DNA of 64,000 bases from Rhodospirillales bacterium (lineage in GTDB: Bacteria > Pseudomonadota > Alphaproteobacteria > Rhodospirillales > Casp-alpha2): contig JAEPMA010000003.1 of NCBI GenBank assembly GCA_017644185.1, positions 124,001 through 188,000 of the forward strand. Direction: 5' to 3'. The position numbers were made by a program, and so were the translations under genes. The notes under the pieces are model-generated. The model worked only from the letters and a program-made list of their open reading frames with translations, did not search any database and was not told where the DNA came from. Below are positions 1 to 64,000 of this stretch, piece after piece. Positions within the stretch are counted from its first letter, which is position 1; each line of letters opens with the position of its first letter.

Positions 1-865
1 CCGCCGTCCGCTGCTCCAGTTCCCTTTGTTTCGCAAACCCCTTCCCCGCAACATCATAAAGGGGCGTGAACATCGGATCGGTCCGCCCCGCGAACAACAG
101 CTTCTGCATCTTCAGCCCGGCGCCCGTCAGGAACCCATCAATGTCGCTCAACGTGTAGGCCCGGTCCTGCACGTGTAAAAGAAGATCCACCAACCCCTCG
201 TCGTCCTGCCAGTCCGGATGCATGTCGCGGACGGCGGCGAACGGATGCGCGGGTGGGAGGTTTTCGATCAGAGTGCGTAGCGCGGCGATGTCTTTCTTCC
301 CCACCTTCCCCGCATCAACACCAAGCGCACGGAAAAGTTCCTGCAGCATATAAACACCCGTCCGGCCATGCCGCCCATAGACCATCAGATGCATCGACCC
401 ACCCGGCCTCAATACGGATGCGAGCGCCTTCAACCCCACGTCCGGGTCGGCCAGGTGATGGAGGACTCCGGTACAGATCACGAGATCGAAGTCGCGACCG
501 AGTTCCCCCGTCCGCTCGATCGGGCGTTTTTCGAGGGTCAGATTTCCAACCCCGATCTTGTCGGCCAGCCGCCGCGTTTCGGAAAGGCTGTGTTCGGAAA
601 TATCGGTCCCGACGATCCGGGCACCCGGCAGGCCCGCCGCGACCTGCGCCGCCTGCTGGGTGCCGCACCCGGCGATCAGGATGTCGAGGTCCTCGGTATA
701 AGGGCGCGCCGGCCAATACAGGTGAAAGCTGGGATTGGGTGACTCCAGCAGCCATGCCTCACCGCTTTTATATGCCGCGATGTCCTCGTCGACCGGCGGG
801 TACGGGTGGCGCTCGTACATCTCCTGGACGCGGGCGCGGATACTTTCCGTCGTCTCGTTATCCAT
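1..865 (-). CDS. Class I SAM-dependent methyltransferase, C-terminus cut by window edge
   Basis: Leftward gene open at the window start, about 288 codons visible from the ATG at 863-865. Near residue 10 it has the motif MYERHPYPP, then a Rossmann methyltransferase core with the SAM-binding glycine motif LIAGCGTQ, an acidic strand-2 end (VGTDIS) and a post-II/motif IV segment DLVICTGVLHHL, followed by LRPGGSMHLMVYG. A less conserved C-terminal extension follows. The substrate cannot be read from the sequence; related proteins are usually annotated only as class I methyltransferases. It is divergent from glmU across a 274-nt spacer. The reading frame is unbroken, so I treat it as intact but incomplete here. 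Confidence 0.85.
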   Translation of the reverse strand, partial: MDNETTESIRARVQEMYERHPYPPVDEDIAAYKSGEAWLLESPNPSFHLYWPARPYTEDLDILIAGCGTQQAAQVAAGLPGARIVGTDISEHSLSETRRLADKIGVGNLTLEKRPIERTGELGRDFDLVICTGVLHHLADPDVGLKALASVLRPGGSMHLMVYGRHGRTGVYMLQELFRALGVDAGKVGKKDIAALRTLIENLPPAHPFAAVRDMHPDWQDDEGLVDLLLHVQDRAYTLSDIDGFLTGAGLKMQKLLFAGRTDPMFTPLYDVAGKGFAKQRELEQRTA

Positions 866-1139
866 CTGAACGGTTGTTCCGGCCGGGATTTACGGGCAAG
901 GGCATATGGAATCTCTTAAGAATTGGGCACTATCGTCGACCCGGAGCATAATATACCCGCCGACGGCATGCCATCCGGTTAACATGCCGCTCCGGCCGCA
1001 ACCGCATTTGGATTCGTATGCGAAATATCCGCCGCAACCCGTTGAAACCTCTGGAAACAATGTTTGACTTGGCCGATTGCGGTCAATGTGGCACACGATT
1101 TGCCATCAAACGTCCCAATCAGGATAAATTCGAAGCGTC

Positions 1140-2494
1140 ATGAGCCGCCGTACCGCCGCCATCATCCTTGCCGCAGGGCATGGCACCCGAATGAAATCGT
1201 CGCAGCCCAAGGTGATGCATCCGCTCGCGGGGCAGCCCATGATCCTGCATATCCTCGGCACCCTGCACGACGCCGCGATCGACGATATCTGTGTGGTCAT
1301 CGGCCCCGACATGGACATCGTCCGCGATACCGTCGCCCCTACACCGACCGCCATTCAGACCGACAGGCTTGGGACTGCGCACGCGGCGCTGGCGGCGATG
1401 GATACGGTCCCAGAAGATATCGACGATCTTCTGATCCTGAACGCGGACAACCCGCTGATCCCGGTTTCCGCCATCAACGACCTGCTTGCCCGCCGCGCCC
1501 AAAGCGACGATCCCGCGGTCGTCGTGCTCGGCTTCAAGGCCGCCGATCCGCATCCCTACGGCCGGATGGTCGTCAGCGACGACGGCACGCTTTATCGTAT
1601 TGTCGAAGCGAAGGATGCGGACCCGGAGGAATTCGCCATCGACCTCTGTAGTTCCGGGATGATGGCGCTGGACGGTAAACGCGCTTTCGAGATGCTGGCC
1701 GAGATCGGCAATAACAACGCCCAGGGCGAATACTACCTGCCCGACGTTGTCCACGTGGCACGCGCGCACGAACGGTTCTGCACCGTGGTCGAGGGCTCTG
1801 AAGCCGACCTTCTGGGCATCAATTCCCGCGCCGAGCTTGCCCGCGCGGAAGCACGCCTGCAACAACGGATGCGCCATGACGCGATGGCCGGCGGCGTGAC
1901 GCTGATCCAACCGGAAACGGTTTTCTTCTCTCACGATACCAAGCTCGGCCAGGACGTGCTGATTGAACCCAACGTGGTGTTCGGCCCCGGTGTCGAGATC
2001 GCCGACAACGTGACCATCCGCGCCTTCAGTCATATCGAGGGTGCAAGGATCGCGTCCGGCGCCACCGTCGGTCCGTTCGCGCGTTTGCGTCCCGGCGCGA
2101 ATTTGGCCGAGAACGTGCACATCGGTAATTTTGTCGAGATCAAGAACGCGAATATGGGTGAAGGGGCGAAGGCCAACCACCTGTCCTACGTCGGCGACAG
2201 CGATGTCGGCGCGGGCGCCAATATCGGCGCCGGTACGATCACCTGTAACTATGACGGCGTCTTCAAGTGGCGGACGACCATCGGCGAAGGGGCCTTCATC
2301 GGCTCCAATACGTCCCTCGTCGCCCCGGTCACGGTCGGCCCCGGCGCGGTGACGGGTGCGGGAAGCACCATATCCAAGGACGTCACCGCCGACGCGTTGG
2401 CGGTCACCCGCGCGCCCCAAAAAGAGATCAAGGAGTGGGGTAAGCAGACCCGCGAACGCAAGCTCGACCTCAAGAAAAAAGGGGAGAAGGGCTG

Positions 2495-2495
<1 letters not shown>
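1140..2495 (+). CDS. glmU: Bifunctional GlcNAc-1-P uridyltransferase / GlcN-1-P acetyltransferase
   Basis: Makes UDP-GlcNAc, the cytoplasmic precursor of peptidoglycan and LPS, from GlcN-1-P, acetyl-CoA and UTP. The 451-residue protein has the family's usual length. The N-terminal pyrophosphorylase carries LAAGHGTRMKS near residue 11; residues about 255-430 are hexapeptide repeats of a left-handed beta helix. The acetyltransferase His lies in AKANHLSYVG (about residue 347), followed by IGAGTITCNYDG. The stop overlaps the glmS start by one base (TGATG), so the two enzymes are translationally coupled and supply successive steps of the same pathway. Confidence 0.98.
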
Positions 2496-4317
<1,822 letters not shown>

Positions 4318-4318
<1 letters not shown>

Positions 4319-4659
4319 TGATGATGAAGTGGCTTTTTGTTTCCGTGATGCTGACGCTTGCCCTCGCAAGCCAGCCCGCGCTCGCCGACCAGAAGGGCCA
4401 CGGTGAATGCGCCGCCGCGTTCGATGCCTGCCTTAACGACTGCAACACCCGGTTCAAGGACGATACCGCCAAACGCGCCGCGTGCGTGCCGCAATGCTCG
4501 GGCTCCTATGCCGCCTGCGATGCGGGTGTCGCTTACGACAAGGCGAAACCCTGGTTCGAAGAAAAGGCGCAAGAGACCAAGAAGTTCTTCGAGGACATGA
4601 TCGAAGACTTCAAGAAAGAGAACCCGGAACCGGAAAAGCCCGAAGGCAAGAGCATCTGA
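4318..4659 (+). CDS. Small secreted protein with mirrored six-cysteine motif
   Basis: Not a protein I recognise. The 113 residues start with a signal peptide (hydrophobic run MLTLALASQPALA, probable cleavage near residue 23). The mature part has six cysteines at 31, 38, 42, 56, 60 and 67, giving the mirror pattern CX6CX3C-X13-CX3CX6C, which suggests a disulfide-pinned helical hairpin in the periplasm. A charged, Glu/Lys-rich C-terminal helix follows (WFEEKAQETKKFFEDM), ending in a Pro/Glu tail. The start overlaps the glmS stop by one base, so it is probably the third gene of the glmUS operon. Function is unknown; the link with amino-sugar synthesis may be only positional. Confidence 0.8.
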
Positions 4660-4665
4660 TACGCT

Positions 4666-6528
4666 TCAGGTCCGCGCGCCAAGGCGGCGGATCAGCGGTT
4701 CGATTTCCGGCATATAGCGTTCCCAGCGATTTACGGCGGAACGGTAGATATCCTTCTTCACCTGCTGTGCGCTCGCCGTGTTGACGACGCGATCGGAATT
4801 CTTGAGATCGAGACACGCGTCCGACCATTCGAGCCCGGCCGCCGCGACGAGCCCCCTCGCCTCGGTTTCCGGATCGGCGACCAGCGCTTCGTAGGAAACC
4901 GTATGTACCCGGCCGGGGAACGCTTGGTCCCAGAATTCCATCAAATCCCGTTGCGCCAACGCGTATTCGGCCATCCCCTCAAGCGTGTCGGTGAAGGCGA
5001 TCTCCGCTTCGAAGTTCTTCGAGATGCACGATAGACAGGTATCGCGCAGGTCGCGGACGCAATGGATGATGGTGGCGTTTGGGAAGGCGAGTGCCGCGAA
5101 ACCGAGGTAGCGGTCGTTCATCGGCTGCTTGTCGACAACATGTGTGACCCCAGGGGCGATCCCCTCGATGGCCGCGAGATAATCGTTGCCGATCTTTTCG
5201 AACGTCGCGGTGTCGAACGCATAATCCTCGTCGAGGAATTCCCACGACGGCAGGGTGCGGTTGCCCTGACGGCCGTCGGCGTGCCTGAGCACCGCGTCGC
5301 GCAGGTAAGGCAACTCGCCCGCCCCCGCTACGCCGTCGATCCCGGCAAGGATCTGTTCTACGAGCGTCGTGCCGCTCCTGGGCAGACCGAGCACCAATAT
5401 CGGCTTGTCGCTTTGCGAGCCGGCGATGGGCAGATCTTCGATATTCGTGGTGCGGAACAGGTCCTTCAACCGTTCCAGTAGCGCGATCTCGTCGGCGACG
5501 GAGATCACGCGGCTTCTCGCCCTGGCCGCGCCGCCCCGGATGAAATGCCGCACGGCATCATTATATTCTCCCATGTCGTCGCAGGCCTTACCGAGGGCGT
5601 ATTCAACGGCCGCGCGGTCGGCGTCCGAAAGTGCCGGGGACCTGCTTAAGCGCACGAGCCCCTTAAAAACGTCGTCATCGCCGCTTAACCGCGCGCAGTC
5701 GGCATATTCGCGGAACACCCGAACGTCGTCGGGGCGGGTTTTCAGCGCCTGATCGAAGGTGGCGCGCGCTGCGCCGGTATTGCCCGATGACGCCTGGATC
5801 GATCCGAGGTTGGTGAGGATGTCCGCGTCCGGGCCGCCCAGGGCCAACGCCTTTTCGTACGATTGGATCGCATCCCCGGCATCGCCGAGCGCCGCGCTGA
5901 CGACGCCTAGATAGTTCCAGGCCTGGGGCTCGGTCGGAAATAGCGCCGTCGCGCGCTGGGCCACCTGCAACGCCGGACGCAGCATATCGCGCTGGTGAAG
6001 TTCGACGATCAGTTCCGCGAACAGGTTTCCGTTCTGTCCAAGAATACCGACCGCACCGTCGATATCGCCGTTGAGCGCTTTCGACAGCGCCAGCCGTAAA
6101 ACGACATCGCCGGCGCCCGGCTTCTTGGCGAGGCTTTCCCATAAAGACACGCTGGCGTCGTATTGTCCCGCTTCCAGCAGAGCCTGCGCGCAAGCGGTCA
6201 TGATCTCGGGGTGCCCGGGGATCTTTTGTTCGAGACTTTTGAAAACGCGCAACGCCTCGCCCGGGCAACCGGTGTTCAGAAAAAAGTGACCGAGGTAATT
6301 GAGGCGTTGCGGATCCAAATCTTCGTCCGCCCCGGCACGGCGATAGGACTGATACGCGCGCGGATAGTCACCCGCCTTCTCGGCGACCTGCCCGCGCAGG
6401 AACCAGGTTTCCCCGGTAATGACGTCCGCGGTGGCAAAAAATGCTTCCGAAGCGTCAAGAGCGGCCGCCGGATCGCCCTGATCGAGAGCGCCCTGCAACT
6501 GGCTGGAAATGGAAGCGGCGTCGGTCAT
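4666..6528 (-). CDS. TPR-repeat sulfotransferase family protein
   Basis: About 620 residues from the ATG at 6526-6528. An upstream in-frame TTG at 6552 exists, but it lies next to the porin terminator and has no Shine-Dalgarno sequence. The N-terminal half is tetratricopeptide repeats (for example AWNYLGVVSAALGDAGDAIQ). The C-terminal half is a PAPS-type sulfotransferase fold, with the 5'-phosphosulfate loop LVLGLPRSGTTLVEQIL and a later RDLRDTCLSC segment matching the 3'-phosphate-binding region. Proteins of this architecture are common in alphaproteobacteria and mostly uncharacterised; the acceptor is unknown. It converges with the small Cys protein, 6 nt away, and lies downstream of the porin gene. 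Confidence 0.88.
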   Translation of the reverse strand: MTDAASISSQLQGALDQGDPAAALDASEAFFATADVITGETWFLRGQVAEKAGDYPRAYQSYRRAGADEDLDPQRLNYLGHFFLNTGCPGEALRVFKSLEQKIPGHPEIMTACAQALLEAGQYDASVSLWESLAKKPGAGDVVLRLALSKALNGDIDGAVGILGQNGNLFAELIVELHQRDMLRPALQVAQRATALFPTEPQAWNYLGVVSAALGDAGDAIQSYEKALALGGPDADILTNLGSIQASSGNTGAARATFDQALKTRPDDVRVFREYADCARLSGDDDVFKGLVRLSRSPALSDADRAAVEYALGKACDDMGEYNDAVRHFIRGGAARARSRVISVADEIALLERLKDLFRTTNIEDLPIAGSQSDKPILVLGLPRSGTTLVEQILAGIDGVAGAGELPYLRDAVLRHADGRQGNRTLPSWEFLDEDYAFDTATFEKIGNDYLAAIEGIAPGVTHVVDKQPMNDRYLGFAALAFPNATIIHCVRDLRDTCLSCISKNFEAEIAFTDTLEGMAEYALAQRDLMEFWDQAFPGRVHTVSYEALVADPETEARGLVAAAGLEWSDACLDLKNSDRVVNTASAQQVKKDIYRSAVNRWERYMPEIEPLIRRLGART

Positions 6529-6550
6529 TGGAAAATCCGTAATCCGATTC

Positions 6551-6586
6551 AACGCAAAAGAAAAGGCCAGGTCCGGAGACCTGGCC
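6551..6586 (-). terminator. Rho-independent terminator after the porin gene
   Basis: A perfect 9-bp stem (6565-6573 with 6578-6586) around a 4-nt CGGA loop. Read on the minus strand, the stem is followed by the T-rich run TTTTCTTTTG. It lies about 50 nt past the porin stop and before the sulfotransferase start, so it should separate a strongly expressed porin transcript from the next gene. Confidence 0.85.
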
Positions 6587-6633
6587 TTTCCCGATCGGAA
6601 CGCGAACGTTCCGAATGCCTTGGCAAAAAGTTC

Positions 6634-7791
6634 TTAGAACTTGATGCGCGTACCGGCGAGCACCCACATGGCGTCTTCGTAGTTCGTCGCACCTGCGTCG
6701 TCGAACTCGAGGAACGTCACGCCGAGGTACAGTTCGGTACCAACGTCGCTGATGGCCTGGTTGACACCGAAGTCGTAGTAGGTGGCTTCGTCGTCGTTGG
6801 CCGAAACGTTGTCGTTACGCGTGTAGCTGGCGGCGAACGACGTCGTGCCAAGGCTGGTCAGCGAAGCGTCGTAACCAACGCCGATGCTCCAGATCTTGAT
6901 GTCGTCGAGGTTCGTGCCTTTCTTGGTGGCTTCACCGTACTGACCACGGACGTTCAGACCGCTGTCATGCTCGGCAGCAACCGACATGACGTACTGGTCT
7001 TCGAACGTGGTGCTGAGCGAGGACTGGTTGTAGTACGAAGCCGCACCTTTAACCGCAACGCCACCGAACTTGCCGCTGTAACGGACGGCAACGTCACCGG
7101 CGCCACCGGAGATCGCCGAGGTCGAAACCTGGAAACCGGCGAAGGTCGGGGTGTCATAACGGACACGGTCGGAACGCGAACCACCGTCGAGGTTGGTCGT
7201 ACGCGAACCCCAGGTCACCGCACCAAACGCGTTGTTGGCCTGGTTGGACGTACGGATTTTGACGTTGTCACCGTTAAAGAGGAAGCCACCACCAGCGGCC
7301 ATGCCGGCGCCGGAAAGCGAAACTTCGGCGGTGCCGTCAGAAGCGGTCGGGCCCTGACCGATGGAGAGCTTACCGAACTGCTTGTGGTTGAAGTAGGCTT
7401 CCATACGGCGCTGCGTGAAGCTCGACTGACCGAAGCCGCTGTTGCCGTTTGCGCCGGAGTTGGCGGAAGCGGCGTTGGCATCGTCAACCGTCATGTTGTT
7501 CAGGGCGTTGTCCTGGAATTCGACTTCCAGAGCCGTACCGACGCTGAGCGCTTCGTTGACTTTGCCCGAACCCAGGATGCGGAAACGCGAACCGGAGTTG
7601 TCGTTGTCACCGATCGCGGTGGAGGTGTCTTTACCATCGTCGACGTAGAAGATGGCTTTCGAGACCTGACCGGAAAGGGTCACGGAGTTGCCGTTGCCGT
7701 TGCTGACGGTACCGGCTTCAACGGACGGAACCGCAACCGCGAAGAGGGCGGCGGCAGCAACCGACGTTTTAAGGGTGGTTTTGATATTCAC
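6634..7791 (-). CDS. Outer-membrane porin (Porin_4 type)
   Basis: A 385-residue general porin started by GTG, with a good GGAG eight bases upstream. The signal peptide is about 26 residues (VAAAALFAVAVPSVEA). The mature part shows alternating beta-strand character with many Gly, Asn, Ser and aromatic residues, and it ends in TRIKF, the C-terminal Phe signal recognised by the BAM machinery. It is a monocistronic unit between a long leader region and a strong terminator, typical of an abundant porin. Closest in style to alphaproteobacterial Gram-negative porins; pore selectivity cannot be judged. Confidence 0.92.
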   Translation of the reverse strand: MNIKTTLKTSVAAAALFAVAVPSVEAGTVSNGNGNSVTLSGQVSKAIFYVDDGKDTSTAIGDNDNSGSRFRILGSGKVNEALSVGTALEVEFQDNALNNMTVDDANAASANSGANGNSGFGQSSFTQRRMEAYFNHKQFGKLSIGQGPTASDGTAEVSLSGAGMAAGGGFLFNGDNVKIRTSNQANNAFGAVTWGSRTTNLDGGSRSDRVRYDTPTFAGFQVSTSAISGGAGDVAVRYSGKFGGVAVKGAASYYNQSSLSTTFEDQYVMSVAAEHDSGLNVRGQYGEATKKGTNLDDIKIWSIGVGYDASLTSLGTTSFAASYTRNDNVSANDDEATYYDFGVNQAISDVGTELYLGVTFLEFDDAGATNYEDAMWVLAGTRIKF

Positions 7792-8311
7792 TTTGGTTTC
7801 TCCTTCACCAAACGAGATGGGATATCCCCAGTTTGTAAGGGAAGCCGCAATACGGCGGGCGTCCCAGCCGCTAACGGCGGCTTCCGATACGCATCTTATG
7901 CATTTCCGGCGGCGGGCAAAGCGAATTCACGTCTGCGTGAGGATTTTTAGCGTCACTGTGGCAGAAACGCCACAACCGCCCTAACCCGCCTGAACCCGTT
8001 GACTTTTTAACCATGACAGCCACGCGCGTGGCAAAAAAGACTCTATTTGTGTCTCACTCGGCGTTGCGAACCAGATATAGCGGCGGATTGGTTAACAGAA
8101 TGGCCATTTCGGCCTTTGAATGTCCTTATCGGGGCCGTTTCGGGGCACGTGGATTTCCGGGGTATCCGCACGGCGTCACCCTTTCAAAAACCGATGAGAT
8201 GGACTACATCATGGGGCAAGAAGTCCTGAATACAGCGAATCACATTCCCACATAAGTCCGCGAACGGGGGCCCTTTGACCCCCGGGCGATGACCCGAGGA
8301 GACATAATTTA
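7792..8311. promoter_or_regulatory. 520-nt divergent control region between porin and gabD
   Basis: No credible gene. It must hold the promoters for both divergent genes. Visible short dyads: TCACG-TCTG-CGTGA (7927-7940), TGTGGC-N6-GCCACA (7957-7974) and a perfect 14-base palindrome GCCACGCGCGTGGC (8019-8032) followed by an A-run. A TTGACT box just before the palindrome (8000-8005) could be a -35 element for gabD, but no convincing -10 was found. The porin Shine-Dalgarno is at 7800-7803 and the gabD one (GGAG) near 8299. Confidence 0.45.
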
Positions 8312-9766
8312 ATGCAACTCAAAGATTCGAAACTTTTCCGCCAACAGTGCTTTATCGACGGCCAATGGGTCGATGCCGACAGCGGCGAGACGATCGACGT
8401 CACCAACCCCGCGACCGGCGAGAAACTCGGCACCATACCGAAGGCCGGCACCGCCGAAACCCGCCGCGCGATTGAGGCCGCCAACGCCGCGTGGCCGGCG
8501 TGGCGCGCCAAAACGGCGAAAGAACGCTCGATCATCCTGCGCAAATGGTTCGACCTGATGATGGCAAACCAGGAAGACTTAGGGATCCTGATGACCGCCG
8601 AACAGGGCAAGCCCCTCGCCGAAGCCAAGGGTGAAGTCGGCTATGCCGCCTCGTTCATCGAGTGGTTCGCGGAAGAAGGTAAGCGGATCTATGGTGACAC
8701 CATTCCGCAGCACGGATCGGACAAGCGCATCGTCGTCATTAAAGAGCCGGTCGGCGTCGTCGCCGCGATCACGCCCTGGAACTTCCCGGCCGCGATGATC
8801 ACCCGCAAGGCCGGCCCGGCCCTGGCCGCGGGCTGCCCGATCGTCATCAAACCGGCGACCGAAACACCGTTCTCGGCGTTCGCCATGGCCGAACTGGCCG
8901 ACCGCGCCGGGGTGCCGAAAGGCATTATTAATGTGATCACCGGCAAATCGAGCGAGATCGGCGGGGAAATGACGTCGAACCCCATCGTCCGCAAGCTGAC
9001 GTTCACGGGCTCCACCGAAGTCGGCAAGATTCTGCTCGAACAGTGCGCCGGCACCGTCAAGAAGGTGTCGATGGAGCTTGGCGGCAACGCACCCTTCATC
9101 GTCTTCGACGACGCCGATCTCGATGCTGCCGTGCAGGGCGCGATGGCGTCGAAATACCGAAACACCGGTCAGACCTGTGTTTGCGCCAACCGGATCTACG
9201 TCCAGGAAGGCGTCTACGACGAGTTTCTCGCGCGCTTCAGCCAGGCGATCTCGGCGATGAAAGTGGGCGATGGCCTCAAGGGCGAAACGCAACAAGGCCC
9301 GCTGATCAACATGGCCGCCGTCGAAAAGGTCGAAGAGCACTTGAAAGACGCCGTTGATAACGGCGCGCGCGTCGTCATCGGCGGCAAGCGCCATGACCTC
9401 GGCGGCACGTTCTATGAGCCGACCCTCGTCGCCGACGTGACCCAGAAAATGAAGGTCGCCAAGGAAGAAACCTTCGGGCCCCTGGCGCCGGTGTTCAAGT
9501 TCAAGGAAGACGCCGAAGTCGTCGAATGGGCGAACGACACCGAGTTCGGTCTCGCCGCCTACTTCTATTCCCGCGACATCGGCCGTATCTGGAAAACCGC
9601 CGAGAAGCTGGAATACGGCATCGTCGGCATCAACGAGGGTATCATCTCGACCGAAGTGGCGCCGTTCGGCGGCATGAAGGAGTCAGGGATGGGCCGCGAA
9701 GGCTCGAAATACGGGATCGAGGATTACGTCGAGACCAAGTATCTGTGCATGGGCGGCATTTCCTAA
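8312..9766 (+). CDS. gabD: NADP-dependent succinate-semialdehyde dehydrogenase
   Basis: A 484-residue aldehyde dehydrogenase whose whole length matches the GabD branch: N-terminal FRQQCFIDGQWVDADSG, cofactor-binding TPWNFPAAMITRKAGPALAAGC, catalytic Glu255 in MELGGNAPF and nucleophile Cys289 in NTGQTCVCANR. The adjacent second Cys is typical of GabD-type enzymes. It oxidises succinate semialdehyde to succinate in GABA and related degradation. It stands alone with its own Shine-Dalgarno and terminator; no GABA transaminase is adjacent. Confidence 0.93.
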   Translation: MQLKDSKLFRQQCFIDGQWVDADSGETIDVTNPATGEKLGTIPKAGTAETRRAIEAANAAWPAWRAKTAKERSIILRKWFDLMMANQEDLGILMTAEQGKPLAEAKGEVGYAASFIEWFAEEGKRIYGDTIPQHGSDKRIVVIKEPVGVVAAITPWNFPAAMITRKAGPALAAGCPIVIKPATETPFSAFAMAELADRAGVPKGIINVITGKSSEIGGEMTSNPIVRKLTFTGSTEVGKILLEQCAGTVKKVSMELGGNAPFIVFDDADLDAAVQGAMASKYRNTGQTCVCANRIYVQEGVYDEFLARFSQAISAMKVGDGLKGETQQGPLINMAAVEKVEEHLKDAVDNGARVVIGGKRHDLGGTFYEPTLVADVTQKMKVAKEETFGPLAPVFKFKEDAEVVEWANDTEFGLAAYFYSRDIGRIWKTAEKLEYGIVGINEGIISTEVAPFGGMKESGMGREGSKYGIEDYVETKYLCMGGIS

Positions 9767-9806
9767 TACCCGCCGATCACAGCATTCGGAAATTCCGATC
9801 ATGAAA

Positions 9807-9838
9807 GGGGTGGCCGGGAGACCGGCCGCCCCTTATTT
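9807..9838 (+). terminator. Rho-independent terminator after gabD
   Basis: An 11-bp GC-rich stem with one G-T wobble (9807-9817 with 9822-9832), loop GAGA, followed by TTATTTAT. It lies 40 nt beyond the gabD stop and just before the gor Shine-Dalgarno, so gor probably has its own promoter or is read by leakage. Confidence 0.8.
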
Positions 9839-9865
9839 ATGTGGTCCGGACAAAGAGGATGAGAC

Positions 9866-11230
9866 ATGGCTGACTACGATTATGACCTGATTACCATCGG
9901 CGGCGGCTCCGGCGGTGTGCGCGCGTCCAGGTTTTCCGCCCAGCGCTACGGCAAGAAAGTCGCGGTGATCGAGAACCTGCGCATCGGCGGCACCTGCGTC
10001 ATGCGGGGCTGCGTACCGAAGAAGCTGCTGGTTTACGGATCTCATTTCTCCGACCATTTCGAGGATGCCGAAGGCTTCGGCTGGACGGTCGGCGACACCC
10101 GCCATGACTGGCCGAAACTGATCGCCGCAAAGACCAAAGAGCTCAACCGCCTCGAAGACGTCTACCACCGTTTATTACGCGAAGCGGGTGTCGAGGAAAT
10201 CACCGGCACCGGCAAGCTGGTCGATGCGCACACGGTCGAAGTCGAAGGCAAGACCTATACCGCCGAACATATCCTGATCGCCACCGGCGGCTGGCCGAAG
10301 CTCCCGGATGTCCCAGGCATCGAGCACGCCATCACGTCCAACGAGGCGCTCGATCTGAACGACTTGCCGGAACGGATCGTCATCGTCGGGGGTGGTTATA
10401 TCGCCGTCGAATTCGCCGGCATCTTCGCCGGGCTGGGCGCGGAGGTGACGGTCATCATCCGCGCCGAGAACATTCTGCGGGGCTTCGACCAGACCATGCG
10501 CGACGCGCTTCGCGACGAGATGGCGAAGAAAGGCATCAACGTGCTTTCCGAGTGCCAGGTCAAATCCATCGAGAAAACCGACAGCGGGTACTCCTTACGC
10601 CTCGACCAGGTCGACTTCCTCGAAACCGATCTTGTGATGTACGCCACCGGCCGCGGTCCCAACACCAAGGGCATCGGACTTGAAACTGTCGGTGTCGAAA
10701 TGGACAGGAACGGCGCCATCGTCGTCGACGAATACTCGAAGACCAGCGTCGACAACATCTACGCCATCGGCGACGTCACCGACCGCATCCAGCTGACCCC
10801 GGTCGCCCTCGCCGAAGGCATGGCTTTCGCGAAAACGGTGTTCGCCGGCGAGCCGACGTCCGTCAGTTACGAAAACGTGCCGTCCGCCGTCTTTTCGCAA
10901 CCGCCGATCGGCACCGTCGGGCTGACGGAAGAAGACGCCCGCAAGAACCACAAAGTGGCGATCTACCAGTCCCGGTTCCGGCCCATGAAACACACGCTCT
11001 CGGGTCGCGACGAGCATTCGGTGATGAAGCTGATCGTCGATAAGGAGACGGATCGTGTCCTGGGCGCCCACATGATCGGCGACGATGCCCCCGAAATCAT
11101 CCAGGGGATCGGCATCGCCGTGAAAGCGGGCGCGACGAAAGCGGACTTTGACGCCACCATTGGTATCCACCCGACGGCGGCGGAGGAATTCGTCACCATG
11201 CGCGAGCCGCTCAGGGATGAAGACGATTAA
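9866..11230 (+). CDS. gor: Glutathione-disulfide reductase
   Basis: A 454-residue FAD/NADPH flavoenzyme that keeps glutathione reduced. FAD-binding GGGSGG is near residue 12. The redox-active pair is Cys44 and Cys49 (GTCVMRGCVPKK). A second Rossmann motif, VGGGYIAVEFAGI, binds NADPH, and the dimer-interface HPTAAEE carries the catalytic His435 near the C-terminus. The Cys motif fits glutathione reductase rather than lipoamide dehydrogenase, whose motif reads CLNxGCIPSK. It converges with the next methyltransferase, leaving only 6 nt. Confidence 0.93.
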   Translation: MADYDYDLITIGGGSGGVRASRFSAQRYGKKVAVIENLRIGGTCVMRGCVPKKLLVYGSHFSDHFEDAEGFGWTVGDTRHDWPKLIAAKTKELNRLEDVYHRLLREAGVEEITGTGKLVDAHTVEVEGKTYTAEHILIATGGWPKLPDVPGIEHAITSNEALDLNDLPERIVIVGGGYIAVEFAGIFAGLGAEVTVIIRAENILRGFDQTMRDALRDEMAKKGINVLSECQVKSIEKTDSGYSLRLDQVDFLETDLVMYATGRGPNTKGIGLETVGVEMDRNGAIVVDEYSKTSVDNIYAIGDVTDRIQLTPVALAEGMAFAKTVFAGEPTSVSYENVPSAVFSQPPIGTVGLTEEDARKNHKVAIYQSRFRPMKHTLSGRDEHSVMKLIVDKETDRVLGAHMIGDDAPEIIQGIGIAVKAGATKADFDATIGIHPTAAEEFVTMREPLRDEDD

Positions 11231-11236
11231 GCGCGC

Positions 11237-11941
11237 TCAGTCCTTGACGTAAACCGCCAGAACGTTCGCCGTCCAGGCTTCCGGGTGGTAGCTGAGCATC
11301 GACGCCAACAGCCGGTTTAAAACCCGTTCGCGCCATCGTCTCAGAAACGGAACCGGTTCCTGCGGCGACACGGAAACGCATTCCCATCCTGTCAGCCGCG
11401 CCAGTTCACGCAACCGCCCGGGACCGAGCGGCGTCACGTGGTCGAAGGTGCCGTAGAACATCTTCAGGCCCCAGGGGCTCTCGATATTCGGGACCCTGAG
11501 CAGCAGTTTCCCATCGTCTGTCAGGTATTCCCGAAGGGCCTTAAGCAATTCGATGAGGTCCGGAAGGTCGATGTGCTCGGCGACGTCGAACATCACGATC
11601 CGGTCGAAACACTGGCCGGCGAATTTTTCGTCGAGAACCTCTCGTGCATCACCGAAATGGATTTCGCTCCGGGTCAGGTCCGAAAGCACGCCGACAAGTT
11701 TGTCATCCATATCGATGCCGGCAGCACGTGCGTAACCGCACGCCTCCAGATAGCGAAGAAAGATCCCCGTTCCGCAACCGATCTCGAGAACCGACATGGC
11801 GGGGTCCGCGCAGGTCAAGTCGCGGAAATCGTGATCGAACTGGCGGCGGTGTTTCTTCTTGAACAACGTGCCCGCGTATTCGCGGTGCGACGTGTAGAAC
11901 GCGGCGCGGTTGCCGTCGGTGAAACCGGGATAATTGGTCAT
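11237..11941 (-). CDS. Class I SAM-dependent methyltransferase
   Basis: 234 residues from the ATG at 11939-11941; an upstream TTG at 11968 is less likely because a GGAGG lies between the two. SAM-binding motif VLEIGCGTGIFLRYLEACG, then AGIDMDD, then a motif IV region RIVMFDVAEHI and LLRVPNIESPWG. The style resembles methyltransferases of surface-glycan or small-molecule loci. Substrate not inferable. It is convergent with gor. Confidence 0.85.
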   Translation of the reverse strand: MTNYPGFTDGNRAAFYTSHREYAGTLFKKKHRRQFDHDFRDLTCADPAMSVLEIGCGTGIFLRYLEACGYARAAGIDMDDKLVGVLSDLTRSEIHFGDAREVLDEKFAGQCFDRIVMFDVAEHIDLPDLIELLKALREYLTDDGKLLLRVPNIESPWGLKMFYGTFDHVTPLGPGRLRELARLTGWECVSVSPQEPVPFLRRWRERVLNRLLASMLSYHPEAWTANVLAVYVKD

Positions 11942-12072
11942 CGCGCCGGCCGCCTCCAGAAACGGCAAATGTTCACGCTGCCGTTGGCGGGATGCCAGCG
12001 GACGGGACGGGCATGGTAGCGTACAAGCGGGAACAGCGAAACAGCCCGCTCGTGGCGCAGAACGTCAGTGTA

Positions 12073-12267
12073 TCAGGACTTCACCGCCACCAGAACGACG
12101 CCGAGGCTATCTTCGAGATCACGGATCTTCGCAAGCTTGTCCCGGTCGAGGCGCGCCGGTTCCGCCTTCACTTCCGTGAACGCCAACAAGGGCTGGCCGA
12201 TTTCCTGTTCGATGGCCTGAAGCGCGGCGAGTTTGTCTTCGGGGATGCTGGACAGGCTGTAGAGCAT
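12073..12267 (-). CDS. Small conserved-looking hypothetical protein, 64 aa
   Basis: Not recognised. The start is set at the ATG at 12265-12267 because AGGAGA lies 6 to 11 nt upstream; an extended frame up to 12306 has no ribosome site. It begins MLYSLSSIPEDKLAAL, is mostly charged helix, has a central LLAFTEVKAEPARLD segment and a C-terminal DSLGVVLVAVKS strand. No signal peptide or membrane segment. It sits alone between two larger genes and shares its upstream region with the DAHP synthase promoter. Confidence 0.6.
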   Translation of the reverse strand: MLYSLSSIPEDKLAALQAIEQEIGQPLLAFTEVKAEPARLDRDKLAKIRDLEDSLGVVLVAVKS

Positions 12268-12301
12268 TTTCGCGTCTCCTGTAGGGGTTTTACCCGAGCA
12301 T

Positions 12302-12321
12302 AGCACAGCATGTGCTATAAT
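12302..12321 (+). promoter_or_regulatory. Extended -10 promoter overlapping a dyad, upstream of the DAHP synthase
   Basis: TGCTATAAT (12313-12321) is a perfect extended -10. It overlaps the inverted repeat AGCACA-N3-TGTGCT (12302-12316), so a dimeric repressor bound there would block the promoter. The -35 position is poor, which fits an extended -10 promoter. It would give a leader of about 120 nt before the DAHP synthase start at 12447. The regulator is unknown. Confidence 0.5.
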
Positions 12322-12446
12322 TTTACGACGGGCTGCTCCAAACGGTTTGCCCGGTCCGCTAAATCCCGGTTTTGTCTGGAAAAAGCGGGCGGATACGACT
12401 ATATCGTGATGCTCTATTTATGGGCAGAGACATTTGAGGTTCACCA

Positions 12447-13826
12447 ATGGCCAAAAACTGGACACCGTCGAGCTGGCGCGATTTGCCGATCCTGCAGCAG
12501 CCGGAATACCCGGACGCCGCCAAGCTGGCCGAAGTTGAAAAAGCGCTTTCCACGGTGCCGCCGCTGGTTTTCGCCGGCGAAGCGCGCAGCCTGAAGAAGT
12601 CGCTGGGTGACGTTGCGGAAGGGAAAGCATTCGCCCTCATGGGGGGCGATTGCGCCGAAAGCTTCGCCGAATTCCACCCCGACAACATCCGCGACACGTT
12701 CCGTGTGATCCTGCAGATGGCTTTCGTCCTGACCTTCGGCGCGGCCATGCCGGTGATCAAGATCGGCCGCATGGCGGGTCAGTTCGCCAAGCCGCGTTCG
12801 GCGCCGACGGAAACCATGGGTGAAGTGACGCTCGACAGCTATCGCGGCGACATGGTGAACGCGATGCCGTTCACCGAAGCCGACCGCGTGCCCGACCCGG
12901 AACGCCTGATGCGCGTTTACAACCAGTCGGCGGCAACCCTCAACCTTCTGCGCGCCTTCGCACAGGGCGGCTATGCTGACCTGAACAAAGTGCACCAGTG
13001 GACGCTCGGCTTCATCGCCGACAGCCCGGAAGCGCATCGGTATCAGGATCTTGCCGACCGTCTCGACGAAACGCTGGCGTTCATGTCGGCGTGCGGTCTG
13101 ACGGCGCAAAACACGCCGCAGCTGCGTGAGACCGATTTCTACACCGCCCACGAAGCGCTGCTTCTGAACTACGAACAGGCGCTGACGCGCGTCGACAGCA
13201 CGTCGGGCGACTGGTACGACACGTCGGCCCACTTCGTCTGGATCGGCGACCGCACGCGCCAGCCGGATCACGCGCACGTCGAGTTCATGCGCGGCATCGC
13301 CAACCCGATCGGCATGAAGTGTGGCCCATCCACCGACCCGGACGAGCTGATCCGACTGATCGACATGCTCAACCCCGACAACGTGCCGGGCCGTCTGACG
13401 CTGATCTCGCGCATGAGCTCGGAGAAGGTCCTCGACCTGCTGCCGCCGCTGCTGCGCCGGGTCAAAAACGAAGGCCGCAACGTTGCCTGGGTGTGCGATC
13501 CGATGCACGGCAACGTCATCAAGTCGTCGACCGGCTACAAGACCCGTCCGTTCGACCGCATCCTGACCGAGGTCAAAGGCTTCTTCGAAGCCCACGAAGC
13601 CGAGGGGACTTACGCCGGTGGCGTGCACCTGGAAATGACCGGCCAGAACGTGACCGAATGCACCGGCGGCGCCGTCGCCATCACCGACGCCGACCTGTCG
13701 GACCGCTATCACACGCACTGTGACCCGCGCTTGAACGCCCAGCAGTCGCTTGAACTGGCGTTCCTTTTGGCGGAAGAGCTCAAATCGGTGCGCACGGCTG
13801 CCACGCCGGCCCGCGCCGCGTCGTAA
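12447..13826 (+). CDS. Class II 3-deoxy-7-phosphoheptulonate (DAHP) synthase
   Basis: 459 residues, the plant-like class II type. It condenses phosphoenolpyruvate and erythrose-4-P, the first step of aromatic amino-acid synthesis. Family signatures: [14 protein letters not shown] near the N-terminus, [38 protein letters not shown] and a metal-site region [15 protein letters not shown]. The start follows GAGG at a good distance. It is followed 18 nt later by a nicotinate phosphoribosyltransferase, perhaps a two-gene unit. The aromatic supply is relevant to the aryl polyene-like cluster further right, but no direct link is shown. Confidence 0.95.
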
Positions 13827-13844
13827 AAGTGTAAGGGGGACCGG

Positions 13845-15041
13845 ATGGCCTCCGATCAGGACAGCAAAACGGAAAAGACGCCGGCGGAGCGGCCTCAGGA
13901 TGCACGCGTGGTGCACGCGACTGCCGGCCCGTCGGCTGCTGACGTCGGTCGCTGGTGCGACGTCTATTTTACCCGCACCAAGGATATCGTCGGCCAGTTC
14001 GGCGATAAAAGGGTCACCTACGCCGTCTTCATGCGCCGCCCCGTCATCTTCGCGCCCAAGCTGATGCTGGACTGGTTGCAGCGGATCGCCGACGAACGCG
14101 GCGTCAGCTTCGACATCAAGCTCAACTACGAAGAGGGCCACTGGGTGGGCGCCGGTGAACCGCTGCTCTACATCACGGGCTCGATGTATCATCTGGTCGA
14201 TCTGGAAACGCTCTATCTCCAGAAGCTGGGCGCGGCGTGCGTCGCCGCCAACAATGCTTTCACCATGTGCGTCGAACTGCCGCACGTCTCCTTCCTCGCC
14301 ATGGATGCACGTCATTCGACGGGGATCGAGATGGCCGAGACCATGGCCTACGCGGCCTCTGTTGGATCGATGGCGGCCCGCGATCAGGTCGGCGCCAAGG
14401 GCTTCATCGGCAACGCCACCGAGGCGACCGCCCATTATTTCGGCGAAACGCATGGTAAGGGGACGATGCCGCACGCGTTGATCGGTTACGCCGGTTCAAC
14501 CCTGAAAGCCGCCGAGATGTTCGTCGACACTTTTCCGGACCAACCGCTGACGGCGCTGGTCGATTACTACGGCCAGGAGATCACCGACGCTCTCACCGTC
14601 TGCCGCCGCTTCCCGGCGATGGCCACCGAGGGACGCATCTCGATCCGGCTCGACACCCATGGTGGGCGCTTCGTCGAGGGGCTCGACCCGCAACAGTCCT
14701 ACAGCGTCCTCGAACGCCACGCGCCGCAAGCGATCCGGCGTTATAGGAATGATGCGGAACTCCGCTATCTGACCGGCACGGGGGTGTCCGCGGCGGCGAT
14801 CTTCCATCTTCGGGAGCAACTCGACCGTAACGGTTTCGACGCGGTCAAGATCGTGGTGTCGAGCGGCTTCGACGTCGACAAGTGCAAGGTGATGGCCGAC
14901 GCCAAGGCGCCCATTGACCTGATCGGCACCGGCTCGTTCCTGCCCAACAAGTGGACGGAAACCTACGCCACCGCCGATATCGTCGATTATGACGGGCAGC
15001 CGTCGGTCAAGGTCGGCCGCGAGTTCCTGATCCGCAAGTAA
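13845..15041 (+). CDS. pncB: Nicotinate phosphoribosyltransferase
   Basis: 398 residues. Joins nicotinate to PRPP in the NAD salvage pathway. It shows the NAPRTase-type N-terminal region (YFTRTKDIV), a central SFLAMDARHSTG, and the C-terminal phosphate-binding barrel segments VSSGFDVDKC and IGTGSFLPNKWTETYATADIV. Strong GGGGG ribosome site eight bases before the ATG. The first 20 residues are charged and variable. nadE lies further right in the same window. It converges with a transporter gene, 5 nt away. Confidence 0.88.
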   Translation: MASDQDSKTEKTPAERPQDARVVHATAGPSAADVGRWCDVYFTRTKDIVGQFGDKRVTYAVFMRRPVIFAPKLMLDWLQRIADERGVSFDIKLNYEEGHWVGAGEPLLYITGSMYHLVDLETLYLQKLGAACVAANNAFTMCVELPHVSFLAMDARHSTGIEMAETMAYAASVGSMAARDQVGAKGFIGNATEATAHYFGETHGKGTMPHALIGYAGSTLKAAEMFVDTFPDQPLTALVDYYGQEITDALTVCRRFPAMATEGRISIRLDTHGGRFVEGLDPQQSYSVLERHAPQAIRRYRNDAELRYLTGTGVSAAAIFHLREQLDRNGFDAVKIVVSSGFDVDKCKVMADAKAPIDLIGTGSFLPNKWTETYATADIVDYDGQPSVKVGREFLIRK

Positions 15042-15046
15042 GCCGG

Positions 15047-16258
15047 TCAGATCTCGGCCGGGATCGCGAAGACGAAAATCACCACCGCCAACAGCACGGC
15101 CAGCCAGTAAAGTATCATCTGTCCCATGCGCCGGTTGCGCCACGCCAGGTAGGCGGCCGTCAGGGACTGTAACGCGTAATAGAGCACGAACGCCTTCGAT
15201 GCGTAGGCGATGATCTCGTAGATGTTGGTGACCCACGTAATACCGATCGCCACCAGCGCCGTCACCAGTGTGCCGATATTGATCGTCAGCCGCCCGCCGG
15301 AAATTTCTGAAATCAAGCCGCCCGCGCCGCTCATGTCGGCGACCGCCGCCGTGCTCTGAGATGCGAGCGCGGCGAGGATGATGACGGGGGCGACGATCGT
15401 CCCCACGGGTGTCAGCATGTCGATGATCGCCGTCTCGCCGCCGTGGCCGGATATCCGTTCGGTGAAGAACCCGGTGATCAGAAGAATGAAGGTCAGATAG
15501 ACCGCCGTCGAAATCCACTGTGCCCAGCGCATGGTCCGGATGCGCGTTAGGGGATCGTATTTCCCCCCCAGATATCTGGACGTCTCGAAGCCCTGCACCA
15601 GGATCACGAGGCCGAGGAATATCCCGATTTCTTCCAGGCCCCGGCTGTGCGGCACCATTTCCCAGTCGAACGTGTGATCCGACGCCAGTTCGGCGCTGGC
15701 GATACCGAGCGCGACGCACAACCCGCCGATCACCGATAGTTTGAGGCCGACGGCATAGACCTCGAAACGCTCGAGCGCGCTCAAGCCCCCGAACGTCCCG
15801 GTGACGGCGAAGACGGCGATCACCGACGTCGACGCCGCCCGGATCCAGAACGGATCGACGACATCGATCAGGCGCAGCCCGAACGCCGCGAACAGGTTCA
15901 GGTAATAGGCGACGGACACGAAGTAGGCGAGCGCGAGCGCAATGTCCGAGGTCCCTTCCAGGAGTTTCAACGTGCGCGGCGGCCCATGCGCCATCAAAGG
16001 TTCCGCGTGCACGATGTTGTGTCGGATGGCCGCACCGAACAGGTAGGCGATCGCGCAAAGACCGGCCATCGCGATCCACGCCCGTGTGCCGGCGACATGC
16101 GCCAGGATCGGCCCAGCTACTAAAAACCCGGAACCGATAATCGACGCCAAGGGGGTGACCGTCGCCTGCCAAAGTGGCGAGGCGCGGAGCTTTGGATGGA
16201 AAAACAGCCCCAGAAGGGCGAGCGCGACAATGACCAGCGCGATATTCGTCATCGTCAT
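15047..16258 (-). CDS. APC-superfamily-like membrane transporter
   Basis: 403 residues with about 11-12 hydrophobic segments. The first helical pair contains PLASIIGSGFLVAGP, reminiscent of the broken first helix of amino acid-polyamine-organocation transporters. Long membrane spans alternate with short loops to the end. No periplasmic domain. Substrate unknown; annotation as an amino acid permease-like protein would be reasonable but not certain. Four ATG or near-ATG choices exist within the first residues; the first is taken. Confidence 0.7.
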   Translation of the reverse strand: MTMTNIALVIVALALLGLFFHPKLRASPLWQATVTPLASIIGSGFLVAGPILAHVAGTRAWIAMAGLCAIAYLFGAAIRHNIVHAEPLMAHGPPRTLKLLEGTSDIALALAYFVSVAYYLNLFAAFGLRLIDVVDPFWIRAASTSVIAVFAVTGTFGGLSALERFEVYAVGLKLSVIGGLCVALGIASAELASDHTFDWEMVPHSRGLEEIGIFLGLVILVQGFETSRYLGGKYDPLTRIRTMRWAQWISTAVYLTFILLITGFFTERISGHGGETAIIDMLTPVGTIVAPVIILAALASQSTAAVADMSGAGGLISEISGGRLTINIGTLVTALVAIGITWVTNIYEIIAYASKAFVLYYALQSLTAAYLAWRNRRMGQMILYWLAVLLAVVIFVFAIPAEI

Positions 16259-16290
16259 TTACCTGATCTCGGCATGGACGGAAGGCAGGA

Positions 16291-17325
16291 TTACCCCATC
16301 AATATCCGCTTCAACGCGGTATTGGCATTGGCGACGGTTTCGGCACCGTGACGTTTGATCAGACGCTCGCGGCCCTTTTCCGATGACAGGACCTTTCTCA
16401 GGTCCGAGAGCATCGCGTCCAACATGCGCCGGAACCCCGGTTCGTCGAGTTGCCAGCGGGCTTCCGCTTCGGAGGCGCTGTCCGGCAGCGTGCGCAGGTT
16501 CGAGTTCACCAGATTGATGAACCAGTTGGCACGTTTGTCGTAGTCGGAGAACTGCGACGCGATGATCACCTGGGCGTCGAGCCGCACGGTCAACGCATCG
16601 CGCTCGCTATAAAAAGTGTCCCAGTCGAAGAACTCGCTCGGGGATTCCGCTTTGAGGCGTGCGACGATGCTGCGGCAACGCTCGTCGTAGGTCGAAACGT
16701 TGTCCGGCCCCAAAAGCATGCCGACGGCCATGAAATAGCCCGGCAGCATGCGGCGCGTCACGCCCTTGCGGCTCGGCTTCTCCTGGAACATGTGGGCGAA
16801 CGGCTTGACGATCAGGCGGAAGAACGGATCGATCCGCTCCTTATCCCACTTCACCGCTTCGCGGGCGTCGGCGTACTGGTCGAGTGTCGCTTCGATCTGG
16901 GCCTGCATCTCAGCCGCCTTCTGCTCGAAGCTGGCTTGCATGGCGTCCAGGTCGTTGATGCTCAGCATCCCGCCGTTGGCGGCCGCGGCCTGCTTCATCT
17001 GATCGACCATCGAACCGACGGCGTTCGTTGCGATGGCCTTGCTCTGCGCCCTGGCGGAGGCCGGGTTCTTCGGCTTTGCGGCGGGCTTCGGCTGCGGATT
17101 CTTTGCGGCGGGCGCGGGTGCGGCAGCGGGCGCTGGCGCCGAAGCCGCCGGAGCCGGGGCAGCAGGCGCAGGTTGTTTCTCGGGCATCGGGCGGTCCATG
17201 AACCCGCCCTCACGCACCTTCGGCTTGCCGTCCGGCCCCATCTCGATGATTTCGGCACGCTGCGACGACGGCTGAGATTTCTCGCCGTACATAATGACTT
17301 CTGAGGATTTGTTGCGGTCTGCCAT
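16291..17325 (-). CDS. Hypothetical protein with Pro/Ala-rich linker
   Basis: I do not recognise this 344-residue protein. Residues about 50-85 are a low-complexity Ala/Pro linker. A helical stretch around 90-155 is Met/Gln/Ala-rich and probably coiled coil. The C-terminal 190 residues are well-formed and charged (DPFFRLIVKPFAHMFQEK, later DWDTFYSERDALTVRLDAQ) and look like a globular helical domain. No signal peptide or membrane segment, so cytoplasmic. It is divergent from nadE with a 160-nt spacer that holds a TTGACA box at 17343-17348. Confidence 0.7.
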   Translation of the reverse strand: MADRNKSSEVIMYGEKSQPSSQRAEIIEMGPDGKPKVREGGFMDRPMPEKQPAPAAPAPAASAPAPAAAPAPAAKNPQPKPAAKPKNPASARAQSKAIATNAVGSMVDQMKQAAAANGGMLSINDLDAMQASFEQKAAEMQAQIEATLDQYADAREAVKWDKERIDPFFRLIVKPFAHMFQEKPSRKGVTRRMLPGYFMAVGMLLGPDNVSTYDERCRSIVARLKAESPSEFFDWDTFYSERDALTVRLDAQVIIASQFSDYDKRANWFINLVNSNLRTLPDSASEAEARWQLDEPGFRRMLDAMLSDLRKVLSSEKGRERLIKRHGAETVANANTALKRILMG

Positions 17326-17485
17326 CTGCCCAAAAGCATACTTTGACAGCGTTAATCAACACAACGCCTGATTGATGCCGGCTCGAACGCCCCTAACAGC
17401 TTGATCTGCCGGCGTTCGGGTGCCAATTGACAGGTGTATGGGGGCCGCCTAGGTTCCGCCTTCTTCCGTATGACAAGAAAAGCCG

Positions 17486-19150
17486 ATGACCGACCGCCTT
17501 GCCATTGCCGTAGCCCAGATCAACCCGACCGTCGGTGATGTCGCCGGCAACACCGCTTTGGTCGAAAAGTTCGCGGTCGACGCGGCGAAGATGAACGCCG
17601 ACCTGATGGTGGCGACGGAACTCGCGATCTCCGGCTACCCCCCCGAAGACCTGGTTCTGAAAGAAGCGTTCCAGGACCGGATCGAGGACGCGGTCGTCGG
17701 ACTGGCGAAACGGCTTCACGATCAAAAATTGCCCGCCGTGCTGGTCGGCGCACCCTGGCGGGTCGAGGGAAAGCTTTATAACGCCGCGCTTCTATTGGAT
17801 GGGGGCGAGGTCAAACACGCACGCCTCAAGCACGAACTGCCGAATTACGGAGTATTCGACGAGAAACGCGTCTTCGCCACCGGCCCCCTGCCCGGCCCGA
17901 TTCCGTTCAGGGACGTCAGGTTGGGCGTCATGGTGTGCGAGGATTTGTGGTTCCCGGACGTCGCCGAATGCCTGCAGGAAAGCGGCGCCGAATTTCTGAT
18001 TTCGCTCAATGGCTCACCCTTCGACGTGAACAAGGTCGATGTGCGCCTCAACACCGCCATCGCGCGGACGACGGAGACGGGACTGGCGCAGCTTTACGTC
18101 AACCAGATCTGCGGTCAGGACGAACTCGTCTTCGACGGCGGCTCGTTCGTCGTCAATCCGGACTATAAAATGGTGATGCGCGCGCCGTTCTGGCAGGAAG
18201 CCTTGGTCATGACCGAATGGTCGCGGACCGATCAAGGGTGGGTGTGCGCCGAAACCGACGTGCAGCCGAGCCTGACGATGGAAGAAAACGTCTATCAGGC
18301 GATGACCCTCGGGCTTCGCGACTACGTCAACAAGAACGGCTTCCCGGGTGTGGTGATCGGCTTGTCGGGTGGGATCGACAGCGCGCTCTCCGCCGCCGTC
18401 GCCGTCGACGCGCTTGGAGAGGACAAGGTGTTGGCGGTCATGATGCCGTCGCCTTATACGTCCGAAGAAAGCCTCGAGGATGCCGCCCAATGCGCGGAAA
18501 TGCTTGGCGTCCGGCTCGAGAACATCAACATCGGCCCCGCCATGAGCGCTTTCGACCAGATGCTGGCGGCCGTGTTCGCGGGCCGCGACCCCGACATCAC
18601 CGAAGAGAATATCCAGGCCCGCGCGCGGGGGCTCCTGCTGATGGGGATTTCCAACAAGCTCGGCCACATGCTTTTGACGACCGGCAACAAATCCGAGATG
18701 TCGGTGGGTTATGCGACGCTTTATGGCGATATGTGCGGCGGGTATTCGGTGCTGAAGGATGTCTACAAGACCACCGTGTTTCAGTTATCGCACTGGCGGA
18801 ACAAGCATCTCCCCCCGGGGGCGATGGGACCGGAAGGGATGGTGATCCCGGAAAGGATCATCACCAAGCCGCCGTCGGCGGAATTAAGACCCGATCAGAA
18901 GGACGAGGACTCGCTCCCCCCCTATGACGACCTGGACGGCATCCTCAGGGCGCTGATCGAAGACGAGAAGTCGGTCGACGGCGTGGTCGCTCTCGGTTAT
19001 GACGAAGACACCGTGAAGCGCATCTGGAAACTCCTGGACCGCGCCGAATACAAACGCAGGCAGGCCCCGCCGGGCGTCAAGATCACCGAACGCGCCTTTG
19101 GTAAGGACCGCCGCTATCCGATCACCAACGGATTTACGAAGCAGATCTGA
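17486..19150 (+). CDS. nadE: Glutamine-hydrolysing NAD+ synthetase
   Basis: 554 residues with two domains. The N-terminal nitrilase-like amidase (about 1-250) supplies ammonia from glutamine through the Glu-Lys-Cys triad, seen as [25 protein letters not shown] and [10 protein letters not shown]. The C-terminal ATP-pyrophosphatase domain has the P-loop [10 protein letters not shown] (about residue 292) and [11 protein letters not shown]. It makes NAD+ from deamido-NAD. Its stop overlaps the cysS start by one base, so the two are co-translated. Confidence 0.97.
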
Positions 19151-20538
19151 TGACGACGCCGACTTTAAAAATCCACGACACCCTTAGCCGCGAAAAGCGC
19201 GACTTCGTGCCGCAGGATGAAAAGAATGTGCGCATGTACGTCTGCGGGCCGACGGTCTACGACAAGGCGCACATCGGCAACGCGCGGCCCGTGGTGGTAT
19301 TCGACGTGCTGGCAAGATTGCTGCGTCATATGTATGGGGAATCTCACGTCACCTATGCGCGGAACATCACCGACATCGACGACAAGATCAACGCGCGCGC
19401 GCACGAACGCGGCATCTCGATCCGCGATCTGACGGATCAGACCATCGAGGTATTTCACGCCGACATGCTGGCGTTGAACGCCCTGCCCCCGGACGTCGAA
19501 CCGCGCGCCACCGACACGATCGAAGAAATGATCGAGATGATCGGCACGTTGATCAACAAGGGGAATGCCTACGAAGCCGAGGGCCACGTGTTGTTCAACG
19601 TGCCGTCGATGGAAGAATACGGCCAGTTGTCCCGGCGCAAGCGCGACGAGCAGATCGCGGGCGCGCGGGTCGACGTCGCCCCCTATAAAAAAGACCCCGC
19701 CGACTTCGTCCTGTGGAAACCGTCCGACCCTGAAAAAGGCGAGCCCGGATGGGACAGCCCGTGGGGCTATGGGCGGCCCGGCTGGCATATCGAATGCTCG
19801 GCGATGTCGAAGAAGATATTGGGCGAGACGTTCGACATTCATGGGGGCGGGCTCGACCTGATCTTCCCGCATCATGAAAACGAGATCGCCCAGTCGCGCT
19901 GCGCGCACGGCTCGGACGTGATGGCGAATTACTGGATGCACAACGGCTACCTGATGGCCGAGGGAGAGAAGATGTCGAAATCGCTCGGCAACTTCTACAC
20001 CGTCAACGAACTTCTGGATGAATTCCCCGGCGAGGCAATTCGCCTGCTGCTTTTAAAAACCCACTATCGCCAGCCGCTGGACTTCACCAAGGAAGGTCTC
20101 GCCGAGGCCAAGCGGGAGCTGGATGGATTTTATCAGGCGCTGCGCAATGGCAGCGTGGCCGCCGATGACGCGGGCAGCGTGCCCTCAAGCGTCGTGGATG
20201 CGCTGGGCGACGACCTCAACACGCCCAAAGCCGTCGCCGTGCTGCATGAACTTCTTGGGGCGGTAAACCGGGGCGAGACGGCGGCGATGGGCGGCCTGAT
20301 GGCCGGGGCATCGCTGATGGGCCTCTTGCAACAAGACCCCGAAGACTGGTTCAAGGGACAGCCGAAATCGGCGGCGGGCGGATTGTCGGACGACGAGATC
20401 GACCAGAAAATCCAGGCCCGCACGGAGGCCCGCAAGAACAAGGACTTCGCATTGTCGGATGCGATCCGCGACGAGCTTCAGGAGATGGGCATCATCCTCG
20501 AGGACGGCGCCGGCGGCACCACCTGGCGGCGCGGTTGA
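19150..20538 (+). CDS. cysS: Cysteinyl-tRNA synthetase
   Basis: 462 residues, full family length. Class I signature HIGNARP near residue 38 and KMSKSLGNF near residue 275. Zinc-binding ligands are visible as [10 protein letters not shown] and the WHIECSAMS / [18 protein letters not shown] region. Ends with the anticodon-binding helical domain. Coupled to nadE by a one-base overlap; followed by a palindromic repeat that probably ends the transcript. Confidence 0.98.
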
Positions 20539-20545
20539 TCCAACG

Positions 20546-20630
20546 CCCCTCACCCTGTCCCTCTCCCAAGGGAGAGGGAACGATGGCCGAATACCCTCTC
20601 CCCCTTCAGGGGGAGAGGTTAGGTGAGGGG
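20546..20630. repeat. Nested palindromic (REP-like) element
   Basis: A folded element in the gap between cysS and a convergent gene. Two perfect hairpins, each with 10-bp arms (20558-20567 with 20570-20579, and 20595-20604 with 20609-20618), are enclosed by outer arms CCCCTCACC (20546-20554) and GGTGAGGGG (20622-20630). This CCCTCTCCC type recurs, imperfectly, at 26231-26252. It may act as a bidirectional transcription or mRNA end. Confidence 0.8.
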
Positions 20631-20641
20631 GTCATCGCGCC

Positions 20642-21241
20642 CTAACCGAACGCCCGGTAGCGCCGGACGATCTCCTCTTCCGACATATCCGCCTCGATCT
20701 CTTTCAGCTTTTCAGCCTCGGCGCGGGTGCGCGGCCTCCCGGTCCACGGCTCGACGCCACTTTTCAAGGGGGTGTCGTCGGTCGCCATGTGTTCGGCATA
20801 GTCCGTGAACAACTGCACCACCTGTCTGAAGGCCTCCACTTCCAAATCCTGGAACTTCCAGGTCTCCTCGACGGGAAAGCGCCTGACCTCGACGATCGGG
20901 CCGGTATCGACCTTTGCCGCCATCTCGTGGAGCGTCACCCCGAACGTCTTGGCGCCCTCGTAGATCGCGAAACCGGCAACGTAACTTCCCGGATATTCCG
21001 GCGGCCCGGGATGGAAGTTGTAGGCCGGGCCCGGCAACTGATCGAGATACGCCTCAGGCACGATGACACTGGTCAGAAACGCGATCAGGCGCGTGTTCTC
21101 GACCCCCGCCCGGAACGCGGTGTGCAATCCCTCGCTGTCGAAAACGGGCTCGACGGCGAGCGCGGGATTGTACTTTTTCAGTATTTCCCGGAGATGAGGG
21201 GCCTCGACTTCACCGGAAAGCAGGATGATTCTTTGGGGCAT
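20642..21241 (-). CDS. Stand-alone formyltransferase-domain protein
   Basis: 199 residues holding only the formyltransferase N-terminal fold. The catalytic Asn-His pair is in YNFHPGPPEYPGS and the Asp in GVTLHEMAAKVDTGPIV, the same triad as methionyl-tRNA formyltransferase. It lacks the tRNA-binding C-terminal domain, so the acceptor is more likely a small molecule or amino sugar. A charged C-terminal tail contains EADMSEEEIVRRYRAFG. Divergent from the GGDEF-EAL gene across 223 nt. Confidence 0.8.
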   Translation of the reverse strand: MPQRIILLSGEVEAPHLREILKKYNPALAVEPVFDSEGLHTAFRAGVENTRLIAFLTSVIVPEAYLDQLPGPAYNFHPGPPEYPGSYVAGFAIYEGAKTFGVTLHEMAAKVDTGPIVEVRRFPVEETWKFQDLEVEAFRQVVQLFTDYAEHMATDDTPLKSGVEPWTGRPRTRAEAEKLKEIEADMSEEEIVRRYRAFG

Positions 21242-21464
21242 GTCACGAGGCTAGCATGGGCCGCCCAAACCGGATAGATTGTTCGGGTGTGATTGTCCCA
21301 GCCGGAACAATAACCGGCAAGGACGCGATAGAAATAAGCCCGGGAAACGGGCGCTAATGTGCCGGAGGGTTACGGTTCTGTCAGCGTGGTAACGCGGACG
21401 GTTTGTCGTGCGGTCGACTGATCCGTTCCGTTAACCTGGGACCCCGAGGCAAACGTCGGATAAA

Positions 21465-23780
21465 ATGACGAGCAAAGATAACAACAACGAAGAACCCGTT
21501 CCGAAGGCGTACCTCGACCTCGTCAGAACACTGACTCACGAAGTCCGCACGCCACTCAGCACGATTATCGGTTTCGCCGACATGATCGAGAACGAGATGC
21601 TCGGTCCGCTCGGCAACCATCGCTATCGGGATTACGCCGAAGACATCCACAAGGCGGCGCGCGCCATTCTGGACACACTCGATGACGTCTCGCAGCCGGC
21701 GCACTTTGCCAAATACCAGGAATCCGAAGAAGACTTTCGCCATCTTATCGAACTGGCACCCGATCTGATCTGCATCTGCCGCGAGGGCCGAATCGAACTG
21801 ATCAATCCCGCCGGCGCCGGCATGCTGGGCGTGTGGCCGCTGGAGACCCTGAAAGACCGGCTGTTCTACGATTTCATCGACGCCGAGTTCCGCGACCTCG
21901 TCAAACCCGACCTGCGCGACCTCGCGGAAGAAAAGCTCCGCGTGCCGATCAAGCTCGTACGCTCCGACGAACTAACGGTCGACGTGGAGATCGCGGCTTT
22001 GCCTTACAAATCCTCCGACGCGGAGGAAACCGGCGCGGGCGCGGTGATGGTCATCGCCCGCGACGTGACCGAACGCAACCGGGCGCTTTCCGCGGTTCGC
22101 CAGCGCGAGGAAAACCTGCAACTGGTGATGGACGCGGTCGCCGATGGCATCGTTTCGCTGGATGAACACGGTCATATCGAGATGGTCAATGCTGCGATCG
22201 AACGCATCTTCGGGTACGATGCCGATGCCCTGATGGACCAGCACATCGGCACCCTGATCCCTGCGCTCGCGAACGCCAGCCCGCGGAGCTTCATTACCGA
22301 CACCGGCTCGGAAGAGCTCGAGTTCGGCCTTGAGAACGACACCGAGATGACCGGCCGGCACATCGACGGGCAAAACATCCCGGTCGAGGTCGTGTTCACG
22401 GTATCCTCGAGCGACGGGCGCAGGCGCTACATCGGGGCGATCCGCGACATCACCGCGCGCAAGAATTACGAAGACAGGCTGCGCACCATGGCGACCCGCG
22501 ACGAACTGACCGGCCTCGCCAACCGCAACCTTTTGGCCGACCGCCTGGCCGAGACGATGCGCCGGATCGACCGGGAGGGTGGCGGCCTGGCCCTCATCTA
22601 TATCGATCTGGACCAGTTCCAGAACATCAACGATGCGTTCGGCCACGAGGTCGGCGACGAAGTGATCCTGATGGCAAGCCGCCGCCTGCAGTCGTGCGTC
22701 GGCGACGGCGACACTGTCGCGCGGGCGGGGGGCGACGAATTCCACATCTTGATGCCGGGCGTTGCCGACGAACACGAAGCCGCGCGCATCGCCAGCGACC
22801 TGCTCGTCGCCCTATCGAGCCCGTACATGATCGAAGGACGCGAGATTTTCTCGTCCGCCAGTATCGGTGTGTGTACCTATCCGCCCCATGCGGCAACGCC
22901 TTCCGAGCTGATGCGCAACGTCGATACCGCGACCAACAACGCGAAGCGCGACGGCCGCGCCAACTACAAGATCTACACCCCGAACATGTCGGAGGTCGTT
23001 CACCGCCGCGTCGATGTCGGTCACGAACTCCGGCGCGCGCTTGAAAACGATGAGCTGTCGCTGAACTACCAGGCCAAGGTCGACCTGTCGTCGCAACGGA
23101 TCATCGGGGCAGAGGCCCTGCTCAGATGGTCGAACGAACACCTGGGCTTCATTTCGCCCGCCGAATTCGTGCCGATCGCCGAGGAAACCGGCCTGATCGT
23201 GCCGATCGGCGAGTGGGTTTTGCGTACCGCGTGCCGCGAGGCCGCGAAATGGAAGACCGCCGACGGACGGCCCGTTCAGGTCGCCGTCAACCTGTCGGCC
23301 TTACAATTCCTGCATGGTGATCTGGTGGCCCGGGTGACGCGCAGTCTGAAAGAATCCGGCCTCAATCCCGAGCACCTCGATCTTGAGCTCACCGAAAGCC
23401 TGTTGGTCGAACGCCCGGACGAGACCATCGCGACCCTGAACCGGCTGAAAGAGCTCGGCATCTCGATCTCCATGGACGATTTCGGGACCGGGTATTCGTC
23501 GCTCAGTTATTTGACCAAGTTCCCGCTGGACTCTCTGAAGGTCGACCGCGCCTTCGTGACCGACCTGCCCGATGACCGTGATGCGGTGGTTGTGGTGCGC
23601 GCCATCGTCGGCATGGCCAAGCAACTCGACCTGCACATCGTCGCCGAGGGGATCGAAACCGAACGGCAGATGGAATTCCTGCACGGTCTCGGCTGTCACA
23701 CGGGCCAGGGATATTTGTTCTCGAAGCCGATCTCGAACGACCAGTTCATGGATCTTCTGATGGACAAAGCTGCGGAATAA
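21465..23780 (+). CDS. HisKA-PAS-PAS-GGDEF-EAL cyclic-di-GMP protein
   Basis: 771 residues, soluble. Order: a histidine-kinase dimerisation domain (about 15-75) with an intact H-box His25 in LTHEVRTPLS but no ATPase domain; two PAS sensor domains (about 85-200 and 210-325); GGDEF (about 335-495) with GGDEF intact at about 422 but GDGD where the inhibitory RxxD should be; EAL (about 515-765) with EALLRW, ELTESLL, DDFGTGYSS, KVDRAFV and AEGIET all present. It should both make and break cyclic-di-GMP, with the EAL side looking fully competent. Monocistronic between divergent formyltransferase and cimA. Confidence 0.93.
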   Translation: MTSKDNNNEEPVPKAYLDLVRTLTHEVRTPLSTIIGFADMIENEMLGPLGNHRYRDYAEDIHKAARAILDTLDDVSQPAHFAKYQESEEDFRHLIELAPDLICICREGRIELINPAGAGMLGVWPLETLKDRLFYDFIDAEFRDLVKPDLRDLAEEKLRVPIKLVRSDELTVDVEIAALPYKSSDAEETGAGAVMVIARDVTERNRALSAVRQREENLQLVMDAVADGIVSLDEHGHIEMVNAAIERIFGYDADALMDQHIGTLIPALANASPRSFITDTGSEELEFGLENDTEMTGRHIDGQNIPVEVVFTVSSSDGRRRYIGAIRDITARKNYEDRLRTMATRDELTGLANRNLLADRLAETMRRIDREGGGLALIYIDLDQFQNINDAFGHEVGDEVILMASRRLQSCVGDGDTVARAGGDEFHILMPGVADEHEAARIASDLLVALSSPYMIEGREIFSSASIGVCTYPPHAATPSELMRNVDTATNNAKRDGRANYKIYTPNMSEVVHRRVDVGHELRRALENDELSLNYQAKVDLSSQRIIGAEALLRWSNEHLGFISPAEFVPIAEETGLIVPIGEWVLRTACREAAKWKTADGRPVQVAVNLSALQFLHGDLVARVTRSLKESGLNPEHLDLELTESLLVERPDETIATLNRLKELGISISMDDFGTGYSSLSYLTKFPLDSLKVDRAFVTDLPDDRDAVVVVRAIVGMAKQLDLHIVAEGIETERQMEFLHGLGCHTGQGYLFSKPISNDQFMDLLMDKAAE

Positions 23781-23868
23781 ATCTTTCCCCCGAAAAGCTT
23801 GAGCATTTGGGCCGATTTGGGCATTCTCGGCGCGTTTTTTCCCAACTGGCACGGATTTGAGCGGAACA

Positions 23869-25473
23869 ATGTCCGATAACCGCGTTTACCTGTTCGACAC
23901 GACGCTGCGCGACGGTGCGCAGACGCAAGGCGTAGACTTCAACCCCGCCGATAAGGAACTGATTGCGCGCGAACTGGACAGCATTGGGATCGATTATGTC
24001 GAGGGCGGTTGGCCCGGCGCCAACCCGACCGACAACAGCTTCTTCGGCAACCCGCCGAAAATGAAGCGCGCGAAACTGGTGGCGTTCGGCATGACGCGCC
24101 GCGCCGGGCGCTCTGCCGATAACGACCCCGGCCTGACCGCGATCCTAGAACCCGACGTCCCTTGCGTTTGCATGGTGGGAAAATCGTGGGATTTCCATGT
24201 CGACGTCGCGCTCGAGATCGAGCACGCAGAGAACGTCCGCATGATCGCGGAGAGCGTGCAACTCGCGAAGACCCGCAAAGACGAGGTCATGTACGACGCC
24301 GAGCATTTCTTCGACGGCTACAAGTCGAACCCCGAATTCGCCCTTTCGTGTTTGAAAGCGGCCTACGACAACGGCGCGCGCTGGGTCGTTCTATGCGACA
24401 CCAACGGCGGCACCCTGCCCCATGAGGTGGGGCAGATCGTCGGCGAAGTGACCAAGCATATCCCGGGCGACCACGTCGGCATCCACGCCCACAACGACAC
24501 GGGGAACGCCATCGCCAACTCGTTGGCCGCCGTCGTCGCCGGCGCGCGTCAGGTGCAGGGGACGCTGAACGGTTTGGGCGAGAGGTGCGGTAACGCCGAC
24601 CTGATCGCAATCATCCCGTCCCTCGTTCTCAAGATGGGGTTCGAGACCAACGTGAACCCCGAAGACCTGAAGAAGCTGACGCACATCTCCCGGCTTTTGG
24701 ATGAGAGATTGAACCGCCAGCCGTTTCGGGGCGCCCCTTATGTCGGTGAGTCGGCCTTCGCCCACAAGGGCGGGCTGCATGTCTCGGCGGTCGAGAAAGA
24801 CCCGAAGACCTATGAGCACATCGAACCGTCGCTCGTCGGCAACCGCCGTCACATCGTCGTCTCCGACCAGTCGGGCCGCTCCAACATCCTCGCCAGATTC
24901 AGGGAAGTCGGGATCGAGATCGACCCCAAGGACAAGCGGGTCGGGAAATTGGTCGAGGAAGTCAAAGAGAACGAATTCAACGGCTATGCCTACGACGGCG
25001 CGGAGGCGAGCTTCGAGCTTCTGGCCAGGCGTGCGCTCGGCTCGGTGCCGGATTATTTCCGCTGCTCCAACTTCCGCGTCATCGACGAACGCCGCTGGGA
25101 CGCGACCGGCAACCTGGTGACATTGTCCGAGGCGACGGTGAAGCTGACCGTGGGCGGCGCGGATCATATGACCGTCGCGGAAGGGAACGGCCCGGTCAAC
25201 GCGCTCGACGCCGCCATGCGGAAAGTTCTGACGCCGATCTATCCGACGCTCGAGGGATTGAAGCTTGTCGACTATAAAGTCCGCATCCTGACCCCCGGCG
25301 ACGGCACCCGCGCCATCACCCGCGTGATGATCGAAAGCACGGACAGCAAGGGCGAACACTGGTCGACGGTCGGCGTGTCGGCGAACATCATCGATGCGTC
25401 CTATAACGCGCTTCGAGATTCCCTGATTTACCTGCTCTACCGCGACGGCGCCGAAGAGCCCGCTGCAGACTGA
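23869..25473 (+). CDS. cimA: Citramalate synthase
   Basis: 534 residues from the ATG at 23869; a TTG 12 nt earlier is in frame but less likely. Catalyses pyruvate plus acetyl-CoA to (R)-citramalate, a threonine-independent route to 2-ketobutyrate and isoleucine. HMGL-type TIM barrel with LFDTTLRDGAQTQGVDF, HAHNDTGNA and GTLNGLGERCGNADL; C-terminal LeuA-like regulatory dimer domain (about 390-530). The TQGVDF signature and length fit the CimA/LeuA2 branch rather than 2-isopropylmalate synthase. trmJ follows after 5 nt. Confidence 0.92.
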   Translation: MSDNRVYLFDTTLRDGAQTQGVDFNPADKELIARELDSIGIDYVEGGWPGANPTDNSFFGNPPKMKRAKLVAFGMTRRAGRSADNDPGLTAILEPDVPCVCMVGKSWDFHVDVALEIEHAENVRMIAESVQLAKTRKDEVMYDAEHFFDGYKSNPEFALSCLKAAYDNGARWVVLCDTNGGTLPHEVGQIVGEVTKHIPGDHVGIHAHNDTGNAIANSLAAVVAGARQVQGTLNGLGERCGNADLIAIIPSLVLKMGFETNVNPEDLKKLTHISRLLDERLNRQPFRGAPYVGESAFAHKGGLHVSAVEKDPKTYEHIEPSLVGNRRHIVVSDQSGRSNILARFREVGIEIDPKDKRVGKLVEEVKENEFNGYAYDGAEASFELLARRALGSVPDYFRCSNFRVIDERRWDATGNLVTLSEATVKLTVGGADHMTVAEGNGPVNALDAAMRKVLTPIYPTLEGLKLVDYKVRILTPGDGTRAITRVMIESTDSKGEHWSTVGVSANIIDASYNALRDSLIYLLYRDGAEEPAAD

Positions 25474-25478
25474 CGCCG

Positions 25479-26222
25479 ATGACCGAAAACGCTTTCTCCG
25501 TCATCCTGGTCGAGCCGCAACTCGGCGAGAATATCGGCATGTGCGCGCGGGCCATGTGGAACTGCGGCATCAAGGATCTGCGCCTTGTCAGCCCGCGCGA
25601 CGGCTGGCCGTCGGAAGCCGCCAACAAATCCGCGTCCGGGGCCGACCCGGTGATCGAGGCGGCGCGCGTTTACGAGACCACCGAAGACGCCGTCAAAGAC
25701 CTGGATTTCGTGATCGCGACCACCGCGCGCCCGCGCGACATGACCAAGATCGTCTTCACCCCCGAAGCCGCGGCCCGCGACATGCGCGAAAGGGTCAACG
25801 CCGGGCAACGCACGGGGGTGTTGTTCGGAAAGGAGGCGATGGGGTTGTCGAATGACGACGTCGCATTATCCGATGCGGTTCTAACGGTACCGCTGAACCC
25901 CGCATTCACATCCCTCAACCTCGCGCAGGCGGTTTTGTTGATGGGCTACGAATGGTTCAAGCAGGGCGACGACACGGCGGGGAAAGAACTTAAAATGCCG
26001 GGTGACACGCGGCCCGCCGGCAAGGACGAAATGATCCATATGTTCGAGCATCTGGAAGAAGAGCTCGACGCGCGGGGCTTTTTAAGAGTGCCCGAAAAGC
26101 GCCCGACCATGGTCAGGAACATCCGCAACATGTTTTGGCGCGCCGAAATGACCGAGCAGGAAGTCCGTACGTTCCGCGGGGTCCTCAAGGCGCTGACGAA
26201 GTTTCCGAGAAACGACGGGTAG
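25479..26222 (+). CDS. trmJ: tRNA (cytidine/uridine-2'-O)-methyltransferase TrmJ
   Basis: 247 residues, SPOUT family. Methylates the ribose at position 32 of certain tRNAs. Knot-domain motifs: VEPQLGENIGMCARAM near the N-terminus, GVLFGKEAMGLSNDDV and the C-terminal knot SLNLAQAVLLMGYEW. A helical C-terminal extension (MIHMFEHLEEELDARGF) fits TrmJ rather than TrmL. Co-directional with cimA; the downstream spacer is full of palindromes. Confidence 0.9.
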   Translation: MTENAFSVILVEPQLGENIGMCARAMWNCGIKDLRLVSPRDGWPSEAANKSASGADPVIEAARVYETTEDAVKDLDFVIATTARPRDMTKIVFTPEAAARDMRERVNAGQRTGVLFGKEAMGLSNDDVALSDAVLTVPLNPAFTSLNLAQAVLLMGYEWFKQGDDTAGKELKMPGDTRPAGKDEMIHMFEHLEEELDARGFLRVPEKRPTMVRNIRNMFWRAEMTEQEVRTFRGVLKALTKFPRNDG

Positions 26223-26545
26223 AGATAAAAACCCTCTCTCTCGGGAGAGGGTGGCGAACCACGTGAGCCGGGTGAGGGCCGTGTGATAAGGTGCACCACA
26301 GAGGCACCGAGATCACAGAGATGCCTCGCCTTTTGCCGGCTCTGTCCCTCTGTGTCTCTGTGGAATTTCAATCGCGAGTATCGTATGGACCCTGAATCAA
26401 GTTCAGGGTGACGGTTTGCGGTATCGAGACAGGAAGCACAAAACACGCCGTCGTCCTGAATTCAATTCAGGACCCATGAGGTTTTTCGAGGTTTTCACCG
26501 GTTTCGCATCGACCCTGAACCGAGTTCAGGTTGACGGACTTATGC
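26223..26545. repeat. Repeat-filled intergenic region with three palindrome classes
   Basis: 323 nt without a gene between convergent trmJ and a GFA-family gene. It holds: an ACCCTCTC hairpin (26231-26252), same class as the element after cysS; a long imperfect inverted repeat of CCACAGAG type (26296-26321 with 26345-26363); and three copies of a short palindrome around CCTGAA/TTCAGG (26389-26409, 26453-26473, 26512-26532), spaced 59 to 64 nt. These look like dispersed chromosomal repeats, not a CRISPR array, because spacing and sequence vary. Confidence 0.75.
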
Positions 26546-27028
26546 TCAGCCCTTCGCTTTGGCGATCACCGCTTTCAAACGATCCAGCGCTTCCGCCGGC
26601 CAGTATTCCTTACGGTCATAGAATTCATCCACTTGGGGTTTGCCGTCGTCGAGCGTCACCCACGGCTGCTTGGTGGATGTGTAGATATGGATGTCGGGCG
26701 GCATCGCCGACGGATCTTCGAGCGTCCCGACCCGGATGAAGTCGATCAGGTCGCCGGCACCCCCATAATGACTCCAGAGCGCCGTCCTGCAGTCCGGACA
26801 ACGCCAGATCACCTGCCCCTTGCCGCTTGGCGACGGCACCTTGACGGGTTCCGGCGCACCCTCTGTCACCTCGACCCGGTCGGCCTCGATCATGGCGTTC
26901 AGGGCGAACGCGGCCCCCGATTGGCGCTGGCAGTAAGAACAGTGGCAGCAATGCACGAACATCGGCGCGCCCTTGGCCGTGTACTTGACGCCACCGCAGG
27001 CGCAGTGGCCTTCGTGAACGGGTTCCAT
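26546..27028 (-). CDS. GFA-family (Mss4-fold) zinc protein
   Basis: 160 residues. Zinc-binding cysteines appear as HCACGGVKY, CCHCSYCQRQSG and WRCPDCRTALW, the pattern of the glutathione-dependent formaldehyde-activating (GFA) family. Few members are proven to act on S-hydroxymethylglutathione, so the family name should not be taken as function. Good GGAGA site before the ATG. It is upstream of nothing on its strand; coq7 lies 8 nt before its start and reads the same way, so it may be the last gene after the dsbB-coq7 unit. Confidence 0.85.
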   Translation of the reverse strand: MEPVHEGHCACGGVKYTAKGAPMFVHCCHCSYCQRQSGAAFALNAMIEADRVEVTEGAPEPVKVPSPSGKGQVIWRCPDCRTALWSHYGGAGDLIDFIRVGTLEDPSAMPPDIHIYTSTKQPWVTLDDGKPQVDEFYDRKEYWPAEALDRLKAVIAKAKG

Positions 27029-27036
27029 GAACTCTC

Positions 27037-27597
27037 CTAGATGCGTTTCGAAAGCCAGATCGCCAGCTTCGAGCCGGTTTTGACCGCGGTCTTCAAGACT
27101 TCGTACCCGGGCGCATCCTCGGCGCCCTTGTCGAGGGCTGTGTCCCGGTGTTCCAGCTCTTCAAGCCTGAATTTCTCGAACGTGTCGCGCAGCTCTTTCT
27201 GGTCGCCCTCGGCGTCGAGTGCGGCGACCTGAGACGCGTAATGCTCGTCGATCGTTTCCTCGATGGCGACGGTGCAGGCGTGCGCCGCCTTCTCCCCCAT
27301 CAGGGCGGTCCCGGCACCCAGCGCGAACCCGGCGACATGCCATAAAGGCATCAACGCGGTCGGACGCACCCGGTTTTGACGGACAAGCTCGTTGAATTTG
27401 GCGAGGTGCTCGCGCTCCTGATCGGCCATGTGTTCGATATCGGGGCGGTCGGCGCTCTTGCCCAATACCGCAAGCTGCCCCTCGTAAATCCGGACAGCGC
27501 CGTATTCCCCCGCGTGATCGACGCGGATCATGCGTTCCAGCATGTCCTTCTTGGATAAGTCGCCGGGCATCCGGTGCGGTTTTTGGGGCGCGCTCAT
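27037..27597 (-). CDS. coq7: 3-demethoxyubiquinol 3-hydroxylase (Coq7)
   Basis: 186 residues. Di-iron hydroxylase of the penultimate ring modification in ubiquinone synthesis. The repeated ferritin-like ligand set is visible: VDHAGEYGAVRIYEGQ, MADQEREHLAKF, AIEETIDEHYASQV and FRLEELEHRDTALD. A hydrophobic patch (MPLWHVAGFALGAGTALMG) probably lets it sit on the membrane surface. It overlaps none but follows dsbB with a 2-nt gap on the same strand. Confidence 0.96.
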   Translation of the reverse strand: MSAPQKPHRMPGDLSKKDMLERMIRVDHAGEYGAVRIYEGQLAVLGKSADRPDIEHMADQEREHLAKFNELVRQNRVRPTALMPLWHVAGFALGAGTALMGEKAAHACTVAIEETIDEHYASQVAALDAEGDQKELRDTFEKFRLEELEHRDTALDKGAEDAPGYEVLKTAVKTGSKLAIWLSKRI

Positions 27598-27599
27598 GA

Positions 27600-28097
27600 T
27601 CAGGCCTCATCCTTCATGCGCCGCCACGCAAAAAACGACGCGATGGCCAGCGCCAAAGATACGCCCACATTGTAGGTGGCCATGGAAATCCCGAAAAGGG
27701 TCCAGTCGATATCGCCGCACGACTTTTCCGGTTTCTTCTGAAGGGCGGCCAGAAAATCCTGGGTGTTGGTGACGGCGGCGCCGCTCGCCCCGCAGGGTGC
27801 GGCGGATTCCCACCAAAGTTGCTCAACCCCCACATGATATAAAGCGATCCCCGACCCGATCAAAAAAGCCAAGCCCGCGAACAACGGGATCAAGCGTCTG
27901 ATGTCGGGTTTCTTCACGAACAACGCCAAAACACCGAGCGCGATCACCACCCCATAGGGGATGCGCTGATAAACGCAGAGGACGCACGGCTCGTAGCCGA
28001 ACCCGAACTGCGAGATGTAGGCGGTCAAAAGCGGTCCCCCTGCCGCGATCAGCAGGAAAATGGCGAGGTATCTGTCGATGATCTTGGCGTCGGGCAT
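27600..28097 (-). CDS. dsbB: Disulfide bond formation protein DsbB
   Basis: 165 residues with four membrane spans. The first periplasmic CxxC is in YEPCVLCVYQRIPY, the quinone-reducing pair; the second pair is in SAAPCGAS and EKSCGDIDW on the second loop. It reoxidises a DsbA partner and passes electrons to ubiquinone. No dsbA is visible in the window. The neighbour coq7 makes the quinone it uses, though that may be coincidental. Confidence 0.92.
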   Translation of the reverse strand: MPDAKIIDRYLAIFLLIAAGGPLLTAYISQFGFGYEPCVLCVYQRIPYGVVIALGVLALFVKKPDIRRLIPLFAGLAFLIGSGIALYHVGVEQLWWESAAPCGASGAAVTNTQDFLAALQKKPEKSCGDIDWTLFGISMATYNVGVSLALAIASFFAWRRMKDEA

Positions 28098-28128
28098 GGC
28101 TCAGATATAGGCGCGGAAACCCGCGCCG

Positions 28129-28710
28129 TTAAGTCAAGATTTTGAGAACGATCACGCCCGCGACCAAAAGCGCGCAGAACAGAAGCGTTAAAAGCCCCAA
28201 TCTTTTTTCGATAAAGGCGCGGATCGGCTCCCCGAATTTCCACAAAAGGATCGCGACGAGGAAGAACCTGGCACCCCGACCAATCGTCGACGCGATGATG
28301 AAGGGCACGATATCCATCCCCGTGACGCCACTGGCGATGGTGAAGATTTTATACGGGATCGGGCTGAAACCGGCGGTGAACACGATCCAGACGCCGTTCT
28401 CGTTATAGGCTTCGCGTGCCGCCGCGAACTTATCGGCGGCGTGGTACATATCCAGGATCGGCCGGCCCAGCTCCTCGAACAGAAACGCGCCGATGAAATA
28501 ACCGAACAACCCGCCCGCGACGGACGCGACCGTACAAACGAAGGCGACCCTGAACCACTTGGTCCGGGCCGCGAGGACCATCGGAATAAGTAAGACGTCC
28601 GGGGGGATCAGGAAAAACGAGCTTTCGGCGAACGAAACCAGCGCCAGAATCCAGATCGCGTGGCGGTGGGCCGACCATTCAAGGGTTTTGTCGTAAAGCG
28701 CGCGCAGCAT
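28129..28710 (-). CDS. YqaA/DedA-type membrane protein
   Basis: 193 residues, SNARE-associated Golgi protein fold. Re-entrant motif LVSFAESSFFLIPPDVLLIP, then FTAGFSPIPYKIFTIASGVTG and GRGARFFLVAILL, all typical of the YqaA branch of the DedA superfamily. Several members act in lipid or undecaprenyl carrier flipping; the role of this branch is not settled. It starts at the ATG at 28708-28710. A 165-nt spacer separates it from the divergent tRNA-Leu. Confidence 0.88.
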   Translation of the reverse strand: MLRALYDKTLEWSAHRHAIWILALVSFAESSFFLIPPDVLLIPMVLAARTKWFRVAFVCTVASVAGGLFGYFIGAFLFEELGRPILDMYHAADKFAAAREAYNENGVWIVFTAGFSPIPYKIFTIASGVTGMDIVPFIIASTIGRGARFFLVAILLWKFGEPIRAFIEKRLGLLTLLFCALLVAGVIVLKILT

Positions 28711-28875
28711 CGGGAATCAACAATCCTCGGAAAAGGCCGGTCACCGGCGGGTGCCGTGGTCTTTAGCAGCCCCCGGCGGGGCTTGCAACGATACCGGCGG
28801 AAAGCTGAAAATAGGGGTATGGGCGCAGTGGACAGGGGCCCCACGATCCCTTATGTTCCACGCGCTCCACCAAGT

Positions 28876-28960
28876 GCGGGTGTGGCGGAATTGGTAGACG
28901 CGCCGGATTCAAAATCCGGTTTCCTCGGAAGTGTCGGTTCGAGTCCGACCACCCGCACCA
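28876..28960 (+). tRNA. tRNA-Leu, anticodon CAA
   Basis: 85 nt including encoded CCA. The 7-bp acceptor stem GCGGGTG/CACCCGC closes it. The anticodon stem CCGGA/TCCGG holds loop TTCAAAA, giving CAA. A class II long variable arm and the T arm GGTTCGAGTCC are present. Downstream, 19 nt later, begins the ABC ATPase gene. Confidence 0.97.
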
Positions 28961-28979
28961 TCTCAAACGGGAGTGATTC

Positions 28980-29951
28980 TTGAGCCAAACCAACAGCCAA
29001 CATGAGCCCGAATTCGCCGTCGAGATCGAGGGCCTCGCGAAGGTCTATCAGAGTTCGAACAAACAGACGCCGAAGCACGCCCTCAAGGACGTCAGTCTCA
29101 AGATCAAGCGCGGCTCTTTTTTCGGGCTTCTGGGGCCGAACGGGGCCGGCAAGTCGACGCTGATCAACATCCTCGCGGGTCTCGTTAACCGCTCGGGCGG
29201 GAGCGCGAAAATCTGGGGCCACGACATCGACACCGATATGCGGGCCGCGCGCCGTTCCATCGGGGTGGTGCCGCAGGAACTGAACATCGACCCCTTCTTC
29301 ACGCCCCGCGAATTACTGGATCTTCAGGCGGGTCTTTACGGTGTGCCCGAATCCGAGCGGCAAACGGATGAGGTCCTTGAGGCCGTCGGCTTGGGCGACA
29401 AGGCGGACGCTTATACGAGATCCCTTTCCGGCGGGATGCGGAGAAGACTGTTGGTGGGCAAGGCGATGGTGCACCGCCCGCCGGTGCTTGTACTCGACGA
29501 GCCGTCGGCGGGCGTCGACGTCGATCTGCGCCGGCAGTTATGGACACACGTAAAAGCCATGAACGACGAGGGGACGACGGTTCTTCTGACCACCCACTAT
29601 CTCGAAGAGGCGGAAGCGATGTGCGACGAGATCGCCATCATCAACCACGGCCGCATCATCGCCTGCGAGCGGACGGAAGAAATGCTGTCGCGTTTGGATG
29701 CCCGCGAGCTTCGGGTCGATCTGGAAACCCCCGCCACCGAGATTCCGGAAACCCTCAATAAATACAACCCGGCGCTCAACAAGCCCGACTGCCTGACCCT
29801 CAGCTTCGCCCCAAGTAAGACACCGGCCAGGAAAGTTTTGGCGGATATCGAGGCGGCGGGTTTAAAGGTGCGCGACTTCGCGACGACGGAATCGGATTTG
29901 GAGGATATCTTCATCCGCCTCACCCACGGCGACGCGGATGACGCGGCTTAA
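28980..29951 (+). CDS. ABC transporter ATPase (ABC-2 export type)
   Basis: 323 residues from a TTG start with GGGAG 6 to 7 nt upstream. Walker A GPNGAGKST near residue 53, signature SLSGGMRRRL, Walker B VLVLDEPSAGVDV and a switch His in TTHYLEEAEAM. The C-terminal domain (about 240-320) resembles those of NodI/CcmA-like exporters. No ABC-2 permease gene is adjacent; the next gene overlaps by 14 nt and encodes a lipoprotein hydrolase. The permease must be encoded elsewhere. Confidence 0.9.
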   Translation: MSQTNSQHEPEFAVEIEGLAKVYQSSNKQTPKHALKDVSLKIKRGSFFGLLGPNGAGKSTLINILAGLVNRSGGSAKIWGHDIDTDMRAARRSIGVVPQELNIDPFFTPRELLDLQAGLYGVPESERQTDEVLEAVGLGDKADAYTRSLSGGMRRRLLVGKAMVHRPPVLVLDEPSAGVDVDLRRQLWTHVKAMNDEGTTVLLTTHYLEEAEAMCDEIAIINHGRIIACERTEEMLSRLDARELRVDLETPATEIPETLNKYNPALNKPDCLTLSFAPSKTPARKVLADIEAAGLKVRDFATTESDLEDIFIRLTHGDADDAA

Positions 29952-30933
29952 GCGCCGCCTTTTCGTTCTATTTGCACTTCTGCTGGCCCTGACCGGCTGC
30001 GCCCCGCTGATCGTCGACCCGGGCCCGCCGGCGGGCGCGACGACTTTATACCCGTCGCATTTCTGGACCCGCGATCAAATCTCGCTCTCCTACCGGTCGT
30101 GGCTGCCGGACGAAAAGCCCAAGGCGGTGATCGTCGCCTTGCACGGCTTCAACGACTATTCGGCGTTCTTCGACAAACCGGCCGAATATCTGAAACAGCT
30201 GGGTGCCGCCAGCTATGCGCTGGACCAGCGGGGGTTCGGGGCCAACGGCTTCCGGGGCCGGTGGTTTCCGGGGGATCGATATAAAATGGATGCGCGCGAC
30301 TTCACCAAAGCGGTCGCAGAAAAACATCCCGGCGTCCCGCTTTACATATTGGGGGAAAGCATGGGCGGCGCCGTCACGATGGCGGTGATGGCGGGTCACG
30401 ATACCCCCTGGATCACGGGCGCGATCCTGGCCGCCCCCGCCGTCTGGGCGCGGGAAACCATGCCGCTCTATCAACGCCTCACGTTGTGGTTATCGGCGCA
30501 TACCATCCCCGCCGTGCCGTTATCGGGGCGCGGGCTCAAGATCAAACCCAGCGACAACATCGAGATGCTGATCCAGCTCGGCCGCGATCCCCTCGTGATC
30601 AAGGGGACCCGTGTCGATGCCATCAACGGCCTGGTCGATCTGATGGATGACGCCATGAGCGCATCCGGCCATCTGGATGGGCGGATGCTGATCCTCTATG
30701 GGGGCCTGGACGAGATCATCACGTCGGGCCCGACCAAAACCATGCTGGACCGCCTGCCCAAAGAGGGTCAGGAAAAACGGACCCTCGCCGTCTATCCCAG
30801 TGGGTATCACATGCTGCTCCGCGATCTCGAAGCGGAAACGGTGTGGAACGACATCCGGCATTGGCTTGAGAGCCCGGGAACCTCGCTCCCGTCCGGGGCG
30901 GATCGGGATGCGGCGACGCACCTGAAGCCGTGA
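29938..30933 (+). CDS. Lipoprotein alpha/beta hydrolase (monoacylglycerol lipase-like)
   Basis: 331 residues. A short hydrophobic leader ends in lipobox LTGC (Cys about 21), so it is probably anchored to a membrane on the periplasmic side. Hydrolase_4-type core: oxyanion segment VIVALHGFNDYSAFF, nucleophile Ser in LGESMGGAV, acid in LYGGLDEI and His in PSGYHMLL. Substrate may be a lysophospholipid or monoglyceride. Its start lies inside the ABC ATPase gene, so the two are coupled. Confidence 0.9.
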   Translation: MTRLKRRLFVLFALLLALTGCAPLIVDPGPPAGATTLYPSHFWTRDQISLSYRSWLPDEKPKAVIVALHGFNDYSAFFDKPAEYLKQLGAASYALDQRGFGANGFRGRWFPGDRYKMDARDFTKAVAEKHPGVPLYILGESMGGAVTMAVMAGHDTPWITGAILAAPAVWARETMPLYQRLTLWLSAHTIPAVPLSGRGLKIKPSDNIEMLIQLGRDPLVIKGTRVDAINGLVDLMDDAMSASGHLDGRMLILYGGLDEIITSGPTKTMLDRLPKEGQEKRTLAVYPSGYHMLLRDLEAETVWNDIRHWLESPGTSLPSGADRDAATHLKP

Positions 30934-31042
30934 CCGAAATATTTTTCGTCCGCCCTTAAATAGCATCTTGCGCGGCGCCGAATTATACCCAATTGATATC
31001 GCGTTCCGGCCGAGCGCCGGGTCCTTTCGGAGAAAACTGAAG

Positions 31043-31348
31043 ATGTTCTCGCGTCAGCTGAGTTTTACCTTGGCAGGGGCGTTTCTGCTCGTCTCGACGG
31101 CGGCGCATGCCGTCGATGTGCGCAACGAAGATGACAAACCGCAGGATGTCCTGCTCAGCGTCTGGAAGGACGCCACCAGCACGGACACCATCGATACCCT
31201 GATCACCCTGCAGCCCGGCGAAAGCAAGTCCGGCGTCTGCGACCTGTGCATCATTTCCCTCGGCAATGGCGATGAAGCGGAATCCGTTTCCGCCGAAAGC
31301 CAGGACGTGGTCACGATCGAAAAACCGGGCCGCCTGCGTCTGAACTGA
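31043..31348 (+). CDS. Small secreted protein, 101 aa
   Basis: Start at the ATG at 31043, after GGAG about ten bases upstream; an upstream in-frame extension to 30968 is discarded because it would bury the signal peptide. Leader MFSRQLSFTLAGAFLLVSTAAHA is clear. The mature 78 residues are acidic, with a Cys pair SGVCDLCIISLG, and probably a small beta fold. Not recognised. It ends at a bidirectional terminator. Confidence 0.7.
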   Translation: MFSRQLSFTLAGAFLLVSTAAHAVDVRNEDDKPQDVLLSVWKDATSTDTIDTLITLQPGESKSGVCDLCIISLGNGDEAESVSAESQDVVTIEKPGRLRLN

Positions 31349-31380
31349 TCGCGTGCGACCGGGAAACCGCGAAGAAAAAA

Positions 31381-31414
31381 GGGCGGCAACCTGTGTGCCG
31401 CCCTCTCTTTTTTT
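31381..31414. terminator. Bidirectional rho-independent terminator
   Basis: 8-bp stem GGGCGGCA/TGCCGCCC (31381-31388 with 31396-31403), 7-nt loop, followed by TCTCTTTTTTT on the plus strand and preceded by an A-run (31375-31380) that serves the minus strand. It sits exactly between two convergent genes. Confidence 0.9.
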
Positions 31415-31428
31415 ATCGATATCCCCGC

Positions 31429-32157
31429 TTAGCTGCTGCCGGCGACCGCCAGCTTGCCGGTCACACCATGCTTGTCGATCAGCTCGGCAACGAACCCGGA
31501 CTTAATCGCGTCGGCGACGAATTCGTTGACGAAGGCGGCGAGCTTCTTGTTCTCGTGCTTGGTGCCGATGGCTTGTTGAACGGCGGTGTAACGCCCCGGG
31601 ATCAGGCGCGAGCCCGGCAGCTCTTCGGCGTTCTCGCGCAGCGCCGGGACAAGACCGGCCAAAGCGTCCAGCTTCTCATCCTTGAACAGCTCGAACGCGC
31701 CCGGCAGGCCGACACCCCGGTGGAGTGTTGCGTTCTTCAGAGTGCGCGTCAGATAGAGATCATATGCGGCGCGTTCGGAAACGGCGATCCTGACCCCCGG
31801 CTGGTCGACATCCTCGATGGTTTGAAGGGGGGAGCCTTCGGGCACCAGATACGTCGCCTCGATCTCGACATAGGGCTCGCTGAAGAAGATCGTCTCGGCA
31901 CGCTTGGGCTCGATGGCGATCAGCGCGATGTCCCAGGCGTCGTCTTCCAGCGCGTCCGCAAGATCGCCCGGACGGGGGCGGGTCACGTAGCGCACGTCGA
32001 CACCCAGTTTATCGGCGAGCGCCTTTGACATGTCAGGGGAGATGCCGACCGGGTCGCCGTTGTCGGCCTCACCCGTGACCAGAAGAATATTGCCGAGGTT
32101 CACGCCGACACGGAGCACGCCGGGTTCGCTCAGTTCCTTGAGAATGTCTTCGTACAT
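31429..32157 (-). CDS. Family 3 substrate-binding protein without signal peptide
   Basis: 242 residues with the bilobed amino-acid-binding fold: LRVGVNLGNILLV at the start, GISPDMSKALADKLGV, the hinge region DIALIAIEPKRAETIFFSEPY and IAVSERAAYDLYLTR. The start is fixed by GGAG eight bases before the ATG, and no hydrophobic leader precedes the first strand. It therefore looks cytoplasmic, unlike ordinary ABC-importer binding proteins. No permease or ATPase neighbours are adjacent. It might be a cytosolic sensor or a protein that lost export. Confidence 0.85.
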   Translation of the reverse strand: MYEDILKELSEPGVLRVGVNLGNILLVTGEADNGDPVGISPDMSKALADKLGVDVRYVTRPRPGDLADALEDDAWDIALIAIEPKRAETIFFSEPYVEIEATYLVPEGSPLQTIEDVDQPGVRIAVSERAAYDLYLTRTLKNATLHRGVGLPGAFELFKDEKLDALAGLVPALRENAEELPGSRLIPGRYTAVQQAIGTKHENKKLAAFVNEFVADAIKSGFVAELIDKHGVTGKLAVAGSS

Positions 32158-32257
32158 TTGGATCGTCTCCCTAAGTTGATTTTGCGCGCAGGCGGTGACC
32201 GCCGGACACGATTGGCCCGTAGAATGCCCTGCAATCAGCGGTTGGGCAATTCAAGGA

Positions 32258-33259
32258 TCAGGAAGACAGATCGACGTCGACCCGTTCACACCCCCGGTTA
32301 GCCGCTCTCACAACATCGGCGTGCACATCGCGCAGATCGCGCAGCACAAGCCGGTCGATATGCACACGCCTTGAGCGTTCCTTGATATCTTCGGCGACCT
32401 GATCGCCGACTTTTCTCAGCAATCCGGGCGAAAACGGTTTCCCTTCGCGGGTCGCCGCCTGCATCAGCAGAAGCACCCCCTCGACGATGCGCGGCGAAAG
32501 CGCGCAGAACAACGTGATGTCGTCGCCGTCTTCGCCGAGCCGCACAAGCGGGATCACCGACACGCGGCGCGATTTTCCATCGATGAGCGCCTCGGTGAGC
32601 ACGGGTTTGAGGGCGATCATCTCGATCTTTTTAGGGTCCGAGACCGGCGGTGCAGACGTGGCTGCGGGGGCGGGTGCCGGTTCGGCGGCTTTCGCCTGTT
32701 CATGCGCCGCGGGTGCGGGCTTCTGCGGTTCCTCTTCCCGGTCCGGGCCGACGGTCGCCGGCAGAATAACCAGCAACAAGACGACCGTGATGGCGGCCAG
32801 CACCGCGGCGATGCCGCCGCCCAGGAACAGGGGATTGTCCAGCACCAGCCCGAGCGCGCTCTCGTCCTTGCTGTCACGGCGGCGCTCCACGCTCTGACCC
32901 GCGTTCTTGTTCTTGATATGCAGGATCGCTTTCTGGATGCGGTGGTTCTTCTCCTTATCCAGCATATCCAGAACGCGGTCGCGCACGGTCTCGAAGCCGT
33001 CCGCCTCGACGTCGTCGATGATCGCATAGACCTTGGCCTGGAATTCGGCGCGCGGGCCTTCGTCGCGTTTACGTTTGAACAGAAGATGCGCGACCTGCGC
33101 CATGACGGCGCGCAGCTGCTGTTCCGACGTCACCGCCTGCACGGCGGGCAGGACGCCCTGCTCGGGGTCCTCGAAAACCACGGTCCAGTTGGTTGTGCCG
33201 TCAGGGTTGACGACGCGGCCGGCTTTTCCGTCGGCGGCTTCTGTCTGCTCTTCGCTCAT
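32258..33259 (-). CDS. Single-span membrane protein of unknown function
   Basis: 333 residues from the ATG at 33257-33259, chosen over a GTG two codons earlier because GGAG has better spacing. Residues 1-125 are a charged cytoplasmic region (MSEEQTEAADGK, and RVLDMLDKEKNHRIQKAIL). One membrane span is near 145-170 (AAVLAAITVVLLLVILPA), followed by a Pro/Ala-rich linker and a C-terminal domain of about 120 residues ending in RLVLRDLRDVHADVVRA. The C-terminal domain would be periplasmic. I do not recognise the family. Confidence 0.7.
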   Translation of the reverse strand: MSEEQTEAADGKAGRVVNPDGTTNWTVVFEDPEQGVLPAVQAVTSEQQLRAVMAQVAHLLFKRKRDEGPRAEFQAKVYAIIDDVEADGFETVRDRVLDMLDKEKNHRIQKAILHIKNKNAGQSVERRRDSKDESALGLVLDNPLFLGGGIAAVLAAITVVLLLVILPATVGPDREEEPQKPAPAAHEQAKAAEPAPAPAATSAPPVSDPKKIEMIALKPVLTEALIDGKSRRVSVIPLVRLGEDGDDITLFCALSPRIVEGVLLLMQAATREGKPFSPGLLRKVGDQVAEDIKERSRRVHIDRLVLRDLRDVHADVVRAANRGCERVDVDLSS

Positions 33260-33547
33260 CCACACTCCAAACCTGCGCCTATTGGTGGCGCTTGAAGGGG
33301 AAACCTATCACTAAGTTAGAATATCACACTGCGGCATTCGTCACACTTGCCGAAAAATTCCCGAAAATTTCATGGGTCAGGCACGCAAGGCCGGTCCGCC
33401 CACGCTCGCCCGCGCCCGGAACGATTGAGAAACGGCTTGTGTTTAGGGCTGGGGCGGCTGGGGGGGCGGCTGCAGAGGGACGCACATCCAGAACTTGCGC
33501 CCCAAGCCGCCGAAAGGTATGTTCCGCGCGTCCTGAACACAGGCGCG

Positions 33548-33624
<77 letters not shown>

Positions 33625-33789
33625 TCTTACTTTTACAGACGCTTTTCCCTTTAATACATTGGTTTTACGAATCTTTTCGAGTTCGAAAACGGTTGAATTT
33701 TAGCTTTAGGCCTTTGGTCAAAAAAGTGGTTGAGAGCGTAGAGGCAAGCGATACTGAACTCTGTATCACCCCGTAAAACTGCGGCTTTT

Positions 33790-34127
33790 TCGAAAAGCTT
33801 TCGGAGTTCGAACTTTTTTGTATTCACACTGGGGGCGCTGCCCCCAACGCCACTTCAAGCGCAATCGGCATGACCGTGGCTCATTGCATTGCGCCCGCTC
33901 CACTCATGCAGATTACGCTTTCCATTCTGCCCCCCGTGTTCGCCACAGGGCAGAGATGCAATGGATTGCATCTCACCATTTACGAGTTTTCTGATGAGTT
34001 TGTCAGACAAACTAAGTTGTCTTGTTACCGCTTTCCGCAAGATGTGTGTTGTCAGACAACACCATCTTGGCAAGGGAGACGCTGCGCTCTCCCATTGCAT
34101 CCCTCTGGCAGAGTCAAGTCTTGACTC
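33790..34127. repeat. Cluster of short inverted repeats with tiny centres
   Basis: Perfect or near-perfect dyads in order: AGTTCGAACT palindrome (33805-33814); TGGGGGC-GCT-GCCCCCA (33830-33846); 10-bp arms with 2-nt centre (33953-33974); AGTTTGTC-A-GACAAACT (33997-34013); GTGTTGTC-A-GACAACAC extended by AAGATG/CATCTT with one bulge (34039-34068); GGGAGA-N8-TCTCCC (34074-34093); GAGTCAAG-T-CTTGACTC (34111-34127). Two of them share the core TTGTCAGACAA. Centres of one or two bases suit protein-binding dyads or cruciforms more than RNA hairpins. Confidence 0.75.
33804..33816. repeat. 13-bp direct repeat, left copy
   Basis: GAGTTCGAACTTT, identical to 35087-35099. The two copies flank the AT-richer segment and its methyltransferase gene, 1.28 kb apart. 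A shorter relative, GAGTTCGAA, is at 33679-33687. They may mark a small inserted unit, but such a repeat could also arise by chance in an AT-rich region. Confidence 0.45.
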
Positions 34128-34202
34128 GGAGATATAGCGATTCCAAGCACATTGGCTTTGCCCGTAGAGTTACGGAGCCTCTTAGTTCAGCTGCACGGCA
34201 GA

Positions 34203-34958
34203 TTAGTCTCCGTGCTTTCGAGCGATGTAGTATCCATAGCTAACGAAATCCCGATTGCGTTCGTAGAGTGCGATCTCGGTTTCCTCTGCCTCAACAATGG
34301 CTTTGGCGGCGGTTGAGTGATTGTGCGCGCTCAAAAAACCTTCAAACCGATTCCGCATCGGCTGATAGTAATTGTCGATCCAGCAATGCTCTGGCAATGG
34401 AAAATAGCCTATTGGAGAAAAACCGTGTCGCTCCAGTATTGCGATTTTGCCAGAAGCCGTATCGATCTCAGGATATTCAGCATCCCAATGAGCTTGAAGG
34501 TCGTCGGGGCGCGTATTCGTGAGCCAAGTGATCTCTGATACGGCCAAGATGCCGCCAGGTCTCAGGAAGGGTCGCCACGCGATCACTCCGGCCTCAAAGC
34601 CCATGTTATAGATAGCTCCTTCAGCCCAGATTGCATCCAGGTCTGCCTCTGCAAATGGTAGTTCTTCCATCGATTTGGCAAGCGTTGTGATCCTGTCCGT
34701 GAGACCGAGTCGACTAGAGGATTCATCGAGAACCTTCAGAAACTCAGGCAAAAAATCAACAGCCGTGATTTGCGCATCCAGTTGCTGGGCAAGCAAAAGT
34801 GTGGATGCGCCTGTGCCACAACCGATATCGGCTACCTTCAGATTCGATTGCCCTCTTAGCCCTGACATGTCGATTGCAAGACAGGTTTCCTTGTCGCCGC
34901 CCGGCCCTTGGCGCACACCACGCTTGTGCAATTCAACGAGCAACTCCAAGTCATCTAT
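34203..34958 (-). CDS. Class I SAM-dependent methyltransferase, AT-richer, non-standard start
   Basis: The conserved frame begins around MELLVELHKRG and contains VADIGCGTGASTLLLAQQL, ITAVDFLPEFL, a motif IV region DLDAIWAEGAIYNMGFEAG, and FLRPGGILAVSEITWL. The only in-frame near-cognate starts are TTG at 34949 and, upstream, ATA at 34958 and ATC at 34961. GGAG lies eight bases before the ATA, an ideal distance, so the ancestral ATG may have changed to ATA. The coordinates here use the ATA; initiation at TTG 34949 gives 248 residues. Codon use is AT-richer than its neighbours, suggesting transfer. Substrate unknown. Confidence 0.7.
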   Translation of the reverse strand: MDDLELLVELHKRGVRQGPGGDKETCLAIDMSGLRGQSNLKVADIGCGTGASTLLLAQQLDAQITAVDFLPEFLKVLDESSSRLGLTDRITTLAKSMEELPFAEADLDAIWAEGAIYNMGFEAGVIAWRPFLRPGGILAVSEITWLTNTRPDDLQAHWDAEYPEIDTASGKIAILERHGFSPIGYFPLPEHCWIDNYYQPMRNRFEGFLSAHNHSTAAKAIVEAEETEIALYERNRDFVSYGYYIARKHGD

Positions 34959-34961
34959 GAT

Positions 34962-35355
34962 TTATTCTCCTTTTTCAATAAGTTGCCACATTCACCACCA
35001 CAGCACCAGCTCAAAATGGAGTGTTGGAACACTCCTCTCGGAAGCGCGCGATTCCTTCATAAATGGCCGCCCTCTTACTCAAAAAAGAGTTCGAACTTTC
35101 TTCGACCAAGCGCGCCATTTCTCTTGATGATTTTTGCCGCTTTGCCGCGGCCCGCGAGACCGCGATTTGGGCGGCCGGGCGCGGGCTTTAATCCCTTGAT
35201 AACCCGAATCTGTTTCCACATTGTTCGGCCCTCGACGCGCCGTCGGCCGATGTTTCGGGCAGGTCTACAGCCCCGATAAGCTTGCGCTGATAAACCGCCT
35301 TGCGATGCCTTTTCGCGATCCGGCCAAGGCCCGTCGGGCAACATGGGGGACAAAC
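34962..35355. other. Non-coding stretch before the membrane protein gene
   Basis: About 390 nt. The left part is AT-rich and ends near the direct repeat at 35087-35099; from about 35130 the base composition returns to the high-GC norm of the window. No gene, tRNA or clear promoter was seen. This is probably the right border of the accessory segment. Confidence 0.5.
35087..35099. repeat. 13-bp direct repeat, right copy
   Basis: GAGTTCGAACTTT, identical to 33804-33816 and also centred on the AGTTCGAACT palindrome. It lies close to where the AT-rich composition ends. Confidence 0.45.
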
Positions 35356-36831
35356 ATGCGGTTAGGCGTAGCCACGGCCTCGATCATCGCGATTTCGGGC
35401 GCTTCCCTCGTTTTCATTGCCGTCTTTTCCGGATCCCTCGGCCTCGGCGCCGGAGAACACTTCCTGGCGTACAGCACCTTCGGCGTCGGCCGGTTCGAGG
35501 TTGCCCTTGTGGGCGCGGGCGGCATTCTGGCCGGCGCCTTGATGATCCCGGAATTGCGGCGCTACGGCCTCGCCGCGGCGGCGCTAAGCGTACTGGTGCC
35601 GATCTTTTATCACGCCATGCTGGGGTTCCCGTACCAAAGTGGCGACGGCCACTTTTACGTCACCACGCTGCGGTATCTCGGCGACTGGGCGACCCCCTTC
35701 CAGACCGAAGTGCCGACCTTCGCCCACGGCATGGTCGGCGCCGTGATCCCGCTGAATATCTGGCTCAACCCGGGGCAGGCCGCCATCGCGCTGCTGCCAC
35801 CCAGCATCGGCAACCATCTGGCCAATGTCCTGTTCATTTCGTTTTACTTTTTGGGGTCGTTCGGCGCGCTCCGGCTGATGGGCGGTCCGCCGTTCGCCGC
35901 CCTTGCGACCGCCAGCGCCGCCGTTGTTATCACCTTCCCGCCGTTCAATAAGTTCACCCCTTTCTTTCAGCAGTTCGCGATCAATCCGGGGGTCTCGTTC
36001 AACGCCACGCTGGGCCTGATCGGGTTCGGCATGTTCGTCAGAAGCATGGCCGCGGAGACCGTCAGGGCGCGCATCCTCTGGACCCTGGGCGTCGCCGGCG
36101 TCCTCGTATATTCCATTCTCAACGATCCCGGCTGGGCGTTGCTCACGGCGATGTCGGTCACACCGGTTTTCCTTGCCGCCGCCCTTTGTAAGCGACGCGG
36201 CATGATCCAGCTTGTCCTGACGGGTGTCGTGGCGCTCGCGGTTCTCGTATCGACAGGTCTGATCGACTACGTCCAGGCGTATATCGAGTACTCGGCCCGA
36301 TACATGCTGCGGGACTGGGTGCCGGGCTTCGACGCGACAACCAAGGCGGCCGCCGCCTTCGCCGGTGTGCGCGGCGCGATCTGGATGACCGCCGTCATCT
36401 GGGCATGCGTCTACTGGATCCGCCGCCGGCGCACCGTCAACGGCGGCGAGGTGCCGGTCGCCGTTGCCGTTTTAGCGCATATCGCGGCGATGACCGGCTT
36501 CACGCTGATCTACTGGTCGGGTCTGATCAATTGGGTTTACCCGCCGCTGCCGTACTTCGAGATCATCGTCATTCCGCTGTATCTGTTCCCGCTGGTCCAC
36601 GCCGTATCGATGTTCCTGACCCGGCCGGGGAACGGTTTTCAGACGATCCCCCGGACGCTTGCCGAGCGGCCGATGCGTTTGCTGGTGCCGGTGATCGTCG
36701 TGGTTGCGGCCATCCCATTGGCCGTACGCGCCGCGGCCCCGGTGCCAGACCGTTACACCGCCCCGCTGCGCAACGAATTCGTCTCTTATCTTTCGGCCGA
36801 AACCGGGATCGCGCCGTCGAACGGCGCCTGA
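35356..36831 (+). CDS. Polytopic membrane protein with foreign C-terminal end
   Basis: 491 residues from the ATG at 35356 (GGGGGA just upstream); in-frame TTG 35221 and ATG 35305 are less favoured. About 10-12 membrane spans, with a large early periplasmic loop containing FPYQSGDGHFYVTTLRYLGDW, a layout like GT-C glycosyltransferases or polysaccharide-assembly membrane proteins. Not a family I can name. The last seven or so residues (IAPSNGA) come from asparagine synthetase DNA read in another frame, so the natural C-terminus is probably missing. Confidence 0.65.
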   Translation: MRLGVATASIIAISGASLVFIAVFSGSLGLGAGEHFLAYSTFGVGRFEVALVGAGGILAGALMIPELRRYGLAAAALSVLVPIFYHAMLGFPYQSGDGHFYVTTLRYLGDWATPFQTEVPTFAHGMVGAVIPLNIWLNPGQAAIALLPPSIGNHLANVLFISFYFLGSFGALRLMGGPPFAALATASAAVVITFPPFNKFTPFFQQFAINPGVSFNATLGLIGFGMFVRSMAAETVRARILWTLGVAGVLVYSILNDPGWALLTAMSVTPVFLAAALCKRRGMIQLVLTGVVALAVLVSTGLIDYVQAYIEYSARYMLRDWVPGFDATTKAAAAFAGVRGAIWMTAVIWACVYWIRRRRTVNGGEVPVAVAVLAHIAAMTGFTLIYWSGLINWVYPPLPYFEIIVIPLYLFPLVHAVSMFLTRPGNGFQTIPRTLAERPMRLLVPVIVVVAAIPLAVRAAAPVPDRYTAPLRNEFVSYLSAETGIAPSNGA

Positions 36832-37919
36832 TCGCCGACGTGCCGCTTGGCCTGTTCCTGAGCGGCGGCGTCGATTCCAGCGCCATCGCCATGACCGCCG
36901 CGGCAAGGTCGCCGGCGTCCCTGCAGGCGTTCACCATCGGTTTCCAGGAAAGCACTTTCGACGAACGACAGTACGCCAAACAGATGGCAGAGCACGCGGG
37001 CATCCGTTACTGCGAGGAAGTCCTCACCTCCGAGCGGGCCATCGAACTGGGCACGTCCGTGCTCGGCCGGATCGACGAGCCGTCGGGCGACCCGTCGATC
37101 ATTCCCACCTATCTGCTCAGCCGCTTCACGCGTCAGCACGTGACGGTCGCGCTTTCCGGCGACGGCGGCGACGAGCTGTTCGCCGGGTACGATCCGTTCA
37201 AGGCGCTGCTGCCCGCCAGCCTTTACGCGAAACTGATGCCATCCCCCGTTCACAAGGGTCTGCGCGGTATCGTCGAAAAAATGCCGACATCGTCATCCAA
37301 CATGTCGCTGGACTTCGTTCTTAAACGCACTCTTCTCGGTCTCTCCTATCCGGATGAAATGCGCAACCCCGCCTGGCTTTCTTTACTGGAACCGGCGTTG
37401 CTCGAACAGCTTTTCGGCCAGGCGTTGCCGCAGGACGAGCTTTACAGCGAAGCCATCGAACTTTGGGAGCAAGGCGGCAATAAAAGCGTCATGGACAAAA
37501 GTCTCGAGTTTTATGGCCGCTACTTCCTTCCCGACCGCATCCTCTCGAAAGTCGATCAGGCGACGATGATGTGCTCGCTGGAATCCCGCGCCGTGTTCCT
37601 CGACAACGAAATTGTCGAGTTCTGCCAACGCCTGCCGCACCGCATGAAATTCAGGCACGGTTCGGGCAAGTATGTGCTTAAACGCGCGCTCAAGGGGATG
37701 GTCCCGGAGAACATTCTGAACCGGCGCAAGAAAGGTTTCGGCATCCCGCTCACCGACTGGCTGCCGAAACTGATCGGCCCGGCCCTGCCGTCGACACCAG
37801 TCATTCGCGACGAATTCGCCCGGCGCCTGTTTCGCAACCACATGGACGGCCGCGAAGATCAGCGCCTGGCCCTTTGGGGTATACTGTCGCTCGGCACCTA
37901 TCTGTCGAACAGGGTTTGA
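36811..37919 (+). pseudogene. asnB: 5'-truncated asparagine synthetase (glutamine-hydrolysing), synthetase domain only
   Basis: The frame from about 36811 reads AVERRLIADVPLG then the PP-loop FLSGGVDSSAIAM, ALSGDGGDELFAGYD, FYGRYFLPDRILSKVDQATM and RRKKGFGIPLTDWL to a normal C-terminus at 37919: about 368 residues of the ATP-dependent synthetase domain. The whole glutaminase domain with its N-terminal Cys (roughly 230 residues) is absent. Upstream in the same frame lies only out-of-frame membrane-protein DNA. The junction is near 36800-36812. Either a deletion fused two genes or the sequence is chimeric; without a glutaminase the product could at best use free ammonia, and it lacks a good start. 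Confidence 0.8.
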
Positions 37920-37921
37920 GC

Positions 37922-38668
37922 ATGGATCCGAATGCCGTTTCCGCGGAAGCCGAAGTGATGGAAACCCACTGGTGGTTTACCGGCCGCCGCCGGCTGTTCG
38001 GCCGCGAGATCCGGCGCCTCGGCATCGACAAGGATGAAGCCCGCGTGCTGGACGTCGGCATCAACACCGGCACCAACCTGAAACTGCTGACGGAGATGGG
38101 CTTCGAGAACATCGTCGCCCTCGAACCCAACGCCACCGCCATCGACATCTGCCGGGCCAGAAATTACGACAACGTGCGTTACTTAAGAGGCGATGCCACG
38201 CGCCTGCCCCTAAAGGGCGGTTCGCTGGATCTGGTACTGGCGACCGACGTGCTCGAACATATCGAGGACGATGCCCGCGCGTTACGTGAAATTCGTGACG
38301 CCCTCAAACCCGGCGGTGTTGCCCTGATTACCGTACCGACGTTCCAGTCCCTGTGGGGGCACCAGGACGTTGTTTCACATCACCTGCGGCGTTATCGAAA
38401 ATCGGAGATGGTGGCGCTCACCGAAGAAGCCGGACTTGAGACGCTGAGCTCCTACTACTTCAATTTTATGCTGTTTCTGCCGATTTATCTGACGCGGCGA
38501 TTTCTAACCATCAGCGGCGCCGAAGCGCGCAGTGAAAACGAAATCAACTCACCCCTGGTGAACACAGTCCTCGATCGCTTGTTCGGTCTCGATACCCGGC
38601 TCGCACCTTATCTGAAACCGCCGTTCGGTGTATCTGCCCTGATACTTTGCCGCCGCCCCTTGGAATAG
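37922..38668 (+). CDS. Class I SAM-dependent methyltransferase
   Basis: 248 residues starting at the ATG two bases after the asnB stop. N-terminal METHWWFTGRRRLF is typical of methyltransferases in surface-polysaccharide clusters. SAM motif VLDVGINTGTNLKLL, acidic IVALEPNATA, GDATRLPLKGGSLDLVLATDVLEHI, and LKPGGVALITVPTF. The C-terminal part is more hydrophobic (FNFMLFLPIYLTRRF) and may touch the membrane. Context with a truncated asnB and a polytopic protein suggests the remnant of a glycan locus. Confidence 0.85.
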   Translation: MDPNAVSAEAEVMETHWWFTGRRRLFGREIRRLGIDKDEARVLDVGINTGTNLKLLTEMGFENIVALEPNATAIDICRARNYDNVRYLRGDATRLPLKGGSLDLVLATDVLEHIEDDARALREIRDALKPGGVALITVPTFQSLWGHQDVVSHHLRRYRKSEMVALTEEAGLETLSSYYFNFMLFLPIYLTRRFLTISGAEARSENEINSPLVNTVLDRLFGLDTRLAPYLKPPFGVSALILCRRPLE

Positions 38669-38688
38669 CAGGTTCCGCCCGCCGCGGC

Positions 38689-39501
38689 TTACCCCGGAAA
38701 GTGCCGCGCCAGAAACGACCTGAGCTGGGCGCCGCATTCGGCGCCGTGCGACAAAGGCAATCCATGGCGGGCGTGCGGGAACACCGTCAGTTCCGCGCCC
38801 TCGACCGCGTTCATCAGATCGCGCATTTCGTCGACCGCGACGAACGGGCTGGAATCGGGACACATCAACAGCATCGGCATCTTGATATTTCCGACCTCGG
38901 GCGAGAGGTCGGTCGCGATAAGCATGTTGGCGAGGCCGAGCGTTACGTGCGCGGCGCATGTCGCGTGCTGGCGCTCGAACCAGTCGAACTTGTCCGGGCT
39001 CAACGCATCCGGGAAGAACCGGCCCGCCATCATTTCGGCGGCCCACGCTTCTTGCCCGTCTTTCGCGATCACGTCATCCCACTTGCCCTGGACGTTTCTG
39101 ACCGACGATCCCCGATAAGCGGCGTTGCTGGCGGTCACACTGATCAGCCGGTCCGGCTTTCTGGCCGCGCACGCGATGGCGACGGTCCCGCCCGTCGATT
39201 CCCCCACCATGTGAAAACGTTCGCACCCCGCAGCGTCGGCGACCGATAGGGTATCGTCGATCAGGTCGTCGAGCGCCCATTGATAATCCGTCCCCGGATC
39301 GTCGGATTGCCCGAAGCCGCGCAGATCGAAGCGGACGATTTTGTATCTGTCGACCAGGTGCGGCAACCATTCCGCCCACAAACCGCTATCCGTGCTGACC
39401 CCGTGATGGAACAGGATGGTGTCGGGGTCTTTCACCCAGGGCGCGGTGATATCGATGGCGTCGTAGTATATCTGCCCCGACGGACGTTCGAGAAACGCCA
39501 T
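38689..39501 (-). CDS. Alpha/beta hydrolase
   Basis: 270 residues from the ATG at 39499-39501, which shares one base with the stop of the CoA-transferase gene. Hydrolase core: HHGVSTDSGLW, nucleophile elbow MVGESTGGTVAI, acid region LLMCPDSSPFV and His in FPHARHGLPLS. Could hydrolyse a CoA-independent ester, a lactone or an enol-lactone formed in the same pathway. It is the last gene of a leftward operon with a TauD-type oxygenase and a CoA-transferase, which argues for a catabolic role. Confidence 0.85.
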   Translation of the reverse strand: MAFLERPSGQIYYDAIDITAPWVKDPDTILFHHGVSTDSGLWAEWLPHLVDRYKIVRFDLRGFGQSDDPGTDYQWALDDLIDDTLSVADAAGCERFHMVGESTGGTVAIACAARKPDRLISVTASNAAYRGSSVRNVQGKWDDVIAKDGQEAWAAEMMAGRFFPDALSPDKFDWFERQHATCAAHVTLGLANMLIATDLSPEVGNIKMPMLLMCPDSSPFVAVDEMRDLMNAVEGAELTVFPHARHGLPLSHGAECGAQLRSFLARHFPG

Positions 39502-40712
39502 CAGATCACCCCCTCGTCTTCTAAAACCGCAAGCTCGTCGGTCGAAAGCCCCAGCTCGTCGCAATAGATTTCGGCATTGTGCTGCCCCAGTCTTGGCCCG
39601 GCGTGGCGGAGCTCGGCGGGGGTTTCCGACATAAACGGGAAGGCGTTGGTCATGCGGATGGTGCCCAGGTCTTCGTCCTCCATCTCGACGATATCGTTCC
39701 TCGCCTGATAGTGGGCGTCCTCGAAGATCTGGTCGATGGTGTAGGCCGGACCGATCGCAGCCTCGACCCGCTCGAATTCATCAAGCACGGTCTTGAGGTC
39801 GTGTTCACCGATCCACCCGGCGACGATCCCGTCGACCTCGTCGATGTGCTCGACCCGACCCGCGGGCGTCTGGAAGCGCGGGTCCGCCGCCACCTCTTCA
39901 CCCCCACAGAGTGTGAGAACCCGTTTGACGATCGAGGGCGCGTTGGTCGAGATCGCAACCCAATGCCCGTCTTTCGTCTGATAGGTATTTCTTGGTGCGT
40001 TGGCCTTCGAGCGGTTACCCCAGCGTTCCTGCACAATCCCCAGCTGATCATACTGTAACGGTTGCGGCCCCATCAGCTGGAACAGGGGTTCGTAGATCGA
40101 TACGTCGATGTACTGGCCGACCCCCGCCCCGTTCGCATCCCTGTGATAGAGCGCGAACATCGCCGAAAACGTCCCGTACGCCGCCGCGATCCCGTCGGCG
40201 AGACCGAAACTCGGTAACGTCGGCGGCCCGTCCGGTTCACCCGTGATGGCCGCGAACCCCGAAAACGCCTCGGCGATGGTGCCGAACCCGGGGCGGTTTT
40301 TGTACGGCCCGGTCTGCCCATAGCCGGTCACCCGGACCATCACGAGCCGCGGGTTGATGGCCTTCAGGTCTTCCCAGCCGATGCCCCACTTTTCCATCGT
40401 GCCGGTGCGGAAGTTCTCGATCACCACATCCGCCGACTTGACCAGATCCTTGAAGATCGCCTGGCCCTTTTCCGATCCGAAGTTAAGCGTGATGCACCGC
40501 TTGTTGCGGTTGGCCATCTTCGACCAAAGACCATGGCCGTCTTTTTGAGAACCCGTGTTCCTGAGCGGATCGCCGCGCGGATGTTCGACCTTGATCACGT
40601 CGGCGCCGAAATCCGCCATCAGCCGGCCGATGGTCGGCCCGGCGATGACGGTCGACGCGTCGAGCACGCGCAGCCCCTTGAGCGGCGGCGCCTTTCCGTC
40701 TTCGCCCGTCAT
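39501..40712 (-). CDS. Class III (CaiB/BaiF) CoA-transferase
   Basis: 403 residues from the ATG at 40710-40712; the long upstream extension is a shadow of the dioxygenase gene. Moves CoA between an acyl-CoA and a free organic acid. Family features: LKGLRVLDASTVIAGPT, LGADVIKVEHP-like FGADVIKVEHPRGD, KRCITLNF, and a probable nucleophilic Asp in FGLADGIAAAYG. Overlaps the dioxygenase by 4 nt upstream and the hydrolase by 1 nt downstream. The acid substrate is unknown. Confidence 0.92.
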   Translation of the reverse strand: MTGEDGKAPPLKGLRVLDASTVIAGPTIGRLMADFGADVIKVEHPRGDPLRNTGSQKDGHGLWSKMANRNKRCITLNFGSEKGQAIFKDLVKSADVVIENFRTGTMEKWGIGWEDLKAINPRLVMVRVTGYGQTGPYKNRPGFGTIAEAFSGFAAITGEPDGPPTLPSFGLADGIAAAYGTFSAMFALYHRDANGAGVGQYIDVSIYEPLFQLMGPQPLQYDQLGIVQERWGNRSKANAPRNTYQTKDGHWVAISTNAPSIVKRVLTLCGGEEVAADPRFQTPAGRVEHIDEVDGIVAGWIGEHDLKTVLDEFERVEAAIGPAYTIDQIFEDAHYQARNDIVEMEDEDLGTIRMTNAFPFMSETPAELRHAGPRLGQHNAEIYCDELGLSTDELAVLEDEGVI

Positions 40713-41593
40713 GCCGCGTCCGGTTCCGGCACGGCGAAGTCGCCAGGGCGAAGGAAGATCGTGGTGCGGCGCGCAAACCGCGGCATCGTCGGGTCGAACG
40801 CATCGCGCTTGTGCCATAGTCTGGCGTTGTCCCACATCACCACGTCGCCGTTGCGCCAGGTATGGGTATAGACGAAGTCGTCCTGCAGCATGTGCTGGCT
40901 GACCGCGTCGATCAGTTCGCCGCTTTCTTCTTCGCTCAACCCCTCGATACAAAGTGTCTTATTCGGGTCGAGATAGATCGACTTCTGCCCCGTCGCCGGA
41001 TTTTCGAGCACGATATCGTGGGTCGCGGGCGGCGTTTTTTCGTCGATCTTTTTCATGGTTTCGGGATTGTTCTTGAAATCGCGTTGGGTCGACGATTCCT
41101 TTTTCATCCCGTACTTGGCGGTGGCCCTTCGGCCTTCCAGCGCTTTCTTCAAATTGTCGGGCAGGGTGTCGTAACCCAGCTTGGTATTACAATAAGACGT
41201 CCGCCCGTCATTCTCGGGCATCTCGACGGCGTAAAAAACCGACCCGCTGGCCGGACGCTGACGATAGATCTGATCGTGGTGCCAATAGATTTCGTACGTC
41301 CCGAGGCCCCCCAAGGGTGTGCCGTCCTCGCGCTTCAGGCTGGTGATGTAGATGATCTCGGGATGTTTGGGCGAGATCATGTCATCGCGCACCAGAATAT
41401 CCAGATCCCCGAAGCGCTTCGAATAATCAACCTGCTGACGCTCGCTCAAGCTCTGGCGGCGGAACAACAAAAGCGGTTCCTGTTGCCAGAGTTTGTAGAT
41501 TGCGTCGAAGGTTTCGTTGTCGAGTTCGGACAGATCGACATCCAGCACCTCGAGACCGAAGGTCTCCTTCAACGGCCGGGTATTGAGTTTCAT
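40709..41593 (-). CDS. TauD/TfdA-type Fe(II)/2-oxoglutarate dioxygenase
   Basis: 294 residues. The metal triad is visible as HxD in IYWHHDQIY and a distal His in NARLWHKRDAF, with the 2-oxoglutarate-binding Arg in MPRFARRTTIF. The family hydroxylates sulfonates, phenoxyacids, carnitine precursors and many others. It is coupled to a CoA-transferase and hydrolase, so it may activate an inert side chain before CoA-linked breakdown. Substrate unresolved. Confidence 0.9.
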   Translation of the reverse strand: MKLNTRPLKETFGLEVLDVDLSELDNETFDAIYKLWQQEPLLLFRRQSLSERQQVDYSKRFGDLDILVRDDMISPKHPEIIYITSLKREDGTPLGGLGTYEIYWHHDQIYRQRPASGSVFYAVEMPENDGRTSYCNTKLGYDTLPDNLKKALEGRRATAKYGMKKESSTQRDFKNNPETMKKIDEKTPPATHDIVLENPATGQKSIYLDPNKTLCIEGLSEEESGELIDAVSQHMLQDDFVYTHTWRNGDVVMWDNARLWHKRDAFDPTMPRFARRTTIFLRPGDFAVPEPDAA

Positions 41594-41697
41594 TTTATTG
41601 GATTCCCTAAGTGTTCGTTCTTATTTTATCGGCCCGCTTTTGCGGTGCTCGGGATCGAATTTACAGCGATCACCCGACAGGGGCAATCCGGCCACCC

Positions 41698-42609
41698 TTA
41701 TCCGTTACCCTTCGCCTTGATCGCGTCATATCGCGCGAGCAGCCGTTCCGCACGGACGCCGACCGGCACGTCGATCATCTTGCCGTCGACCTTGATCGCC
41801 CCCAGGCCCTGCTTTTCCGCTTCCGCGTAAGCCTCGACGACGCGCCGGGCGTGATCGACTTCTTCATCGGTGGGGGTGAACTCCTCGTTGACGATCGGGA
41901 TTCCGGACGGGTGGATGACACTTGCCGCCTCGAAGCCGAACTTGCGCGAGCGCCGGACGTTGGCGCGAAAACCTTCCGTGTCCGTGTAGTCGGCGACGGT
42001 GCCGATAAAACCCATCGCCATGATGCCCGCCGCCTTGGCGGCGATGGCGACCTGCTGCTTCGGCATCATGAGCGTGTCGGAATCGGGAACCATCCCTACG
42101 TCCATGGCGAAATCCTCGCCCCCCAAACTCATCCCAACAATACGCGAGCTGGCGCGGCCGACGGCGTGGGCGCGGAAGTACGCATCCGCCGTTTCGATCA
42201 TCGCCACCAATTTGACGTCGCCCGCCGGACGGCCGGCTTCGGCTTCGACCTCGGCGACCAGCTCCGCGACCAGCTTCATGTGGCCTGCCCCGTCGACCTT
42301 GGTCACGAACAACGCCTTCGCCCCCGCCTTCACCGCGGCGTCGACGTCGGCCACCATGTGACGAAGGGGACGGTTGATGCGGACCGTCGCGTCGGCCCCC
42401 GACTGCGAGACCGATTTGACCGCATCGGCCAGCATGCCGCGGGCGCGCGGGCGTTCCTGTTCGGGGACGCTGTCCTCGAGATCGAGGATGATCGCATCGG
42501 CACCGCGCGTGTGCGCTTTTGAGATAAATTTCTCGTTGTTGGCGGGGACGTACAGCAATGACCGCCACACGAGGTCGGCGCTGCCTCTTAGTCCTTTGTT
42601 TTTGCTCAT
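41698..42609 (-). CDS. HpcH/HpaI-family CoA ester lyase
   Basis: 303 residues from the ATG at 42607-42609 with GGGA upstream. Citrate lyase beta / malyl-CoA lyase fold: RSLLYVPANNEKFISKA, DAIILDLEDSVP, VRINRP, LVAMIETADAYFRA with the metal Glu, GGEDFAMDVGM and VIHPSGIPIVN. It may cleave a malyl-CoA, citramalyl-CoA or related ester, or hydrolyse one. It precedes the dioxygenase by 104 nt on the same strand; it is plausible as the downstream step of that pathway. Confidence 0.9.
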   Translation of the reverse strand: MSKNKGLRGSADLVWRSLLYVPANNEKFISKAHTRGADAIILDLEDSVPEQERPRARGMLADAVKSVSQSGADATVRINRPLRHMVADVDAAVKAGAKALFVTKVDGAGHMKLVAELVAEVEAEAGRPAGDVKLVAMIETADAYFRAHAVGRASSRIVGMSLGGEDFAMDVGMVPDSDTLMMPKQQVAIAAKAAGIMAMGFIGTVADYTDTEGFRANVRRSRKFGFEAASVIHPSGIPIVNEEFTPTDEEVDHARRVVEAYAEAEKQGLGAIKVDGKMIDVPVGVRAERLLARYDAIKAKGNG

Positions 42610-42800
42610 GATGTTCCCTTCGTTTCGCGCGCCCGTGTCCCCGGGCTGACGGCATCGGTATACCCGTATGGACAACGGGCGTGGAAATGCATACGACGAC
42701 GGCAACGGTACGGTCGGTACCGGGATCAATCAAGGGAATGGCGGGCATAGGTCCGCCGTCGCCTGAAAGCAACACCGCCCCTTGGGGACGCCGGCGGCAG

Positions 42801-43331
42801 ATGACGAAAGACGTATGCAACGTGACCACGATTGAAGCTATCCGCGCACTGACCGACAATCCCAGGCTTCTCGAGTTCGCCGAATTCGTGCTCGACGCGG
42901 CGCAGGGAAAACCCTTCCCCGACTATAAAAGCATCGACCTGATGGATATCGCGCCGTTGGTCCGTTTCGTGTGGGCCATCGATTTCTCGAACGGGATCGG
43001 CGACCGCCCGAAGTTCGTGTTCTCCGGCACCCAGGTCGACGAGCATTACGGGATGAACATCACCGGCAAGTGCTTCGAGGAAATCTACGTCGAGCCCGAT
43101 TTCGACAAAGCGGTCACCGGCAACTATTACCAGGTCTACGCCCAGAAAAAAGTCGCCTACACCTGGCGCCGCGTGCACTATTTCGACGAATTCATCGAAC
43201 GTTACAAATCGGCCGAGGCGATCACGTTCCCGTGCTCGACCAACGGTGTCGACATCAATTACGGTCTCGGCTTCATCGAATATTCGCCAACGGCGAAAGG
43301 CCCCGACGAAAAAGTCTTCAAGCTGCTCTGA
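42801..43331 (+). CDS. PAS-domain protein (PAS_5 type), alphaproteobacterial family
   Basis: 176 residues from the ATG at 42801; a longer frame to 42681 overlaps the divergent lyase leader and is less likely. The style is that of small single-domain PAS proteins: LLEFAEFVLDAAQGKPFPDYKSIDL, FVWAIDFSNGIGDRPKFVFSGTQVDEHYGMNITG and YFDEFIERYKSAEAITFPCS. No output domain. Such proteins are frequent in Rhodospirillales and of unknown role. It converges with the TauE/SafE gene, 4 nt apart. Confidence 0.75.
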   Translation: MTKDVCNVTTIEAIRALTDNPRLLEFAEFVLDAAQGKPFPDYKSIDLMDIAPLVRFVWAIDFSNGIGDRPKFVFSGTQVDEHYGMNITGKCFEEIYVEPDFDKAVTGNYYQVYAQKKVAYTWRRVHYFDEFIERYKSAEAITFPCSTNGVDINYGLGFIEYSPTAKGPDEKVFKLL

Positions 43332-43335
43332 CGGC

Positions 43336-44106
43336 TCAGACGACACCCATCCCGGAAAGCCCGTCCCAGATCAGCTTGACCCCGGCGAAAAACAACAACG
43401 CGTAACAGATCCGATAGAACGTCTCGCCGTCGATGACGCGGACCAGCTTCCACCCCAGCCAGACGCCGACCGGCACCATCGGCATCAGGATCAGGCTCGT
43501 CGTCAGGTTTTCGGTCGAAAACTGGCCAAGCCACAGATACGGCCAGATCTTCACCTGGTTGACGACGAAGAAAAAGAACACCTGCGTCGCGACGAAGACC
43601 CGCTTATCGAGCCGCTGCGGCAGCAGATACATTTTAACCGGCCCACCGCCGGCGTGCGCGATGGTACTGGTATAGCCGGCCAGCGCCCCGCAGAAGACAC
43701 CGAACCAGCGGCCGGCGCGGCTGTCGGCGTTGATCGGGGTCTGTTGCAGGAAGTACGTCAGCGAAAAGATCAGCGAAAATCCGCCCAGGATCAGCCGGAT
43801 CATGTTGTCGTCGACGTGGCGGAAGGTGAGCGCGCCGATGGCGATACCGATGATGGACCCGGGCAGAAGCGCGATCAGGTTGCCCTTATGAAAGTCGCGG
43901 CGATAGCCCCAGATATTGAAGATGTCGATCACACAGAGGATCGGCAACATGATCGCCGCCGCCGCGACGGGCGATATGAAGACCGCCATCAGGGGGACCG
44001 ACAACTGTCCCAGGCCGCCGCCGAGGCCGCTTTTGGATATGCCCGTAATCAGGACGGCGAACAGCGCCACCGCCAGGAACAGGGGCTCGGGGAAAGTTTC
44101 GAACAA
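43336..44106 (-). CDS. TauE/SafE-family sulfite/organo-acid exporter
   Basis: 256 residues, about eight membrane spans. TauE/SafE signatures: AVLITGISKSGLGGGLGQLSVPLM and the later mirrored copy GYTSTIAHAGGGPVKMYLLP. Members export sulfite, sulfoacetate or related acids. Lying near a TauD-type oxygenase operon it could release sulfite from a sulfonate pathway, but it is separated from that operon by the oppositely oriented PAS gene. Confidence 0.88.
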   Translation of the reverse strand: MFETFPEPLFLAVALFAVLITGISKSGLGGGLGQLSVPLMAVFISPVAAAAIMLPILCVIDIFNIWGYRRDFHKGNLIALLPGSIIGIAIGALTFRHVDDNMIRLILGGFSLIFSLTYFLQQTPINADSRAGRWFGVFCGALAGYTSTIAHAGGGPVKMYLLPQRLDKRVFVATQVFFFFVVNQVKIWPYLWLGQFSTENLTTSLILMPMVPVGVWLGWKLVRVIDGETFYRICYALLFFAGVKLIWDGLSGMGVV

Positions 44107-44213
44107 CGATGCGGGTTCTTTCGATTAGCGGACGCGTACCCCTTTTATAAAGGGATTAAGGGGCAGTTGCGCCAGCAAAAATCCGCATCGAGGGGAATTT
44201 TTATATCGGCACC

Positions 44214-44981
44214 TCAAGCGGCGCGGCGGCGGATTTCCTGAACGTCGGCGCTCAGCATATAGCCGACATTCCGTACCGTCTTGATGATCGCGGGCCGTTT
44301 CGGATCGCGTTCGATCCGGCGGCGCAAGCGGCCGACCTGTACGTCGATCGAGCGGTCGAAGGGCGAGGCTTCGCCGTTGCCGACGAAATCGAGAAGCTGT
44401 TCGCGGCTGAGGGCGCGGTTCGGGTGGGATGCGAACGCCACCAGCAGATCGAAGGTGCCACTGGTCAGCTTGACGGGTTTGCCCATCGGCGAGGCCAGGG
44501 TGCGGGCGTCGCGGTCCAGCATCCAGCCATCGAAATGAAGGGTCTTGTTCCACTGCTGCTTGTCCTGCCCACCGGCCAGGGGCGGCGTTTTCGACGTGTC
44601 GGGCACGCCCAGGCGCCTCAACACACTTCGAAGACGCGCCAACAACTCACGCAAGTGGAAGGGTTTGACGAGGTAGTCGTCGGCCCCGACTTCCAATCCC
44701 GCGACCCGGTCGATCACGTCCTTCTTGCCACTGAACATGATGATCCCGATTTCGGGCGCGTCACGGCGCAACCGGCGCACGAGATCAAGACCGTCGGCGC
44801 CCGGCAGGCGTTGCTCCAGCAGGATCAAATCCGGCATCCCGGTTCCTGTCAGTTCGTCCAAGCCCACGCCGTTCTCGGCTTCGCATACATCGAAACCCTC
44901 ATCGGCGAGGTATGCCGCGATACTGCGGCGGATGTCGGGGTCGTCGTCGATAATCGCAATTCTGGCCGGTGATACGGACAT
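44214..44981 (-). CDS. OmpR-type response regulator with Glu at the phospho-acceptor site
   Basis: 255 residues from the ATG at 44979-44981 (GGAGG upstream); the frame runs far further but only by chance. Receiver domain (1-120) with acidic pocket IIDDDPD, switch Ser in IIMFSGKKD and Lys in DDYLVKPF. Where the Asp should be, PDLILLEQRLPG has Glu56, codon GAG. C-terminal winged-helix domain (about 155-245) with DVQVGRLRRRIERDP and TVRNVGYML binds DNA. The substitution mimics phosphorylation, so it may be constitutively active. No histidine kinase is adjacent. Confidence 0.9.
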   Translation of the reverse strand: MSVSPARIAIIDDDPDIRRSIAAYLADEGFDVCEAENGVGLDELTGTGMPDLILLEQRLPGADGLDLVRRLRRDAPEIGIIMFSGKKDVIDRVAGLEVGADDYLVKPFHLRELLARLRSVLRRLGVPDTSKTPPLAGGQDKQQWNKTLHFDGWMLDRDARTLASPMGKPVKLTSGTFDLLVAFASHPNRALSREQLLDFVGNGEASPFDRSIDVQVGRLRRRIERDPKRPAIIKTVRNVGYMLSADVQEIRRRAA

Positions 44982-45112
44982 GGTCGTTTCATCCTCCAAT
45001 CGATATGACCGACAGCATGCCGCGACCTTTGAGAGCATGGTGTGACATGATCGTATCATAGTTGTGACCCCCCTCTGATATGGCGGAAATTCAACGATTC
45101 CGGTCTTTCCAT

Positions 45113-45137
45113 GGAACAAACCCGCCACGCCTGCGTT
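45113..45137 (+). promoter_or_regulatory. EcfG-type general-stress promoter
   Basis: GGAAC (45113-45117), 16 nt, CGTT (45134-45137), an exact match to the alphaproteobacterial EcfG consensus. It lies 55 nt before the DUF1328 gene start, the right distance for its transcript. Confidence 0.8.
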
Positions 45138-45191
45138 GACGTGGCATTGGGCCGGCAACGGCCGAGCGTTATTCAAGAAAGGACCGACATC

Positions 45192-45368
45192 ATGCTTTAC
45201 TGGGCAGCCGTTTTTTTCGTGATTGCCATTATCGCGGGTTTCTTCGGTTTCGGCGGCATCGCCGCCGCCGCCGGCGGGATCGCGAAAATCCTGTTCTTCA
45301 TCTTCCTCGTCCTGTTCGCGTTCGCGCTGATCTTCGGGCTTCTGGGGCGCCGCACACCGAGGATATGA
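45192..45368 (+). CDS. DUF1328 small membrane protein
   Basis: 58 residues from the ATG at 45192, preceded by AAAGGA. Two hydrophobic helices joined by a Gly-rich turn: [23 protein letters not shown], then [25 protein letters not shown], the hallmark of the DUF1328 / YtjA family. Members are stress-induced in several proteobacteria; the function is unknown. Preceded by an EcfG-type promoter. Confidence 0.9.
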
Positions 45369-45521
45369 AACCACCGGCCGTTCCGGGGATCCGGTTACAA
45401 TTGTCACAAGAGTCATCGGATTCCCGGCGCCCGGACATCAACGGGTTACGTGGGCTGACTAGGTTCTCTCCAAACGCAACGACCGGCGCGGCACGATGCC
45501 CGCCAGCGATGGAGAGTTCGA

Positions 45522-46028
45522 ATGAACGACGTACGAAAGAACCTGGAACGCCACCTGCCCGCTTTACAGCGCTATGCGATGTCGCTCGCCTGCGACCCGG
45601 CGGCGGCGCAGGACTTGGTGCAGGAATGCGCGATGCGCGCCCTTGCCAAGGCCAACCTTTACAAACCCGGCACCAATCTCAGGGCCTGGTTGTTCACGAT
45701 CCTGCATAATCTCCATGTCAGCGAAGCCCGGCGCCGCCAGCGCTGGCCCGCGGCGAAGGATCCCGATTTGGTGATCGAGCGGATATCCACCCCGGCGCCG
45801 CAACCGGCGGCGGTGATGCTGAACGACGTCGGCGATGCGATCTCGGAACTGCCCAGGCAGCAGCAACGGCTTTTGATGTCGATCGGCGTGGAGGGCAAGA
45901 GCTATGACGAAGCCTCCGACGAGTTCGGCATTCCCCTCGGCACCGTAAAATCCGGGTACGCCCGTGCCCGCAAGGCCCTTGCGGAACGCGTCAGCTGGCG
46001 GCCCGCCGCGCAGACGCGCGGCGCCTGA
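45522..46028 (+). CDS. ECF RNA polymerase sigma factor (EcfG-like)
   Basis: 168 residues. Region 2: QRYAMSLACDPAAAQDLVQECAMRAL, then NLRAWLFTILHNLHVSEARRR; region 4: LPRQQQRLLMSIGVEGKSYDEASDEFGIPLGTVKSGYARARKAL, a helix-turn-helix that recognises the -35. Its closeness to two exact EcfG-type promoters makes an EcfG-family role likely, though neither nepR nor phyR is adjacent and no EcfG box precedes it. Good GGAG ribosome site. Confidence 0.88.
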   Translation: MNDVRKNLERHLPALQRYAMSLACDPAAAQDLVQECAMRALAKANLYKPGTNLRAWLFTILHNLHVSEARRRQRWPAAKDPDLVIERISTPAPQPAAVMLNDVGDAISELPRQQQRLLMSIGVEGKSYDEASDEFGIPLGTVKSGYARARKALAERVSWRPAAQTRGA

Positions 46029-46056
46029 ACACGACGCTTTTTTCATAAGAAATTTC

Positions 46057-46081
46057 GGAACCTTTTCGGCTCACCTGCGTT
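46057..46081 (+). promoter_or_regulatory. Second EcfG-type general-stress promoter
   Basis: GGAAC (46057-46061), 16 nt, CGTT (46078-46081). Same spacing and consensus as the site at 45113. It lies 54 nt before the small lipoprotein gene and probably drives the following three stress genes. Confidence 0.8.
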
Positions 46082-46134
46082 GATCAGGTACAGCGGGCAC
46101 CGGACTTCCGGTGCGCAACCAAAGGAGAACTGCG

Positions 46135-46305
46135 ATGCAGAAGACCAGTCAGAAACTCATGGCCCCCTTGTTTGCGGCCTCTATCGTGATGTCGTCGCTG
46201 GCGCTTGCCGGCTGCGAAGAAGACGGCCCCGCTGAAGAGGTTGGGGAAAAAATCGACGAGAGCGTCAATGACGCGAAGCGTGCCGTGGAGGACGCCGCCG
46301 ACTGA
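46135..46305 (+). CDS. Entericidin-like small lipoprotein
   Basis: 56 residues from the ATG at 46135 (GGAG upstream). Leader PLFAASIVMSSLALAGC ends in lipobox LAGC, then a short acidic tail EEVGEKIDESVNDAKRAVEDAAD, a helix typical of entericidin-like and YjbJ-type stress lipoproteins. Behind an EcfG-type promoter; likely induced by envelope or osmotic stress. Confidence 0.82.
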   Translation: MQKTSQKLMAPLFAASIVMSSLALAGCEEDGPAEEVGEKIDESVNDAKRAVEDAAD

Positions 46306-46382
46306 CCGCTCCGTCTGCGAGGACTTATCAATGCAGTCCCGTCAACGGGACAAACCATCCCAGACCATAAAGGAGACGAGAC

Positions 46383-46682
46383 ATGGCGAGCGAAAGCGAA
46401 ACCCTGAAGAAGGATATGGCGGACCTCCGCACGTCCCTCGACAAACTCACGAAGGATGTGGCCGCCATCAACAAGGCGGTGCTCGACGATGCCAAGAAAA
46501 GCAACGGCGAGTTTCGTGAAGAAGTCCGCGAGAAGGCCCATGAACTGGCCCAACAGGCCCGCGACAAGGGCCGCCAGTCGGCCGAAGCCGTCGGCACGAC
46601 GGTCAGCGACAATCCGTTCCGGAGCGTCCTGATCGCGTTCGGCGCCGGTGTGCTGCTGTCGCAGCTGATCCGCCGTCACTAG
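46383..46682 (+). CDS. DUF883 (ElaB/YqjD-type) membrane-anchored protein
   Basis: 99 residues. A long amphipathic, coiled-coil-like region (MADLRTSLDKLTKDVAAINKAV and EEVREKAHELAQQARDKG) leads to a single C-terminal anchor DNPFRSVLIAFGAGVLLSQLIRR. This is the layout of inner-membrane proteins that bind ribosomes in stationary-phase E. coli. It follows the EcfG-driven lipoprotein. Confidence 0.85.
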   Translation: MASESETLKKDMADLRTSLDKLTKDVAAINKAVLDDAKKSNGEFREEVREKAHELAQQARDKGRQSAEAVGTTVSDNPFRSVLIAFGAGVLLSQLIRRH

Positions 46683-46696
46683 AACGGACCGATCCG

Positions 46697-47149
46697 ATGA
46701 ACCTCTCAGGTGCATCAGACCTTATCGGCGCGTCGATCTGGCGCGCCAAGGCCGCGGCGAAGCGCAGCCTCGTCACGGCGGCTATTGCCATCGTCGGCGC
46801 ACTCATCATCGCGTGCGCCGCGGGCTTTGCCGCCGGGGCGGCCTATATCGGCTTATCTTTAATCATGCCGGACTATTTGGCCGCGCTCTCGGTCGCGGTG
46901 ATCCTGCTGATCGTCGGCAGCGGCGTGTTGATCTGGGTCGGCGGTTCGCGTGACGGCGCGCCCCAACCGAAACGTCCGCAACCGGCTGAACAAGCCGACC
47001 CGGCCATGGAAGTGTTCCGGCAGACCGCCGCCGCGATGGGACAGACCAAGGACCGCCCGGCCTCCACTTTATTAACGGCGGTCGCGCTCGGTGTCGCGGC
47101 GGGTCTCATGACCCCGGATAAACGCGGCGACGCCCAGCCCCATCAGTAA
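46697..47149 (+). CDS. YqjE/holin-like membrane protein
   Basis: 150 residues. Two long spans (SLVTAAIAIVGALIIACAAGFAAGAAYIG and YLAALSVAVILLIVGSGVLIWVG) followed by a Gln/Pro-rich cytoplasmic part and a third hydrophobic patch (LLTAVALGVAAGLM). Position after a DUF883 gene mirrors the yqjD-yqjE pair. Its end overlaps the convergent nuclease gene by 7 nt. Confidence 0.75.
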   Translation: MNLSGASDLIGASIWRAKAAAKRSLVTAAIAIVGALIIACAAGFAAGAAYIGLSLIMPDYLAALSVAVILLIVGSGVLIWVGGSRDGAPQPKRPQPAEQADPAMEVFRQTAAAMGQTKDRPASTLLTAVALGVAAGLMTPDKRGDAQPHQ

Positions 47150-47412
47150 ACGGCCGCGTCCTCACTCCAGACATCCAGCGCGCGGCGGAACGCCCGGTCG
47201 CGCTTCAAATGCCATTCGCGGCTGAGCGCTTCCGAACGGGTTTTGTATTTTTCCGCGTAAAGAAGCCGCCACTGCCGGCCGCGGGTCGACTTGGCGCCGC
47301 GCCCGGCGTTGTGATCGGCGAGGCGTTTATCCAGGTCCGTCGTCCAGCCGACATAGGTGCGGCGTTTATCCGTGCCGATTTCACCCAGGACATAGACGAA
47401 GCAGAATCTCAT
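47143..47412 (-). CDS. GIY-YIG endonuclease-domain protein (UPF0213-like)
   Basis: 89 residues: FVYVLGE and TYVGWTTDLDKRLADHNAG form the GIY-YIG core (here VYV and YVG), the Arg follows in DLDKRL, and the metal Glu is in SEALSREWHLK. Single-domain proteins of this type are common; some act on structured DNA. It overlaps the end of a convergent gene by 7 nt. Confidence 0.9.
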   Translation of the reverse strand: MRFCFVYVLGEIGTDKRRTYVGWTTDLDKRLADHNAGRGAKSTRGRQWRLLYAEKYKTRSEALSREWHLKRDRAFRRALDVWSEDAAVY

Positions 47413-47448
47413 GGGCCCGGCCCTTGTACGGACGTGACCCCGTTGAGA

Positions 47449-47835
47449 TCAGAACAAGGACGACTGCGAGATGATCCCGTTCCGCAGGTTCTGGATCCAG
47501 CCGTTGTAGTTGGAGTGAATCTCGGTTCCCGTGTAGTTCAGGTTCGTGCTGTCGCGGTACATGATGCTGAATTCCTTCTGATTGAACGTCACGTCGACGA
47601 TGGCGACGTGCGAACGGATCGGAAGGGTCGCAAGAATCTTACCCGGTTCCGTGGTCTTCATCTGCCAGCCCAAAGCGGCCCCCGCGCGCTTGACGGCGGA
47701 ATCGGCGGCTTCAAGCGACGGCGCGTCCTTGGTGAACGGCGCGTTGACGACATTGAAGACCGGGGCCGAGCGGCAGGATACGGTGGCGACGGCAACCAGA
47801 ACGATTAAGGCGAAGTGCGTTGCGAAACGCTTCAT
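47449..47835 (-). CDS. Putative lipoprotein, 128 aa
   Basis: Leader FALIVLVAVATVSC gives a plausible lipobox (Cys near residue 21). The mature domain has alternating strands (SHVAIVDVTFNQKEFSIMYRDSTNLNY) and an Asn/Tyr-rich end (TEIHSNYNGWIQNLRNGI). Not a named family I recognise; comparable proteins are annotated as hypothetical lipoproteins. Lies 72 nt after the pigment-type operon end. Confidence 0.7.
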   Translation of the reverse strand: MKRFATHFALIVLVAVATVSCRSAPVFNVVNAPFTKDAPSLEAADSAVKRAGAALGWQMKTTEPGKILATLPIRSHVAIVDVTFNQKEFSIMYRDSTNLNYTGTEIHSNYNGWIQNLRNGIISQSSLF

Positions 47836-47906
47836 GCTTTCTCTCCCATCTGCAGACTGCGGTTAAGGTATAGGACCGCACCGAACGTGTTCAAGTTCAG
47901 ATTGTA

Positions 47907-48653
47907 TTATTCCCCGGGTTCGCCGGAACGGAGGTATCGGATCAGACCGGGAATGTTCATGCCGCGCGACAACAACTTCACCGCCACCATCAACACGATG
48001 TGCGTGATATCGGCGACCGGGCGGAAGTGACTTGGGCGGAAGGTCTCCGCCCCGTAGAGCGCCGGAATGCGTACGTCGCGGATCGGCGCCCCGGCCCACG
48101 ACGCCAGGATCAGAAGTTCGCTCTCGAGCACGAAACCCTGTCTCGCGCACTTGCCCAGGTCGAGCCGCCTTAAAACCGATGCCGGGTAATACCGGAAGCC
48201 GCTCTGGCTGTCGGCGATCCGCTGCCCTGCCGCCCAGGATATCCAGAAATTCGCGACCTTGTTGGCGCGCAGTCTCGATTTCGGAAATCTCTCCGTATCC
48301 CAGAGCCGCGAACCGACAATGATGGCGTTCTGGTCTTCCAACCCCTTACCCGCGACACGGGCAATATCGTCGGTGCGATGCTGGCCGTCCCCATCGAGGG
48401 TCACGACCCCCTCCACCCCCTCGATCGCGAGCGCTTCCCCGAACCCCTTTAAAAGCGCCGCCGCTTTCCCTTGATTGACGTCAAGGTCGATGCGCCGGAC
48501 CGCTAATCCGTCGAGCGCGGCACCCGTTCCATCCGTCGAGCCGTCGTTGACCACGATCACATGGGGTGTCGTTTCGAGCGCCCCTTCGGCGATGTCACGG
48601 ATCGTCGCCGCTTCGTTATAGGCCGGGATCACCAGGGCGATACGGTGCTCCAC
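47907..48653 (-). CDS. Family 2 glycosyltransferase, last gene of the polyene-type operon
   Basis: 248 residues with a GTG start. GT-A fold: LVIPAYNEAATIRDI, VVNDGSTDGTGAAL, VVTLDGDGQHRTDDI as the metal-binding motif, and SQSGFRYYPAS. Resembles polyprenyl-phosphate sugar transferases. Aryl polyene clusters often include a family 2 glycosyltransferase, sometimes fused to the acyltransferase that is separate here. It follows the ketoreductase by 10 nt, so it probably belongs to the operon. Confidence 0.87.
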   Translation of the reverse strand: MEHRIALVIPAYNEAATIRDIAEGALETTPHVIVVNDGSTDGTGAALDGLAVRRIDLDVNQGKAAALLKGFGEALAIEGVEGVVTLDGDGQHRTDDIARVAGKGLEDQNAIIVGSRLWDTERFPKSRLRANKVANFWISWAAGQRIADSQSGFRYYPASVLRRLDLGKCARQGFVLESELLILASWAGAPIRDVRIPALYGAETFRPSHFRPVADITHIVLMVAVKLLSRGMNIPGLIRYLRSGEPGE

Positions 48654-48663
48654 ATCAGCCCCG

Positions 48664-49398
48664 TCAGCTCAGGCCGCCGTCGACGGCGATGATCTGGCCG
48701 GTGACGTAGGACGCGTTTTCGGATGTAAGAAACGACACCACCTCCGCCACTTCCTCGATCCGCCCGGCCCGCTTCATCGGTACGAACGATTTGATCTCGT
48801 CCTCGGCGAAGGCGCCGTCGCCGATCCGGTTTTCGAGGATCCCCGGCGCCACGGCATTGACCGTGATCCCCTTCGACGCGATCTCGCGCGATAACGATTT
48901 GACCGCGCCGTGCAGCCCCGCCTTGGCGGCGGCATAATTGCTCTGGCCACGATTGCCCATGATCCCCGACACCGACGAGACGGCGACAACGCGGCCCCAG
49001 CGCGAGCGGATCATCGGCATCAGGAGCGGGCGCGCGACGTTGAAGAAACCGTTGAGTGCGACCTCGATCGGCAGGCGCCACTGCTCATCCGTCATCCCCG
49101 CCATCGGGGCATCCATATTGACGCCGGCGTTACTGACGAGAATCTGCACCGGACCGTCTTTCAGAATGCCGTCGAGAGCCCCCGCCGCCGCGTCATGATC
49201 GGTCACGTCGAAGGCAACCGCCGAGGCCGCCCCGCCATCCTCAATGAGTTGATCCGCGAGCGCGGCGGCCGCATCGGGATCGCTGTTCGCATGCAGGATG
49301 ACATGACAACCATCGCGGGCAAGCGCGCGGGCGATCCCGGCACCGAGCATACCGCTCGCGCCCGTCACCAGGGCGCGTTTGCGTTCGGTGTCACTCAT
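48664..49398 (-). CDS. 3-ketoacyl-ACP reductase (ApeQ/FabG-like)
   Basis: 244 residues, short-chain dehydrogenase. NADP-binding GASGMLGAGIA, ASN-type SNAGVNMDAP, catalytic Ser141-Ser142 in AVSSVSG, Tyr155 and Lys159 in NYAAAKAG. Would reduce the beta-keto group in each polyene extension round. Starts inside the dehydratase gene's stop (ATGA), so it is tightly coupled. Confidence 0.9.
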   Translation of the reverse strand: MSDTERKRALVTGASGMLGAGIARALARDGCHVILHANSDPDAAAALADQLIEDGGAASAVAFDVTDHDAAAGALDGILKDGPVQILVSNAGVNMDAPMAGMTDEQWRLPIEVALNGFFNVARPLLMPMIRSRWGRVVAVSSVSGIMGNRGQSNYAAAKAGLHGAVKSLSREIASKGITVNAVAPGILENRIGDGAFAEDEIKSFVPMKRAGRIEEVAEVVSFLTSENASYVTGQIIAVDGGLS

Positions 49399-49826
49399 GA
49401 CGCCCCCTCCAGCGCGATCGTGATGCGCCCGGCGGCGAGTTCGGTTTCGGATGCGCCGTCGGCATGGATGCGGAACCGGTACATGGAGGATTGCGCGTTC
49501 GACGCAACACAGTCTGCCTCGATCACCAGATCAGCGGCCACCTGGTCGAGATAGTCGACCGCCGCCGTCAGATCGCGAACCGCGACCAGCAGACCGTCGC
49601 CCCGGCGCCCGGTCAGCCCGCCGTGCACCGCCGCCGCCTGTCCCCCGTATTCGATGGCCGACGAAGCGGGCAATCCCGTTTCGTTGCGCAGCGGATTGTC
49701 CGGTCTCAGATGAGATGCCGTACGGCAGATAATACTGTCCTCGTCCCAGTCCGTGACGCCGTCGATCAGGACCATATTCCCCGCGTGCGGGATCAGTTCT
49801 TCAATGTCGATCTCTGCGTTCGTCAA
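49395..49826 (-). CDS. 3-hydroxyacyl-ACP dehydratase (ApeP-like hotdog)
   Basis: 143 residues with a TTG start overlapping the previous stop. LIPHAGNMVLIDG places a catalytic His at 14, and SAIEYGGQAAAVHGGL matches the second half of the ApeP-type hotdog active site. It would remove water to give the trans double bond of each polyene unit. A second hotdog dehydratase is fused to the ligase of this cluster. Confidence 0.88.
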   Translation of the reverse strand: MTNAEIDIEELIPHAGNMVLIDGVTDWDEDSIICRTASHLRPDNPLRNETGLPASSAIEYGGQAAAVHGGLTGRRGDGLLVAVRDLTAAVDYLDQVAADLVIEADCVASNAQSSMYRFRIHADGASETELAAGRITIALEGAS

Positions 49827-50623
49827 CTGGATATCCGAACCTTAATCCCGTAGCCATTGACGCCGGCGGCGCATACCACATCTTTGGGGCTGGGCGAGTT
49901 GTTTGCAATCGCCGCGAGCACGGGGAGGGCGCGTCCCGCCGTGGTGCCGTCGAAATACCGCTGCAGCGCCCGGTCGCCGGGAACGGTCTCGGGCGACCCC
50001 GCCGCGCCCCGGATCTCGAGCGATGCCACCGATCCCGCCCCCGCACCGGCCGGTGTCAGCAGCAGCCCTACCGCCATCGCACAATCCATCGGACACATGT
50101 CGCCGAGCAGCCCCGGCATCGGGTGATCCGACACCACCAACACGGTCGGCCGGCGTTCCGACATCACCATCGTGACCGCCCGTAATAATCCCGCCCCGAA
50201 GGTCGCCCCGCCGGCGGCGATGGAAATTGAGGTGTGTTGATTCCCCGTCCCGATGCTCCAATACCCGGCGGCGGCGTTATGGACGGAGTTATGGAACTGC
50301 GTCGGAGACACCAGACGGTCGGGCCGGCTGAGCGCGGTCAGAATGCCGTCGCACACGTCCCCGTCGCCGACGGCACTCCCGAATACCGAAGCGACATCGT
50401 CAAGGGGATAGCCCGCCATCCGGCAGGCATCGACCGCGGCGTTGAGGGCAAGGCGCAACGACGGACTAGTGCGGCGCCGTTCACGGGGCGCCAGAATATC
50501 GGGCGCGCTTAGAACCAGATCGCCTTCCGGCCATGGTTCGTCACCCCTGAGGACCGGACGCATGTCGTCCCAACCGGAAATGGCGGGCGCGATGACGGAT
50601 ATACCTGAAACGGATACCTTCAC
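49823..50623 (-). CDS. Chain-length-factor-like ketosynthase partner (ApeC-like), no active Cys
   Basis: 266 residues from a GTG start. It aligns by eye with ketosynthases (SPSLRLALNAAVDACRMAG, DDVASVFGSAVGDGD, FHNSVHNAAAGYWSI) but where the nucleophilic Cys would be it reads ISIAAGGATFG, with Ala near 137. It is therefore a beta-ketoacyl synthase-like protein of the Ketoacyl-synt_2 type that probably dimerises with the true ketosynthase upstream and controls chain length, as the aryl polyene ApeO-ApeC pair does. Confidence 0.85.
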   Translation of the reverse strand: MKVSVSGISVIAPAISGWDDMRPVLRGDEPWPEGDLVLSAPDILAPRERRRTSPSLRLALNAAVDACRMAGYPLDDVASVFGSAVGDGDVCDGILTALSRPDRLVSPTQFHNSVHNAAAGYWSIGTGNQHTSISIAAGGATFGAGLLRAVTMVMSERRPTVLVVSDHPMPGLLGDMCPMDCAMAVGLLLTPAGAGAGSVASLEIRGAAGSPETVPGDRALQRYFDGTTAGRALPVLAAIANNSPSPKDVVCAAGVNGYGIKVRISS

Positions 50624-50624
50624 C

Positions 50625-51806
50625 TCATCCCCTTCCCGAAAAAATCAGGACGCAGTTGTTGCCGCCGAAGCCGAAATTATTGGTCATGACGTGGGTGAGA
50701 TCGGCCTGGATCGTTTCGCCGACGATCCGGCATTTCAATTCCGGATCGGCAGTTTGCAGATTCAGGTTTGCCGGGATGAACCCCTCCGTCAGGGCCGTCA
50801 CCGTCACCGCGGCTTCGAGGATGCCCGCACCCCCAAGAGTGTGGCCGCTGAACCCCTTGGTCGAACTGCAAGGCGTCCCTTCCCCGAGCACCGCCGCAAT
50901 CGCCATGTCCTCGACCTTGTCGTTATAGACGCTTCCCGTGCCGTGCATGTTGACGTAGTCGATGTCTTTAGATGTCAGCCCTGCCGTTTCGAGGGCCGAT
51001 CGCATCGCCGCGATCGCGCCCTTTCCTTCCGGGTGCGGCGACGACATGTGGTAGGCGTCGGAACTCTCCCCGATCCCCGAAAGCACGACCCGGTCGTTCG
51101 TATCTGCCCGCGTCAACAACGCGAAGCCGCCCGCCTCGCCGATCGATATCCCGTCTCGGTCACGGTCGTTGGGCCGGCACGGGCCGGGAGACAGCAACTG
51201 CAGGGCGTTGAAGCCCCGGATCGACGTTTCACAGAGACTATCGACACCCCCCACGATAACAGCATCGCATAACCCGGCCGCGATCAACCGCGCGCCGTCG
51301 CTGAAACTTCTGGTGCTCGACGAGCACGCCGTCGAAATCGTGTAGCAGGGCCCTTTCGCGCCCAATCTTTCGGCCACGAACCGGCTGAGCGACGAAAGAT
51401 CGTGGGTGGTCGAAAAATTGGACGGCGTTGAAAGCGGATGGCCGCGCGCATGGTCCGCATAGACCCGCTCCGTCGAACCGATCCCGGATGTGCTGGTGCC
51501 GAGCACCACGCCGACCCGGTCGGCGCCGAAATCCCGAACAGCGGATGCCGCTTCGTCTGAAAAGCCGTCCTCGCCCAGCGCCATCTCGGCCAGTCTGTTG
51601 TTGCGGCAATCGAACACCTCGAAGCCTTCGGGGAACACCACGGTGTCGAGATCTGCAACCCGGCCGACGGACGTCGTTAAGGGGGCTTCCGGGCACTCAT
51701 ATGATACGAGGCCCGTCCGCTCGTCCGTCAACGCCGCCCGCATTGCCGTCATGCCGCGGCCGAGCGCGGAGGTACAGGTCATACATTTGACGGCAATGCT
51801 ATCCAT
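50625..51806 (-). CDS. Beta-ketoacyl-ACP synthase (ApeO-like)
   Basis: 393 residues, condensing enzyme of the FabF family. Complete Cys-His-His triad: Cys161 in STACSSS, His288 in NMHGTGS and His322 in FSGHTLGG, with Lys317. Would extend the ACP-bound chain with malonyl units. One base overlap with the MMPL gene and a 1-nt gap to the chain-length-factor-like gene. Confidence 0.93.
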   Translation of the reverse strand: MDSIAVKCMTCTSALGRGMTAMRAALTDERTGLVSYECPEAPLTTSVGRVADLDTVVFPEGFEVFDCRNNRLAEMALGEDGFSDEAASAVRDFGADRVGVVLGTSTSGIGSTERVYADHARGHPLSTPSNFSTTHDLSSLSRFVAERLGAKGPCYTISTACSSSTRSFSDGARLIAAGLCDAVIVGGVDSLCETSIRGFNALQLLSPGPCRPNDRDRDGISIGEAGGFALLTRADTNDRVVLSGIGESSDAYHMSSPHPEGKGAIAAMRSALETAGLTSKDIDYVNMHGTGSVYNDKVEDMAIAAVLGEGTPCSSTKGFSGHTLGGAGILEAAVTVTALTEGFIPANLNLQTADPELKCRIVGETIQADLTHVMTNNFGFGGNNCVLIFSGRG

Positions 51807-54070
51807 CAGGACGGCGCCCCTTCGTCACCCCGGACGATGGTAACGAGGAACGACACCGCCGCCCCCAACGCCACCGTCAGACCGATGTTGTGCAGCATCG
51901 GAATCTTGGACGTCGCGAGAACGGCGAACACCACGAATGTCGAGACGAAACAAAGCATGACGGAACCGAAGCTGTGCTCTCCTGCCGCCGGGCCTTCGCG
52001 GTAACCGGCGAAAAACAGTTCATAGTCGACGCCAATGCTGACGACCAGCACCAGCGCGAGCAAATGAAAAAAGCTGAGCGGCGTGCCCGAAAGAACCAGC
52101 ACCGCGACGGTCACCGCGACCGCGATGACAGGCACACGGGCAACACGTAATCCCGCGCGCGCCCCCCGCCGGCCGACGATCACGATCACGAAACCGCAGA
52201 CCGCGCCGACCAGCAGCAGCTCAAGCCCCTCGGTCCGGTAATCGGCGACTATACCGGACGCCATTTCGCGCAGGTTGATAAGGGTCGCTCCCTCGACGTC
52301 GAACGTCTGAATACCGATGGGAGGGACCAGTTGTATCGCGTTGACCCAGCCGTCTGCCGCCTCGACCGGCGTACTCATCATAAGTGTCAGATCGTGGAGC
52401 GCCGGGACGTCGAGAGAAACCGGGCCGTGCCGTTTCGCCGCCAAGATATCGTCGAAAAACGGGTCGAACGCATCCGGCTTCACCGGCAAGCCCACCAACA
52501 CTTGATTCAATCTGGTGCGGAGTTCGCCGATATCAGGGATCCGGTCGAGCCGCGCCTGTTGGATCGAAGGCGGTGGTACAATGTCGGTGATCGACAGATA
52601 ACCGCCGAGCCGCCCTTCCTTCACCTGCTGTTCCAGCAGTTGCGACGCCCGCCACTGGTTTTTCATCACCTCATCCCGGCTGCCGCCCCGGATCAATATC
52701 ATATGGCTGATGTCGGGCATGCCGAGACGTGTGCGCAATTCACGGTCGAGCCGTATCTCTGTTTCGCTGGCCATGCGCAGGTGCCGGATGTCGTCGTCCC
52801 AGAGCGCGTTGCCGGAGAACATGGCGGCGGCGAGCCCGGCAAGGGGAAGCGCATAAAACAGATACCGCACACCGCGCCTGAGACCGGGCCGGGCACGCAA
52901 TCCCGCCCACAAGAAACGCCCGGGTCTGAGGTCGAGGCCACGCTCGGGTAACGCGAGGGGTAACAGATATCGGCTGAACAGCACCGCGATGACGATGGCT
53001 GTCGCCGTCAGCGTGCCGATCTGGGCGAGACCCGGAAAGCTCGACTGCGACAGGATCACGAACCCGGCCAATGTCGTCGCCGCGCCGAGGATCATCACCG
53101 GGAACAGGCGGCGGGCGACGGCGTATCCGGCCTCGTCAGGACGCCGGAAGCTCGCCAGGTGGACGGGGTAGTCGACCGCGACACCGATCATCACCGACCC
53201 GAACGCGATGGCGACCCCGTGCACGCTGCCGAAAATCCAAGACGTCATAAGGATGCCGCCAATCAGCCCGAACCCGACAGGCAGAGCGATAGTGATGAGA
53301 ATGATGGGTGCGCGGAACGCCGCGAATAGGACGATGGCGACACCCACCGTGGCAAGCGCCGCCAGAAGTTGCATTTCCGAACGAATCCGTTCGCTCGCGT
53401 TCAAGGCGAAGAAACCGGGGCCGCTGAGCGTGACCAATACCCCCACGTCGTCGGCCGCGTCATATAATACGCGCCGGATTTCCGCATGCCCCGGAATGTC
53501 GTCGGCGCCGATGTTCAAAAACGCCAGCATCATGGTGCGCCCGGGCTTCTTCTGCCATGCTCCACCATCGCGCCGCATGCCGAACTGCCCGTCCCGCTCC
53601 ATGAGACCGAGGACACGACCGGTCGGATCGCGCGGGAAGACATCCCGGTAAAGCGGCCCCATTCCCGAGCCGAGCTTCTTCAACCAGGTTGCGATCTGCG
53701 CCTTCATCCGATCCGTGCTGAACTCGTCTTCGGCGAGATCGGGACCGAGGGTGTATCTGTGCGCGATAAGAAAGGACACCGCCTTGTCGTCCAATGCCAT
53801 CCCGTCCCGCAGCACCCACGTGACGGACGGGTGGTCGCCCAGTCTCGCCGCGATACGATCAGCGGCGGCGTCATTGCCGTTGACGGCGATCATCGCAACC
53901 CCGTCCGCGCGGGTCATGCGGTTGAACAGAAAATCTTCGGCCGCCCCCTGTTCTTCAGGGGTGAAAAACGACATGTCGGTGGAAATCGGCACATGACGGA
54001 CCGCCAACGCGCCAAGGACGATCAGCCCGATGAAGAACGGCAGCGCAAGGCGCCTGAGCATCTCATTCAT
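51806..54070 (-). CDS. MMPL-family lipid exporter (ApeM-like)
   Basis: 754 residues, about 12 membrane spans in two halves with large periplasmic domains (about 40-200 and 415-590). RND/MMPL features: GSVMIGVAVDYPVHLASF near the fourth span and VVSIGVDYELFFAGYREG in the second half, both carrying the proton-relay Asp-Tyr pair. It should move the finished lipid-linked polyene from the inner membrane outward. Overlaps the LolA-like gene by 8 nt. Confidence 0.92.
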   Translation of the reverse strand: MNEMLRRLALPFFIGLIVLGALAVRHVPISTDMSFFTPEEQGAAEDFLFNRMTRADGVAMIAVNGNDAAADRIAARLGDHPSVTWVLRDGMALDDKAVSFLIAHRYTLGPDLAEDEFSTDRMKAQIATWLKKLGSGMGPLYRDVFPRDPTGRVLGLMERDGQFGMRRDGGAWQKKPGRTMMLAFLNIGADDIPGHAEIRRVLYDAADDVGVLVTLSGPGFFALNASERIRSEMQLLAALATVGVAIVLFAAFRAPIILITIALPVGFGLIGGILMTSWIFGSVHGVAIAFGSVMIGVAVDYPVHLASFRRPDEAGYAVARRLFPVMILGAATTLAGFVILSQSSFPGLAQIGTLTATAIVIAVLFSRYLLPLALPERGLDLRPGRFLWAGLRARPGLRRGVRYLFYALPLAGLAAAMFSGNALWDDDIRHLRMASETEIRLDRELRTRLGMPDISHMILIRGGSRDEVMKNQWRASQLLEQQVKEGRLGGYLSITDIVPPPSIQQARLDRIPDIGELRTRLNQVLVGLPVKPDAFDPFFDDILAAKRHGPVSLDVPALHDLTLMMSTPVEAADGWVNAIQLVPPIGIQTFDVEGATLINLREMASGIVADYRTEGLELLLVGAVCGFVIVIVGRRGARAGLRVARVPVIAVAVTVAVLVLSGTPLSFFHLLALVLVVSIGVDYELFFAGYREGPAAGEHSFGSVMLCFVSTFVVFAVLATSKIPMLHNIGLTVALGAAVSFLVTIVRGDEGAPS

Positions 54071-54635
54071 GTTCGATTTGTATCACAGTCTTGTCGCCGT
54101 TCCGTTCGTCAATACGGATCTGGCGGACATCGCCACTGCGACCGTCCAGTGCGATCACACGCAAGTAGTCGCGGAGCACACCCTCGCGCGGCGTCATCGC
54201 GAGTTGCCACGCATTTTCGTCCCCGGATAGCTCAAGATCGAAAAGGTCCCGCAACGGCGCCATGTCGCCGCCGAGGATCGCGCGAAGCGTGACGACAAGC
54301 CCCCTTAGCATCGGGTTGCGGCCGCTGTCGAAGCGGGTTTCTGTTTTGTCCGCGTCGGTGTGAATGACCTGGTCGCCCCGCACCTCGAACGTTTCGGGAT
54401 CGGGGGCAGTGACGTTTTTCAACAAGACCCCGTCCTCAAACCGCATAACACCTTCCGAAAAAAGCGGCTGACTTAGATAGCTGATGTCACGGCGTTCGGT
54501 ATAGCGGACCTGATCGGACGTCCGCCCCTGCAGGGCCGCCGCCAGTTCGTCCAGCGTCCAGCCGGAAGCGGCGGCAGAGGTGGCACATGCCAGCACCAGC
54601 ATGACGGCCGAAAGCGTTCTAATCCCAGAAATCAT
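54063..54635 (-). CDS. LolA-like periplasmic lipid carrier (ApeL-like)
   Basis: 190 residues from the ATG at 54633-54635, which overlaps the acyltransferase stop by 17 nt. Signal peptide with LSAVMLVLACATSAAA. The mature part is the LolA beta barrel: RYTERRDISYLSQPLFSEGVMRFEDGVLL, and TPREGVLRDYLRVIALDG. Would carry the exported lipid across the periplasm, matching the LolA homologue of aryl polyene clusters. Confidence 0.85.
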   Translation of the reverse strand: MISGIRTLSAVMLVLACATSAAASGWTLDELAAALQGRTSDQVRYTERRDISYLSQPLFSEGVMRFEDGVLLKNVTAPDPETFEVRGDQVIHTDADKTETRFDSGRNPMLRGLVVTLRAILGGDMAPLRDLFDLELSGDENAWQLAMTPREGVLRDYLRVIALDGRSGDVRQIRIDERNGDKTVIQIEHE

Positions 54636-55518
54636 AAAAGTTAAACCAGTTATATGGCGCCTCGCGTGCCCATGCCTCAACGATGCCGATGTATGATTGC
54701 GCGAACAGGCGGCCTTTTTCGTGGTCCCGCGCACGCGCGCCGGTCTCGACCGGCAGTCTGCGGAGCTTCACCTTGTAACCCCTATTCCCATCGAACACCG
54801 CCGAAAAAACGACGACGGGGGCGCCGGTCACGGCTGCCAGCACCCAGGGCGCCGTGGCGATTTTCGCCGGCGCTCCCAGAAAGTCGACCTCGAAGGTCTT
54901 TTCACCCCGCGTCACCCGGTCGCCCAGGATACCTACCATCGCGCCGTCATTGAGGGCGTCGTTGACGCGGATCAGGCTGTCGGGCGGCCCGAGCGGGATG
55001 ATCTGTTCCTTGAACGCCGGGTTGATGGCGTCGAGCACCGCACTCACCGTACTGGCGTTGGCATCGTACATCAAAACCTTCAGGTCGCGGCTTTCCGCCG
55101 AGCGGGCCAGCGCGCGCATGGCATCGAAACTGCCGAAGTGCGCGCCGAGGAGGATCACACCGCGCCCGCCCTTTTGGGCGTCGTGAAGCTGGTCCAGCCC
55201 TTCCACCTCGATATCGAACAAATCGAACTTGTCTTCAAGAAAAAACACCCGGTCGAGGATCGTGCCGGCGAAGCAATGAAAATGCCGGAACACGTTGCGT
55301 CCCGCCGCCGGGCGGCCGAGAACGCGGTCCAGATAGCACCGTGAACTGCGCCGCGCGAACGGCGCGAAGAGAATAAAATAAAGGGTGATCGGATAGAGCA
55401 GCAACCGCGTCACCCGGCGTCCCGACACCAGCGCCAGCCACGCGATGAACTTGATCAGGTAGGCGCTGCCGCGCTCCTGGCGGCCCGTCCAGCTGGACAT
55501 TCTGGTGTTCGCGGTCAT
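54619..55518 (-). CDS. LpxL/HtrB-like acyltransferase
   Basis: 299 residues from the ATG at 55516-55518 (ATGA overlap with the ligase stop). HX4D catalytic motif HFGSFD in LLGAHFGSFDAMRAL, an N-terminal hydrophobic anchor (LLLYPITLYFILFAPFA), and C-terminal WFNFYDFWD. The family puts acyl groups on lipid A; in aryl polyene clusters a related domain loads the polyene on a glycerol- or sugar-linked lipid anchor. Confidence 0.88.
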   Translation of the reverse strand: MTANTRMSSWTGRQERGSAYLIKFIAWLALVSGRRVTRLLLYPITLYFILFAPFARRSSRCYLDRVLGRPAAGRNVFRHFHCFAGTILDRVFFLEDKFDLFDIEVEGLDQLHDAQKGGRGVILLGAHFGSFDAMRALARSAESRDLKVLMYDANASTVSAVLDAINPAFKEQIIPLGPPDSLIRVNDALNDGAMVGILGDRVTRGEKTFEVDFLGAPAKIATAPWVLAAVTGAPVVVFSAVFDGNRGYKVKLRRLPVETGARARDHEKGRLFAQSYIGIVEAWAREAPYNWFNFYDFWD

Positions 55519-57098
55519 GACGCTTTCCGGCGAACGGTCGCGCGCATCACCGGCCGCGTCCCGGCACGGCAAGTGATCTCGACGGTTTGGGCGGATTCCG
55601 ATGTCTCGACGGTGCAGTCCTCCCTGGCCCTCAACACGCCGGTGAACTTCACCGATTTGAGTGCCGAGGCGCTGCTTATACCAGCGGCGCGCAACGCATG
55701 ATCCAGAACCACGGCACCCGGCACGATCGGGTTCCCCGGAAAATGACCCGCCAGGGACGGATGATCGTCCGGGATCGAAAACATCCGATTTCGATCCGCC
55801 AGCATCCCCATCAAACCTGCGATATGCGGCTTGCCGACGCGGGTCTTGGGGATCTCGTCCAGCATGACGATCCTTCTCGGCACGAACGCCGGGGCGATAC
55901 GATGTCTCAACGCCCGGCGCACCTGATCCGTGTCCATCCCGGGTGCCACGGCGAAGGCCACCGGCCTCTGGGGACCGCGCCCGGCCGGATCAGCCTCCGG
56001 CATCACAAACACGCCGTCCCGAACGCCGTCAATCCGTCTAAGAGCCTGCGTCAACCCGGCGAGCGAGGCGCGCTTCCCTGCCACGTTAATCAGATCGTCC
56101 CCCCGCCCGACAAGATGAAACCCCGTCCCCGACGCTTCGATCATGTCGTCGATCGTCAAAGCCGCCGCCCGCCACGCCGACATCACGTTCATGCGCCGGT
56201 TCTCGAACGAGATTCTAAAGTCATCGCGCGGCGTGAAGACATCGTTTCTAGCCGGCTCGCGCGTACCGATCAGACCGGTCTCGGTTGTGCCGAACACCTC
56301 GATGACACGGGTTCGGAATTTCTTTTCAACCGCCTGAGCGAGGTCTGAATCGAGCGCGGTCGTCGCCGAAACCACGGCGTGGATAGGAGGTAGGATGACG
56401 TCTTCGCGGACCAGCAGATCGAGATGCAAGGGCGTGCTCACCAGCACCCGGTGACCCGCTACCATATTCAACGCCTCGGCGACGTTGGCGGCGAAAAACG
56501 GGCGGACGTCGTAAACGGCGAAATCCGGATTTGAAAGAGGGAGCATGACACCCGCCTCGAGCCCATACATGTGCTGTGGGGGGACGGTGCAAACCAAGGT
56601 CTTCATTTCACCGGGCGCGCCGATCATCCCGGCCCACTTTTCCGCGCCCTGATCCAGCATGGCGAAGGGATGGGTGTGACGGACGGGGGCACCGGTCGTC
56701 CCCGACGTGAACAGGCTGATCCCGGCACCCGCCGCACCGCCCCAATCAAGCGGCGCGGTATCCGCGGGTGCGTCCGCGACGAGGTGAATTTCGCGCATGC
56801 CCTTTAACCCGGACGTATCGTCCCCGGCACTCGAAAGGACGATCACGTCGCCTGTCTCAGCGATCACACTGTTGATCGCGGCAAATCCCGCATCGTTGGG
56901 AAGGACGATCCGAAGACCGGCGTGGCGGGCGGCGATGACGCTCGCCAGAAAATCGCCGAACCGTGAACAGAACGGCAGGATTGCCGGTTTTTCGTCCGCG
57001 AAGTTCAGCCCCTCCAAAAGCAGGCGCGCGCGGCCCGTGACCGCATCGCGGCTGATCGCGTGCCCATCCACACCGATGACGAGCGCCGGCGGCGTCAC
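55515..57098 (-). CDS. Acyl-AMP ligase fused to hotdog dehydratase (ApeH-ApeI-like)
   Basis: 527 residues from a GTG whose bases overlap the preceding stop (GTGA); the frame extends upstream only as a shadow. Residues about 1-430 are an AMP-binding enzyme: LFTSGTTGAPVRHTHP loop, EVFGTTETGLIGTR and GRGDDLINVAGKRASL. Residues about 435-527 are a FabA/FabZ-type hotdog, HPSLAGHFPGNPIVPG. It would activate the aromatic or acyl starter and also dehydrate. In reference aryl polyene clusters these are two genes, ApeH and ApeI. Confidence 0.88.
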   Translation of the reverse strand: MTPPALVIGVDGHAISRDAVTGRARLLLEGLNFADEKPAILPFCSRFGDFLASVIAARHAGLRIVLPNDAGFAAINSVIAETGDVIVLSSAGDDTSGLKGMREIHLVADAPADTAPLDWGGAAGAGISLFTSGTTGAPVRHTHPFAMLDQGAEKWAGMIGAPGEMKTLVCTVPPQHMYGLEAGVMLPLSNPDFAVYDVRPFFAANVAEALNMVAGHRVLVSTPLHLDLLVREDVILPPIHAVVSATTALDSDLAQAVEKKFRTRVIEVFGTTETGLIGTREPARNDVFTPRDDFRISFENRRMNVMSAWRAAALTIDDMIEASGTGFHLVGRGDDLINVAGKRASLAGLTQALRRIDGVRDGVFVMPEADPAGRGPQRPVAFAVAPGMDTDQVRRALRHRIAPAFVPRRIVMLDEIPKTRVGKPHIAGLMGMLADRNRMFSIPDDHPSLAGHFPGNPIVPGAVVLDHALRAAGISSASALKSVKFTGVLRAREDCTVETSESAQTVEITCRAGTRPVMRATVRRKAS

Positions 57099-57733
57099 GG
57101 CGACATCCAGAGATGGGGGCGTGACAATGTCTTCAGGGTCGTGAGGGGTGAGTTGTGCCCGAGATGGCGGAACCGGACCGAGCGGTAAGCGTGCTCCCCC
57201 AGAAACAACGCCACCGAAAACAGCGGCAGCCCGAGGTTCGCCACCCACGACCAGGTTTTGGGCGGAAAGATCAGCGCACTCACCGTCGCGACCAACGCCA
57301 ACGCCAGCATTGCGACGGTCCAGATGACGGTCAGGCGGCGGGTGTAAGATTCGAGCTCATCCGGGATATCGCCGCGCGCGATGCGGCTGAAGCGCCGGAT
57401 CAACGGCTCACGTCCCTTGACCAACGTGCGGCCGAATATCCAGGCGAGCCAAAGATGAATGAGGATCGGTAAGAGCGTCACCGCCATCGCCAGTTCGGCG
57501 TCGACATAAAGGGCCAGCCCCTGAAGTCCCAGCATGAAAGCGAGGATGAGCAATCCGGCAACGATCCCGCCACCCCCGAACGTCCCGTCGATCGCCCCCA
57601 GAACGACGCTCAGCGCCAGCCCGGATGCGAGCGCCGCCGGTGCGAACACAAGCTGATCGAAAACGATGAGGATATGTAAGAGGACGACCGATAACAGGGG
57701 CGCGGCAATACGTGCGACACGAACAACACCCAC
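57095..57733 (-). CDS. COG4648-type membrane protein (ApeG-like)
   Basis: 212 residues from a GTG with GGAGG seven bases upstream; the longer frame reads through the ACP gene. About six membrane spans (PLLSVVLLHILIVFDQLVF, GAIDGTFGGGGIVAGLLILAFMLGLQGLALYV, TVIWTVAMLALALVATVSALIF). Matches the predicted membrane protein found between ACP and ligase in aryl polyene clusters. Function there unknown. Confidence 0.8.
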   Translation of the reverse strand: MGVVRVARIAAPLLSVVLLHILIVFDQLVFAPAALASGLALSVVLGAIDGTFGGGGIVAGLLILAFMLGLQGLALYVDAELAMAVTLLPILIHLWLAWIFGRTLVKGREPLIRRFSRIARGDIPDELESYTRRLTVIWTVAMLALALVATVSALIFPPKTWSWVANLGLPLFSVALFLGEHAYRSVRFRHLGHNSPLTTLKTLSRPHLWMSP

Positions 57734-57752
57734 CTTTTCGCCTCCGCCCCGT

Positions 57753-58046
57753 CTATTGATTGCGTCGGCTCTCAATTGTCTCCGCAAGCTGACGCAGCGA
57801 GCCAAACACCTTGTCGATGTCAGGATCATCCGACTTGATCTGAAAACCGTAGCGCTGGGAAATCTCGAGCGAGAGTTCGAGCGCATCGATGGAATCGAGG
57901 CCCAGGCCTTCGTTGAACAAGGGCGCATCGAGGTCGATGTCGTCCGGCGCCACGTCCTCGAGATTGAGGACGTCGACAATCAATTCCGCAACTTCCTGGT
58001 GCACGGGAGTTTTCTCACTGCTCGCCATGGCTGACACCGATTGCAT
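57753..58046 (-). CDS. Acyl carrier protein of the polyene-type cluster
   Basis: 97 residues. Phosphopantetheine attachment at Ser52 in LGLDSIDALEL; four-helix ACP shape with acidic surface. First ATG (58044-58046) is kept, though an in-frame ATG at 58028 also works. It is the first gene of the leftward operon of eleven genes. Only this one ACP is visible here; reference aryl polyene clusters normally have two. Confidence 0.9.
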   Translation of the reverse strand: MQSVSAMASSEKTPVHQEVAELIVDVLNLEDVAPDDIDLDAPLFNEGLGLDSIDALELSLEISQRYGFQIKSDDPDIDKVFGSLRQLAETIESRRNQ

Positions 58047-58198
58047 GATTCAGCTACCCCCAAATGCCCCAATTACTTATATTTTTTGTTCCTCTTCACA
58101 TAATCTATGGCGAGGGATGCACATTGTTCAAGAGGTCGTTCACGCCCGGCACTATCCGCCACTGGATAAATGACCTGCAACGGCACCGGGCAAAATCG

Positions 58199-58837
58199 AT
58201 GCAGATCGACGGTTTCCTGATGCTGGTGTGCTCTGTCTTGGTTTTCGCGGGCTCCGGCGCGCTGACGTACCTGTTTTGCGTGATAATGGTGATCCGCACC
58301 GCACGCAATTCCGGCGCCATGACCTCGCCCGCCGACACCGCCGTGGTTTTGGGGGTGAACCTCAATCCGGACGGCACCTTGAAGAACGACTACATTGCTC
58401 GGCTTGAACGCGCCAAAGAGACCGATGCACGCGAAATCTGGGTGCTGGGCGGGGTGACGTCGACCACCGTAACCGAAAGCGAGGCCCGGGCGGGACGCGC
58501 CTGGCTCATCGAAAATTCGGTCCCTGACGATAAAATCAATATCGAGGAAGGCTCACGTCACACCCTTGAAAACCTCAGTCTGTTGCGGGATCAAACCCGG
58601 GCATCGCCAACGCGATTCGCCTTGATCAGCAATCGATATCACCTGGCAAGGGTTGGTTTAATGGCGTCCGGGCTGGGGATGGATTTTGTCCTCTGTGCCG
58701 CCGAAAATGAACCGGGCATTCGAGGCCGCGACTATCCGAAAGCGCTCGCCGAAGCGTTCTTCATCCACTGGTATTATACCGGCAAAGCCATCGCCCGTCT
58801 TTTAGGGCACAAGGGCATGCTGGCCCGAATCAGCTGA
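58199..58837 (+). CDS. YdcF-like (DUF218) membrane protein
   Basis: 212 residues from the ATG at 58199; an upstream in-frame ATG at 58064 is possible. One N-terminal span (FLMLVCSVLVFAGSGALTYLFCVI), then a DUF218 fold with VVLGVNLNPDGTLKNDYIARLE, VLGGVTSTTVTESEARAG, EGSRHTLENLSLL and LISNRYHLARV. Some members act in envelope lipid synthesis. It runs away from the ACP operon and its end overlaps the halogenase-like gene by 8 nt. Confidence 0.82.
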   Translation: MQIDGFLMLVCSVLVFAGSGALTYLFCVIMVIRTARNSGAMTSPADTAVVLGVNLNPDGTLKNDYIARLERAKETDAREIWVLGGVTSTTVTESEARAGRAWLIENSVPDDKINIEEGSRHTLENLSLLRDQTRASPTRFALISNRYHLARVGLMASGLGMDFVLCAAENEPGIRGRDYPKALAEAFFIHWYYTGKAIARLLGHKGMLARIS

Positions 58838-60122
58838 TCTTCTTATCAACCCCGAGCCCGAGCCCGTTTAACAGGTTCACGGCCGAAAACATCACGCGGA
58901 ACAGCATCAGGCGCGGCCACAACCGCGTCCGCCCATAGACGTCACCGGAAAGCACGGATATCACCGCCGCCTGAAGACCGAGACGTTGTGAGGGGTTCAT
59001 AAACAGAAACCGCATCGCCGGGTCCATGAAGCGGTAGATGAACCAGGAAAACCTGGAAATGCCCCGGTCCACCAGACGCTGATAATCCGCCATCGCCCTT
59101 GCCGCCTTTTTCGGGTCGGCGAGGCACGTATCGACCGCATCGGCGGCGTAATCGGCGCTCTGCATGGCGATGAACACCCCGCTTGAAAACACCGGGTCGA
59201 TGAAGGCGTAGGCATCGCCCACCATCAGATACCGGTCCCCGAAGATCCGGCGGGCGCGGTACGAGAAATTCCCGGCCGCGCGGGTTTCATCCAGGGGGCG
59301 GGCGCGCGCCATGCGTTTATCGACGTTGGGGCAGCGCTTGAACGACTGAACAAGGAAATCGTCGAGGGCGCCATCACGCGTCTTCAAGTATTCGGGCGCG
59401 CTCACCATGCCCACACTCATCCGGTCGTCATCCAACGGGATCATCCAGAACCAGCCGTGTTCGAACCAATAGATGCTGATGTTGCCGGCTTCTTCACCGT
59501 CACGGGCGGGCACGCCTGAAAAATGGTTGAAGACGGCGGCGCTGTTATGGCGCGGATCGCGGGCCTTGAGGCCGAGTTTGGAGGAAATGAAGGTGTCGCG
59601 GCCGGACGCGTCGATCAAATACCTGGCGGCCAGCTCTTCGGTCTTTTGATCGCCGTCCAAATTCTTCACCGTCACCGTCGCATGTTCGGACGAGATCCTG
59701 AAATCGAGGACTTCGGAACGCTCACGCACCTCGGCGCCCCTCGCACGGGCGTTATCCAGAAGAATTTTGTCGAACTCGGACCGTGTGACCTGAAACGCGC
59801 TGGGTTCATCGGGATGGATTGCACGGGCGAAATCGAAGACCGTGTGGCGGGCCGCCCCCGGCACGGAAAAATCCGCACCCTTCTTCTCGACGCCGATCTC
59901 GCGGACCTGATCGAAGACCCCAAGCTTGCGGAAGATCGGCACGTTCCGGGGGAGCAGCGATTCCCCGATGTGAAAGCGCGGATGCCTGCTTTTTTCGAGC
60001 ACCAGAACGCGCCGGCCCTTCATCGCCAGCAACGCCGCGACGGTACTCCCCGCGGGGCCGCCGCCGATCACGATCGCGTCGTAATCGGGGGAATTGGAAT
60101 CTGTTTCGACCGGGGTGCTCAA
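58830..60122 (-). CDS. Flavin-dependent halogenase-like FAD oxidoreductase
   Basis: 430 residues. FAD-binding GGGPAGST (about 20-27), HPRFHIGESLLPRN, a Lys pair (80-81) in EKKGADF at the place of the catalytic Lys of flavin halogenases, and the diagnostic WxWxIP at 224-229 (GWFWMIPL), then FIDPVFSSG (about 308-315). These are the marks of CndH-type flavin halogenases. Neighbouring polyene-type genes would fit a halogenated pigment, as brominated xanthomonadin. A plain reductase role cannot be excluded. Reads toward YdcF, convergent. Confidence 0.85.
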   Translation of the reverse strand: MSTPVETDSNSPDYDAIVIGGGPAGSTVAALLAMKGRRVLVLEKSRHPRFHIGESLLPRNVPIFRKLGVFDQVREIGVEKKGADFSVPGAARHTVFDFARAIHPDEPSAFQVTRSEFDKILLDNARARGAEVRERSEVLDFRISSEHATVTVKNLDGDQKTEELAARYLIDASGRDTFISSKLGLKARDPRHNSAAVFNHFSGVPARDGEEAGNISIYWFEHGWFWMIPLDDDRMSVGMVSAPEYLKTRDGALDDFLVQSFKRCPNVDKRMARARPLDETRAAGNFSYRARRIFGDRYLMVGDAYAFIDPVFSSGVFIAMQSADYAADAVDTCLADPKKAARAMADYQRLVDRGISRFSWFIYRFMDPAMRFLFMNPSQRLGLQAAVISVLSGDVYGRTRLWPRLMLFRVMFSAVNLLNGLGLGVDKKIS

Positions 60123-60504
60123 GTGATCCGTGTCCCTGCAAGACGGCTCGAGCCGCCGCGCTCACCATAACGGCGGCAAGGATGGAAACAACCCCTGGCG
60201 GGGAAGTGTGACTTAACGCATAACATGAGAATGGCATCCGCAGGAATCCAACACTTCGACGCTAACTTTAACGCATAAAATGAGAATGGATTAACACTAA
60301 GCGTGAGAAAATCTTCGAAATCTGACGCATAAAGCGAGAAAATCTTGGCGCGGAAATAACAACTTAAATTCAATGGCTTATAAAAGCGCCCGGTAACGAA
60401 TAAACTATTCAGACATCGAACAAATCCAGTTTAAACGTGAAGCCAACAAGCATTGACGTACAACCTTAAAAGCTGTTCGCCAACTCCATCAGCTGATTTA
60501 ATTC
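60123..60504. promoter_or_regulatory. AT-richer upstream region of the halogenase-like gene
   Basis: 382 nt without a gene. Base composition is AT-richer than the flanks. It contains four imperfect direct repeats (60214-60344, separate entry). It separates the halogenase-like gene from a Rap1a-like gene that reads the same way, so it should hold the former's promoter. Confidence 0.6.
60214..60344. repeat. Four imperfect direct repeats upstream of the halogenase-like gene
   Basis: Units of 22 nt at 60214-60235 and 60269-60290 differ at one base (TTAACGCATAA-C/A-ATGAGAATGG); weaker relatives lie at 60292-60313 and 60323-60344 and share GAGAAAATCTT. Starts are 55, 23 and 31 nt apart. They are 92 to 222 nt upstream of the gene. 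They resemble an iterated regulator-binding site. Confidence 0.7.
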
Positions 60505-60882
60505 TCAACCGTTACACGGCCAGCGCTGCGCGTATATCTCGGCTAGGGTCGCATGTGCTTCACGGTCGTGCTGGTCCGAGCGTGACTGCAATCTGGCAAT
60601 CCCGGCGATCACCAACTGAATGTCCGGCACCTCTTCGGGTATGCATGCTGCGAAGCCGTGGACCTTGTGATAGCCGAGAAGCTCCCGAACCTCACCAACG
60701 AAACGCTCGCAAGCAGCGAAGCGCCTTTCGCTTTCGTAGTCGCTCTCCGTCACCACGCACAGATTCAGAAAACGGTGGCCGTCGATACTCTCCGTTGCGC
60801 TGACCGGAGACGCGGTCAGCGCGACAAGAACCGTAAACGCAAAGCCGCTCCACCAGCGGTTTAAACCAAGTGTATAGGGCAT
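60505..60882 (-). CDS. Secreted Rap1a/Tai-like protein
   Basis: 125 residues from the ATG at 60880-60882 (GGAAGG at a good distance; ATG 60891 also possible). Signal peptide with FTVLVALTASPVSA. Mature pattern DGHRFLNLC, FAACERFVGEVRELL, FAACIPEEVPDIQL and AEIYAQRWPC matches the small Rap1a/Tai fold with four Cys. Rap1a and Tai are type VI immunity proteins, but most members in other bacteria are of unknown role. No type VI genes are nearby. Confidence 0.75.
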   Translation of the reverse strand: MPYTLGLNRWWSGFAFTVLVALTASPVSATESIDGHRFLNLCVVTESDYESERRFAACERFVGEVRELLGYHKVHGFAACIPEEVPDIQLVIAGIARLQSRSDQHDREAHATLAEIYAQRWPCNG

Positions 60883-60962
60883 TTTCTCCATCCTTCCCGC
60901 CGTCAGGCGGCAGGAGGCGGTCCGATTACGAACCGCCCCCGACACCGCCATGAAATCGCGGC

Positions 60963-61607
60963 CTACACCATTCGCTTCATCTCGATGTATTCACCCTTGA
61001 CGCGCAACGTGACGGTGATGTCCTTGCGGGTCCGATTGCGCCAGAACCAGCCGTGATTGCCGTCAAAGGCCGCTTTCAGAGAACCCGTTTCGCCCGGTAC
61101 GCCACGGCCCTTCTTGTAGCTGATCGACTTTCCGCCGCCGTCACCATGCAGGTCGTAGTTCGCGACCCCGCTATCGACGGACCAGTCGAATTCGGCAACG
61201 GCATCTTTCTTCATCACCAGTTTCACCTCGGCGCCTTGCCCGGGTTTCAGGGTGATCGAGATTTCATCGGTCCAGCCGGGCGCCGCCGTCTGTGCCGAGG
61301 CCTGCTTGATAAACAGCGCTCCGACAATGGCGTCGATCAGGCCGGATTGCTTGTCCGACCCGGCGGCCGGCGGCGGTGCCGACTGCAGACGATCCTGCTC
61401 GGCTTCCTTGGCGAGTTGCACCTTGATCTCACCCATTTCGGCAAGACCCAGCGCGCGACCGATGCCGGTTGGATCGATACCGTATTCGGACGGCAGCACG
61501 ATGGTGATGAGAATGACCACCGCAGAGACCATGGCGATAATCGTTGAACGGATGAGCTGTACTGTCGTCGGCAGCTCCTCGCGGGTTGGTTTTTCTGTGT
61601 TGTACAT
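60963..61607 (-). CDS. Single-span transmembrane anchor protein
   Basis: 214 residues from the ATG at 61605-61607, GGAG upstream. Single span near the N-terminus (STIIAMVSAVVILITIVLP), then a linker and a periplasmic beta domain of about 110 residues (ISITLKPGQGAEVKLVM, SISYKKGRG, FDGNHGWFWRNRTRKDITVTLRVKGEY). Proteins like this sit beside HupE/UreJ-family genes in several genomes and are annotated simply as transmembrane anchor proteins. Adjacent HupE-type gene, 13 nt gap. Confidence 0.75.
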   Translation of the reverse strand: MYNTEKPTREELPTTVQLIRSTIIAMVSAVVILITIVLPSEYGIDPTGIGRALGLAEMGEIKVQLAKEAEQDRLQSAPPPAAGSDKQSGLIDAIVGALFIKQASAQTAAPGWTDEISITLKPGQGAEVKLVMKKDAVAEFDWSVDSGVANYDLHGDGGGKSISYKKGRGVPGETGSLKAAFDGNHGWFWRNRTRKDITVTLRVKGEYIEMKRMV

Positions 61608-61620
61608 ATGAATTCTCCTT

Positions 61621-62358
61621 CTAACCGGCAACGAAGTAGCCGGTGAGTTGCAATCCGATGAAGACGAAACCCGCCGTCATCATGGCGACATTTGCGGTGT
61701 AGGCGTAACGGTAGAAACTCTCTGTCCGCCGCCACCAGCCCATAGCGATCAGGATCGCCGTGAGCGCAAGCAGCTGGCCCAACTCGACGCCAACGTTGAA
61801 GGCCAGCAGGTTGGGAAGTAGACCCTCTGCCGCGATCTCATAGTCGATCAGCTTCGATGCAAGACCGAAGCCGTGACAGAGGCCGAAGATCAGTGTCACG
61901 ACCTTGGTATTCGGCTGTACACCGAACCAGCGCTGATAGGCGCCGAGGTTATCAAGCGCCTTGTAGACGATGGAAAACCCGATGATGGCATCGATGATGT
62001 AACTGTTGATGCCGAAATCGAACATCACGCCCGCGATCATCGTGAGCGAGTGGCCCAGCGCGAACAGGCTGACGTAAATGGCGATATCCTTCATCCGGAA
62101 TAGGAAGAAGATGACGCCGAACAGAAACAGGATGTGGTCGTATCCCGTCACCATGTGCTTGGCGCCGAGATACGTGAACGGGATCAGGTGAACCCCGTAG
62201 ATTTCCTGAATGTAGCCTTTGTCCCCCTCCGTTACCGCGTGCGCCATCGCGGCATCGAGCGGCAATGTCATAAACAACGCCGTGAGACAAAGGACGCTAA
62301 CAACTGCGCTTCCCGGCTGTGCGAACAGCCGTTTCGCGCATCTGAATGCATGATGCAT
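61621..62358 (-). CDS. HupE/UreJ-family membrane protein
   Basis: 245 residues from the ATG at 62356-62358 with GGAA upstream. Cleavable or first span (VVSVLCLTALFMTLPLDAAMAHA), then the family core GYDHILFLFGVIFFLF, FALGHSLTMIAGVMF, LIFGLCHGFGLASKLI and VGVELGQLLALTAIL. His and Glu in spans fit nickel, cobalt or copper handling. No hydrogenase or urease genes are nearby, so the metal and purpose are unknown. Confidence 0.85.
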   Translation of the reverse strand: MHHAFRCAKRLFAQPGSAVVSVLCLTALFMTLPLDAAMAHAVTEGDKGYIQEIYGVHLIPFTYLGAKHMVTGYDHILFLFGVIFFLFRMKDIAIYVSLFALGHSLTMIAGVMFDFGINSYIIDAIIGFSIVYKALDNLGAYQRWFGVQPNTKVVTLIFGLCHGFGLASKLIDYEIAAEGLLPNLLAFNVGVELGQLLALTAILIAMGWWRRTESFYRYAYTANVAMMTAGFVFIGLQLTGYFVAG

Positions 62359-62431
62359 GAAACATTTTCCTCGGTTGTAAGTGCAATCGGTGTTCGCGAT
62401 CAGCGAACGAGTTGCCGCCAAAGCGGCGCAC

Positions 62432-62821
62432 TCAACAGCGAGGCGGTCGATCTATGTCGAAAATGGTGCCGACGACAAATGGGCCGGCGTGCCCGAGCAC
62501 GGCAGCGCGGTCCGGCTTTGTGTGCGGCTGCGCGGATATGGTGAATACAGCCGGCACGTCGTGCGAGTGATCCATCGGATTGTGGCCGTCGAACTGACCG
62601 GCCGTTCCGTTCACCGGCTCGTCATCATGGCTGTGACCGTGGTCGTGGTATGGCTGGGCTGCGGTTTGAGCACCGGCGACGTCCGCATCTGAGAAATCGA
62701 CCGCCCCCGTCATCTGGGCATGCAGAACCGGGGTAAGCAGAACGGACAAGGCGAAGCAGGCCAGCAAGGCCATGCCGAGGCGCGCAATTTTCCGTGAGTG
62801 TTTATGCCGGTAACGTCTCAT
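62432..62821 (-). CDS. His-rich secreted protein
   Basis: 129 residues. N-terminal leader RLGMALLACFALSVLLTPVLHA, then a mature part with many His: YHDHGHSHDDE and DGHNPMDHSHD, plus Asp clusters. The composition suggests binding of a transition metal in the periplasm. It precedes the HupE-type gene on the same strand, so the two may work together. Not a named family. Confidence 0.75.
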   Translation of the reverse strand: MRRYRHKHSRKIARLGMALLACFALSVLLTPVLHAQMTGAVDFSDADVAGAQTAAQPYHDHGHSHDDEPVNGTAGQFDGHNPMDHSHDVPAVFTISAQPHTKPDRAAVLGHAGPFVVGTIFDIDRPPRC

Positions 62822-62988
62822 GCCATACGTTCAGTTTTTGCGTTCAATCCGCTTGGTTAGATATTTAGGGCCTTAAAACAGGAAAGCAAATTAATCCGGG
62901 ATGATGAAGGAAATCTTTACTGCCAAGCGGCGTCGACTTTCTGTACTGTCGCCAACATGCACACCCTACGGATAATTGTGACGAGAGT

Positions 62989-64000
62989 ATGTTCTCTGTC
63001 TTGAAAAACGCGACATACCGGCACCTGTTCCTGGCACAGGTGATTTCGCTGATCGGCACGGGCTTGGGCACGGTCGCGCTCGGCCTGCTCGCGTTCGATC
63101 TGGCGGGCGAGAATGCCGGGGCTGTGTTGGGAACGGCGTTCGCCATCAAGATGATCGCCTATGTTTCGCTGGCGCCGATCGCAGGCGCTTTCGCTAATGT
63201 GCTGCCGCGCCGCGCCATGCTGGTAGGTCTCGACATCGTCCGTGCCCTGGTTGTAGCCGCGCTGCCGTTCGTTACCGAAGTGTGGCAGGTCTATGTGCTG
63301 ATCTTCTTGTTGCAGGCGGCATCGGCGGCGTTCACCCCGACATTTCAGGCGACGATACCCGACGTGCTCCCGGAAGAGCGGGACTACACCAAGGCGCTGT
63401 CCCTGTCCCGGCTCGCCTATGATCTGGAAAACATCATCAGCCCGATGCTCGCCGGCGCGCTGCTCACCGTCATCAGCTTTCATGCGTTGTTCGCGGGCAC
63501 CGTGATCGGCTTCGTTGCGTCGGCCCTGTTCGTCTTGTCGGTTTTCCTGCCGCACCTGCCGGGCGGCGAACGCCGCAGCATCTATGAACGGACGACCCGG
63601 GGCATGCGCATCTATCTCAAGACGCCGCGACTGCGAGGGCTCCTTGCCGTCAACATGGCCGTCGCGGCGGCAGGCGCCATCGTGATCGTCAACACGGTCG
63701 TCTATGTGCAGTCGGCTTTCGGCATGAGTGAGCGGGATACGGCTTTGGCGCTTGCCGCTTTTGGTGCCGGGTCCATGGTCGTCGCCATGCTGTTACCCCG
63801 GCTGCTCGAACGTGTGACAGACCGGCCCGTCGTTCTGCTGGGCGGCCTAATTCTTAGCGCGGGCGCCTTCATGGCCAGCACCGTGGACGACTATCCGCCG
63901 CTGCTCGGCATGTGGTTCGCCCTTGGTTGCGGGTATTCGATGGCGTTGACGCCGTCCGGGCGGTTGCTCAAACGCTCCGCGCACGCGGAAGACCGTCCGG
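62989..64000 (+). CDS. Major facilitator superfamily transporter, cut by the right edge
   Basis: About 337 codons are seen before the window ends, still open. Start ATG 62989. N-terminal YRHLFLAQVISLIGTGLGTVALGLLAFDLAG, the signature-like region APIAGAFANVLPRRAMLVGLDIVRAL, then pairs of spans. It resembles drug/effector efflux permeases of the EntS/MFS_3 type. Substrate unknown. Confidence 0.9.
   Translation, partial: MFSVLKNATYRHLFLAQVISLIGTGLGTVALGLLAFDLAGENAGAVLGTAFAIKMIAYVSLAPIAGAFANVLPRRAMLVGLDIVRALVVAALPFVTEVWQVYVLIFLLQAASAAFTPTFQATIPDVLPEERDYTKALSLSRLAYDLENIISPMLAGALLTVISFHALFAGTVIGFVASALFVLSVFLPHLPGGERRSIYERTTRGMRIYLKTPRLRGLLAVNMAVAAAGAIVIVNTVVYVQSAFGMSERDTALALAAFGAGSMVVAMLLPRLLERVTDRPVVLLGGLILSAGAFMASTVDDYPPLLGMWFALGCGYSMALTPSGRLLKRSAHAEDRP

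Follow-up and report, generated by a model that had tools for sequence, protein, structure and literature searches.

Gene content and extent of the cluster

Aryl polyene (APE) clusters direct the synthesis of yellow, membrane-bound antioxidant pigments. An initial annotation had recognized an aryl polyene/xanthomonadin-like cluster in a 64,000-nucleotide stretch of a Rhodospirillales genome (the window, contig JAEPMA010000003.1). From the absence of an ammonia lyase, a thioesterase, a methyltransferase and a second acyl carrier protein (ACP), it had suggested an unusual cluster with an unusual starter. Is this gene set fit to make a pigment, is it really unusual, and which acid would prime the chain?

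All eleven leftward (minus-strand) genes of that annotation are real ORFs, occupying 58046 to 47907. Given the chosen starts, overlaps of 1 to 17 nt occur at seven of the ten junctions, as described, and the remaining three are gaps of 1, 10 and 19 nt. The annotated span (47907-60122) holds more than these eleven, as it also contains a rightward (plus-strand) DUF218 gene (58064-58837) and a leftward halogenase-like gene (58830-60122). Its boundary at 47907 had to be moved: a leftward gene for an ApeA-family lipoprotein (47449-47835), missed at first, lies outside it yet is part of the unit. The gene unit is larger than first described, gaining both the ApeA homologue and the halogenase-like flavoprotein gene. 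A promoter and terminator scan of 57700-60600 stayed at chance level. Judged by its sequence, the locus is an intact APE/xanthomonadin-type operon.

Chain-building genes

The ApeO-like ketosynthase (KS; 50625-51806) matches NF006618 at 481 bits (cut-off 407) with readable Cys-His-His residues, and its best PDB matches are 6qsp_A and 7f28_B. The ApeC-like chain-length factor (CLF; 49823-50623) matches PF13723 (Ketoacyl-synt_2), and its sole PDB matches are 7f28_A and 6qsp_B. These entries are ApeO-ApeC structures (PMC8358021). In a KS tree, the window KS falls on the ApeO side with support of 100/100; ApeR and two more KSs encoded in this genome lie elsewhere. By PDB matches and tree, the cluster therefore contains a KS-CLF pair of the ApeO-ApeC type; the same two results speak against general fatty-acid genes.

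The ApeE-like ACP (57753-58046) matches NF006617 at 119.5 bits (cut-off 70), has a GLDS site, and is 46% identical to E. coli ApeE and 29% to ApeF. A second ACP model, NF003757, finds two genomic matches that stay below its cut-off: one lies in the cluster and the other, at C29:74574, adjoins a KS at C29:74878, so the genome-wide profile search fits the earlier view of a single dedicated ACP.

The ketoreductase (KR; 48664-49398) is ApeQ/FabG-like by profile, with readable S-Y-K residues and 42% identity to E. coli ApeQ. An ApeP-like hot-dog dehydratase (49395-49826) scores 21.1 bits against PF22817, below the cut-off of 27. It finds PDB entry 6qsr_B at an E-value of only 0.4, and BLAST pairs it with no protein of the E. 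coli cluster; matching proteins in 41 of 80 named relatives are 34-47% identical. A 527-aa protein (55515-57098) joins an ApeH-like AMP ligase to an ApeI-like hot-dog dehydratase (PF00501, PF13193, and FabA below cut-off), matching first the ApeH and then the ApeI region of E. coli. By a strict rule, this fusion occurs in 7 of the 80 named relatives. Its ligase is remote from solved enzymes (best E-value 3e-8). Both dehydratase domains score under Pfam cut-offs, and their assignment leans on position and on relatives. By sequence comparison, the cluster holds both an ApeH-type ligase, whose substrate is predicted, and an ApeE-type ACP.

Glycolipid, export and companion genes

The two halves of ApeJ are represented by separate genes: a GT2 glycosyltransferase like the N-terminal half (47907-48653; PF00535, 68.6 bits; 30% identity to the E. 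coli cluster) and an LpxL-type acyltransferase like the C-terminal half (54619-55518; PF03279, 57.9 bits; HX4D readable), which overlaps the ligase gene by 4 nt. Export would fall to an ApeM-like MMPL/RND protein (51806-54070; PF03176; 26% identity to the E. coli cluster) and an ApeL-like, LolA-like periplasmic carrier (54063-54635, with a chosen start; PF19574 (LolA_3), 67.7 bits), for which BLAST finds no counterpart in the E. coli cluster. The ApeG-like, COG4648-type membrane protein (57095-57733) has no Pfam or NCBIfam match and is 25-45% identical to the matching protein in relatives and 30% to the E. coli cluster. By profiles and BLAST, the dedicated LolA/MMPL export genes and the acyl- and glycosyltransferase genes are all present. 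The earlier assignments of the eleven ORFs are borne out by profiles for KS (NF006618), ACP (NF006617), CLF (Ketoacyl-synt_2), MMPL, LolA_3, acyltransferase, AMP ligase, FabG-like KR and GT2.

The ApeA-family protein is 128 aa long with a lipobox-like N-terminus. An HMM built from it and 11 relatives, with E. coli ApeA left out of the alignment, finds E. coli ApeA at 108.6 bits. The gene occurs in 15 of 150 genomes (its own included), always within about 8 kb of a match to the ligase query, and has a dN/dS of 0.08 against the sister species. In E. coli, loss of ApeA is reported to alter lipid attachment. The AF2 model of the window protein has a pLDDT of 88.2. A fold search with this model gave nothing below an E-value of 0.001; KA1 domains came top and a BamCD entry ranked eighth, and with all matches above that value either relation is too weak to claim.

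The DUF218 (YdcF/ElyC-like) protein (PF02698, 53.4 bits) is a recurrent companion, found at 12 of the 80 named loci. The flavin-dependent halogenase-like protein (PF04820, 105.4 bits) carries GxGxxG and WxWxIP motifs. Its best PDB match is the halogenase 3e1t (209 bits), and 8zop, PltA and CmlS also match. Of the 80 named loci, 20 have a halogenase-like match (12 score at least 300 bits), as do Azospirillum and Roseomonas clusters.

Comparison with known clusters

Our reference gene list was apeA-R of E. coli CFT073, as given in Table 1 of PMC8253772, and the sequences compared came from another E. coli record (L144). The window shares ApeA, C, E, G, H+I, J (two genes here), M, O and Q with it by BLAST or HMM, and the LolA-like and ApeP-like genes by profile. 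It differs in that H and I are fused, J is split, and the halogenase-like and DUF218 genes are extra. ApeB, ApeD, ApeK and ApeN have no match within the window, where ApeF and ApeR give cross-matches only (ApeF at 38 bits on the single ACP, ApeR at 27% on the ApeO-like KS). For the set of second ACP, ApeR, ApeK, ApeN, ApeB and ApeD, the search beyond the window covered ACPs and KSs only. The KS-CLF matches in the PDB, the E. coli ape homologues and the KS tree together uphold the aryl polyene/xanthomonadin-like label.

An ammonia lyase is found in neither cluster: the E. coli set as described in PMC8253772 has none, its 4-hydroxybenzoate (4-HBA) coming from UbiC. The Lysobacter xanthomonadin-like cluster, in the account of PMC3691225, has one ACP and no thioesterase or methyltransferase. 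Because these published clusters share the absences, the missing genes are not anomalous, and the initial annotation's case for an unusual cluster and starter is not supported. The alarm was false: lacking an ammonia lyase is ordinary for an APE cluster.

With the Lysobacter cluster, the window further shares a KS-CLF-like pair, a KR, a carrier and two dehydratases, which are putative in the window (PMC3691225). Two xanthomonadin features, a single ACP and a halogenase or halogenase-like gene, are both present here, halogenation being predicted. The Xanthomonas and Azoarcus arcuflavin clusters are described with a halogenase (PMC3691225, PMC3949708). The Lysobacter cluster is described without one, hence the gene is not strictly defining (PMC3691225). 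Unlike the window, these xanthomonadin-type clusters (Lysobacter, Xanthomonas, Azoarcus), as described there, carry a XanB2-type chorismatase; none was found in this genome. ApeA was not found at the single Xanthomonas locus compared (L112), where KS and CLF were also not seen; the Lysobacter loci taken show little beyond the ligase and are uninformative on ApeA.

Clusters of Azospirillum ramasamyi (L145) and Roseomonas haemaphysalidis (L146) have the core order and the halogenase-like flavoprotein in common with the window. Unlike it, they have separate ligase and dehydratase genes, no ApeA match, and methyltransferases annotated alongside. An Acetobacteraceae cluster is reported with an adenylate-forming protein and a probable halogenase (PMC8776678). 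Within the same order, the E. coli-type APE clusters of genomes G137 and G105 (L150-L152) share ApeA, the ACP, the ligase-dehydratase fusion and the exporter. They differ in having ApeD, E, F, K and N matches (ApeR also in G137), a fused glycosyltransferase-acyltransferase and a KS in a separate clade, and the G137 cluster has a PF00221 lyase (504.8 bits) that the window cluster lacks. No DarA/DarB-type genes of flexirubin or dialkylresorcinol synthesis were found among the profiled ORFs of the window; two flexirubin NCBIfam models match below cut-off (KR, 233.8 against 340; LolA, 41.7 against 125).

Conservation and distribution

All 14 genes are kept in syntenic order in a sister species, with dN/dS values of 0.06-0.23 indicating purifying selection, and a nearly identical gene set occurs in a Magnetovibrio MAG and at symbiont loci. 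Within the genus the distribution is patchy, at two of eight genomes, two of the eight being less than 70% complete. Sister species G001 lacks the cluster: its DNA matches window positions 39498-44105 and then continues into a GIY-YIG gene, with no right-flank match in the 40 kb taken. Among 82 loci, 18 show the ligase alone. A KS is seen at 29 of the 80 named loci, and homologues of ApeK and ApeN accompany it at 3 of these. A gene's absence from relatives is soft evidence, as their loci reach at most 10 kb to either side and many stop at contig ends. The nearest named relatives and a PhyR-type sigma domain place the host among the alphaproteobacteria. A viral-contig scan with the ligase query returned no relative.

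Points that speak against a functional APE reading are that no known hydroxybenzoate-making enzyme was found, the remote ligase, the LolA-like carrier and second dehydratase without BLAST matches to the E. coli cluster, the score of that dehydratase under its Pfam cut-off, and the patchy distribution.

Given the profiles and PDB relatives, the E. coli ape homologues, the KS tree, the sister-species synteny and the dN/dS range, this is very probably a functional xanthomonadin-type APE cluster with a predicted pigment product, expected to absorb near 420-460 nm. In the pathway that we propose, the fused enzyme would use its ligase half to adenylate a hydroxybenzoate-like acid and load it onto the single ApeE-type ACP. 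The KS-CLF pair would extend it with malonyl units, perhaps carried on the fatty-acid ACP, while the KR and two hot-dog dehydratases would create the conjugated double bonds. Joining of the polyene to a glycolipid may fall to the glycosyltransferase and acyltransferase, and the exporter, LolA-like carrier and ApeA-type lipoprotein would then place the product in the outer membrane. The flavoprotein may halogenate the polyene.

Source of the starter

The starter question remains, because the known hydroxybenzoate-making enzymes were also not found in the genome. The earlier finding of no ammonia lyase extends from the window to the whole genome by PF00221 profile (control positive in 5 of 14 genomes), and a MIO motif scan of 85 sequences returned only three chance ASGDL strings. 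The searches that the initial annotation had called for, for ammonia lyase and XanB2-type chorismatase genome-wide, thus found neither by profile; XanB2 gave no match in window or genome (the control gave a match, below its cut-off, in 1 of 14 genomes). Across the order, 2 of 61 genomes gave weak partial XanB2 matches of 27-28 bits, its own not among them. Profiles for UbiC (control positive in E. coli only, of 14) and for an Rv2949c-like lyase (control positive in 3 of 14) found nothing in this genome or in any of the 61. The gap in known hydroxybenzoate-making enzymes is lineage-wide. For Hyphomicrobium, the authors of PMC12423496 likewise state that the origin of 4-HBA there is unexplained.

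With no known hydroxybenzoate-making enzyme found, the identity of the starter is a guess. The most likely acid would be 4- or 3-hydroxybenzoate, supplied by a source within the lineage itself. The nearest ligases found include xanthomonadin-type ones, 25 of 85 examined sequences carry XanB2-like genes, and in the related arcuflavin cluster the AMP ligase ArcT is reported to take 3-hydroxybenzoate in vitro (PMC3949708). UbiA is present in the genome (372.7 bits). We tentatively propose that hydroxybenzoate may come from an enzyme yet to be discovered, which ubiquinone synthesis would also use, in an order lacking UbiC, XanB2 and Rv2949c-type lyases. If so, the pigment would act as a coloured marker by which to find this enzyme. 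A visible pigment that presumably depends on hydroxybenzoate would allow the missing 4-HBA step in the ubiquinone pathway to be screened for by colour.

The same machinery might instead use another starter, such as benzoate, 4-aminobenzoate or a non-aromatic acid. The missing UbiC, XanB2, Rv2949c-like and aromatic-lyase genes and the low specificity of ArcT in vitro (PMC3949708) fit such a starter, as do reports, cited in PMC12423496, that alphaproteobacterial UbiA accepts 4-aminobenzoate. We regard this as unlikely: with UbiA in the genome, a ring acid is presumably made, and the xanthomonadin-type ligases and the XanB2-like genes in the examined sequences point to hydroxybenzoate. Scavenging of plant- or humus-derived hydroxybenzoate, with pigment made only when it is supplied, would also explain why no biosynthetic gene was found. 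It is improbable, since no hydroxybenzoate uptake gene was recognized in the cluster, ubiquinone synthesis would run short in the same way, and the genes are likewise lacking in the order as sampled. Finally, although the single ACP, the ApeK, ApeN, ApeB and ApeD genes missing from the window and the mere cross-matches of ApeF and ApeR could suggest general fatty-acid genes, or a cluster that has decayed and fallen silent, this is extremely unlikely given the ApeO-ApeC matches, the other KSs on C29 and, at a distance of 168 kb, on C26, the purifying selection, and the recurrence of this reduced set among many relatives.

Gene content of the aryl polyene cluster

The core operon comprises 11 leftward open reading frames running from 58046 down to 47907. 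As the initial annotation had described, most of them overlap: seven of the ten junctions do so by 1-17 nt, and at the other three the genes are separated by 1, 10, and 19 nt. The functions it had named are backed by Pfam and NCBIfam profiles. In this search, the ketosynthase (KS; 481 bits against a subfamily cut-off of 407) and the ACP (119.5 bits against 70) score over their cut-offs, and the two dehydratase domains of the cluster each fall below their Pfam cut-offs. The translations show the catalytic motifs: the KS has Cys-His-His, the ketoreductase S-Y-K, the ACP its Ser site, the ligase a P-loop and C-terminal Lys, the ligase's C-terminal hot-dog HFPG, and the acyltransferase HX4D.

The best PDB matches of the KS and chain-length factor are 6qsp and 7f28, which PMC8358021 identifies as ApeO-ApeC from Xenorhabdus doucetiae and Acinetobacter. 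In a KS tree of 39 rows, the window KS groups with E. coli ApeO among 35 rows (support 100/100), and ApeR and two other KSs of the same genome fall apart from it. Only this broad split was used because one long row (L131) and three of odd composition were flagged; the nearest rows are a sister species and a Magnetovibrio MAG. Using tblastn against the E. coli cluster, the KS is 43% identical to ApeO and 27% to ApeR, the ACP is 46% identical to ApeE and 29% to ApeF, and the glycosyltransferase and acyltransferase adjoin each other over ApeJ; the periplasmic carrier LolA and the second dehydratase have no match there.

A ligase query confirmed at least 498 relatives, of which 80 named loci were kept. 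Xanthomonas, Lysobacter, Variovorax, Acetobacteraceae, and symbiont loci are among the matches listed. Of the 80 listed loci, 29 show a KS, and several share the window gene order in large part. Judged by sequence, the cluster belongs to the known aryl polyene/xanthomonadin kind.

Clusters of like make-up also occur in symbionts of tubeworms (Escarpia, Lamellibrachia) and Bathymodiolus mussels (loci L049, L056, L059, L071, and L111). Aryl polyene pigment is thought to protect from light, and the symbiont clusters are odd in that respect.

Extent and conservation of the cluster

The unit is larger than the eleven genes first listed. Those genes are all present, but a rightward gene and a leftward one within the annotated span had been omitted. 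The former (58064-58837) encodes a DUF218 protein (YdcF/ElyC-like). DUF218 genes recur beside such clusters in 12 of the 80 listed loci, at times on the opposite strand. The latter (58830-60122) encodes a halogenase-like flavoprotein with a PF04820 match of 105 bits, a WxWxIP string, and PDB matches to the halogenases 3e1t, 8zop, PltA, and CmlS. It is matched in 20 of the 80 listed loci, at 300 bits or more in 12 of these, and also in Azospirillum and Roseomonas clusters. Acetobacteraceae aryl polyene clusters with a probable halogenase are already in print (PMC8776678).

A small lipoprotein gene at 47449-47835 is assigned to the ApeA family. No copy searched, this one included, has a Pfam or NCBIfam match above cut-off. 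The assignment comes from a profile of the window protein and 11 relatives, which matches E. coli ApeA at 108.6 bits with the E. coli protein left out of the alignment. ApeA-type proteins occur in 15 of 150 genomes, own genome counted, and comparing two genome match lists by hand placed all 15 genes on the same contig as the ligase-query match, about 8 kb or less away. They also occur in 12 of the 80 listed loci, all profile rows or identical to one. A strict rule of co-occurrence is argued against by an order relative (G128) whose related cluster has no ApeA-type gene, although its contig stops inside the cluster. The predicted model of the family is confident (pLDDT 88) but bears only a weak likeness to KA1 and BamC domains.

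The sister species (G005) retains all 14 cluster genes with their order unchanged; identity is 79-97%, and dN/dS is 0.06-0.23 across all 14. These coding-sequence comparisons indicate that the cluster is intact and under selection. Within the genus it is found in two of eight genomes sampled (two of the eight being <70% complete), this one and G005: the ligase query is 100% and 79% identical in these, and its remaining hits in the genus are weak ligase matches (E 2e-6 or worse).

Upstream of the halogenase-like gene lie three direct copies of ACGCATAANNNGAGAA at 54-55 bp spacing (60216-60340; 0.08 expected by chance), with related positions in locus L032 at 35-105 and 10987. Synteny with G005 ends near 60345, just past the window copies, and a further copy in G005 adjoins what resembles an insertion-sequence end. 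The copies possibly mark a mobile-element border.

Absent genes and starter supply

Lack of an ammonia lyase, thioesterase, methyltransferase, and second ACP had been considered unusual. It is not odd, as published E. coli and Lysobacter clusters show, each for some of these genes. The E. coli ape gene table has no ammonia lyase, 4-HBA being drawn from UbiC, and apeA, B, K, R, and F mutants retain pigment or make intermediates (PMC8253772). PMC3691225 describes the Lysobacter cluster as having a single ACP and a XanB2 homologue but no thioesterase, methyltransferase, or halogenase. It resembles the window cluster in its ACP number and in lacking thioesterase and methyltransferase. ApeK and ApeN homologues occur in three of the 80 listed loci.

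The ligase-dehydratase fusion, under a strict rule, recurs in seven of the 80 listed relatives, G005 being the eighth among 82 loci. In Acinetobacter, an N-terminal ligase part of ApeH is described and ApeH-ApeP is called the dehydratase; we read this as the same fusion, although the available text does not use "fused" or "fusion" (PMC8358021).

The full-genome search proposed in the initial annotation, for a XanB2-type chorismatase or ammonia lyase, found neither. In this 99.87% complete genome, profiles found no PF00221 lyase (a search confined to this genome), UbiC, FkbO/Hyg5/XanB2, or Rv2949c-like lyase. Among 61 genomes of the order (G000-G036, G048-G071; 37 with completeness ≥90% and contamination ≤5%), UbiC and the Rv2949c-like lyase are found in none, and XanB2 gives two weak partial matches. 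XanB2-like genes occur in 25 of 85 sequences examined, but the window has none. Because UbiA, of ubiquinone synthesis, is present in this genome (372.7 bits), a ring acid is presumably made.

A missing hydroxybenzoate-supply gene is not new as an observation. A like gap in 4-HBA supply is stated for Hyphomicrobium (PMC12423496), and ubiC is absent from many genomes (PMC5615194); to the contrary, a review passage holds that bacteria possess UbiC or XanB2 (PMC8854274).

A second aryl polyene lineage, with E. coli-type clusters, also occurs in the host's order, in G137 (locus L150, 2970-19856) and G105 (locus L152, 7029-19865). The G137 cluster has ApeD, E, F, K, N, and R matches and holds a PF00221 lyase (504.8 bits), whereas the window cluster has no aromatic ammonia lyase. 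A gene-by-gene comparison between these two lineages is not appropriate.
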